A stretch of 64,000 nt of DNA from assembly GCA_947172415.1 (NCBI GenBank), contig OX359197.1, positions 1,798,001-1,862,000 of the forward strand, read 5' to 3'. This document shows, piece after piece, positions 1-64,000 of the stretch. Made by a program: the position numbers and the translations under genes. The notes beneath the pieces are model-generated. The model saw only the letters and a program-made list of their open reading frames with translations. It was not told where the DNA came from and did not search any database. Source of the DNA: Chondrosia reniformis. Taxonomy: Eukaryota > Porifera > Demospongiae > Chondrillida > Chondrillidae. Within the stretch, counting starts at the first letter, position 1. Each line of letters starts with the position of its first letter.

Positions 1-373
1 CTAAGTGTATATATAATATATAAATACATACTTATATAGGCGAAACGTTGACCTTAATTAACAAAGTAATTGCTCTATTAACAACTAGAATTGCGATCGA
101 TGGCACAGCACATTTGAAAGTTTGAAGCAAGTGGAAGGACTTGGGAGGATTCTATACTACGTAACATGAAGGCATGTTCCTCTTCGGAAAGACGATACCG
201 CATCATTTCCTAAACTACGGTGGAATGTGATTTATAGCGTCTATTCCTGGAGCAACCAGAAGTACGATCAACGGAGTACTAAAACGTTAATGGTGAACAT
301 CTACGTACGTGGGTCGCCTATAAACAATAGAGAATCAGTTAGCCCATAGCTGCTGTGGATACTAAATGTGAGA
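1..373. other. 5' flank of the first gene, no feature recognised
   Basis: No reading frame, RNA or repeat that I can support. It probably holds the promoter and 5' UTR of the gene that starts at 374. No clear TATA box close to the gene was seen. Confidence 0.3.
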
Positions 374-1474
374 ATGACTATCTTGACTCGGAGAGTACTA
401 GTGCTATGCTGTGTCATCGCAATACTTATAGTTGTTATTGTAACTAGTCCCCTTTCTAAAGTCTACCATAAATTAAAGACAGAAAGGGATACTTTTAAGG
501 AAAACCTGAAACATTCAGTTCCCTACCATCGAAAGGAAGAGTGCTGCGAATTTGGAAAAGGAAAGTCTCTAAGTACGTTATGTGGCGAGAAGAAATCACT
601 GGATAACAATAAAGTCATAGTCTCTCCTGAACGTTCCTGTGTCTGTGTGGATTTCATGTACTGTAAGATGGCGTTTGTGACTGGAGTGTCTAGCAACCAT
701 TTAATAGAGAGCCTCGACTCGATAGCATCTGTACAGAAATTGATGCCGGGTTCTCCAATCATTTACTACGATATAGGCTTATATAGTGGTTGGTTTTCGG
801 ATCAAGTATCAAGGATTAAAAGTTTCTGCAACCTAGAATACAGACAACTTGACATGAAAAAATACCCTGCCCATGTTGCTAAACTTAGTACCTATGCCTT
901 TAAGGTAGCAATTATCAGTGAGGCTTTGAAGGAACATGAAGTTGTGTTTTGGATTGACGCCAGTGTTCGATTTCACCAACCAGTACCAGAGTCTATTCTG
1001 ACAGATCTAATGGAATTTCCATTTCTAGCAAATCAACTGGGCTATCCAAATGGCTACTTTACAGACGATACAACCTTTAATTTTCTAAAGGTGGACAGAG
1101 CCAAGTTTGGACATGTGAAGCAGGTGGAAGGGGGCATACTCCTCTTCAGAAATACTACCTACTTACAGAAACATATATTCCAACCTTGGGTTGATTGTGC
1201 AATGGAGAAGCAGTGTATAGCTGCAGATGGACTTGTGAATGATGGATGTGACCTAAATGAAATGAGTATAATCTTTGAAAGAGAGACTGAATCTGGAGCT
1301 ATAAATCCAATCTTCTATGGTTGTCATCGTTTTGATCAAAGTGCTCTATCCACCATATTGGCTGGAGAATTTGGTGAAAAGGATTCACTATATGTTAGAT
1401 CATTTTATAACTTTTTATCAGTTTTTCGTTGGCCTACAAGTATCTTTGAACTATGTACTTTGAACCCTTATTAA
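374..1474 (+). CDS. Type II membrane protein, DUF1647/glycosyltransferase-like
   Basis: Intronless gene of 366 residues. The open frame also contains a GTG at 368, but the first ATG is at 374 and is used here. Residues 8-26 form one hydrophobic segment (VLVLCCVIAILIVVIVTS) after a basic start, a Golgi-type signal anchor. The lumenal part begins with a Cys-rich stretch, then 'VTGVSSNHLIESLDSI', 'IIYYDIGL', 'YPAHVAKLSTYAFKVAI' and 'VFWIDASVRF'. This order is typical of the DUF1647 family and of GT-A folds in animals. The DxS of 'WIDAS' sits where a metal or nucleotide-sugar binding acidic motif is expected. The donor and acceptor sugars cannot be told from sequence. The neighbours are repeats, so context does not help. 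Confidence 0.75.
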   Translation: MTILTRRVLVLCCVIAILIVVIVTSPLSKVYHKLKTERDTFKENLKHSVPYHRKEECCEFGKGKSLSTLCGEKKSLDNNKVIVSPERSCVCVDFMYCKMAFVTGVSSNHLIESLDSIASVQKLMPGSPIIYYDIGLYSGWFSDQVSRIKSFCNLEYRQLDMKKYPAHVAKLSTYAFKVAIISEALKEHEVVFWIDASVRFHQPVPESILTDLMEFPFLANQLGYPNGYFTDDTTFNFLKVDRAKFGHVKQVEGGILLFRNTTYLQKHIFQPWVDCAMEKQCIAADGLVNDGCDLNEMSIIFERETESGAINPIFYGCHRFDQSALSTILAGEFGEKDSLYVRSFYNFLSVFRWPTSIFELCTLNPY

Positions 1475-1600
1475 ATCTATGTCAAAGTTGTATTATGAAT
1501 AGATTTTGTTGTTATATAAGGGTGTATATATGGTCAATGATCACGAGTAATAGAAAATTAAGACAATATGTCCAATTAGGGAAAAAGTTTCATGTTTGAA
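1475..1600. other. 3' flank of the DUF1647-like gene
   Basis: Short AT-rich stretch after the stop codon. No canonical AATAAA signal was found. It separates the gene from a pseudogene on the opposite strand. Confidence 0.3.
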
Positions 1601-1607
1601 TTGGCAT

Positions 1608-2500
<893 letters not shown>

Positions 2501-2507
2501 ACATGAT

Positions 2508-2775
2508 CATGAAAAATCTAATATATCATTTTCCTACATGCATGCTATGCCTATTCTGTAAAAAGCCTATAGGGGAACTAAACCTAAAGAGAGCTTTGGA
2601 TGAAGATACAGGAGTCTTTTCTTTATTCTTTTTATCTTTTTCTCAACTGGGTCAGACAGCTGTTTCTGGGAATTCCACACTTCATCAGTTGATCCTGGGA
2701 GTCTTTGTCTTTTTCTTTATCTTAATTGATCTTCTGTGAATCCTTGGCTCTCTATGCTAAATCTAGGGGCTTTAT
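2508..2775 (+). repeat. Dispersed repeat family R1, copy 1
   Basis: About 260-bp element. It starts near 'atgaaaaatcta', has 'cctacatgc', 'gcctattctgtaaaa' and 'ggaactaaacct', then a pyrimidine-rich centre, 'actgggtcagacagctgttt' and 'tctgggaattccac', and ends near 'gtgaatccttggctctc'. Other copies lie at 10963, 20115, 22264, 30800, 46702 and, inverted, 48838. It has no coding capacity that I trust. It could be a SINE or a non-autonomous DNA element, and no terminal repeats were found. Confidence 0.7.
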
Positions 2776-3114
2776 GTACACTATTACATAGCATGGGAAC
2801 TCATTAATTTGAAGCATATTTTTATTGTATAGTATACCACATATAGTATTGTATTTGGGTGCCTTTGTATATAGTAGCCTCAGGCTATATACTGGCCTCC
2901 CAGTTTAAATAAGATTTCATGATATCCTGATATATATCTTGATATCAGTGCATATGGTCACATATACTTAATTGGTTAGAATCTTTAGTTTTTAGCAGTG
3001 CTGAAAAACACATTTCTCAATTAAATTTACTTTTTAACTATCTATTATACTGTATTCGTAAAATTGCAAACCAGCTAATGTGATCTATATTGTCCATGTG
3101 TAGGAATAAGGAGT

Positions 3115-3450
3115 GTTATATATTATGCATGCTTAAATACAATCAAGTACTACACAGTGCAAGTTATATACAAATTTATACACGGATGCAAGTGACTCCC
3201 AAGATAATCACATGCACTGAGGTATATAATATAATACGGATGCAAATGACTCCCAAAATAATCAAAATCAGGTATATTAAATGCTACAAGACTTTAGCCA
3301 CACTGAAATTCTCAACTGCTGCATACAGGGTAGTAGTCTCTACAGATCATAAAAGGTTAAATGCATGGCCTTCCAATTATATACCTTTTCACATCTTAGT
3401 ATAGACTGAAGATGATGCATCTGCATGCCATTATCAGCTAAAATTCCAGG
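3115..3450 (+). repeat. Dispersed repeat family R2, copy 1
   Basis: This stretch recurs as the reverse complement at 17790-18060. Shared blocks include 'ggatgcaagtgactccca', 'acaatcaagtact' and a right-hand part with 'gcatgccattatcagc'. It also contains a short internal direct repeat of 'acggatgcaa(g/a)tgactccca' near 3181 and 3237. No coding capacity; probably a non-autonomous mobile element. Confidence 0.65.
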
Positions 3451-3545
3451 GGGTCTCAGCCAACAATCACCGCAGATTTTACTTGCCTTGAGTGTGAGCT
3501 AGGAGTACCGCTGGTTGCTTGCATGCATTCACCTACACAACAGGG

Positions 3546-3652
3546 TTAGAGACAATTTGGTAACTTGCACACATGCAAGGACATAAAGGCCGGGGCCTTT
3601 AATTTATTTCATGAACAATGTCCCTTGTGTGCAAGTTACCAAATTGTCTCTA
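3546..3652. mobile_element. Short palindromic element (MITE-like)
   Basis: Two arms of about 36 bp face each other: 'ttagagacaatttggtaact' at 3546 and its reverse complement ending at 3652, with a loop around 3585-3616. Near-perfect arms and a short AT-rich centre suggest a foldback MITE or a hairpin-forming element. Confidence 0.6.
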
Positions 3653-3655
3653 ATT

Positions 3656-3850
3656 CGTTAAATGAAGGGTTGTGAATTTAGAGTGACTGAATTTCAGTCG
3701 AGACTACTCGACTTCATTGGGTCAAACTGGGGTTGTGAATTTGGAGCGACTAAATGTCAGTCGAGGCTTCTCGACTTCATTGGATAAATTTTACTGAATG
3801 AAGTCGAGAAGCCTCGACTAAAATTTAGTCAATCCAAATTCACAACCCGA
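3656..3850. repeat. Spacer repeat R3, left of the rDNA fragment
   Basis: Two direct copies and one inverted copy of a unit of about 60 bp containing 'gttgtgaatttagagtgact', 'tcagtcgag' and 'ctcgacttcattgg'. The same unit occurs four times to the right of the rDNA (7119-7355). One 65-bp block is nearly identical on both sides (3656 and 7290). The position on both sides of rDNA suggests intergenic-spacer subrepeats. Confidence 0.65.
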
Positions 3851-3859
3851 GTTACTACC

Positions 3860-5088
3860 GGGTATAGGTGACCCCTAAATTTTAGTCGACAAGCTCATCC
3901 GGAGAAGGCCGAATGAGACTAAATATAAATTTTTTGTTGACTACAGAAGGGGAACTCCTTCGTTTTCAGTCATTCGGATATATATACAAAAATTTGAAAG
4001 TGACCCTCAAATTTTCAAAAAAATTTCGATATTTTTATAAATGTGTTAATTACTTAATTATCACAACATACCTAAAGAAATTTAAAATTGAATCTTGTTA
4101 GTTGCAAAATTGGCTTCATTTTGAAAGGCAATAGTAGCTGGTAAAGACTTAGTAGGTCAAAATATATTGAGATGCAGTCGAGACTTTTAGCGTCTTCTTG
4201 TCATCCCCTTGTGTGCCACTGTGTTCTTGCCTACTATAAGGGGGAGCATGGCGAGTGAAATCCTACGGGTCAAATTTACGATTCGAGAAAGTAAGGCAGT
4301 TGGCCTCGTATGAATGCTCCTAAGCCTTATGAGTGTAATCCGAGAATTGCCGAGTAGTAATACCAAAGTGACTAGTGTGGCACCGGTACCCTGACCTAAG
4401 GAATGCAATTGCAGATTCCACCAAATTCCACAGCTCGTGGCTTAATAGGCTTTGACCAGGCTACAGTTGAATCCCGGACGCTTGGCAAGTTTGTCTGCGC
4501 CATGAGTTTAGAGTGACCGAAAGATAGATGAAAGTTCCTCGAGGTTTTTGCAATTGGAAATGCCGATGTATACGTTACGATTGTACATCGGAGAGAGATC
4601 AATTGAGGGTAATTGCAGATTCACGAAGGCTCTCCTTGATCGAAGGGGAATCGATCAATACACGGTAAAATCCCAAAACCCCTGGGAATTAGGGGGTTGT
4701 TATGGTTTGTCTCAGGACTGACGAGAGAAGCATACTTTCGAGTCGTTTCCCATTGAGATTCAGATGCGATAGCCTTCTGTAGCTAAGGCTTGTGGTGCAT
4801 TGAAGTCACATTCGAGATTTCACGGATTGTGAATTTCCGTGAAGAGGCATTTCGCCAAGCAGATCGCTTGATAACCAGTGCATGACTGGGATTTTTCTGT
4901 CTAAAATTACGATTGCATGAAGGATCGAATGAGAGTCACTCGAAGGAACCGAACCAATGGCAAATTTTGAAGCAGAAATTCGGTCATTGGCTTGTGGTGC
5001 AATGATAGAATGATAGTAGAGGAGGTCGTCATTTAAGCCGAGGGAATTTTGATCTGCAAAGAGCAGACGTCGATGATTCCAAAGCAGT
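3860..5088 (+). other. Probable external transcribed spacer of the rDNA fragment
   Basis: A stretch directly upstream of the 18S start and richer in GC than its surroundings from about 4180. It has no coherent protein frame and reads directly into the 18S 5' end. Position is the only argument for 5' ETS/IGS. Short frames on the minus strand here are not credited. Confidence 0.4.
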
Positions 5089-5712
5089 TACCTGGTTGAT
5101 CCTGCCGTCATATGCTTGTCTCAAAGATTATGCCATGCACGTCTGTGAAACTGTGAATGGCTCATTAAATCAGTTATAGTTTATTTGACGATGACCGCTA
5201 CTTGGATAACTGTGGCAATTCTAGAGGTAATACATGCAGAAAGACCCGACTCCTGGGAGGGACGTATTTATTAGATACAAAACCAATGCAGCTTCGGCTG
5301 GTCCCTTGGTGATTCATGATATAACTAATCGAATTGCAGGGCCCTGGTGCCGGTGATGGTTCATTCAAGTTTCTGCCCTATCAACTTTCGATGGTAGGGT
5401 ATTGGCATACCATGGTTGCAACGGGTGACGGAGAATTAGGGTTCGATTCCGGAGAGAGAGCCTGAGAAACGGCTACCACACCCAAGGAAAGCAGCAGGCG
5501 CGCAAATTACCCAATCCCGACTCGGGGAGGTAGTGACAATAAAATTTAATACTGATACCGGACTGTCAAGTCCGGCAATCGGAATGAGTACAATTTATAT
5601 CCCTTATCGAATTGGAGGGCAAGTCTGGTGCCAGCAGCCGCGGTAATTCCAGCTCCAATAGCGTATATTAAAGTTGTTGCAGTTAAAAAGTTTGTAGTTG
5701 GATTTTAGAGGG
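5089..5712 (+). pseudogene. 18S rRNA 5' fragment, degenerate
   Basis: Begins with the universal 18S start 'tacctggttgatcctgcc' and runs through 'ggctcattaaatcagttat', 'ctatcaactttcgatggtag', 'cagcaggcgcgcaaattacc' and 'gtgccagcagccgcggtaat' to 'gttaaaaagtttgtagttgg' at the V4 boundary. About two thirds of 18S is absent after this. Several near-universal positions are changed or deleted, for example 'ccgtcatatg' in place of ccagtagcatatg, and a gap of about 20 nt after 'gccatgcacgtct'. Together these mark a dead, internally deleted rDNA copy, not an expressed 18S gene. Confidence 0.85.
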
Positions 5713-5848
5713 GTCCCAGTCGGCAGTCTCTCTGAGTTCCAAGAATTCCTACATTTGCTTGAGCAGGGAAGCACAGTAGATGCTTGAATCCACTGTAGAT
5801 CTGCCCTGTATGGCAGGATTGCGAGGAAGGAGGCTGGATGCCAAGTAG
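5713..5848 (+). other. Junction between 18S and 28S fragments
   Basis: Unassigned 136 bp holding neither the rest of 18S nor 5.8S. It may be the tail of ITS2 fused to the V4 region by a deletion of at least 1.5 kb. Confidence 0.45.
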
Positions 5849-5879
5849 GACCTCAGATAAGGCAAGAATACCCTCTGAA

Positions 5880-5932
<53 letters not shown>

Positions 5933-6900
5933 GTGGCGAGTGAAGAGGGAAGAGCCCAAGCCTGTAATCTCCAGTGTGGTTGCACTGGTGAATTTTAGTC
6001 TGCAGAAGGGTCGTTGCTGCTGCATCTGCTCTGAAGTCGTCGGGGAAAGGCGCACCAGAGAGGGTGAGAGTCCCGTTGATGGGGCAGTCATTAGTGGCAG
6101 ATGAGACCTCTTTGGAGAGTCGGGTTGTTTTAGGAATGCAGCCCAAAGCGGGTGGTAAACTCCATTTAAGGCTAAATGCCTGTGCGAGACCGATAGCAAA
6201 CAAGTACCGTGAGGGAAAGATGAAAAGCTCTTTAAAAAGAGGGTCAAATAGTGCGTGAAACTGTTAGGAGTGAAGCGAACGTGGTCGACCCATTCCTGCT
6301 GCGGATTCAGGTGTTCAGGTGTGGATGCGAGCGCCGTGCAGATGTGAGATTCTCAGGGACTGGCTGCTGTGTGGATCACTCATTGCCATTCACTGCATTC
6401 CTGCTGAGTCTTGTCAGTGGCAGTCTTTACAGGAACATAAGGGACCGTGGCAGTTGGTCACGGCTCTAGGGCCCTGATGCTGGCCGGGTTTCTCGCTTTC
6501 TGTAATGACTGAGGAGAGCGGCATCAATTGCCCTTGCAGTGTAAGCCAAAAGGCCGGATGGCCGCGTAGAGGAGGTTCAGCCGGTGGGGACTGCTTGCAC
6601 GAAGCTACCATCTGCTGGATTATGACTGAACGCCGCTAAGTCAGAATCCACGCCAGAAGGCAACGACACAACCCTCGACGAATTGCAGGCGAACAAGGAT
6701 AGGAACTTGTTCCCAGAGTCGCAAGTTGCAGTCGGGCCGGGGAAGGAAAAATTCCTCTGGCCTCCTGCTCCAATCCAACTGGGTGATTTGTCGAGCCAAA
6801 TCCTTTGCAGACGACTTAGTCAAGGAACGAGGTATTGTAAGCTTTAGAGTAGCCCCACGCTACTATGCGCTGAGATTAAGCCTTTGTTCTTGTGATTTGT
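5849..6900 (+). pseudogene. 28S rRNA 5' end joined to 3' end, degenerate
   Basis: Starts at the 28S 5' end ('gacctcagataaggcaagaa', 'tttaagcatatcaataagcg') and follows D1 and the start of D2 ('gcgagaccgatagcaaacaa', 'tcaaatagtgcgtgaaac'). From about 6600 it resumes with the extreme 3' end of 28S ('gattatgactgaacgccgct', 'aagtcagaatccacgcc', ending near 'ttgttcttgtgatttgt'). A whole 28S is over 3 kb; this one is about 1 kb, so the core, including the peptidyl-transferase centre, is missing. Exact deletion edges in 6300-6600 need an alignment. Confidence 0.8.
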
Positions 6901-7118
6901 AGCAACTTGAAGGGAACACTAGTCCTTTTCAAGTTTTCAATAATATACGCCTCTTCATAGAAGATTGTCCATTTTTGTTTTTCTTCTGTCAAACTGAATT
7001 CATTCAGAATAATAAAACAATATCTTCCTTGGTGAAATGAGATTTTATTGATGGGAAGAGGAGGCCTGGGTAGTGAGGTCCTTGGACCTAAAAACCTCTA
7101 GGCTCAATCCAAAATGTT
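6901..7118. other. Spacer right of the rDNA fragment
   Basis: Non-coding sequence following the 28S 3' end; probably 3' ETS/IGS. It contains 'aataataaaacaa' but no firm feature. Confidence 0.3.
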
Positions 7119-7355
7119 GTAAATTTAGAGTGACTAAATTTCAGTCGAGACCTCTAAGTCTAATCCTTTGAATGTACAGTTGTGAATTTGGAATGACTGA
7201 ATTTCAGTCGAGCCCTTTAGTCCTAATCTGTTGTATCTCTGGTTGTGAATTTGGAGTGACTGAATTTCAGTCGAGACCACTATTCCTTATTCATTAAATG
7301 AAGGGTTGTGAATTTAGAGTGACTGAATTGCAGTCGAGACTACTCGACTTCATTG
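7119..7355 (+). repeat. Spacer repeat R3, right of the rDNA fragment
   Basis: Four direct copies, starting near 7119, 7173, 7231 and 7302, of the unit also present at 3656-3850. The last copy matches the left-hand copy over about 65 bp with few changes. See the entry at 3656. Confidence 0.65.
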
Positions 7356-7806
7356 GAATCTGGTCTTGGGAGAGGTGGAGCTTCACATCCTTCACTCCAA
7401 TTTTGTATGGCATCATTATGTACCTGATAGGTCACTTCTCTCAATCTTATTGGCTTGTAATGTTGCTACAACCCGCAGCTGAGGTGAAAAAGGCAAAAGG
7501 AGCAGGTTGCATTCCTGGTACCCAAGCCTGCAGACCAGATGGGAAGGGAGACCTGGGCCCAAGCGTTGTCATCATTGGCAATATTTATGTTGGCAATCTA
7601 CCCCAAAAGTTATCAAAGGAGTAGCTATAGATTGAACACTGAAGCTGAGATGATTTGAATTTGTAGTAGTAGTAGTTTGTAGTAGTTAGTAGTACCCTAG
7701 TGAATGATGCAGTGTGTATCAATTAATTCCAAATATGTTCAAATAAATTTTTACCTTACAACTAGCTATATGTATGAACTTATATTTCTTAATCTATTCT
7801 TTTTTG

Positions 7807-8603
7807 GATCTTACACGTTTCAGTATCGATGTAATGATCTCTTGTGTAATGATGTTCCTGAGATAGGAAGCTCAGACACAAGAACTGATCAGTTAGAGTT
7901 ACTTCCTGATAACATGATATCTGATGGTCGTAGAGAGTGTACACTTGTAGCAACTCAAGTCACTGACTGTTTGATTTCCTTTCCATAAGGAAATGTTGTT
8001 ACAACAGTTGTTGAAGATGATGAAGGTAAGTGCAATCCATAATAAACTCTTTACATACGTATCTATATGGTATTAGTGTACTAGATGTACTAAAGATTTA
8101 TTGAGCACAGCAATTGATTGAATCAGTTCAACAGGAAAAGGTATTTCTTGATTTTAAAAGTATACATTAAGTCTTTTTATCATTTCTAATTCCTCTTAGC
8201 TTCATTTGGTTCCCGTTTAATTGCTAAATCAAACTTATATGCTACTACCTCAACCAAATCCTCTGTTGGTGGCACTGAAGGAATGGGACTTGCTGTAAAA
8301 CAGGAGGATGATGATGCTGAGAGCATCAAGGACGAAGACTTTCAGATGAAACCTATATCTGGCATTAAAGAAGCTAAGAATGGAGAGCGAGATAATGTGG
8401 CTGCAACATCATTTGGTATTACTAATGGAGAATCGGTAATGGAGAAGAAAAGTTTAGGGAAAGAGGAGTCGAATAATGATAAAACAGATAATAAGGAATA
8501 TGGTTTTACCGAAAACCCTCCATCCATCCCATTAGTAACTACCTTTGGTATAGGTGTTCCTCAGTCTTCTGGTATGGATCCTGAGAAGCATACTGAAATA
8601 TGA
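7807..8603 (+). pseudogene. Remnant of an adhesion-GPCR/Calx-beta paralogue
   Basis: 7807-8025 is a close copy of exon 6 of the adhesion GPCR (28420-28638), for example 'DQLELLPDNMI' and 'GRRECTLVAT'. It has a stop codon (TAA for CAA) at 7986-7988 and lacks the acceptor AG before it. The donor at 8026 is intact and fits in phase to an acceptor before 8200. There 8200-8603 encodes an acidic, Lys-rich tail ('KQEDDDAESIKDEDFQMK') that ends with a stop. This last exon could still be used by another transcript, but no upstream exon was found. It is most likely a truncated gene-family member whose 5' part was lost near the rDNA insertion. Confidence 0.6.
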
Positions 8604-9800
8604 AAAAAAGAAAAAAGGGTTTGTTTTGAGTTAACAATTTTTTGCCAAATTCAATGACTTTTCACTATATAGGAATTACGTAGTAATAGCAAAAGGCATG
8701 ATTTGTGAACACACAGCTAGGACCATAAGTAATAAGGTTGGTATATTAATAAGGAATTCAAATTATATATGGATATAGTGTATATATATATGGATATACT
8801 TAAATATAATACAGTAGTGGATTCAAGGAATGCTCTAAGAACACTGTAGCAAGTCCGATCCCTTTGAGCTCTTAATATTCTTTATAGTTGGTCCTACAGT
8901 GTCTATAGCTGATGCTCAATATACATTACATACATAGGTTTTACTGTATAATATTATGGTTTCTAAAAGGTGTGCAGTATTAATTATAACTGTATTGATT
9001 AATTCTGCATGCATTAACAGATATATATACTGTAAATGTTTTAATGTTTTCTACGTAAGATTGTCTGAAAGTGCCTGTGACTGTACATGTACACTGTCGA
9101 CGTCGCTACAATTATAGCAATACAAAGGGCAACTACTATATCTGTGTACCATTTGATATGTCTATAGTCTGCAGCAGCTAAACATGGGTGGTGCCCTAAC
9201 TGGACCACGTGTACCTAAGGCTAATTTAAGACCACCTTCAAGAGAACCATCCGTTAACAAACTAGTCTGAAAGGTCCACTCCTTCAACACCAAATAGGCC
9301 AATCAGCATCAAGTATTTTACCAAATTTGCCAAAACCCAACCCATGCAACCAATTGCAAAGCAAATCTTTATTCTCTGAGACATCCGCAAGAAGAGAAGC
9401 AAATTGTCAAATCCTTTCCCTGATCTTCTCTTCCCCAAGCATTTGCCGTGTTTGGTAATACTTCCGAAACAAGTAATGAGCTGAGTTTCTCAAAGGGGGA
9501 CACTTTATTTGTAGACAGGATTATAAATGAACAGTGGTTATTATGTGTAACGTGGTCTTGCTCCTGCCAGATACTTATGCAAGGCTTCTTGTTTATATTT
9601 CAACATTAAATGTACGTACATACCATGTGTAAATCATTTTATTCGATTCATGACTGATAATATGTTGAGTGATTAATAATGCTCTCAGGCTATAATTAGT
9701 GTGACTAATAGCTATATTAGACCGATACATATCGTACAGTTTTTGGTTTTCGTGAGATTCCGGTAATTATAGATGGTACGGTGCGGCCGAGCTTCCGGGA
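8604..9800. other. Intergenic upstream of the IgGFc/Calx-beta gene
   Basis: AT-rich with 'tatata' runs. No coding exon or clear repeat copy was found. Confidence 0.3.
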
Positions 9801-9808
9801 TATATAAG
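9801..9808 (+). promoter_or_regulatory. TATA-like box
   Basis: 'tatataag' lies 113 bp upstream of the start codon at 9921, within a GC-richer stretch. If used, transcription would start near 9830. Assigned by position and consensus only. Confidence 0.4.
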
Positions 9809-9920
9809 CGCTCTAAGCAGCAGACGGTAGAATAAAGTGCTCGTACAGTACTAGTGTTACTGTTACAGTACTGACTTTGCAAATTAGAATAATTTGTGTT
9901 GCAATTTCGAAAACTCCAGT

Positions 9921-12900
9921 ATGGATCATTCTGCTATTAATGGAGGTGTACTTGCTCTATTGATAGTACTTATTTTACGTAAGTATATGAATTTATAGCC
10001 TATATATCTGCAACGCAGGCAATTATAAGAGAGGGAGACCCTATATATAATATTGTATTAATTAACTTCATGCACGTTGTATAATAGGGGACTTCAATTA
10101 TTATAAGATCTGATCTAAACTGTACAACTGTCACATGAAACTCGTACATGGAATAAAACGCTTGCTTTAAACGTACATGCCATATAACCTTTTCCCTATC
10201 CGTATATATCTCCTGTTCCTTACGCTTACAACCTACCTCCTAATAAGCACCGTTTTTCCCCTTGCACTGCAAGAAAGAGGGTAATTTGCTATCGTGAAAA
10301 CAGACATTATCGATCATGCAGATTTTCACTGTTACACATCATTAGGTATATGTAACATTTATTTTATTATTTTATACCTGCAGTTGTTTTTAAATACTTT
10401 GCTGCCAAAAGAGTGGATATAATAGGCTCCACATATATATTATTAATATAACTTGCACTGCATGATCGTGACCTCAGCAGAATTAGTATATGATCATGAG
10501 TAAGTACATATTGGGAACACAAACATCACATGATCAACCTGGAGGTCTTCTATGTAATTTGATTAGTTTAATGAAGTAGAGGGGGGTGTTGCAATTTGAC
10601 CTTTGAATTGACCTTATATACGCTTAATTGTGTGTATGCAAGTTAGGAGGTTTCCTCAAGCCATGTGGGTGTCTATATGATTAATGGTCAGTTTTAAAAG
10701 AAGGCATCATGGCATAGATAGGCGGGGGAACATTAAACAAGAAGGAATCACATTCAAGCCATGCCCTCCATGGATAAATATTCTAGAGTCTATTACACTT
10801 GATCATATGAATTACATCTAAAACAGAAGCTATATATTATGGTTTCTTATTTCTTATCTGCAGCTCAAAGTGATGGAACAAGTGAGGAAGCAAGCATTGA
10901 GTGGTTGCATGTATTCCAGTGTAGAAAAATAATGTTTTATGTTTATATTACATAATTTCATGAAAAATCTAAGATACTATTTTCCTACATGCTATATGCC
11001 TATTCTGTAAAAGAGCCTATATGGGAACTAAACCTGAAGAGAGCTTTTGGATGAGGATACAGGAGTCTTTTCTTCCTTCTTTTCCCTTCTTTCATCTTCT
11101 TCTCCACTGGGTCAGGCAGCTGTTTCTGGGAATTCCACCCTTCATCAGTGATCCTGGGAGTCGTTGTCTTTTCTTTATCTTGATCTTCTGTGAATCCTCA
11201 TGAACACTTTATAGCTTTAAAATACCATGGCACTGAGGTGCATATAGATATTGCAGTGCCACAGTATCTAGTGCCTATATATACAAAATACACATGTAGT
11301 GAAGCTCTATATGGTATTGTTATTATATAAGTGATACATATGCCAACCTGCATGGCTTTTATTTGTGTTTGTTTTCTGTAAATGTGATTCTTATATATAG
11401 TAAATTCTATATTTGGAAGTCAATAACCAAAGCTTAAGGGTAGCAATACCATGGCTTAACAAAAATCAATAACCTTTTGCAATTTCAAACAATTACCATG
11501 GATACCATGTAGATTTACCATACAATGTCGTATTAAAATTCTGTACGAAGAATATATATAGCACACGTGTACATAGCATATACGTATACATATATAGAGC
11601 AGAGCTGCACTATTATACCAAAATTAATGTGAATATATGAGCAATTAACTTTAAGTAAGCTTTAATTAGTGTCAATTATATATATAACCATGATATTATG
11701 TATTATGTCTGTATATATATATATATACATGTATATACACAAATTATAAAGTAGAAAAAGCAGCATTCATGGATGCTCTTACTGTTGCATGGTCTATGCA
11801 TACAGTGTGTTTTGAAGGTACTCAGAGATCATTTAACGTGTCTGAGTTATATGGACAGTTCTGCATCAATATAACACTATATATAATTCAATATGTACTG
11901 TAATATATCTACTCTTAATGTATATTCTACATTCCCCTAAATATATATGTAGGTATTGACAACAGAGGAAGTGAATTCTGGTTAGCTGTTCCACCCAACA
12001 AAGTAGCAGGAGGTGACTTTAAGCCACTCTTCTATGTGACCACTGATGAGGATACTCCAGTTCCATTTATTGTGAGATTTAGGTTAACTGGTACTCCTTC
12101 TTCGCTTATGGCTACTAAGGGAGAAATTGTTAAAATTGAAGTACCTGCTGAGCTTAAGATCAATCATGCAAACCTTATAGGCCAAGGGAATGATATGTCT
12201 ATACTCATAAAATCAACAGATGGCAGAAACCTCATTGTCTATGGACACAATGAGGAAATGTCTTCTACTGATGCCTTCCTTGCACTTCCTAAATTTGAAA
12301 CTAAAACTGGCACTTATGAATATTATGCAATGTCAGTAGGAGACAGTGATCAATTTGCTGGTACCTTAGTTGGCTTTGTTGTTATTGTTATTAATGAAGA
12401 TAACACTGATGTTAGAGTTACACCGACACAGAATGTAGTTACATTTTTTGGCACAAATACTTTGATAACTGCTGGAGATACAAAGAGAAGAAGGAGAGCT
12501 AGGATGGGTGAAGTGTTTACCTTTGCTGCTGCTTCAGGTGATCTCACCGGCACAAGGGTCACTGCTGACAAACCAATTACATTCCTGACTGGTCATCAAT
12601 GTGGATTTGTACCAACAGAAAATACAGCTTGTGACATTTTACTTGAACAGATTCCTCCGACTGAGACTTGGGGTTTCCAGTTTGCATTGACACCACTCAC
12701 AACTAGAGAAGGCAGTGGGTTCAAGTTCTTAGCAAGCCAAGATGGAACATCCGTTAAAATATCCTGTAATGATGCTAATGGTGATAATGTAATATCAGAA
12801 TCTCTCTCACTGAATGCTGGAGGATTTGACTTTAAAATTTACCCAAAGAATTATTGGTGTTTTGTAGAAGCCAACTGCCCTATTCTAGTTGTCACAATCT

Positions 12901-15900
12901 CACTAGGATATACATATGATGCACCTATTACTGAAAGCAATTTAGCTGATCCGTTTATGCTCGTGATTCCACCTCTTGGACAACTTAGCAATGACTACAC
13001 ACTAGTATTTTCTCAAAGTGATGTCATTGGAAACTTTGAGGATGCAGTCAATTTTGTGCCTCAGATAAATTTCATTGTTCCTGCAGCGGATTTTGACAGA
13101 GGAGAGCTGATCTTGAACAACAGAGCTGTAGATATTAATTTTACTGCTATACATGATTCCTCTGGAGAGGTTGCGGCTTATGGAGCTCAATTTGTTCCCA
13201 ATGTTGATCCTACTGCACCTACCAGTCCATTTTCAGCTCGTTTCTCTGGAAGGGGAACTACCTTAGGAGTCCTGGTGTATGCTTGGTACAGAGAAACTGC
13301 ATATGGATATCCTGGTGGAATGAAAGTTGACTCTATTGCTGGTGAGTCTGGTCAAAAGGATTTAGCTTAGTAATGAATTGTCCGAGTTGTTGATTATCTC
13401 ATTATCAATCCAATAAATTATATTTACACTTAAATCTTTCCAGTTCCAATCTATTGCCCAATAAGTGAACCACAACCAGTTGGCTCTGAAACATCTGGTG
13501 AAATTCTTGTTCCAATTAGCAGAACCGGTGTGGTTGAAGGAGAAGCTTGTGTCCAATTTGAGGTTGGCAATGGGACAGCTATTGGTAAGTTATTAATTCC
13601 CAAACTCCTTTTCTTTTGAAAGGAATATATATATACTACTTGTTAATGTACTGACTCATTGATTAATGAATTATCAGGTATGTATATTATATTTTAATAA
13701 AGTTAATAAAGATTATAGAGTTGAAGATGACATGTGCTGTTTTGAGGCAGGAGAAAGAACAACTCAATGTAGGATTGTAGTGATTACAGATGGTGATGCT
13801 GAGGAAGATGAGACACTTCACTTTAAGATAGTTCCCACTGCAGACAATTGTGTCTGTAGTGACAATTTAGTTGTTACAATTATCAAAGATGTTCAACGTG
13901 AGTTTGAAAACATTTTTCCTTATTGTAACACTATGATACAGTCAATATCACTATTGTAGATTATGAACCAAAGGATATTATAGTGCAATTTGACCAAACT
14001 GAATATTCAGTAGCTGAAAATGGAGGTTTTGTATCGTTGCAACTTATAGCTGACAAGCCAGCTCCAGAGGGGGGATATAGTGTTATGATATCTTTTGCTG
14101 ATGGTTCTGCAGGTTAGATGATATATTATAATACTTAATTGGTGCTAACTTCTTATCATTAAGGATGTCCAATTTGTTGTAATACATATCCACACACTAA
14201 TTTGAAAAGCCATCTTCTTTACTCATCTTATGCTGTTTATGCTGTATGTATAAAGTATGTGAAAGAGTATATGTGAAAAAGTGAAACCAACTGTAAAGAG
14301 TATAATACGTACATGTTTCAATGTATTGTACAATATAAAATTTGCATAAGTGATTCTATTTCTAGTTGTGAAGCTCTTATTGATTGGCAAACATGTACCT
14401 GTTTGTTAAATTAAATTTGTCCATTTACGTACGTATGTGCGTATATATGAAGATGTTATCTTCAGAACAGAGACAGTAGCTATAGGAGTAAGAGGACTCT
14501 TATTGATAATTTTTACATGTTTGGTGGATTAAAAGTGCTAAAAAGGATGTGTTAGGACCAATTACTCCCAAATAATGTAGCCAAAAGTGGTTATACCTGG
14601 TCTAGTTGTGAATAATACATATATACTATTGAACGTGTTCAGGACAATTCCAGGTGGATTTACATTATATCCGGGATGACTGTAAATGTATGTATAATGT
14701 ATAATCTACATATTGGTAATGAAGAGAAAGAATTGGCATTGTTAATTGTTAATGATTAGATTAATATAATACTTAAACTACGTATATTCTATATTTGTGA
14801 TAATTTATTAGGATTACAGGACTATGACAACATGTCTTTGACAGTCTTTTTTGATGAAGGACAAACAACAGCTACTGCAGATGTTAAAATTGAAGATGAC
14901 ACTCTCCTTGAGCATCTAGAGACATTTACTGGACAACTGTCACTTCCTGAAGGCACTGCAGATTTCATTACGATAGGACCCAGTGACAAAGCCACTATTG
15001 ATATTACTGATAATGATGCTGTTGAGGTCAACTTTGATCCATCTATATATTCTGTCTGTGAGAATGATGGATCAGTTGAACTAATATTAGTTGCCAATGC
15101 ATCGGCATCTTATGGCTATTCTGTTACTGTTGACACATTTGATGTAACAGCTAGTAAGTAGCTTCGTAAAATAGCCTATGTATACAGATACACGTACTTA
15201 CCAACTTTTAATCAAATTGTACATGATATAATATCTCATTTGTGATGTTTACTTAGGTGATGGCTCAGATTACACTGGTGGATCATTTGAGATTGACTTT
15301 CCTGCTGGTAGTACTACTGCTAGTCTAAACGTGCCAATTTTGGAAGATATCTTGCTGGAAGGGAATGAATGGTTTGGTGGTCTCCTAAGTGTTAGTGATG
15401 TTGATGGAGTGTTGGCTGGACCTGATAATATGGCTAATGTCACTATATTAGACAACAAGGGTGACATTATTGTAGAATTTGAAAAATCAGCTTACAGCTT
15501 TAATGAAGACGTAGGGGATGGGATCCTCACTCTTGTAGCAAGTGCACCAGCCCCAACTGGAGGATACAGTGTGGAAGTATCATTTGCTGATGGAACTGCT
15601 GGATGTAAGCAAAAGCCACCACATCAAGTTATCATTAAGTAAAATACATTGTGCCTGCCCTAAATACACATTTACATTGCACTCCTCAGGTGGGTGGGGT
15701 AAATTCCACAGTCAAATGTGATGACACATGCACATATTCAAGTTGTATTGTCCAATAATACACATATGGAAATTATTTACCTAATGAAATTTCTCAATTT
15801 TTTAATCAGCTCCAGGAGACTACGATGGTGCAACACAAACAGTTTTCTTCCCCGAAGGGGCTAGCTCAGTTGATTTTGCTGTACCTATTGTTAATGACAG

Positions 15901-18900
15901 CCTATTAGAAGGTAATGAAAACTTTATGGCTTATATTGAGGACATATCAGAAGCAGCAGCTGATCGGGGAGTTAGAAAAGGAGCCAGAGACTCTGCAGAA
16001 GTTACTATCACTGATAATGATTCAGTCCAGGTCAACTTCTCTCCAACCATGTATACTGTATCTGAAGATGGAGGATCAGTTGAATTGATGCTAGTTGCCA
16101 GTGGTCCTGTACCATTTAACTACTCTGTGACTGTTGACACATTTGATGGAACAGCTGGTAAGACACATCACAATACTGGTTGAAATACAGTATATAAATA
16201 ATTTTTTAGTACTAATATAAATATGCAATATTCTCCTGGTAATTCATGTTTCCTTTAAACGTACACATAGGTGATGGCTCTGATTATACTGGTGGATCTT
16301 TTGAGGTTGAATTTCCTGCTGGTAGTACTACTGCTAGCCTATCCGTGCCAATTTTGGATGATATCTTGCTGGAAGAAAATGAATGGTTTGGTGGTCTCCT
16401 AAGTGTTATTGGTGTTGATGGAGTGATGGCTGGACCTGACAATATGGCTAATGTCACTATATTAGACAACGAGGGTGACATTATTGTAGAGTTTGAAAGA
16501 TCAGCTTACAGCTTCAATGAAGATGTAGGAGATGGGATCCTCACTCTTGTAGCAAGTGCCCCAGCCCCAGCTGGAGGATACAGTGTGAAAGTATCATTTG
16601 CTGATGGAACTGCTGGATGTAAGCAAAAACTAACTCATCCAATTTTTAGTTAAATACATTTTGCCTGCCCTAAATACACATTTACATTGCACTCCTCAGG
16701 TGGGTGGCGTGAATTCCAGTCAAATGTGACGAGACATACACATTTTCAAGTTATATTGTAGCATTCTCCATTAATATATATACGCATATTGAAGTTATTT
16801 GCTTAATGAAATTTCTCATTTTTTAATCAGCTCCAGGAGACTACGATGGTGCAACACAAACAGTTTTCTTCCCCGAAGGGGCTAGCTCAATTGATTTTGC
16901 TTTACCTATTGTTAATGACAGCCTATTAGAAGGTGATGAAAACTTTATGGCTAATATTGAGGACATATCAGAAGCAGCAGCTGATCTGGGAGTTAAAAAG
17001 GGAGCCAGAGACTCTGTAGAAGTTACTATCACTGGTAAGTCAACAACTTCTTAGGAAGTGAACAAAGAGGATGGTATCGCAACCCTCATAATAGTAGCTG
17101 ATAAACCATCATCAGAGCCTTATACAGTTAATGTGGTGACATCTGATGGAACTGCTGAAGGTTAAAATGAACTATATAGTGGGTATGTTTACTATTAGAT
17201 TATCTGCAATACTACTCAGGTCTCGTGACTCCAAGTCCATAAACACCGAAGCGCTGTGGTATATGTGTTATATATGGCATTGTGAAGCCTTCCAAGCATT
17301 TATACACATTTGGTGGGATTCTTTTGACCTATATAAGAGCCTAGATCTACTATTGCAGTTATACACCAGAGTGGGCCTCTTATTGCAGTTATACACCAGA
17401 GTGGGCCTCTTATTGCAGTTATACACCAGAGTGGGCCTCTTATTGCAGTTATACACCAGAGTGGGCCTCTTATTGCAGTTATACACCGGAGTGGGCCTCT
17501 TATTGCAGTTATATACCAGAGTGGGCCTCTTATTGCAGTTATATACCAGAGTGGGCCTCTTATTGCAGTTATACACCAGAGTGGGCCTCTTATTGCAGTT
17601 ATACACCAGAGTGGGCCTCTTATTGCAGTTATATACCAGAGTGGGCCTCTTATTGCAGTTATACACCAGAGTGGGCCTCTTATTGCAGTTATACACCGGA
17701 GTGGGCCTCTTATTGCAGTTATATACCGGTTATGGAACTCAGCATCTTAGTGTTGCCCCGGCAATGACGTATAAGTCAACCAAAACGGATTTTTGCTGAT
17801 AATGGCATGCACATGCATCCTCTTCAGTCTATAGCTATACTAAGGTGTGAAAAGGAAATTGGAAGGCTGTGTGTTTAACCTTCTATGATCTGTAGAGACT
17901 ACTACTCTGTATGCAGTTGTGAATTTTAGTGTGGCTAAAGTCTTGTAGCGTTTAATATACCAGACTGTTTTTTTGGGAGTCACTTGCATCCGTGTACAAA
18001 TTCGTAACTTGCACTGTGTATAGTACTTGATTGTAATTAAACATGTACAAGTATATAAAAAACATTTACAAAAATGATGTTAGAAGTAGGAATGGTAGTG
18101 TTCACTAATACATCTACAAAAAGTATCGAAACAAGACACTGATTATATGATAAGGCTAATCATACATGTACAGAAGTTGCATATATACTGAAATTTAAGT
18201 AACTTAACCATACACTTCTGTGTTTGGGTGCACCAAGCTGAAGTAGGACAACATACATAACATAGTGTAAAACCAGATAAGGATTATGTATACCCTCACT
18301 TGTCCAGTTCCCTCACAGAACGGATGTGTGTGGATAACTGAGGTCTGACTGTATACGTACGTATATACAGTGTTGCAATTCCCAGGCATGTATATATACT
18401 TTTTATGTTTGTTGGCTTAACATGAACATGCTTGTCTCGTTATTTGACTCTGGACGAACATGCATATATAATGTGGCAATTGTAAAAAATCTACATTTTC
18501 TTCAATTAGTACTTGTAACATGGATATACATGTAGTCTGTAGATTCTTTGAAACCAATGGATACATTAGACAAACTACACACTCCCTTGCCAAATAAATC
18601 AAAATTATGCTGTTTATAGAGAATAATAATAACTATAAAAGTCTGTAGTGGAGATTCAGTTTCTAAGTACGTACGTATGTATATGCTTTTCCACCAAACA
18701 AATCTGCTAACAAGCACTAAGGATGGAGAGTTCTCTGATGTGCACTTAATTATATGCATTTATGTAAATATATACATTTGGAAAAATAGCCATGTGTATA
18801 CACATTAGGCTATAGCCTTTTGGTTACATATACGTACGTATATACGTATATCTTGAAATATTGAGTTTGTTCTGGTGCTTCTTAATTTAGCTTCATGTAC

Positions 18901-20908
18901 TCTTCCTGATGGTTCTGTGGTGGAAGATGGGGCAATATTTAAATCTGGAAATCCCTGCATGCCAGATTGGTAAATAAAAATTCTGTAATGTCCATATTTC
19001 CATGTCAGTATATACTTTCTCTATCTATTAGTACTTGCAAAAAGGGAGTTGCAACTTGTCCAGTAAGTCAGTTAGCCTTGCTATATTATATATGTAGATA
19101 TCCTGTTTCTATTAATGCATATATACTGGAATTGGTCTGGGTCTTGATTAAGCTAATTCTCATTGCTTGGGCAATTGTAGCTCAGTGGCAGAGCACTGGT
19201 GGCCATAACCAGCTGTTCTAGCTGGGTTTGATTCCCAGCAATTGCTTCTTTTGTATTCTTCTTGATATTGAGACTGATTATAGTTACTTCTAGTTTGATT
19301 ACTCATACATATTTGTACATATACACCCATTTTACATACGTATTCATAATCTTTCCATATAAGGAAATCACATGCCCTACTTGTGATGCAAGTGCTAAAG
19401 TATTGACAGCTCCTGATGGTGAATGTTGTGATGTTTGTTCCTGTCCGTATAAAGGGAGAGACTTTACACCTGGAGAAACCTTTGCTTTTGGAGATGGGTG
19501 TAACACATGGTAAGCCTTCTTTTTACAGTTCATGATCATCATGTGACCTAGATTAATCCCTCCCACTAAATTCTGCTGAGAGGCACAAAGAGCTAATTGT
19601 AATAACTGCAGCAGTCCCCTTAATGGGAGCTATAGTTTCCCCTTTGCCACTTAAAGGATGGTCAAGCCACAAACATCTGTTTCATCTACATAGTTATGAC
19701 TCATCAATTAATGCATGTGTTGGAAGTATATATTGCATTGGCAACGGACACTTAACTAATAAATACACTCACAGGTTAACAAGCCTGCATGTGGTCCTTA
19801 TCAGTATATTAGGAGACTGCCAGAATGTGACTGTATACACTGTACAATGAAAAATAGGGAATTTAAAGATCAGCTATATAGATCATAAAGTCCCCATGGC
19901 CAGACCTATACTTTTTCAACATATATATTATACAATTTCTTTGTGTATATACGTATAAGGAGTGATGTGTATTGTTTGGTATTTAGTAACTGTACAATGG
20001 ATGGAAAACGTACTTGTACTCATGATAACTGTGGTAAGAATTGTGACCTGTAACTGAACATATATACAATTGACCTATATACATATATATCTTGGTTTTA
20101 CATATATATACGTATGAAAAATCTAAGATACCATTTTCCTACATGCTATATGCCTATTCTGTAAAAGAGCCTATAGGGGAACTAAACCTAATGAGAGCTT
20201 TAGATGAAGATACAGTAGCCTTTTCTCCCTTCTTTCCCCTTCTTTCATCTTCTTCTCCACTGGGTCAGACAGCCGTTTCTGGGAATTCCACCCTTCATCA
20301 GTGGGCCTGGGAGTCTTTGTCTTTTTCCTTATCTTGATCTTCAGTGAATCCTTGGTATGTACATGTACGTATATACATACGTAGCCTGTGTTGTAAGAGT
20401 ATATATATTCAATTTGCTGTTTAGTACCTTTGCCAGAGTGTTCACATGATCTCTGTGTTAACTTGAATGATGAAGTGCAGATTAATACTTACTGCTATGT
20501 GTAAGTACATATATAGCTGTACAATGTCTATTTCATTTCCATTCTAGTGAGTACTGCACATACACAAATTATATTCAACCATTTTAAATACAAGATCTTA
20601 CAACATTTAATTAATACAACATTCCAATAGATCCATCACTGGTTTTCCCTTGATTTAGAGATGCTGATGTCTCCCTGGGAAGCGTCCAGTATGTGCATCC
20701 ATCTGATGGTTGCTTCCCTGTTACAACATGCGCTTCCTGCTATTACAACAAACAAGAGAGGGTCATTCCAAGAAGGTGCAGCAGCACTGCCATGGAATTT
20801 GAGTGTAGAGCACAAGCCTTTGATAGACAGACCTGTCTGAAAAGACTTGGAAGTTGCATCACCAAGTATTCCAGATATGCAAATGTGTGTTACATAAAGA
20901 CAGGATAA
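9921..20908 (+). CDS. Secreted IgGFc-binding/Calx-beta/VWC protein
   Basis: Seventeen exons with matching phases give 1387 residues: 9921-9978, 10864-10881, 11953-13341, 13444-13584, 13712-13897, 13960-14112, 14812-15153, 15257-15604, 15810-16157, 16271-16618, 16831-17034, 18891-18969, 19032-19062, 19364-19509, 19987-20033, 20425-20500, 20659-20908. Exon 1 encodes a signal peptide ('GGVLALLIVLIL'). Exon 3 (about residues 26-488) is an IgGFc-binding N-terminal domain as in FCGBP ('GSEFWLAVPPN', 'ILIKSTDGRNLIVYGHNEE'). Residues 489-1178 hold six Calx-beta domains; the last is cut short. VWC-type modules follow ('CTLPDGSVVEDGAIF', 'CPTCDASAKV', 'GECCDVCSCP'), then a Cys-rich C-terminus without a membrane anchor. 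It is probably a mucus or matrix protein, possibly Ca-binding. Exons 3 to 11 are all phase 1-1. The small exon 2 and exons 12-13 are the least certain. Confidence 0.75.
10963..11205 (+). repeat. Dispersed repeat family R1, copy 2
   Basis: Near full-length copy in intron 2 of the IgGFc/Calx-beta gene. It begins 'atgaaaaatctaagatac' and ends near 'cttctgtgaatcctc'. Confidence 0.7.
11792..11876 (+). pseudogene. Dead copy of the adhesion GPCR third exon
   Basis: In intron 2, this stretch matches the start of the GPCR exon at 27216 over about 70 bp ('ttttgaaggtactcagagat', encoding 'FEGTQRSF.VSEL.GQFCIN'). The homology then stops and the frame ends. It has no donor site and cannot be joined in frame, so it is a relic. 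Confidence 0.65.
15154..17034 (+). repeat. Internal tandem duplication of Calx-beta exon pairs
   Basis: Two adjacent units of about 1 kb, 15154-16157 and 16158-17034. Each has two Calx-beta exons plus their introns. Exons 15257-15604 and 16271-16618 are both 348 bp and almost identical. Exon 15810-16157 matches 16831-17034, which is cut short. Intron sequence is copied as well ('cattgcactcctcaggtggg'). Confidence 0.8.
17055..17165 (+). pseudogene. Calx-beta relic after exon 11
   Basis: Encodes a recognisable Calx-beta half ('EDGIATLIIVADKPSSEPYT', 'VTSDGTAEG') directly after the donor at 17035. In frame with exon 11 it has a TAG just before and a TAA at its end. No splice arrangement restores frame, so it is treated as a decayed seventh domain. 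Confidence 0.55.
17345..17735 (+). repeat. 30-bp minisatellite, 13 copies
   Basis: Thirteen head-to-tail copies of a 30-bp unit with 'ttattgcagttatacaccag' and 'agtgggcctc'. A few units carry 'cgg' for 'cag' or 'tat' for 'cac'. It lies in intron 11 of the IgGFc/Calx-beta gene. The unit length is a multiple of three and both strands stay open (QLYTRVGLLL on plus, VYNCNKRPTL on minus), which produces long but probably meaningless frames. Confidence 0.9.
17790..18062 (-). repeat. Dispersed repeat family R2, copy 2 (inverted)
   Basis: Reverse complement of 3130-3445, with matching blocks 'gctgataatggcatgc' at the left and 'agtacttgattgta' at the right. It lies in intron 11 of the same gene, next to the minisatellite. 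Confidence 0.65.
19171..19245 (+). tRNA. tRNA-like element (tRNA pseudogene or SINE head)
   Basis: Folds as a cloverleaf. The acceptor is gcaattg/caattgc, the D arm gctc/gagc, the anticodon stem ctggt/accag and the T arm ctggg/cccag. Box A-like 'tagctcagtggc' and box B-like 'ggtttgattcc' are present. Against a working tRNA: the base before the putative anticodon is G, not U, and the variable loop is 9 nt. It lies in an intron. A degenerate relative is at 31981. A tRNA-derived SINE promoter is the best guess. Confidence 0.4.
20115..20355 (+). repeat. Dispersed repeat family R1, copy 3
   Basis: Near full-length copy in an intron between the VWC exons of the IgGFc/Calx-beta gene. Confidence 0.7.
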
Positions 20909-21381
20909 GCATGCACATTTCTTGTTTGCTCACAATTTTTGTTGATTAATTATATAGGTACCCGATTCAAGGAAGACTTCCAATAGGTTCAGATGTTTCT
21001 TAAACAAGAGACAGGGGACAAGCTCAAGTTAATGTATATCTTCAGGACACACTCTGACAAGATTGTCTGTTTACTCATATAGGTAATTATACTTTATTAA
21101 GAGGTTGATTAGTGTGCAAGTTATAAAACCATAAAATTTATGAAATAATTTAGAAGTAGGATCCATGATAATGCTTGCAAACAGTGACTGGCACATCTGG
21201 ACTAAGACAGTGATCATTTGATAACCATAAACCCATACATATCACTTTCATCATAATAACCAAAGCGTTGCTTCTTGACTATATACTAGTGTTGTCATCA
21301 GTATACACGTAGACTATGTATGTAGCTGGTTCTTGCCAAATTATATTATATCGCATTTATGCAAGTTATACATATAGACAT
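20909..21381. other. Intergenic between two plus-strand genes
   Basis: AT-rich, 470 bp. Around 21120-21240 it loosely resembles the flank of repeat R2 at 18060-18170 ('agaagtagga'), too weak to call. It should hold the promoter of the gene at 21382. Confidence 0.3.
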
Positions 21382-24300
21382 ATGAAAGGTTCAGTTAACG
21401 AAACTGGTGAAATTTATTGGAGGCGTGGCAATACAATGGACGCTGATAAACATAGAGCAGTTGAGGTAAGGTTGCTTGCCTGCTCCTATAACGCTTCGTA
21501 CGCGAACGGTATTTGTACACGTTCTGTTTTCTGGGTCGTAGGAAGTAGTTTTAGCTATCTATGTAAAGAGTGTAAAGGTGTTCAAAGATTCTACAGCAGC
21601 AGCTGCAAAGTGTAAGCCACTAAGCGTCCCTGTCGATACTATAATTATACGTATGCATTCCTTTATGTAGTTCATTTTCATTTAATTATTTTTGTGTCTT
21701 TTGCAATAAAGGTATTAATGACAATGATGAAGTTTCCATTAGAATTCAAGGTAACAAGTGGAATGTCGGTTTCCAAATGACGAAGGACACTACTTCAGCT
21801 TTGTGGTACAACTACCAGTGTAACCAGTTGAGGCACCTGACACTTCAGGTCCTTGCCGATGAACCTACCTTTGAAGTAGCTCTAGTCCGAAGGTCTGTCC
21901 TTACAGTAGGTCTGGAAGAGGTGATTGCAGTAAAGGAATTAACATTTTCTGAAGTTAAAGAGGTATACAGTTAGTTTACATGTAAAAGTTATATTGGTAT
22001 TTGATTCATTAATTTTTTGATATGCAATGATTTCAACAAAACATAATGCAGCATTATAACCCATAATCTATTTATCTCTTTTTACTCATCTTTGCAGAAG
22101 AACCCATTCTATGGAACTATATGTCTCTCTAATAATGAAGAGGTATATAATACAGTACCACTTGTATGTTAACATACATCCCACATTGTAACATATTTTA
22201 CTATGTATGAATAATCTATATCATACTGCATACTACTGTAATAAATTAAAGAGCATACGTATTAGGAACTAAACCATGGAGAGAGCTTTTGATGAAAATA
22301 CTCTTTTTTCTTCTGCTCCACTGGGCCGGACAGCTGTTTCTGGGAATTCCATCAGGAATCTTTGTCTTTTTCTAGATCTATTGTGAGTCCTTACCTCTCT
22401 ATGCTAAATCTAGGAGTCTTATTTACACAATTTTGGTACCAAAAATTTGAATGAGTTGCATGTCCGTATATATAATATGCATTTAGATATCACTAGTGGA
22501 GGTAGACGTTGGTTTTGGATTGTCATTTGGTCTCTATGGATATGGAAATGCACAAGTGGTACGTATATATGCAATTGTATCATTATTATGCAAGAATATT
22601 ATAATCCTAACCACAATTAACTTCCTACATTATATGAACCCTTATGTATAGACTGGAAGTATACCATAATTCTATAAATTTCATGCAAGTCTCGCTATAT
22701 TATATATCATAATTACAAAGCTGCCGTACATAAAGACATGAGTATATATCTGTATATATAAATGGTTGATTTTAAGGTTGGAAAGTCCGAACATGATATC
22801 CTTGAAAAGTGCCACTTGTCCATGTTTCCTAGAGTTGTCGATGGCAACAATATGGATTCTTCAGGGTAATACATTGCATGTTTATTATATATACTATAGA
22901 TGGTATGCTTATAATTATAATCTGTATATCCAAAATTTTAGCATATATATATGTTTGTAAGATGTATACATATTGCTCTAAAGAATTTAAGAAATATATA
23001 CTACATAGCTAATTTATGTACAATGTACAATTTATGTATGTAGTTACTGTATATGTCCGAATAGAGGCCTGGGCCTCTATTTGAGCCCGGCTTCTATACG
23101 GATATACGTATAAGGTATTTGTATACCTGAGTATATATACGTAAATTTTATATGTGCTGTATATGCTGTATATGTACAGAATGCATTACATGAGTTGTGC
23201 AGTACAAAGACCTCATTTCATACCATTCAATAAGACTACTTCCTTCAGAATCTACAATTCTAGTGAGTCAACTGCATGCATTCATATATACTGTAATTAC
23301 TCTCTATACTTAAATTTGTGTTTGACATCAATGATAAACATTATGGAAAACAATCCATGATTACTGATTTTAAATTAGTAATTTTCTTCATTTTAATGTG
23401 AATTTCTATTCATGAGAATACCTATACGTATATGAGATATAAAGGTTATTGAGCAACAGCAACATTTTTTCATTGTGCTGATGAAGACCTATGGGTAGAA
23501 ACGTACTTTTCCAAAGATCTGCTATTGCTCAATAATCTTTATATCTCATCATATAATCGCGACAAATAGCACCATTGATCACTTCATATACAAATAACAT
23601 ACATATATGAAGGGATGGGGCTCAGATGGCCAACCGAAAAGCAAATTTCTTGGACTTGAAACTTTTTTCAGTTTGCTCTTTAATCAGTGGCCATTTTCTG
23701 TCTTGGCAATTTGATCCATTGTGTGAGTCTATCTAGTTTACAAGTATGATCAATGGTACAGTTACCTCCACTCTCCCTTGGCAAGCAGGATGCTTCTTGT
23801 GATCCGTGTGATATGTGTATGCATATTGTGTAGATGTCAGTGAAGGTGCAACTTCACCAAGATCATCTCATCAAAAGGAATTTTCTGAACTTAAGAAAGC
23901 AATGAAAAGGTGGCAACATTCATCATTTATATGTATACCTCACTCCCTACCATGCAGACACCCTACATATAAGCCTCCATCTCCTCTAGGTTGCTCTCTT
24001 CTTCATCCCTCCTCCATCCCTCCCTCATCCCTCAACTCAACCTATTCTTCTAATATTATATATACGTGGAAAAAGAGGACCTCAATTAAAGATCAAAACC
24101 TATAATATTAAAGCTTTGAATATGTATAATTTGACTCTGGATTTATCCCGCCCACTCATGTCATATATCCTGGAGAGGTGAAATGGGGTTGATGGGTGGG
24201 ACTGAAGTCCAATTTGTACAAGTGGTTCCAATTAAGTGCATTTCAGATCCACTTATGCATTAGCTCATTGTTATACTACTCAGGGGACAAAGGTGGTGAG

Positions 24301-24677
24301 ATAAATCGGGAGTATATATAAAATGATAATAATATTCAAAGCTTTAAAATTAGCTTTATAAATCTCTTAGTTCCTCTATTATCCAAAGAGGCAAATTATG
24401 ATGATAAATACATGTATATATGTAATTATTGTATAATTATAATGTAGTATAGTTGTATAATGTATATTATATCAAATACAGATTACCACATTGGTGTAAA
24501 AAATTGGATGGCATTTCTCAAAGATCTGACAGAATAGAATTTCTGAAGAAACTTGTTAGCAGTAGTGATAAGGCCAATATACAGGATTCCCGTTTCTTAG
24601 CAGTGTCTCCTGTAATTACTACCTCAGCTCATGGAAGAAGTGGAAGGGCTGGAGCACAAGTGTCCAATATTCTATGA
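21382..24677 (+). CDS. Unassigned nine-exon protein, possibly C2CD6-like
   Basis: Nine exons join in phase to 321 residues: 21382-21465, 21542-21611, 21712-21962, 22098-22142, 22487-22558, 22777-22865, 23180-23262, 23834-23909, 24482-24677. The start is 'MKGSVNETGEIYWRRGN'. There is no signal peptide or membrane segment. The middle is beta-rich ('VSIRIQGNKWNVGFQM', 'LWYNYQCNQLRHLTLQVL'), like a C2 domain. 'GYGNAQVVGKSEHDILEKCH' and 'MFPRV' follow, then a Lys- and Ser-rich tail. The order recalls C2CD6/ALS2CR11 (CatSper tau), named from memory only. No catalytic motif is visible. The gene lies between two related receptor or matrix genes but is unlike them. Confidence 0.6.
22264..22430 (+). 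repeat. Dispersed repeat family R1, partial copy 4
   Basis: 5'-truncated copy in an intron, from 'ggaactaaacc' through 'ctgtttctgggaattcca' to 'ctctctatgctaaatctagg'. It shares the right end with copy 1. Confidence 0.6.
23431..23554. mobile_element. Palindromic element with 'gatgaagacc' core (MITE-like)
   Basis: Inverted arms of about 30 bp ('tatgagatataaaggttatt' against its complement ending at 23554) enclose 'gctgatgaagacctatgg' and 'gtagaaacgt'. The same core occurs in the palindrome at 50698. It lies in intron 7 of the 21382-24677 gene. Confidence 0.6.
24131..24165 (+). repeat. Short dispersed repeat R4
   Basis: 'gactctggatttatcccgcc' followed by 'cactcatgtc'. Related copies are at 38821 and 46101. 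Function unknown. Confidence 0.45.
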
Positions 24678-25394
24678 CTTAAAGCATCAGGGTCATAACT
24701 TAACATGTGAAAGCTGTCATCAAGTTGTATACCTATCTAGCTTCAGATATTATAATACTATATATCAAGTCACTTGCTAGAGTTAATGCAGCCCTAAATG
24801 TATTATATACGTACATTAAATTCTAGTATTCAAACTATACAGTATACATTATTATTATATTATTTGCAGACTTTGATTTATATATATAACCTGACAAAGC
24901 TGAATTTAAAATGCACACACATATATAATACAGTGTAGTCCACATAATTCATATCTCAGAATTCATTCATCAAAAATTTGAATTAGGTGAAATTTGAATT
25001 GTCAGTATTTTATTAAGTGTATATTTCACCAGCTACTGCATAAGTTTTATCCGGCAATAGACGCCAATCTGTCTCATCAGCGTTGTACTTTTCCAAGATT
25101 GCCTAAAGTACATTCTCTTTCCAATTGATAGACTTCTTAGAGCACTTCCACGGTGTCTATTCTCTTATATAGAACAACACCGAACTTAGGCAGCCATTTT
25201 TCGAACTAAACGAAATTGTCCGTTCGAAATTTCTGAAATATATACAAGGAACATATACGGATTGTTCTTATTTCGGATACGAATTATATATATATGCGAA
25301 CTACACTGTATATCACTAGTGGATCCATACGTATAATAAACGAAAATTATATATACACATGCAGTTTGCTCGTATATTACTGGAAGTTCCCGTA
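24678..25394. other. Intergenic upstream of the adhesion GPCR
   Basis: AT-rich with no exon found. 'ttatatagaac' near 25164 is a weak TATA candidate about 230 bp before the start codon. Confidence 0.3.
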
Positions 25395-28300
25395 ATGACT
25401 TATTCTGAAGTCAACAGAGGAATATTTGCTCTGTTGCTATTTAGTTTTATACGTAAGTATTATGAGGCATGCATTGTGATACTATATATACGGGCATGAT
25501 TCACGCGTGAATTTTGTTTTTATGTATACACGATAGCGAGTGTCTTACGCGCTTATAAACCATCTTCTATTTATGTATGTATATAAGCACTGCAGTCCTA
25601 TTTGCTTGTGTTTGCCATGAAGGTATATATTTCTTATAACTATAACATATAGGCTAAAATAGCACCGAAATTTACGCGCATAAACTCTAAGATTTTTACG
25701 CTATATAGAGAACTCCAAAAGACGAATTTACTGAATTAAGACTTTCAGGGTCACTAAGGGTTCCTGCACTTTGTATTCATCTTAATATGCCATTTATTAT
25801 AGGCACAATTAGCACTTATGAATTTCTTTTACTTTTCATCTTGTATAAGATGAACTCCTCATATCCCCCCCCCCCCCCCCGTAATAATATAGGTGAGGTA
25901 TACATCTCACATCTAGGAGCTGATCTGAAAGTAATATGTGGGTATTGTCATGTAGCATGGCATGCCATTGCATGCAACTAATGTTTGCATGTGAAACCAG
26001 TTGTGTTTATCCATATATCTGCAAGTTTAGTACTTTTGTGCATGTTGTTTATCTTATATATGGGCTAATAGATTGATTATATAATTATATGTTGGATATA
26101 TAGGGAATCCTTTAACTCAATAAAACTTGTTACTAATGAATAGTATAATAACTATACCATAGTTCATGAATACTTTATATATGCTCTGTGTTATACCCAT
26201 AATACTTGTGGAGGCAAAACTGAAAGTTTACATTTATAATTTAGTAATGGCTTCCTAATAGGACACTAGCACTTATGCATATAGAGTAAACATACGCATG
26301 TTTTGGGAAAACATTATATAAATATAGATGTCCAGTTAGAAATGTAATATAAGTATGTGCGTACATGCTGGCAACAACCACAATATTCTGTCCCATTGAC
26401 TGCAATTACACTCATGCCGCTGGAATAAACAGAATATAATGATGCCAGAATTTTAAGTAAAAAATCAAGTAGCTAGCCTGTATTTCTGTGAATGTTCTGA
26501 GAAAATATATATATATACATTTATTTCTGTAACCCTAGGCCTACCAAATGGACAGATATGAATCTATGTCATGGTGTCAGCATTTATAGACATCTGTTAA
26601 GCATTATACTCATACATCATTTTAATTAATATAAATAATGTACATGAAATAATAGATTTTGCATGCATTGATGTTGTAATTCTATCTTGGAAAAATAATC
26701 ATAAGGCCTATATATACTGCAGATGGTCACTCATAATATAATGTAAATATGTTTTCATAATATATAATCAATGAAATTACATAATCACAAACAAATTTCC
26801 AGGGTTTATACGTATATCAACATGACCTTTTGAGGCATTGTGCAATTATTAGATCTTCCATTTTCATCTTGTATATTATTGTGACCTTTCCCTTTATTTT
26901 GTCTGCAGCTCAAAGTCAAGGAAGAAGTGAGGGAGCAAATAATTAGTGATTGTAATGTTATATTGTATAGAAACTAAACATATATCTATTATAATACATA
27001 TTAATGAATGTACAAATATGCACACACGATACACTTTGTCTCATCAACTTTTATTACTAAGACTTAGCAGAGCTTTATATCAATGTGAATTATTAGGAGC
27101 CATTAGATAACCATTCAGGGTTAATATGTATGCATATAATATACAATATGACAGTGTGCATATACGTATATATATATATATATATACATATGTACGTATA
27201 ATAATGTCTATGCAGTCTGTTTTGAAGGTACTCAGAGATCATTTACTGTGTCTGAGTTAGATGGACAGTTCTGTATCAATATAACAAGAGTTGCTGCAGA
27301 AGGTGACCCACCTTCTGTGGGCTATCAAACTATGGGAATAGGATTTGCTGCACGTGAGTATATTTTAATTTATATGTGCACTACAATGAAATCTGACAGA
27401 GATGAAGGAAAATGGAAAAAACTGTCCCACAAACGCAAATGCACCGGTACCACCACCAACTATACCATTCACATGTAGTCTTTTCCCATTTGGGAATCCG
27501 TAACAATTTAACTAACTAATTCCTATAAAATGCTGATGGACATTTTTAATATTATTTAGCTAATTTTGACTATATCCCTGTACCTGCCGGTGGAAGTGGA
27601 TTTGAAAGACTGCGATTTGAGGATGATAGTGAATCAGAGGAATTCTGTATAACTATCTTGAATGATACACGAGGATGTGAAGGGCCTGAAACATTTAGTA
27701 TTATACTTGATTCCACTCCAGATTCTAGCAATCCTTGTGGTGATGAGGTTATCATCACAATTAATGATACTCGTAAGCTCTTAATTTTATATACGTATAC
27801 TCATAGATTCAGTCATTTAGTCTAATATTTAAATACTTGCAAAACTAATCTCCATAAAATTTAAATTAGCATTTACTCCTTTCGTGCATTGCTTGACACC
27901 TGTAGCTGTTAACTTTCTCTTTGAAACAAGAATAGTGACCCAAGAGAATGCAGAACGTATTTCATTTGATATGAGTAGACAAGCTGGAATCACACATTTA
28001 CAAGAAATCACTATTAGATTAGCAGAAAACAGTTCTGATCCAAAATGTGTTGCAGAAAGAAGAAGTGAGTTTAACAGAACTGTTAACACTGCATGGATGT
28101 TCTGTCTGAGCTTTAGACTTGTGTTATAGTTGAAACTATTTAATGGGCAAACTGAACAGACACACATAACTCTTTCATTACTGTTCTCATCAGTATGGTA
28201 TGATGGAAATTTAAGTGTCTACTTTTTTAATTTAGAAGTATTCCCAGAAGCTATAATTAAAACGTTTGTGATATCCTTAAATCTTAATTCTCATCATTGA

Positions 28301-31300
28301 ACGCTGGATTTTGCTTTGAGTTAATAAATTGATTCAGAACTTTTTTTCATTGTCATGCAAGTGTCTGTATTGTTCCTTTTTATAGCTGCTTTCTTTATTT
28401 GTTTTTTCTTTATAATTAGGACCTTACACGTTTCAGTATCAATGTAATGATCCCGAGTGTTCCGATGTTCCTGATATAGGAGGATCAGACACAAGGTCTG
28501 ATCAGTTAGAGTTACTTCCTGATAACATGATATTTGATGGTCGTAGAGAGTGTACACTTGTAGCAACTCCAGTTACTGACTGTTTGATTTCCTTTCCACA
28601 AGGAAATGTTGTTACAATAGTTGTTGAAGATGATGAAGGTACGTAAGTGCATAATATTTAAATATATATTAAATATATTCTTTGTATGTACATCTTTTGT
28701 AAATAATGTAGCTGTGACTATTGAGGGAAAGTGTATAGAGGACACTGATACAGTTTGGAAATTAAATTGGCCTCATACAGAGCCTGGAGAAACAGCTTAC
28801 ACACTTTGTCCATCCGGAGGAACTTACGGTAAGTACATACGTGCATATATGTATATACAGTATGTGTCTAAGAACTTCGTATATATATCAGTAGGTAATG
28901 CATCCAGGAAATGCAGTTCAGAAGGAACTTGGGAGCCTTACGTAAATGTCAGATTTTGCTATTCACAAGAATTTAGAGATGTTAGAGAAAAAGTAAGACA
29001 TTGTACTATGTGTTATTATACATTTTTATACACATTTACATTATATAATTAGGCATATATCTCCTAATGTACTGTTCATATTGGCCTTGCCGTTAATATT
29101 ATTAAACTCTGTATAACATGGATATAGTTTAACGTACTAAAGGACAACCTCCATAAATCCAACAAAACTAGTGACCTGCTTTCAGAGCCTGTCAAAGCAA
29201 TAGTGAGTGCTTTGATAGCTAATCTTAGCAGGATCACTGCCCCACAAAATGATTCCAACTCTGCAATATCAATACTACCAGGAGATATGGAAATAGTGGT
29301 CAATGTCCTGGATATCATTTCAAAGTAAGCACATGCAAATTATGCATTGCAATTTAACTTCCAACTCCCAGGATAACTATATCAATATCATCAATATCAT
29401 GATTAGAGTGCACCACACCAACAGGTGCTAGGACATTACAAAAGTCCAATGTAGCACTAAAAAGGACAATAAATATAAATATTATATATAATATAGTTTG
29501 TTCACATCACAGGCCAAATCTGGCACACTACATTGCACTAATAAAATATATATATGGGTTATATATATATAGAAGATATTACCTATAGGTATATACATAC
29601 GTACTTACCCATAAAACACCACCGATGAAGTATAGGGACTTGAACATGCCATATGATTTAATCATTCTATGAATATTTTTTCTTTTGCATTTAAGTTATA
29701 TATAGTTGTTGAGAACAAAACATAAAATTGAAATATTTCCTGGATTAAAATACCTAAGATTTCTTATAGTCAATACTTATCAAAACTAGCACACAATCAG
29801 AACCGTATATATAATGTTTCTTCTTTATGCAGCTTTAGCATAGAAAACAATCTCTTTGATCCACAAAGTCCAGAAACTAATGAAACTCTTCAGGTAAGAC
29901 TGAAGATTAAGTAAGTAGGTCTTCCATATATCATTTCTATAGTATACTGTATGGTGCCAAATTTTTGAGACGCACAAGTTTTTGCACATGAGCTTTTAAC
30001 TGTAAAAATTGCGCTCTACGAAACAGTGCTAGAATGACACCTCAAAATCACACTTAGTAATATGATTACTGTTATCAACAAATGCTTGAAAAGATCAGGC
30101 AAAAGGTCAAGAGGATCTACTTCCACAAAAAAATTCTGCAAAAATTGGGGAAGGCCAAACTGCAAAAATTGTGTTCCTTGAACATTTGGTGTCATACGGT
30201 ATACATGCATGTATAATATATATAGAACGCCAGTTTTCACAAAACATAAACTACTGTAGTACATAAACATGTAAATGTGTATATACACACCAGCATGAAG
30301 TCCATATACATAATACACACATGAACATGCACATATTAGATATATATTCTGTAGAATGTTGCCAACATAATAAGTAATGTCTTGGAAGAAGTTAACAAAC
30401 CGGCATTTGATCAAAACCTGATGAATTTAGAGACAATGAATGACACTGTCTTATCAGCCTCAATCCTGGAATCAACTGAGGAACTGGCTACTGGCATTGT
30501 ACAAACATTAACAGAATTACAAGACAAGATTACTCTTGTTAGATCAAACTTTGGTAGGCACTTCCACTTCTATATATGAACATGACACGACAGTTTAGTT
30601 AAATATAAACACCGGTTTCTGCTTTCATGCATAAATTATCTGTATATAGATACTGTAGAATGCTATAATCCAAAAATATGGTTATCATGCCTATGAAGCT
30701 GAGGAAGCATAGTTAAATTAATAGGATAGACTTTTAAATACAATTTTATTGCACTAGACTAAAACACACTTTCCTTAAACTAGTTACTTGGGGCAAACTT
30801 GAATAGCCTTGAAGGAGAATATCATTGGGCTTCTTCTCTTTCTTTCTCCACTGGGCCAGACAGCTGTTTTCAAGACTTCCACCCTTCATCAGTGACTCTG
30901 GGAGTCTTTGTCTTCTCAGTAATTGGTCTTCTATATAAGTCCTTGGCTCTGTGTGTTAGATCTATGGAGTGGTAATATATACAGAAATTTGGCACCTGTC
31001 CAACAATTGAACCAACATGTTACTCTATTGAATCTAAATAGCTTTACAAGGAAAGAGAGTAAACTATAACAAGAAATCACTGGCAATATTGTTCCCCGAT
31101 GGTGTTGTCCTTGGAACCATTGAAGATGAAGAACTAATGCCAAGATTAAGGATTCCACAAGGTTTCATTAAAAAAGCAATTGACAAAGCAAAAAAGACAT
31201 CAGGTATGCATTAATAGGCATATATTATATTCATATATATTATGACAAATGTACAATTAAATTTCCTCACTGTTTATGTATATATATACGTAGCTCCAAC

Positions 31301-34300
31301 TGAACCAGGTACAATATGTTACCGTCTCTCCACTACTGTAGTTCCTATGACATCAGTTCCTGAAGAAAAAGTGCCAGAAGAGGAAACAGTCCTTGTTGTG
31401 AGCTTTGTTTTGAATAACATTGAAGAATTGTTACTACCAGAGATCTCAGAGGAAGAGTAAGTTATTAAGCAAAGTGTACATACTACATAGTATAATAACA
31501 TATATATATTCCTATATAATTCTAAAGAAAGACCTTTTTACCAGCCAATGCTAGTATAGCATCTTTGATAGTATCCAGTCAACTTCAAGGCTTAAAGAAT
31601 CCAACTGTTCCAAAGAATTTTGAAGAGAAGGTTGAGATTGCCTTTGTGTTAAAAGTAGGTATAAATCTCCATAGTGTTTGTCCTTGAATACTTATACACT
31701 TATCACCTTATTTAGAGTTCCATTTATTCTATGGAAAGTACTAAAGGAATGAAACTGCAGTATATTTGTGCATATTGGGCCAATGGAGGATGGTCAACAA
31801 GTGGCGTTAAACTATCAAAAGTGATATTTAATGAGACTACAAACAGAACTCAAGTGATTTGTGAAAGTGAACATTTAACTAGTTTTGTAGTTTTGGTGTC
31901 AGTTACAGATGAAGCAGTGAGTTTTGCTAAACTACTCAAATATATCTTACATGACAACAAACATGAGAGAGGTATTGCTGGCAATTGTATATAGCTACAC
32001 TCCATGATGGTCATCTCCAGCTGTTACAGGTTGATTCCCCGTAATTCCTCTTTTTTCCCTCCTTATGAATAATGCCTAGATAATAGTGATGATTATAATT
32101 AATGTGATTGGAATATTAATTCAATTCGTCATATACGTATACGTACCTTGAGGTTTTATACATATATGCCTGTTAATCCTCAACTTAACTCCTTTTTCTG
32201 TCTGTTATATACCATAGCCTACTAGTGGTCTTGGTTTCAATGTTCTGACATACATTGGCTGTGGAATCTCATTGATATGTCTTCTCCTATCAATAATATT
32301 CTTCCTATGTCTGGGGTAAGTTACCATATGTATGTACATACACATGCACGCTGTAATAAATTATTTATACCTCCTATATAATTATAAAGGAAGGAACTTG
32401 TGGCTAAAGCTCACAATTATGTGCATTTGAATCTTTGCATTGCTCTGACATTGGGACTATTGACATTCCTGGCTGGAATAGACACTGCAACAGCTGTGCC
32501 GGTGAGTTACATATCACATCAATCACATGTAATCAAATACTTGTTACTGTTTCAAGTATATAATATCTTTAATACACTATAGTCTGCCTGTAAAGCAGTG
32601 ACTGGTCTGATGCACTACTTCTTCCTATCAGTGTTCACTTGGTCACTCTGTGAAGGAGTTCTCATCTACAACCTTCTTGTTAAAGTGTTTGGAGCTAATG
32701 AAAGGAAGTGGATATTTATATACACAGCACTTGGATGGGGTATATTTTTTGTTACTCCATTATAGTTCAGAAAAGCTGCATACATGTGTATATATGCATA
32801 AAAGCAGCATGTAAAATTCAGACAGGAAGTGAAAGAATTTTATGTCTATATTTTCTTTGTTACCATGCAGTGGTATCTTTACATGTACGTATCTATCCTG
32901 GGCTGACCAAATGTTATGGCATTGGAGTAGTGTGTATTAAAACAATTATAGCCATCATGTCAGACTAGTACGGATATGGATACGTACGTAATTACTTGGC
33001 CTCAGCTTTGCCTTGGCCTAGTATTAACTATATATTGTCCTCACCTCTGGTCTATTACTATAATATATATATCATACAAATGTAGCTACCTGTTATAATA
33101 TATACGTATTATATAACTACAACATTTATGTATATACGTATATAGGTATACCAATTCCGATCGTGATAGTCTCAGCTGCAGTAAGACATGAATATTACTT
33201 TAGAAGAGCATCTTATGACCCTCAAAGTCCCTTCTTTAATGACATTCAGGCGTAAGCACATGTACACTTGCATGGAATATTACACACTCTCTCTATACAT
33301 ACGTACGTACATATATATATACCAAAAATAATACTTAAAATAAAAGCCCTTGCATTTTACCTGTAAATACAAAAAGCATATCCATTGTACTTCTATCTCT
33401 ATATTGTATGTAGATGTTGGTTGCCGCCTCATCTTGGTGTAATCTGGGCTTTTGTGGCACCTATGGTGCTCATCACCTTGGTAATGTATATATAATTATG
33501 TACATGTATATACCTGTATAATCTCATCTTTGATTAATGTGTTATTTTTAAAAATGAGGTCTGTGAAATGTTATTACAGAAGGTTAATACTATACATATA
33601 GGTAAATGTAATACTCCTGATAATTAGTATGGTAAGCTTGGCTAGGAACAGTAACAACAGCTCAAAGTCGGGTAATAGAAAGTTTATCGAAACTGGAAAG
33701 TGAGTATATCAATACAGTGCCTTTGTATATATATATTACCCATGTAGTTAATGCTATATAAATATTTCTTTAAGTATACTCTTTTAAAATGATCAATTAC
33801 ATAAATAAATAAATAAAAGTTAATTATATATGAATTTCTTAAGTATTAATAGAGTAAAAAAATTTCTAACTGTGTTGAACTTATTTTTTAAAAGGATCAT
33901 CTTTCGACTTTTGCATGGAGTGTCTAAAGACAGAGTCGACATGTCTGACAGCCAAGAAGAGACAACACAACTGCATCTTTAGACGCTCCAAAATTCGAAA
34001 GATGATCCTTTTAAAAAATAAGTTCAACACAGTTAGAATTTTTTTACTCTATTAATACTAAAGAAATTCATATATAATTAACTTTTATTTATTTATTTAC
34101 TGTATGTATTAATTTATTGTTTATTTATTGTTCACTAACTGACAACAGGCAGCTTCTGAAGACCTTGGTCATCTTGTTACCTCTGTTCTGCTTCACCTGG
34201 GTCATTGGTTTGTTTGCAGTGGCACCCGAAGCTCAAGTGTTTGCATACATCTTCATTGTGTCCAATACTCTCCAGGTATGCTTATGTATGCATGCCATTA

Positions 34301-34994
34301 TATATAGTATATACTTTATATATGTAAAACCTATGTATAGGGTCTTTTTATAATATTGCTGCATGTTGTAAGAAATGAAAAGGTTTGGAATAGGATTAAG
34401 AAATGTCTTCCAGAATATAGGATTAAGGTTAGTAATCAAACTATTCTATGTTAACATATTAATTTTGTATATATGTATATTACTTTTCATATATATACTC
34501 CTTCATACTTAGGGACACTCAAATGTTTCAAGTAGAGGTATGTATATGTAATACATTGAATAGGGCAGCCATGTTTTTTGCCAATCCTACTTAGAGAATT
34601 ATATACACTATATTTTTGGCTAAGACACATCAGTTACTAAAATAGCTTAGTAACATGAATTGAAGTACATATGACATGCATATATACGTATGTACGTACT
34701 GTATATAGTTATCCAATTATACCTACATATGTATGTATATATACAGGGGCTGACTCAAGAGGTCATTCTACAATAAAATCCATTTTGCATATGAGCACTC
34801 CTACGAAAATGGTTAACATTGGAGAGGCAGAAAGCTATTATTCAACTGCAAAGATGGAGGAAGACAATGAAAGTATTAAAGAGAGTAATAATGATTTAGA
34901 GAAATGTTATGCCTATGAAAATGAAAAAGTTGATAAAAGTGTTGTCACCATGGCAACTGCTACTGCATATGAGCAGAGGAAATTGGGAAAATGA
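25395..34994 (+). CDS. Adhesion GPCR with Calx-beta-like, HRM and GAIN/GPS parts
   Basis: Twenty-five in-phase exons give 1084 residues: 25395-25452, 26909-26926, 27216-27353, 27560-27772, 27906-28064, 28420-28638, 28712-28828, 28895-28992, 29128-29324, 29833-29893, 30355-30553, 31042-31203, 31294-31456, 31528-31654, 31716-31916, 32218-32315, 32390-32501, 32583-32739, 33146-33251, 33414-33480, 33602-33699, 34149-34275, 34341-34427, 34513-34537, 34747-34994. A signal peptide leads. Residues 26-268 are Calx-beta-like. An HRM hormone-receptor domain covers 269-340 ('CPSGGTYG', 'CSSEGTWEP'). GAIN runs to about 710, with a GPS ('CAYWANGGWSTSG', 'CESEHLTSF') whose HL/T site allows self-cleavage, though only two GPS Cys remain. 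Seven helices follow, including 'SLCEGVLIYNLL' and 'QGLFIILLHVVRNEKVW'. The 90-residue tail is acidic. Ligand unknown. Confidence 0.85.
25865..25880 (+). repeat. Poly-C run
   Basis: Sixteen cytosines in a row within intron 1 of the adhesion GPCR, unusual in this AT-rich region. The length may be misread. Confidence 0.9.
30800..30970 (+). repeat. Dispersed repeat family R1, partial copy 5
   Basis: Truncated and diverged copy in intron 11 of the adhesion GPCR ('ctccactgggccagacagct', 'cacccttcatcagtga', 'gtccttggctct'). Confidence 0.55.
31981..32047 (+). repeat. Degenerate tRNA-like/SINE head
   Basis: Shares 'gcaattgta', 'ccagctgtt' and a box B-like 'ggttgattccc' with the tRNA-like element at 19171. 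Stems are mostly broken. It lies in intron 15 of the adhesion GPCR. Confidence 0.4.
33800..34101. mobile_element. 300-bp palindromic element (foldback MITE)
   Basis: Nearly the whole 300 bp is an inverted repeat. The arms start 'aaataaataaaagttaatta' and run through 'gttgaacttattttttaaaa' and 'ggatcatctttcga'. The loop around 33935-33980 is unpaired. It fills intron 21 of the adhesion GPCR just before the exon for helices 6-7. It is related to the smaller palindrome at 39697. Confidence 0.8.
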
Positions 34995-35494
34995 GTTAAA
35001 GAAGGAAGAGATGATAGAATGATGTAGTTGACAATGTGTGCTTGAATACTATTGTGTGTTTTGAGAATCATGATCACTGCTTTATATTCTGCTCGATCAC
35101 TGACAGCCATTGTGTATGTATTCATACTTCAATATTATTCATAACTTATTATACTACTTTATTTACATAATATAATATAAGTTCATTTCACTATAGGCAT
35201 TTTACTATGGGAGTTAGCTTATTCATGTATATACGTACATACGTACATATTATTGTACGTAAACTCTCACTTTATACGTACTATATACGTATATGTAGGT
35301 TTAGTTCCCAATTAGGCCTTTTACTTTAATGAAAATGGAGTGTTAGATTTTTATAATAGGTTTTAGATTATATATCCCATGTTACATGTTAATTCTCACA
35401 TATCAAAAAGTATTAAATACGTACAACTAATCCTTTGAAAAGTATAACTTCCTCACATTTAGAATACTAATTTTGTTAATTATTATGCAACAAC
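34995..35494. other. Intergenic between convergent genes
   Basis: Holds the 3' ends of the adhesion GPCR (+) and the kinase-Kelch gene (-). AT-rich with 'tacgtacat' runs; no exon or RNA seen. Confidence 0.35.
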
Positions 35495-37533
35495 TCAGTT
35501 AATGTAAACTAGTTCAACAGAAGACTGCAAACTGCGCTTCCAATTACTATACTGCTGATAACCGCCAACTACCAAGAAAGTATCTTCACCCAAATACATG
35601 GTACCAGGTCTTATGCGCTTCTCCTTACATTCTCCAATGTAGTACCTTTTATGGTCAGTTGGGGAATAGGCTTCAATTCTTGATTGTGCTTTACAGTCTC
35701 CATTGAATCCACCAACACTGAAAATCAGGTTAGTACTAGCAAAGGATGAGGATGCCCAGTTCCTTGATTCTCCTGGGAGTTTACTCCAACATGCATGTGT
35801 GTGCTCACAATTTGCTACATTTTCTTTTGCATTTGCCCAGCTTATCTTCCATCCCATCTTGACGGGAAAAAATTTACTGGTTTTCTTTTGATGGTCATCC
35901 TTAAATCCACCATTGACTGCATACAGAGCAAATCCACAAGAAATCAGTTGCTGGTTTTGCAGAGGTCTCGGAAGTGTTAAACCTCCACCAGGCGATGACC
36001 ACTGCTTGCTGGTTACACTCAAAACATCTATGGTACCTAGGGTAATTCCCTCTATTGACCGTCCACCTGAAACAATAAGAAGATCTTCCCTTTGAGTTAT
36101 CCCAGGCCTGCTTCTGCAGGTTGGCATTGGAGGATATATTTCCTTCCATCCATCATTATCATAGCTATGCAGCTTGCTTGTAATTCTGTGTGTGTCAGAA
36201 TCTCTACCACCTATAAGTGTCAGCAATCCACCCACTGTGTCTGCTTGAGAGCAGTATTGAGGAGCTAGCTGAGGAAGAACTTTCCAAACAAAATGTTCCA
36301 AACAGAAGTATTGGATCTTCCTATTTGACTGCTCATCTTGACAAATTCCCCCTAACACAAAAATTGCTTTACCTAAACGCAGCACTGTGCAACCAGCTGT
36401 AGGTATGAGCATATTTGGCAAATTGAGTGACATTGCTTGGCCACAAGATCTTCCTTCAATCTATAAGGCAAAGATAAAATTAAATGACTAATAAGCAAAA
36501 TTGTAAATGAGTACAATGTAATGAATTCTAACCAAATTAATAGATATAGAAATCATGTTGTATCTATTAATTATTAAACGTCAATTTATCTCTTATAATG
36601 CCATTTATGTATATAATTTAAAATGGAAATTCTTACATTTCTAAGATTAGTGTCGTCTCCAAAATCCAAGGCTGACAGTATTCTTAACCTCAGTAATACC
36701 TCTCTGGTGGTGGGTCTCATTGTTGGATTATCTCTGAAGCAAGTCATGAACAGCTTCTCATAAGGGTGGGCCCCGGGTAGCTTGGCCAGATCCAGCATTC
36801 GCCTGTGGAGTTCTGGCTTGGTCCCAATAGTTTTGCTCTCCACAGTAGGTGGCTCTTGAGTAGTTGTCTCCAACATTACCACACCCAAAGAAAAAACATC
36901 ACAGGCAGTGCTAAACTCAGCCCCTTCACTGAAAAGCTCCGGAGCCAAATAAGGAACATCCCTTTGACGTTCTTCAGAAAACTTGTTCAACACAGAGGCA
37001 AAGCATCTAGCATGGCCCACATCTGTGATCTTCACCGTTTGGCATTCTTCCCCAAGTAGTACATTTTTAGGAGTTAGATTTCCGTGGACAATTGATACAG
37101 CTTGTTCATGAAGAAACAAAAGCCCAGAAGTTACATCAATGCATATTTTTCTCTGCTTGCAGGTTTCAAGTTGACCTCTATTCTTCAGAAGATATTGATC
37201 CAAGGTTTGATTGATATGTTCCACTATCAGAGACATTTGGTTTTCTCTCACGGACAATTGAATTATTTTTGCAACATTTGGGTGCTTTATCGTCATCATT
37301 CGATCACATTCTTGCTTAAATTTTTGAAGCTTCTGCAACCAATCTTCTTCACATTCGCTAACTTCCGGCAGTGTCCTCTTAAATGTCTTCACAATTACCA
37401 ATCTCCTAGCTAGTGTCTCCCTACAGACAACAGAATACGCGCCCCTCCTGATCTCCTCCATATCTCCGCTAAGATTACGACGAGTACTTGAGCTAGAAAA
37501 AGCTGTGGATCTCCAATAATATACGGAAAGCAT
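35495..37533 (-). CDS. Pseudokinase-Kelch fusion protein
   Basis: Two exons on the minus strand, 36637-37533 and 35495-36460, join in phase 0 to 620 residues. A later start at 'MEEIRRG' (residue 25) is possible. Residues 25-290 form a protein kinase domain. The lysine of 'VIVKTFK' is kept and the DFG site reads 'DVG'. The catalytic loop is 'VHGNLTPKNVLL': HRD has become HGN, as in JAK pseudokinase domains, so the catalytic Asp is missing. 'APELFSEG' and 'DVFSLGVVMLE' mark the C-lobe. Residues 300-620 carry six Kelch motifs ('VLGGI', 'LIGGR', 'VSGGR', 'VNGG', 'SVGGF', 'VVGGY'), enough for one beta-propeller. The likely role is a scaffold rather than a catalyst. No signal or membrane segment is present. 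Confidence 0.8.
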
Positions 37534-37642
37534 CCATTTGCAATAATGACGTCACCAATCAATTCAACGTCGCATGACGATTCTATTCCAAGTGTCGGTG
37601 GACGCTTATCTCCTTCCTCGTATACGGCTTTGACGGGCGGTT
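37527..37642. repeat. Inverted repeat over the kinase-Kelch 5' end, arm 1
   Basis: About 115 bp covering the first codons and promoter-proximal region, found again in inverted orientation at 38125-38243 ('cgtatacggctttg' against 'caaagccgtatacg'). See arm 2. Confidence 0.7.
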
Positions 37643-38124
37643 ATTCTCTAGTTAAGGCAGTTTTGTAGCGATAAAGAGATTCATCCGTTGTTTGTCAAGT
37701 AGAGATTCACCTGTAAGTCTTCGTAGGAGATTCACCCATAAGTTTTCCTGTTTGTCAAGATTCACCCGTGAGTTTTACTCCTCCTTGCATGACAAATCCG
37801 CTTTCAACTTTGATCCCTGTTCATGAACTTTCCAGCCTCAATATTACTTTGATTGTTTGTAAACAATATGTAATTATTATTGCATTTTTTGTTGGGTGGA
37901 GCTAGCCTCTGTCATTAGTACTGTATCTTATCAGACATTAAAGTGTATACTGACTGTTATTACTGTTGGTCATCTAATGTGACCATCATAATTGATCGGT
38001 AGGGACTAGACAAGGTTACTCTATGTGGCCACTTTCACCTGCCTGTCAATTGCGATGGTGACACAAGTGACATCGTCAGCTCTAGCTAGCATCCTAATAT
38101 CTGTTTGCATAAGAATAAGCGCCC
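37643..38124. other. Loop between the inverted-repeat arms
   Basis: About 480 bp with short repeats of 'agattcacc(t/c)gt(a/g)ag' around 37678-37775. It may hold the kinase-Kelch promoter. No coding sequence found. Confidence 0.35.
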
Positions 38125-38243
38125 GGCAAAGCCGTATACGAGGAAGGAGATAAGCGCCCACCAACACTTGGAATAGGATCGTCATGCGACGTTGAGTTGA
38201 TTGGTTACGTCATTATTGCAAATGGATGCTCCTTCCGTATATC
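38125..38243. repeat. Inverted repeat, arm 2
   Basis: Reverse complement of 37527-37642 with some changes. It ends beyond 'caaatggatgct', so even the area of the kinase-Kelch start codon is copied. It may be the terminal repeat of a mobile element or an inverted duplication of a promoter. Confidence 0.7.
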
Positions 38244-38537
38244 GTTGGTGGTCAATAAATGGATCTATACTATACGTACATAATCTATGCTGGACATATT
38301 AATCATGTGCGTACAATATTATACTTAATATAAATGATGACACATGTTGAAAATGGACCCATGAATAATCACGAATTTCGAATATTAGTATGCTTTTAGT
38401 TTTGCTATCTTTTGATTGCCATTATTTTCTTTATAAGCTTTTCAATAATACAAGTCTTTTTACATAATATCAGCTGCTGTATAAATTCATCAGTTAAATT
38501 ATGAAACAGTTATAATTATTGTTAAAATCCATCTCTT
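38244..38537. other. 3' flank of the USP8-type gene
   Basis: Non-coding AT-rich sequence downstream of the USP8 stop on the minus strand. Confidence 0.3.
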
Positions 38538-49406
<10,869 letters not shown>

Positions 49407-50027
49407 AGTCCCAGTATCAGTTCTTACGAACAACAGGCTGCCATTTTATCAGACTCAATGACGTAATCAATCCGGAACGCCCCCGATATATATGGCTAAC
49501 GATTAACAGGTTAGTGAATTTGAAGTGATTTATTCTCGCCCCATAGCATCATAATTATCAATTTAATCTCATCTAATCTCTAATCGGGTTACGATGTCAC
49601 TTAAATATTGGCATATCAATCAAATAATACTGATCGACAGGCTGATTCTTACTACATGATTATACCACAGATAATCTATGATTATACATCCAGACATAGC
49701 CATTTCCAATTTATACACGAGTACACCGAAGGTAGATGGTGTTAATGAGCTTTCTATTTTTGTGGCCATTCTACTCTTTTGCATGAACCAAAGGTCATCT
49801 CCACAGTCTGCACTCGCGGGAGATCTGCTCTTTTGTGCTTATAGTAGCTTATGGTGTATTGCAGTAAACCTCTATACACGTATGTAACCCTACATACTAC
49901 ACCCACTATATACGTATATAGTTTATATAGGTAAATCCTCGTACGTATGTCGTCTACTGTACCTACATGCTACAATTCATGTTATCAATATCTACATTAT
50001 TTCATCACATTGTTTTTAGTGGCAGAT
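49407..50027. promoter_or_regulatory. Shared upstream region of USP8 (-) and the CARD array (+)
   Basis: 620 bp between divergent start codons. No TATA box is evident near either gene. A splice acceptor at 50018-50019 ahead of the CARD exon suggests that the plus-strand gene has an untranslated or unseen first exon here. Confidence 0.4.
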
Positions 50028-52245
50028 ATGTCTTCACACTGGAAAACGACATTACGGACACAATTTCACATGTATCTTTTAGACAATCTCAATGTGAAGG
50101 GTATTGTTGACCCACTGTTAGCAAATTCGCTTATTACTGAATCTCTATATACCGAGATCAGGGCAAAGGTTGCTATTAAGAATGCTAATAGCCTTTACAT
50201 GGATCACCTGAATAATAGTGGGGCTAAAGGAACGTTTGTGACATTTGTACACATATTGGCTGATTCATCAAATGAGTATCCAGTACATGGTGAAATTGTA
50301 AGGGAATTGAAGGAAGATCCAGTGCTAGGCCCAATAGTAAGTTACAGTTAATCATTTGCTGATCAGGTTTAATTTGTCATAATATATAGTTGCAGGACAT
50401 TGACGTACCCAATACTATTCCTTCTCGACCTGTAAGTAATGGAGTCCGCCCATACATTAGTGGGAGATCTTACTGCATTGGTAAGCTGTTTACAATATAG
50501 GGGAGTATAATATATATGTATAGTAGCAATGCACGACCCACGTAAATCTGTTATAAACTGTTTGTATATATGTACGCTGTGTATAGTTTTGTTATGGGAT
50601 AGGATGTGGATGGAAAAAAATACAGTCTTCTCTGGCTGGTACCATACATGTATCAATATGACATGATAAGGATTATTTTTGCGATCATTTGCATCATGAT
50701 GATAGAGAAATTCTAATGAGCCTCAGCAACACAATTATTATAAATTGAACACTTTGTAATGATGTCATGACTTTTTGCGCTGCATAATATCTTAAGATAA
50801 AAAAAGAAAAAAGTGGCGCAAAAAATTATGTCTTCATCACTCATTCCCCATCACCCGTTTTCTATTTAAACCTGGCTGTAATCTCCCTCATTCATTGCTG
50901 ATGAAGACCTTCTGGTCGAAACGTTCAATTTATAATCATTGTGTTGGTGAGGCTCATTAGAATTTCTCTATCATGTTCAATATCCACAGTACAATGATTA
51001 CCCCTTGTTCACTTAGAGAATGATATGCCCCAGTTGTATTACTGTAGAGTCTGTGTATGTATAGATACTTAATTAGCTTCTTTTTTCAAATTCCTTTAAG
51101 GCTATTATACTATAAAGTTTAATTGTACTTATTTGTATACAGCAAATATTCAATAACTTTTGTGTAGTCACTATACATATACTCATGCATGTGTAATTCA
51201 TTATAATTGAAAACTGTCTCATAACTCTCTAATCAGTCAAAGTCCTAACAATTTTCAAAATACTAAACCTGCAAAAATACTACAGCTATAATATATAGTA
51301 TATTTATGGTGATGTTGGTGATGATGATGAGGTCTGATGGATGGTGAACGTAAACCAACCATTTGTGGATTTAGTACACCAGCATTTTTACAGTGTGATG
51401 TTGTGTCAAATTACATATGCACACTACACAGGTGGATCTGTGGCCACATGGACGTGCATTATAGTAGTAGTTGGAGTTGCAGTAGTGATACCAATCTTCT
51501 GTACAAGGGCAAGGGATTCAGGTTTTTGCTCCAAAATTCCTCAAATATTCCCCTCAAATGGTAAGCCTGGAGAGGGCACATTAGACAATGGAAAAGTGTC
51601 TCCCGGTAAGAGTAATGAGTATGGCAACTCCAAAGGTATGTGTATACTGTATGTACTGTATATGTGCGTACATAGTACTCCATGACTCTCTATTGTTGTT
51701 GGGATCTTGGAGGTATATTATTCAATAAATACTGCCTATGATCTTTATTACTGTTTCTCCTTTTTCTGAATCGCTCCAAAACAACTTCTATGTACATTTA
51801 CACATATGCTCTATTTTGTATTACATTACAGGCCGCACTAATAAAGAAATAAAGAAATGTGATTCTTGGAATGATTGCTTAGAAAAGAATTATTTTTCAT
51901 ATCTCACTGACAAACTGAATGTGAAAGGGATTGTAATAAGACTGAGAGAAGGTGGTCTTATTTCCTGGGAACTCCAAGATGAGATAGAAGGAACCAGATC
52001 TGGCCATGAAGCTAATGCACTCTATATAAAACACCTGATTAGAAATGGTATTAAAGATACATTTAGAACTTTTGTAAACATTTTGAGAGATTCATCCGAA
52101 GAATTTAATATACATGGAGAAATAGCTAGTACATTCAGACAGGATCCAATGTTAAATACTGTTGTAAGTCATGCATAAACTACTCTTGATTGTTTTACTA
52201 TTACATGCTTGTACCTCCATTCTACAGCTGACAGTTGAAGACTAG
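50028..52245 (+). CDS. Membrane-anchored CARD protein, unit A
   Basis: Five exons fit in phase to 315 residues: 50028-50336, 50396-50480, 51432-51635, 51832-52163, 52228-52245. The first exon is a death-fold (CARD-like) domain ('YLLDNLNVKGIVDPLLANSL', 'TFVTFVHILADSS'). Exon 3 starts with one membrane helix ('CIIVVVGVAVVIPIF'). Exon 4 is a second CARD ('YFSYLTDKLNVKGIVIRLRE', 'TFRTFVNIL'). The last exon adds LTVED and stops. A single helix between two CARDs would put them on opposite sides of the membrane, so the first exon may belong to another transcript. An alternative ATG at 51341 would give a protein with only the helix and second CARD. Exon 2 has two usable donors. It probably acts as an adaptor with the GTPase gene that follows 491 bp later. 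Confidence 0.6.
50698..50973. mobile_element. Palindromic element with 'gatgaagacc' core (MITE-like)
   Basis: Arms 'gatagagaaattctaatgag' and 'ctcattagaatttctctatc' with inner arms 'gcctcagcaacacaatta' / 'tgtgttggtgaggc'. The centre has 'gctgatgaagaccttctgg' and 'gtcgaaacgttc'. The counterpart in unit B (58648-58865) lacks this centre. Confidence 0.7.
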
Positions 52246-52736
52246 TTAAGTACGGCAGCAGAAACTGGTTTAGCTCTCTGTCTCCTTCAGGATTCATTTC
52301 CTGTCACATGTTAACTTTTGTAATATATTTAACTTCGGAGCTGTAGTCTGGCTTCCTAGACCTTCCCTAAACAAGTGTAGAATAACCAGATTATGCAATC
52401 TGTTACTACAATACAACTAGCACGTTAATAAAGCTATACATTGCGCTGTTAACGTATTCCACAAATACTGCTGTGTTCTAGCTACAAATTATTATTTATT
52501 TCGGCCATTTTGCATAGTTTGAATGTCGTATATTTACGAATAGACTACAGGTAGTAAGGAATAGCTGGTCACCAGTGAATTTTAAGCTTATTGCTCTTCA
52601 GAAGGGGTTGTAAATATTAATGTAAGTAAGAAATGAACTAATTAGTCTATATTATAAACGTTGTGCTGCATCTCCGATTCTGCCAACCTATATACCTATG
52701 TTTTTCCGTCTAGTTAATTCTCAATTTTGCCGACAA

Positions 52737-55700
52737 ATGGATCTCTTATTCTACTACTACCAAAAAGGTAAGCGATACATTTGTTCAAAAAATCATCCAT
52801 ATACATATTCACAGTGACATGAGCATGCGATTTCAATTTCGTTATTATTTGTAGGTAGTACGATAGTGTTACTGATAATATTGGTAACAGTCTGTCTCCC
52901 TGCTGCAACAGTAGAGGATGAACTTGGATATTGTACAGATGAAAGCGATTGTGCTAAAAAACTTGAAAATCCACTCTACAAATATTCAGGTGCAGATGAG
53001 TACATTTCACTTATCCGAGTTACTAATAATTATAAATTAACATTAATGTCATATATTGTAATTGCACATCAAATATTCAAGCGACATATTATATATCATA
53101 TTTTCCCTGGCCCTTTATTTGAGCTAACCTACATTCTATATACATATACCATAATTCTGAAATTGTATTGCAAAGCTAACCTTTAAACTGTCTTTGCCGG
53201 TGAGTCCTATTAGTGGCAATCAAATGAATCTAAATGATCTATATACAATTTAGTATATATCCTATTTCACTGCTCCCGCCATTCATTCTATACTTACAGA
53301 ATGTGCCAACCAAAAACTGAAGAAATGTGATACTTGGAGGGAATGCTTAGAATTGAATTATTACGTAGACCTTGTGAATAAACTGAACATACAAGGAATT
53401 GTGGCTGAACTGAGACAACATCGCCTTATTACACAACCACTTTATGATGAAATAACAGGAACGGTTGTTGGTCAAACTGCTAACACACTATATATACAAC
53501 ACCTTGTTAGAACCGGAGTTGAAGAAACATTTGGAAAGTTTGTTAAAGTTTTAGAAGAAACTTCACAGGACTTTGCTATTCATAGGGAGATTTTGAATAC
53601 TTTTTGGTGTGATGCAATGTTAGGGACCATTGTAAGTTCTTATGTAAGCATAAACAAGTTTCATACCTTAATTTGAAACCTGGCAGTTTATCAAGTTTCA
53701 AATGGTTTTATGGTATATATATGAATCTTGAGATTCAATCCTTTGATCATGATGTACTTGAGTAAATATTTTCATTTTTCTTACCACTAATGCACACCTA
53801 TACATAATTCATGTGTAAACAGTGACCTCAATCACTTCTGAATTATGGTCAGCTCTTAAAGGTCTGTAACAATCATATATAATTTGCCAATGTGAAGCTT
53901 ACTATAACGCATGCAGCCACGTGTACAGCTCACCATTTGAGGAGTCTGCCAGACCAGACCTCCTTTGCAGTCCTCTGCAGATCTCTGATTAATGTATGTA
54001 CATGGCCAGTTGACTATGCCCCTCTAATAAGGCAACATAAGTTCAGCCGACCCAATACTGACTGCATTGCTAGCTTCACTGTCTATTTAAATGAGGTGCC
54101 ATGGGATGTCAGGCATATATGGGTTCCGACCAGTGTTGTTCCACTGTATAGGAGGAGATGTGAGATAGTCATTATTTTACACATGTACATATTTGACTAC
54201 ATACCTGTCTCTGTATCCGTGCATGTAGATGAGTTTGTATGATGTTACCAGGCCAAATTGGAAGGCAGTGTTTAATGGTTAGTCTGATGGTTGCATCTAT
54301 CCTTATGCTTATCCTTATCTGGGACCATGCACTGTAAAGTAGCCAATTGCTAAGTCATATATACGTATACCTGTTCTAATATTACCAATTCAAAAATGCA
54401 TTGATTTATATATAATTAATTTAAAGATTAAAGAAGTCATTATATACTAGTATATATATATATCATTCAATACAGCTAATCTCAGTAAGGAGGAAGTGAA
54501 ACTATTGATTAAGCCTAAAATTGATGCAAATGACAGAACCTGGATGCTGCTTAGTAACACTGGCGTTGGGAAGAGCACGTTTGGTAATTTCCTGCTTAAT
54601 GACAATGTCTTTGAAGTATCTAAATATGGGTCAGCAGAAATGGGTCTTTCCATGACTGTGAAATCAGAAATGCATAGTACTCAATATCAACAACGAAAAT
54701 TGTATGTAATTGATACACCAGGACTTGGTGATACTGGTAGAATTGGGAAGAGAAATACTGAAGCCAAAGAATTTGCTAATGAAGTGGCTCATCTTAGCAT
54801 TGAACTTAGTAAGGCTTTGCTAATGGCAAAAAATGGTATTCACACCTTTTTCGTAATGATACGAGCTGATGATAAAAGTCATTATGGAACTGAAAAACTC
54901 TTACAGCTATTAGATATTTTTGGAGACTTGTGGAGTCATACAGTGTTATGTTTAACTCATGGTAAATCTTACAGAACTTCATCTGATGAGCAGAGAAGCA
55001 ACTTCAATAAAATGCTTGCTGATGAAAGAGCACCTCAACCACTCAAGGATATTGTGAGGAAATCTGGTGGTCGGTTCGTTATTGTTGAAGGACAGAATTT
55101 GAATGAAAGTCAAGATTACAGAGAAGAGAAGGTTGCTGAAATAGTGAACATCTCAGATGAGATAGTACAGCAACATGGTGTATACAATGATTTGCTACAA
55201 ACCTTAGCTTTAAAATACTTTGATGCTGCAAAGTTGGAGCTACGTCACCAATACAACCCTGAAGGCCCTGAAATCATTGAACCAGCATGGCAGAGAGCTT
55301 TTCAAAAAATTAGTGAAAAAGTTTATGAAATTGTGCTTATAAAATTGGCTGAGGGTAGTGATACTGAAGTGATAAAGAAAATTGTAGCTCTAAAGGAGGA
55401 GGAGTTAGAGAATGTCTATCAGTACAATGATAAGCTAGAAAAAGAGGTTTTAAAGGAAAAGGAAGAAAGAAGAAAGGTGGAAGAAGAAAATGCTCGTATT
55501 AAAAAGGAAAAGGATATTCAAAAGGAAAGGGCAAGAAAAGCAGAAGAGGAGGAAAGAAGACTTAAAAGAGAAGTAGATGAGTATCTAGCTAAGCCAATCT
55601 TTGCAGAAAGGAGAATTACTTATGATGTTGATTCAGGCTGGCATAGTTGGGAACATAAATATTCAGGTTTCGTTAGATGGCAATATAAATACACTGCAAC

Positions 55701-55830
55701 TGCTAAAGACGAGGGATCAGGAATTACAGCAGAAGCTCAACACTATGATTCTGAACATGGTGCCAAAGAACACGCCAGGGAGAACCTGAGGGCCAAGCTA
55801 CTGCACAAAGGAATAATTCGCAAGGACTAG
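52737..55830 (+). CDS. CARD-AIG1/GIMAP-type GTPase, unit A
   Basis: Five exons in phase give 633 residues: 52737-52767, 52855-52989, 53300-53631, 54229-54277, 54476-55830. Residues 11-28 are a signal peptide or anchor ('IVLLIILVTVCLPAA'). About 56-166 is a CARD ('YYVDLVNKLNIQGIVAELRQ'). The GTPase follows from about 190, with P-loop 'SNTGVGKST', G3 'DTPGLGDTG' and G4-like 'LTHGKSY', then 'GGRFVIVEGQN'. This is the AIG1/IAN (GIMAP) family. Residues 484-554 form a charged coiled coil, and the C-terminus is basic ('GAKEHARENLRAKLL'). The first P-loop Gly is Ser here but Gly in unit B. Such GTPases assemble on membranes in vertebrate lymphocytes and plant defence. An immune role is inferred from domain content. 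Exon 54229 begins with ATG and could be an alternative start. Confidence 0.7.
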
Positions 55831-56467
55831 ACATAGAAACAAGTACCTGAAATGCATTTTAGTGTAGCTAGCTATTCAATTTCGCAGGGGTATCAAGTTG
55901 ACAATATGAAAATGAGTGATATCAGTCAGCAGTGCGCATAGTCTTGTACCCAGCCCCAACTTCCGCAAAAATGGCTGACGCCATCTTCCGCAGTGTCAGC
56001 CATTTTTGCGGAAGTTGGGGCTGGGTACAAGACTACAGTGCGCATTAAACTACATTGGGGGGCGCCGCCATTTTCGTTACTAAGGATTATGTAATCTTTA
56101 GGAGACTCTTCCAGCTTCCTGTTCGTGTTGCCTATCCCGTTATTGTTCGTGTATCTATGCTCTGACTTGGTCTCCAGTTGAACCGTTGTCGAATATCCGC
56201 ATGAACATGTGTTCAGCTACAAGCGACAGTAGCTGATAACGCAACTTTCAAGTCTGGTACTGGGAACATATGAACGAGGACTGAGTGATTAAGCCTCAGC
56301 CACGTTAGCAGCTAATGCATGAGAAGTGTTTCTGTATGAGTGTGAGAGTGAGAAATCTTTCGAATGCGTGTGTCACACGGCCAATGCATGTGTCACATGG
56401 CCAATGCGTGTGACTTGACAGGCCTGATTTTGATTTGTGATTTATAAATTTAAAATTTGATCAATTC
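55831..56467. other. Inserted sequence after the unit A GTPase
   Basis: Unit B/C spacing shows that 'attcaatttcg' should be followed directly by 'atttgtgatttataaatt'. Here about 550 bp (roughly 55885-56433) interrupts it, including a foldback element. The rest has no recognised gene. Confidence 0.5.
55940..56034. mobile_element. Foldback MITE with 10-bp direct repeats
   Basis: Arms of about 40 bp ('agtcttgtacccagccccaa' inward to 'ttccgcaaaaatggctgac') separated by about 15 bp. Both flanks read 'cagtgcgcat', consistent with a 10-bp target duplication as seen for Mutator-like elements. Confidence 0.75.
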
Positions 56468-57966
56468 ATTGCCATCTCCCAAATCAATTCTTCTTCCTTG
56501 TGCCTAGCAGATCTAACGTTCCAGGTACCTAATCAATACACTTTATCTTTATCTTCATTCTTCGTCAGCGATAGCATCTTAGTTTCTTCGATGGGTTGTC
56601 AAATCAAAGACAGGAATCCCGACGCGAAGGCTCAAAACGCCGACATACCAAACAAGCAGTAATTGTGCCAGTGCATAAGAAAGGAAGCAAGTTGAAATGT
56701 GAGAAGGGGCATAAGCCTCCTCAGCATCCCAAGTAAGGTCTATGCGAGGATACTGGATAAAAGGACAAGAGATGTGACGGAAAGCAAGGTACTTGAAGCT
56801 CAGTTTTTTTTAGAAAGGGTAGAAGTTGTACGGACCAGCTCTTTACCATAAGACAAATGAGTGAGAAGATGTTAGAGAAGAACAAGAAGATGGTGGTGGC
56901 ATGTGTGGATTTGGAAAAGGCCTACGATAGGGTGGGTGGAGATAAGCTGTGGAATGTGTTAGAGGAATATGGTGTGAAGGGAAGACTGCTGAGGGCCATT
57001 AGATCATTGTACAAGAAGAGTCTGGCTTGTGTCAGAGTGAAGGATGAGTTGTCGGACTGGTTTCCAATAACACAAGGAGTGAGGCAGGGCTGTGTTATGT
57101 CAGCATGGCTATTTAATGTGTTTATGGACAAGATAGTAAGAGAGGGAATAGAGAGCTTTGTAGGAGGTGTGAGGATGTCAGTGCTGTTTGCGGATGACGT
57201 GATGCTACTAACAGAGAGGAAGGAGGACATGGAGACAAATTTGAGGGAGTTAAAGAAGGCAATGAGTAATTGGGGAAAGAAGAAACATTAGGGCAAAACT
57301 AAAGTGATGAGGGTTAGTAAGCAAGTAGAAGAATGCAAAGTGTGTGTGGATGGGGAAGAGATAGAGCAAGTGCAAAACATGGGAGCTATCCTGAGTGCAG
57401 ATGAGACATGTGAAGAGGAAATTGAACACAGAGTGGGTGCAGCGGCCAGAGTGATAGGAGCTATGAGGAAGGAGGTGCTAGAAAGAAGGGAGTTGAAGAA
57501 AGCCACGAAGATGAGGGTGTATAATGCAATGGTGATGCCAACCATGTTGTATGGCAGTGAAACATGGACAATGATGAAGAGGTACGAAAGCAGACTAGGG
57601 ACAACAGAAATGGCTTATAATTATCTGAGAAGAGTAGAAGGAGTGTCAAGGATTGACAGAGTAAGGAATGCAGATGCGAGGGAGGCAGTGAGGCAAGAGG
57701 AGGTGATGGAGAAAGTGAAAAGGAAACAAAGAACATGAAAGGAGAAGTTGGAGAAGATGGAAGATGACAGACTAGTGAAGAAGGTGTACACTGAGGAAAT
57801 TGTAGGGAAAAGGCCAAGAGGAAGACCGAGAAAGAAATGGATAGACAATTTCTAGCTATATATATATAAACTCAATTGTAGTATTAATTATTGTATGTAT
57901 ATAGCGGCAACCTCCTGCATAGGAGATAAGCTATGGTGCAGATTGATCATGATTGATTGATTGAGA
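56468..57966 (+). mobile_element. 5'-truncated non-LTR retrotransposon, inactive
   Basis: Encodes parts of a reverse transcriptase in several frames with stops. They include an N-terminal RT block ('IVPVHKKGSKLKC'), 'ACVDLEKAYDRV', 'ITQGVRQGCVMSAWLFN' and the catalytic 'LFADDVMLL' near 57191. The frame is broken at 57291 but continues as 'LYGSETWTM' (57540). The 3' end has simple repeats. The insert is flanked by 'ttgatcaattc' on both sides (56457 and 57967), which fits a target-site duplication. The endonuclease part is absent. Confidence 0.8.
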
Positions 57967-57990
57967 TTGATCAATTCGAACAAAGAAAAA

Positions 57991-60145
57991 ATGGCTGACG
58001 AAATCAACGCATCCCCGAATGCTGCAGCTGAATTGATAGAAAAGCCTCATTATCATGAAGTATCTGGGACCTTGCAAGTGTTTCTTGCATTGGCCTTTTC
58101 ACTTTGGTTTTCGTTATGATTCTAGGTAAGTGTTCGATATTTAATTGGATACCTATCTAGCTACCCGACCGACCAATATAGCTGTATACTTCACAGTTTT
58201 CACACGCGAATGGATAAATTAGTAGCACTGCATGCTTAGTAGTACTGCATGTTTATACGTAGCACTCATAGGTGCCAACTTTCCAAAATTTACTTCAGGG
58301 ACACCTTGTATGTAGGCATGAAATTGATTACATAATACATGATATCATCATATAAAATGGAGGGAAGGTAGCAGTCCGCGTGTAAGCCAAACTAGTCCAA
58401 TATGCACATTAGTATAATTTGGTGTGCCTTAATATTCAGTGTTGCCTTTAGTTATGGGTCCACTTGTGTATTTGGGAAAGTGACATTGCATGACAATGAG
58501 AACAGATATTGTATAAAGGTATAGTAAGAATTAATGTGTAATATGTGATATTTTTAGAATTAGATTATATTGTTATAGCAATATGATTAAAGGAACTAGT
58601 TGTAAGTAATGGAGTCCGCCCATACATTAGAGGGTGATGAGGGTAATGATCATGAGCCTCAGCAACACAAATATTATAAATTGAACTTTTCATGATGATG
58701 TCATGATTTTTGCGTTGCATAATATCTTAAGATAAAAAAAGATAAAAATTGCACAAAAAATCATGTTTTCATCACTCATTCCCCATCACCCGTTTTCTAT
58801 TTAAACCTGGCTGTAATCTCCATAATAATTGTGTTGCTGATGCTCATTAGAATTTCTCTATCATGTTCAATATCCACAGTACATTGATTACCCCTGTTCA
58901 CTTAGAGAATGATATGCACCAATTGTATTACAGTAGAGTCTGTATATGTATAGATACTTAATTAGCTTCTTTTTTCAAATTTCTTTAGGGCTATTATACT
59001 ATAAAGTTTTATTGTACTTATTTGTATACAGCAAATATTCAATACCTTTTGTGTAGTCACTATACATATACTCATGCATGTGTAATTCATTATAATTGAA
59101 AACTGTCTAACTCTCTAATCAGTCAAAGTCCTAACAATTTTCAAAATACTAAGCCTGCAAAAATACTACAGCTATAACTTTTTATGGTGATGTTGGTGAT
59201 GATGATGAGGTCTGATGGATGGTGAACTTAAACCAACCATTTGTGGATTTAGTACACCAGCATTTTTATAGTGTGATGTTGTGTCAAATTACATATGCAC
59301 ACTACACAGGTGGATCTGTGGCCACATGGACGTGCATTATAGTAGTAGTTGGAGTTGCAGTAGTGATACCAATCTTCTGTACAAGGGCAGGGGATTCAGG
59401 TTTTTGCTCCAAAATTCCTCAAATATTCCCCTCAAATGGTAAGCCTGGAGAGGGCACATTAGACAATGGAAAAGTGTCTCCCAGTAAGAGAATGACTTCT
59501 GGGGATGAAACAAGGGATACTTTGAAAACTAGTAATGAGTATGGCAACTCCAAAGGTATGTGTATACTGTATGTACTGTATATGTGCGTACATAGTACTC
59601 CATGACTCTCTATTGTTGTTGGGATCTTGGAGGTATATTATTCAATAAATGCTGCCTATGATCTTTATTACTGTTTCTCCTTTTTCTGAATCGCTCCAAA
59701 ACAACTTCTATGTACATTTACGCATTTGCTCTATTTTGTATTACATTACAGGCCGCACTAATAAAGAAATAAAGAAATATGATTCTTGGAATGATTGCTT
59801 AGAAAAGAATTATTTTTCATATCTCACTGACAAACTGAATGTGAAAGGGATTGTAATAAGACTGAGAGAAGGTGGTCTTATTTCCAGGCAACTCCAAGAT
59901 GAGATAGAAGGAACCAGATCCGGCCATGAAGCTAATGCACTCTATATAAAACACCTGATTAGAAATGGTATTAAAGATACATTTAGAACTTTTGTAAACA
60001 TTTTAGGAGATTCATTCGAAGAATTTAATATACATGGAGAAATAGCTAGTACATTCAGACAGGATCCAATGTTGTAAGTCAAGCATAAACTACTGTAGTG
60101 TGTTTTACTATTACATGCTTGTACCTCCATTCTACAGCTGACAGC
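57991..60145 (+). CDS. Membrane-anchored CARD protein, unit B (probably damaged)
   Basis: Exons: 57991-58125 ('MADEINASPN...', helix region), 59310-59555 (helix 'CIIVVVGVAVVIPIF'), 59752-60073 (CARD), then a short end exon near 60137. Exon 1 has five extra bases in its helix region compared with the copy at 63876, so the frame is lost before the donor. An ATG at 59219 could still start a protein in the next exon. The exon 59310-59555 is 42 bp longer than in unit A. The CARD exon lost 10 bp at its end, so the tail becomes a quick stop. It lacks the first CARD exon of unit A. Treat as a decaying copy or an alternative isoform. Confidence 0.5.
58602..58866. repeat. Unit B copy of the intron with the palindrome, centre deleted
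   Basis: Homology to unit A begins at 'tgtaagtaatggagtccgcc' (50431 / 58602). It loses 50467-50690 and keeps the outer arms of the palindrome. The 'gatgaagacc' centre is missing. Confidence 0.6.
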
Positions 60146-60708
60146 TGAAGACTAGTTAAGTACGGCAGCAGAAACTGGTTTAGCTCTCTGTCTCCTTCAG
60201 GATTCATTTCCTGTCACATGTTAATTTTTGTAATACCTAAATTATATTTTACCAGCTTCGGAGCTGTAGTCTGGCTTGCTAGACCTTCCCTAAACAAGTG
60301 TCCAGTGTAGAATAACCAGATTATGCAAACTGTTACTACAATACAACTAGCACGTTAATAAAGCTATACATTGCGCTGTTAACGTATTCCACAAAATACT
60401 GCTGTGTTGTAATTCTATAATATATCGGCCATTTTGCATAGTTGAAATGTCGTATATTTCTACTGTATTTACGAATAGACTACAGGTAGTAAGGAATAGC
60501 TGGTCACCAGTGAATTTTAAGCTTATTGCTCTTCAGAAGGGGTTGTAAATATTAATGTAAGTAATAAATGAACTAATTAATCTATATTATTTGGACTACA
60601 GTATTAGTGCTTTATTCGAAGTATATGTAACGTTTTGCTCTAATTCAGCATCTGACAACCTACATACCTATGTTTTTCCGTCTAGTTAATTCTCAATTTT
60701 GCCGACAA

Positions 60709-63700
60709 ATGGATCTCTTATTCTACTACTACCAAAAAGGTAAGCGATACATATAATTTGTTCAAAAAATCATCCATACAGTGACATGAGCATGCGATTT
60801 CAATTTCGTATTATTTGTAGGTAGTACGATAGTGTTACTGATAATATTGGTAACAGTCTGTCTCCCTGCTGCAACAATAGAGGATGAACTTGGATATTGT
60901 ACAGATGAAAGCGATTGTGCTAAAAAACTTGAAAATCCACTCTACAAATATTCAGGTGCAGATGAGTACATTTTACTTATCCGAGTTACTAATAATTATA
61001 AATTAACATTAATGTCATATATTGTAATTGCACATCAAATATTCAAGCGACATATTATATATCATATTTTCCCTGGCCCTTTATTTGAGCTAACCTACAT
61101 TCTATATACATATACCATAATTCTGAAATTGTATTGCAAAGCTAACCTTGAAACTGTCTTTGCCGGTGAGTCCTATTAGTGGCAATCAAATGAGTCTAAA
61201 TGATCTATATACAATTTAGTATATATCCTATTTTCACTGCTCCCGCCATTCATTCTATACTTACAGAATGTGCCAACCAAAAACTGAAGAAATGTGATAC
61301 TTGGAGGGAATGCTTGGAATTGAATTATTACGTAGACCTTGTAAATAAACTGAACATACAAGGAATTGTGGCTGAACTGAGACAACTTCGCCTTATTACA
61401 CAACCACTTTATGATGAAATAACAGGAACGGTTGTTGGGAAAACTGCTAACGAACTATATATACAGCACCTTGTTAGAACCGGAGTTGAAGAAACATTTG
61501 GAAAGTTTGTTAAAGTTTTAGAAGAAACTTCACAGGACTTTGCTATTCATAGGGAGATTTTGAATACTTTTTGGTGTGATGCAATGTTAGGGACCATTGT
61601 AAGTTCTTATGTAAGCATAAACAAGTTTCATACCTTAATTTGAAACCTGGCAGTTTATCAAGTTTCAAATGGTTTTATGGTATATATATATATGAATCTT
61701 GAGATTCAATCCTGTGATCATGATGTACTTGAGTAAATATTTTCATTTTTCTTGCCACTAATGCACACCTATACATAATTCTTGTGTAAACATTGACCTC
61801 AATCACTTCTGAATTATGGTCAGCTCTTAAAGGTCTGTAACAATCATATATGCACTTTATAATTTGCCAATGTGAAGCTTACTATAACGCATGCAGCCAC
61901 GTGCACAGCTCACCATTTGAGGAGTCTGCCAGACCAGACCTCCTTTGCAGTCCTCTGCAGATCTCTGATTAATGTATGTACATGGCCAGTTGACTATGCC
62001 CCTCTAATAAGGTAACATAAGTTCAGCCGACCCAATACTGACTGCATTGCTAGCTTCACTGTCTATTTAAATGAGGTGCCATGGGATGTCAGGCATATAT
62101 GGGTTCCGACCAGTGTTGTTCCACTGTATAGGAGGAGATGTGAGATAGTCATTATTTTACACATGTACATATTTGACTACATACCTGTCTCTGTATCCGT
62201 GCATGTAGATGAGTTTGTATGATGTTACCAGGCCAAATTGGAAGGCAGTGTTTAATGCATATGGTTAGTCGAATGGTTGCATCTATCCTTATGCTTATCC
62301 TTATCTGGGACCATGCACTGTAAAGTAGCCAATTGCTAAGTCATATATATACGTATTCAAATTCAAAAATGCATTGATTTATATATACGTAATTATTTTA
62401 ATGATTAAAGAAGTCATTATACTAGTGTATATATATCATTCAATACAGTTAGTCTCAGTAAGGAGGAAGTGAAACTAGTGATTAAGCCTAAAATTGATGC
62501 AAATGACAGAACCTGGATGCTGCTTGGTAACACTGGCGTAGGGAAGAGCACGTTTGGTAATTTCCTGCTTAATGACAATGTCTTTGAAGTATCTGAATAT
62601 GGGACAGCACAAATGGGCCTTTCCATGACTGTGAAATCAGAAATGCATAGTACTCAATATCAACAACGAAAATTGTATGTAATTGATACACCAGGACTTG
62701 GTGATACTGGTAGAATTGGGAAAGGAAGTACTGAAGCCAAAGATTTTGCTAATGAAGTGACTCACCTTAGCATTGAACTTAGTAAGGCTTTGCTAATGGC
62801 AAAAAATGGTATTCACACCTTTTTTGTAATGATACGAGCTGATGTTAGAGATCATTATGGAACTGAAAAACTCTTACAGCTATTAGATATTTTTGGAGAC
62901 TTGTGGAGTCATACAGTGTTATGTTTAACTCATGGTAAATCTTACGGAACTTCATCTGATGAGCAGAGAAGTAACTTCAATGAAATGCTTGCTGATGAAA
63001 GAGCACCTCAACTACTCAAGGAAATTGTGAGGAAATCTGGTGGTCGGTTCGTTATTGTTGAAGGACAGAATTTGAATGAAAGTCAAGATTACAGAGAAGA
63101 GAAGGTTACTGAAATAGTGAACATCTCAAATGAGATAGTACAGCAACACGGTGTATACAACGATTTGCTACAAACCTTAGCTTTAAAATACTTTGATGCT
63201 GCAAAGTTGGAGCTACGTCACCAATACAACCCTGAAGGCCCTGAAATCATTGAACCAGCATGGCAGAGAGCTTTTCAAAACATTAGTGAAAAAGTTTATG
63301 AAATTGTGCGTATAAGATTGGCTGAGGGTAGTGATACTGAAGCGATAAAGAAAATTGTAGCTCTAAAGAAGGAGGAGTTAGAGAATGTCTATCAGCACAA
63401 TGATAAGCTAGAAAAAGAGGTTTTAAAGGAAAAGGAAGAAAGAAGAAAGGTGGAAGAAGAAAATGCTCGTATTGAAAAGGAGAAGGAGATTCAAAAGGAA
63501 AGGGCAAGAAAAGCAGAAGAGGAGGAAAGAAGACTTAAAAGAGAAGTAGATGAGTATCTAGCTAAGCCAACCTTTGCAGAAAGGAGAATTACTTATGATG
63601 TTGATTCAGGTTTCTATAGATGGCAATATAAATATAGTGCAACTGCTAAAGACGAGGGATCAGGAATTACAGCAGAAGCTAAACACTATGATTCTAAAGA

Positions 63701-63773
63701 TGGTGCCAAAAAACACGCCAGGGAGAACCTGAGGGCCAAGCTACTGGACAAAGGAATAATTCGCAAGGACTAG
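60709..63773 (+). CDS. CARD-AIG1/GIMAP-type GTPase, unit B
   Basis: Same five-exon layout as unit A, 625 residues: 60709-60739, 60821-60955, 61267-61598, 62209-62263, 62449-63773. The signal or anchor, CARD and GTPase are highly similar. The P-loop is canonical ('GNTGVGKST'). The linker exon is 6 bp longer, which keeps phase and supports its being coding. Unit B lacks the 10-residue insert near 'SGWHSWEHKYSGF' seen in unit A. A second donor at 61166 would extend exon 2 by 210 bp in the same phase. That extension is open here but has a stop in unit A. The C-terminus 'KHYDSKDGAKKHARENLRAK' is basic and helix-like. Confidence 0.72.
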
Positions 63774-63875
63774 ACATAGAAACAATTACCTGCAGTACAT
63801 TTTAGTGTAGCTAGCTATTCAATTTCGATTTGTGATTTATAAATTGAAAATTTGATCAATTCGAACAAAGAAAAA

Positions 63876-64000
63876 ATGGCTGACGAAATCAACGCATCCC
63901 CGGATGCTACAGCTGAATCGATAGAAAAACCTCATTATCACGAAGTATCTGGGACCTTGCAAGTGTTTCTTGGCCTTTTCACTTTGATTTTCGTTATGAT
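63876..64000 (+). CDS. First exon of a third unit (partial, runs off the window)
   Basis: Copy of 57991 without the 5-bp insertion: 'MADEINASPDATAESIEKPH', then an intact helix start ('VFLGLFTLIFVM'). If the donor at the same place is used, it ends in phase 1 and would join the helix/CARD exon type of units A and B. This shows the array continues beyond 64000. Confidence 0.6.
   Translation, partial: MADEINASPDATAESIEKPHYHEVSGTLQVFLGLFTLIFVM

Follow-up and report, generated by a model that had tools for sequence, protein, structure and literature searches.

Tandem duplication of adjoining CARD and AIG1 GTPase exons in the demosponge Chondrosia reniformis: a possible innate-immunity or cell-death locus

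The window, by which we mean the whole 64,000-nucleotide stretch of DNA analysed here, maps to chromosome 9 of the demosponge Chondrosia reniformis and contains a recent tandem duplication of adjoining CARD and AIG1 exons (Table 1). Two units stand in tandem, with 92-96% identity over five BLAST-paired blocks, in agreement with the recent duplication claimed in an earlier note on this DNA. We give about an even chance to the reading that this is an innate-immunity or cell-death locus made of a tandem-CARD adaptor gene (gene 1) and a CARD/AIG1 gene (gene 2), with GTP-driven clustering of CARDs and a partial duplication of gene 1; a GTP-controlled, CARD-nucleating immune scaffold would be its likely function.

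Table 1. Features of the duplicated locus, in window positions; exon chains are modelled.
Feature	Unit	Position	Strand	Remarks
Gene 1 CARD-A exon	1	50028..50336	+	Proposed start ATG; exits in phase 0; donor ATA/gtaagt
Gene 1 linker exon	1	50396..50480	+	Phase 0 in, 1 out; from splice sites and in-frame assembly
Gene 1 transmembrane (TM) exon	1	51432..51635	+	204 nt, phase 1-1; hydropathy 2.59 across 19 residues
Gene 1 CARD-B exon	1	51832..52163	+	Phases fit
Gene 1 proposed terminal exon	1	52228..52245	+	LTVED, stop
Gene 2 first exon	1	52737..52767	+	MDLLFYYYQK; identical between units
Gene 2 hydrophobic exon	1	52855..52989	+	Signal-anchor-like, phase 1-1
Gene 2 CARD-C exon	1	53300..53631	+	Exits in phase 0
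Candidate linker exon	1	54229..54277	+	49 nt; would bring CARD-C and AIG1 into one frame
Gene 2 last exon	1	54476..55830	+	AIG1 GTPase, coiled coil, C-terminal ~70-aa domain
Insertions between units		55885..57967		Include the reverse transcriptase frame; missing at the equivalent place after unit 2
Duplicated 5' end of downstream gene		57950..58220	+	ATG 57991; frame-shifted against the copy at 63833
Duplication junction		58601-58604		Downstream-gene intron fused to gene-1 linker exon; 4 shared bases
Copy of TM exon	2	59310..59555	+	42 nt longer, frame kept
Copy of CARD-B	2	59752..60073	+	No preceding CARD-A
Gene 2 first exon	2	60709..60739	+	
Gene 2 hydrophobic exon	2	60821..60955	+	
Gene 2 CARD-C exon	2	61267..61598	+	97% to unit-1 CARD-C
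Candidate linker exon	2	62209..62263	+	55 nt, 6 nt longer; phases same as in unit 1
Gene 2 last exon	2	62449..63773	+	AIG1 GTPase, coiled coil, C-terminal domain
Start of downstream small membrane-protein gene		63833..64000	+	ATG 63876; unrelated to the CARD/AIG1 units

The duplication and its borders

The left side of the junction is the same as 64193-64217, in an intron of the downstream gene, and its right side is the same as 50431 onward, in the second exon of gene 1, this breakpoint falling within the linker exon. Because the junction joins these two parts, the CARD-A exon is missing from unit 2, and a complete second copy of gene 1 was rejected. The duplication is simple and its junction exact; gene 2 would have been copied entire, and gene 1 minus its first CARD. 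The pairing of a membrane-CARD gene with an AIG1 gene, which the earlier note had assigned to each of its first two units, was found in unit 1, but gene 1 of unit 2 lacks CARD-A. That note had also counted three units, the last starting at the right edge of the window. Two were found, and the third was rejected since the edge repeat belongs to an unrelated gene; the duplication had taken in the 5' end of that gene. We read this repeat as the first exon of a small single-pass membrane-protein gene, and its genome matches were itself and 57950-58220 only. The downstream gene is followed by opposite-strand frames with PEX11 and WH2 matches, and the CARD and AIG1 HMMs detected nothing in the 29 kb beyond the window. 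The insertions between the units contain a frame matched by RVT_1 at 4.2e-26 (Pfam), which is LINE-like in our reading.

Indels between the copies were scarcer in exons: the 2349 aligned exon bases contain 3, and the 2699 bases outside exons contain 22 (Fisher p = 0.0004). Two of the exon indels, of 42 and 30 nt, preserve the frame, and the third is a 10-nt change at the end of an exon. The dN/dS between copies was 0.83 when pooled, and the AIG1 exon by itself gave 0.98, suggesting little sequence constraint since the duplication. Positive selection on the AIG1 exon was rejected, as its ratio showed no excess.

The AIG1 GTPase exons

The last exons of gene 2 belong to the AIG1/GIMAP GTPase family, as had been claimed. 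Pfam AIG1 matched them at 1.2e-20 (74.2 bits) in unit 1 and 3.3e-22 (79.3 bits) in unit 2, over the cut-off of 27, and scored above other GTPase families in both; with the unit-2 exon as query, the best PDB match was GIMAP4 (3.3e-8). The motif GNTGVGKST is intact in unit 2 and reads SNTGVGKST in unit 1, with the first Gly replaced; we take it to be the P-loop, and DTPGLGD, present in both units, to be the DxPG motif. Both 1.3-kb exons remain open. The GTPase is followed by a charged, coiled-coil-like helix, which bears out another claim of the earlier note; in unit 2 this comprises 72 residues, 61% of them charged, and in a simple test its best heptad register was matched by 0.56% of 5000 shuffles. 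The C-terminal domain gave no Pfam match at E ≤ 10 (three copies) or at 0.01 (fourth copy), and no PDB match at E ≤ 10 with one copy or a four-copy profile as query. A dsRNA-binding reading of this domain, suspected by its look, was dropped as neither Pfam nor PDB returned a match.

CARD identity of the ~100-residue modules

Five modules of ~100 residues were identified in the window: CARD-A and the two copies each of CARD-B and CARD-C. Compared with CARD-C, identity was 37% for CARD-A (E 4.6e-16), 50% for unit-1 CARD-B (E 1.1e-32) and 48% for unit-2 CARD-B (E 4.2e-29). When the module at 53300 was used as the query, at least 144 genome matches were obtained at E ≤ 0.001, i.e., itself, four local relatives and at least 139 other places, the best of those listed at 1.0e-16; among the matches listed, the closest relative of CARD-C after its own copy was gene-1 CARD-B.

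The profile search that had been proposed for the exons placed AIG1 over its cut-off, but every window module fell under that of Pfam CARD, the best being CARD-A with 14.2 bits against 23.9. Scores against Pfam CARD or CARD_2 were 12-14 bits at best, other families scored equal or higher, and neither unit-2 module had a Pfam CARD match at E ≤ 1. For the CARD-B frame, the higher score went to a phage family unrelated to CARDs, at 19.5 bits, under that family's own cut-off. The genome search with Pfam CARD (25 matches) omitted the window modules. Nonetheless, at least four of these 25 matches overlap places of the window family; the closest to it among the matches listed, C7:6036029, scored 30.3 bits, over the cut-off, and matched a window module at E 3.5e-6. 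Among 24 aligned family members, drawn from the 29 found in the window and the fetched loci, 14 had Pfam CARD matches at E ≤ 0.1 (best 3.6e-7) and seven were matched by SCAPER_N (best 8.3e-4). A family profile searched against the PDB at E ≤ 1 retrieved ten matches, all CARD-bearing (best 0.0053): seven caspase chains (five named caspase-9), MDA5, a zebrafish GBP-related protein and ASC. Bit scores from a five-sequence CARD HMM were set aside for the five sequences that built it. The CARD-like character given to the modules in the earlier note is hence upheld through relatives and not by the modules' own scores: since some relatives pass the Pfam cut-off, some precede NACHT and the PDB matches of the profile are CARD-bearing, the window modules are best read as CARDs.

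CARDs beside nucleotide switches

In the C. reniformis genome, the one sponge genome covered by our genome-wide searches, CARDs are repeatedly sited beside NTPase switches. The co-localisation analysis used 144 family-CARD, 142 Death, 101 NACHT, 44 AIG1 and 25 Pfam CARD rows. A window-family CARD lies within 3 kb upstream of at least 7 of the 101 NACHT matches, and a Pfam CARD within 9 kb upstream of two of the 44 AIG1 matches (C4:669031 and C7:6042860); the same 9-kb search with Death gave 0 of 44. Next to a window-family CARD, chromosomes 2 and 13 carry long frames that match Roc or COR-A weakly. Five fetched stretches, part of the AIG1 places of the genome, were inspected. On chromosome 4, a model with splice sites chosen by hand (L037) would join CARD (34.0 bits), AIG1 (64.4 bits), both over the Pfam cut-off, and a coiled coil in one frame of 543 aa. 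The nearest AIG1 relative (47%) can join an upstream death-like exon in frame, giving 530 aa, via weak splice sites. This exon showed 23% identity to one sponge Death domain (BLAST E 0.007); the Death reading was dropped, as it had no Pfam match and two irrelevant PDB matches at E about 1.

Exon chains of genes 1 and 2

Gene 1 of unit 1 was modelled as CARD–TM–CARD, with 315 aa in the whole model and every phase matched. Its start is uncertain because the open frame extends upstream of the proposed ATG and contains another ATG and a hydrophobic stretch there. The 204-nt TM exon could be skipped in frame because its phases are 1-1; a single TM segment between the two CARDs would leave one of them on each face of the membrane. 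In unit 2, a 10-nt length change at the 3' end of CARD-B shifts its exit phase. Hydrophobic segments were located in the exons ahead of CARD-B and CARD-C, and each of these exons had two genome matches at E ≤ 1, the two units.

For gene 2, the donor of the first exon ranks in the top 0.2% of the region's GT sites. A longer form of the hydrophobic exon, to 53199, has a stronger donor, with an in-frame stop in unit 1 and an open frame in unit 2. Charges flanking the hydrophobic segment are 0 before and -5 after. By the positive-inside rule, such charges would suggest a non-cytosolic CARD and GTPase, a poor fit with a cytosolic membrane-scaffold model. With the best splice sites, CARD-C exits in phase 0 and the AIG1 exon is entered in phase 1, so one window protein with both CARD and AIG1, as claimed, would need an extra exon. 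In either unit the candidate linker exon could bring the two into one frame, but such candidates are common by chance: the unit-1 intron holds two at equal threshold, and at least one as good was present in 81 of 300 shuffled introns. CARD-C and AIG1 may share a window transcript.

Proposed mechanism and alternative readings

Under the CARD-scaffold reading, gene 1 would be a tandem-CARD adaptor with a skippable TM exon between its CARDs, and gene 2 would contribute a CARD exon preceded by a hydrophobic one and followed by the exon for the AIG1/GIMAP GTPase, coiled coil and C-terminal domain. With GTP bound, the AIG1 domain and the coiled coil would oligomerise, as proposed for GIMAP2/5. The CARDs would thereby be clustered and would seed homotypic assembly, their partners being the products of gene 1 or other same-family CARD proteins of C. 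reniformis. To our knowledge, vertebrate GIMAP2/5 themselves have no CARD. A cytosolic topology is presumed, and the output, in an immune role, might be of the caspase or NF-kB type.

A possible account, though one we place clearly below even, is that splicing separates the parts: the hydrophobic exon would join either CARD-C, ending in a retained intron, or AIG1, so that the CARD adaptors and the AIG1 GTPase would be separate membrane proteins. It agrees with the phase mismatch, with the skip from the hydrophobic exon to AIG1 being in frame in both units, and with the CARD-C frame, which continues to its own stop 14 codons beyond the donor; the in-frame chromosome 4 model, the death-like exon that the nearest AIG1 relative can join and the 49/55-nt linker, for all its chance frequency, argue against it. 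Rather doubtful is a membrane CARD switch formed by the two genes and peculiar to this locus, in which phase 1-1 hydrophobic cassettes would shift both the tandem-CARD adaptor of gene 1 and a CARD-AIG1 GTPase from soluble to membrane forms and back, within a sponge-wide scheme that places one CARD family on NACHT, Roc/COR-like and AIG1.

We think it unlikely that unit 2 is a decaying duplicate becoming a pseudogene, perhaps together with gene 1 of either unit, with one functional CARD/AIG1 gene left. The missing first exon of gene 1 in unit 2, the frame-shifted captured upstream exon and a dN/dS near 1 would be expected of decay, but both AIG1 exons are open and exon indels are few, the two long ones keeping the frame. 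That the modules are an unrelated helical domain is highly improbable: their low Pfam scores, equalled or exceeded by other families, their absence from the Pfam CARD genome matches and the SCAPER_N matches point that way, and they are opposed by the overlap of the family with Pfam CARD places, the members that precede NACHT and the CARD-bearing PDB matches.

Comparison with known systems

The earlier note knew of no named system with this pairing; CARD and AIG1 together are already known from a snail and from lancelets, and what we describe is a new sponge version, not a new system. According to the available portions of PMC7053062, Biomphalaria glabrata has DD-CARD, AIG1 and coiled-coil proteins, e.g., Bg8770; the same paper lists Amphimedon as a sponge that, to present knowledge, lacks AIG. 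The snail proteins are like the window in combining CARD, there N-terminal, AIG1 GTPase and coiled coil, and we count as further likenesses their tandem arrays, the TM segments of 12 AIG genes and splice variants that either have or lack the CARD; the sponge locus differs by a hydrophobic exon ahead of the CARD, the C-terminal ~70-aa domain and a neighbouring CARD–TM–CARD gene. Lancelet GIMAPs, in the accessible text of PMC12373286, likewise couple CARD to AIG1 in a fast-changing, often dispensable immune family, recurrently with HINT, which was absent among the Pfam matches of the window exons. The recurrent architectures are there called unique to amphioxus among animals, and the chromosome 4 model, as built, qualifies this claim for CARD plus AIG1.

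A GTP-dependent scaffold has been proposed for vertebrate GIMAP2/5 (PMC8201404, in part), which share the AIG1 domain, coiled coil and hydrophobic anchor; in GIMAP5, unlike the window, the anchor is C-terminal. Zebrafish Gbp4, from the available part of PMC4932187, is a CARD-bearing immune GTPase acting through an inflammasome, but it is of the GBP class, not AIG1, and its CARD is C-terminal. Sponge NLRC receptors have the order CARD-NACHT-LRR in the excerpts of PMC12909245; there too a CARD adjoins a nucleotide-binding switch, as with the window-CARD relatives that precede NACHT in C. reniformis, whereas the window has AIG1 and NACHT was absent among the Pfam matches of its exons. In PMC6208332, a gene of Dysidea avara that combines Ig domains with a CARD is listed as responsive to microbial patterns; it resembles gene 1 in spirit, as a sponge CARD joined to receptor-like domains, but a Pfam scan of three gene-1 exons gave no Ig match. 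A sponge CARD-AIG1 gene was not found among the open-licence papers searched, including the available parts of PMC6208332, PMC7053062, PMC10282587 and PMC12373286.

The present locus extends to sponges a CARD and AIG1 coupling reported in a mollusc and in lancelets, and its occurrence in a sponge therefore makes testable whether CARD-driven GTPase switches had an early-animal origin or were repeatedly invented. One sponge CARD family reused beside several nucleotide switches offers an entry point to the assembly of animal death-fold signalling.

Gene models and domain identity

The genome was searched as 15 contigs (117,379,552 bases), the window being part of chromosome 9 (C9). Exon models came from six-frame reading, family HMMs and a generic, hand-set matrix used to score splice sites that had been picked by eye; all models are predictions. 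On this basis, unit 1 comprised two predicted genes. The five exons of gene 1 (CARD-A, linker, transmembrane segment, CARD-B and a last exon encoding LTVED-stop) assembled in frame into 315 aa, and its start is uncertain, since an earlier ATG lies upstream of CARD-A in the same open frame. In gene 2, a first exon encoding MDLLFYYYQK, the hydrophobic exon and CARD-C were in frame across all three, and CARD-C was separated from the AIG1 exon by 844 bases in unit 1 and 850 in unit 2.

Coordinates of the predicted features in the two units (window positions)
Feature	Unit 1	Unit 2
CARD-A	50028-50336	
CARD-B	51832-52163	59752-60073
Gene 2 first exon (start)	52737	60709
CARD-C	53300-53631	61267-61598
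Candidate linker	54229-54277	62209-62263
AIG1 exon	54476-55830	62449-63773

The last exon of gene 2 exceeded the AIG1 Pfam cut-off in both units, and human GIMAP4 and GIMAP7 structures ranked first when the unit-2 exon was compared with the PDB. None of the window's CARD modules passed the Pfam cut-off, and neither unit-2 module had a Pfam CARD match at E ≤ 1. The window and the retrieved loci yielded 29 family members, of which 24 were aligned; 14 of the 24 reached E ≤ 0.1 against Pfam CARD (best 3.6e-7) and seven matched SCAPER_N (best 8.3e-4), while single-member Pfam scans (n = 10) gave a top score of 23.8 bits, marginally below the 23.9 cut-off. The 24-member profile retrieved ten PDB sequences at E ≤ 1 (best 0.0053), and all ten bear a CARD. 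The Pfam CARD search of the whole genome returned 25 matches, the window's modules not among them; four overlapped loci of the window's family, C7:6036029 (30.3 bits) being the closest, and the same search found nothing in 14 control prokaryote genomes. The CARD and AIG1 calls of the earlier note thus stand, the former through family members and PDB profile matches, the latter through Pfam scores above the cut-off.

Genome-wide, 44 AIG1 matches were found at E ≤ 0.001, some being two domains within one frame, and 40 exceeded the cut-off, two of them only together with neighbouring in-frame matches. Because the model also matched 12 of the 14 control prokaryotes (above cut-off in eight), some of these 40 could represent other P-loop GTPases; one, on C8, scored higher as a septin. 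The closest relative of the window protein (C9:1318261-1319502) was 47% identical over the GTPase, coiled coil and C-terminal domain. The latter domain matched no Pfam or PDB entry. At C6:5839801-5841600, a Pfam CARD (34.9 bits, above cut-off) is followed by a copy of this domain (41-42%) with no GTPase between.

Duplication and divergence of the units

Block 50716-55884 aligns with 58652-63827 at 92-96% identity. Within 58580-58638, sequence of the downstream gene's intron (equivalent to 64193-64217) switches to that of the gene-1 linker exon (50431-50468), with four bases common to both. The duplicated segment therefore ran from within gene 1 exon 2 into intron 1 of the downstream gene, so that unit 2 lacks CARD-A and is not the complete second pair proposed earlier. 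The supposed third unit at the window edge corresponds to the predicted first exon of the unrelated downstream gene, which has a second copy at 57950-58220 and no further genome match. Insertions lie between the units, one carrying a reverse transcriptase frame.

Between the units, 2349 aligned exon bases contained 66 substitutions and 3 indels, and 2699 other bases contained 105 and 22 (indels rarer in exons, p = 0.0004; substitutions, p = 0.035). The alignment does not extend to CARD-A or the gene-1 linker; the terminal exon of 18 nt, the candidate linker and the hydrophobic exon in its long form count as other, and the exon limits used differ from the final ones by a few bases at most. With so few exon indels and a dN/dS of 0.83 over 766 codons, the reading frames are kept and the sequence is weakly kept. 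Across 52300-52699 the units differ by 31 substitutions over 393 aligned bases, and across 52700-52899, around the gene 2 first exon, by none over 189; conversion or constraint could explain this drop.

Protein architecture and topology

The CARD-C donor leaves phase 0, whereas the best AIG1-exon acceptor requires phase 1, and a linker exon is therefore required for a fusion of the two. At relaxed thresholds, the unit-1 intron offered two candidates no shorter than 40 nt, and dinucleotide shuffles of this intron produced one or more comparable candidates in 81 of 300 cases. Models with the candidate linker (49 or 55 nt) gave 633 and 625 aa. When CARD-C was skipped, the hydrophobic exon joined AIG1 in frame. 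A CARD-AIG1 fusion in the window is thus possible on these models. Elsewhere, on chromosome 4, CARD, linker and AIG1 joined in frame into a predicted 543 aa model (locus L037; CARD 34.0 bits, AIG1 64.4 bits), with one weak acceptor out of two, and at a further chromosome 4 locus a sub-threshold CARD (19.3 bits) lay about 4.3 kb ahead of AIG1. An in-frame join through weak splice sites could link the nearest AIG1 relative (C9:1318001-1325500) to an exon resembling a death domain, possibly another death-fold domain swapped for CARD on the same GTPase.

Each hydrophobic exon had two genome matches at E ≤ 1, namely both units. A transmembrane segment between the two CARDs of gene 1 would leave them on opposite sides of the membrane. 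Topology can be read from flanking charges by the positive-inside rule; these were +2 and +2 for the gene 1 segment and 0 and -5 for that of gene 2, the latter favouring a non-cytosolic CARD and GTPase. The hydrophobic exons have lengths that are multiples of three and phase 1 at both ends, and could therefore be skipped in frame; we infer that skipping would resolve the topology problem for both genes.

Genome context of the CARD family

The family-CARD, Death and NACHT searches scored 150 of 172, 150 of 220 and 101 of 139 candidates, so the co-localisation counts are lower bounds. At least 144 family-CARD matches were found, 87 of those listed being on chromosome 2. A family CARD lay within 3 kb upstream of 16 of 142 listed Death matches (13 on chromosome 2, nine of which contain a stop codon) and of seven of 101 listed NACHT matches; 13 of the latter 101 had a Death domain within the same distance. 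The NACHT model matched 11 of 14 control genomes, three above cut-off. For at least six of the 44 AIG1 matches, the 9 kb upstream included a family CARD: two in the window, three in a chromosome 7 array and the septin-like one on C8 (L022).

A tandem array on chromosome 7 (L017, L019, L020 and L021, within C7:6036001-6115000) repeats a CARD exon, two further exons and a degenerate-AIG1 frame (AIG1 5.5e-7 in L019) whose P-loop reads GPFGHGKAT or similar. After the AIG1 part comes a hydrophobic, glycine-rich stretch weakly matching apolipoprotein L (5.6e-4, below cut-off). The array may represent a CARD-linked, membrane-inserting GTPase relative.

Loci L013 and L014 (chromosome 2) and L026 (C13) carry a long frame with a DTGGQ-type GTPase sequence before a family CARD exon. 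These frames look Roc/COR-like (L014 by eye), with sub-threshold Pfam matches in L013 (Roc 0.0021, COR-A 0.003) and L026 (COR-A 7e-5); Kelch-like frames were seen by eye in both. A comparable long frame on C4 (L016) had no Pfam match at 0.01. Elsewhere on C9, protein-kinase and Kelch-repeat frames adjoin at window 35498-37551 (- strand), perhaps as a single gene; an IgGFc-binding-like frame precedes frames resembling Calx-beta repeats (one tested) at 11919-16650 (+ strand); and self-comparison revealed a tandem array of a roughly 41-base repeat at about C9:1873130-1874018.

Comparison with known systems

No report of a sponge CARD-AIG1 gene was found in the open-licence literature searched, nor of a CARD-TM-CARD neighbour, at which the search was not aimed. 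CARD, AIG1 and coiled coil are combined in Biomphalaria glabrata (PMC7053062, a paper that lists Amphimedon as lacking AIG), and CARD and AIG1, with or without HINT, in lancelets, with Halichondria panicea homologues present in the same study (PMC12373286). In the glass sponge Aphrocallistes vastus, AIG1 is described as expanded (PMC10282587). Sponge CARD-NACHT-LRR genes (PMC12909245), Amphimedon proteins with one to three death-fold domains before TRADD-N (PMC8195603) and a Dysidea gene combining Ig domains and CARD (PMC6208332) are likewise described. Overall, the locus shows a real, young duplication of genes whose immune family is of an already known type, here in a variant arrangement.
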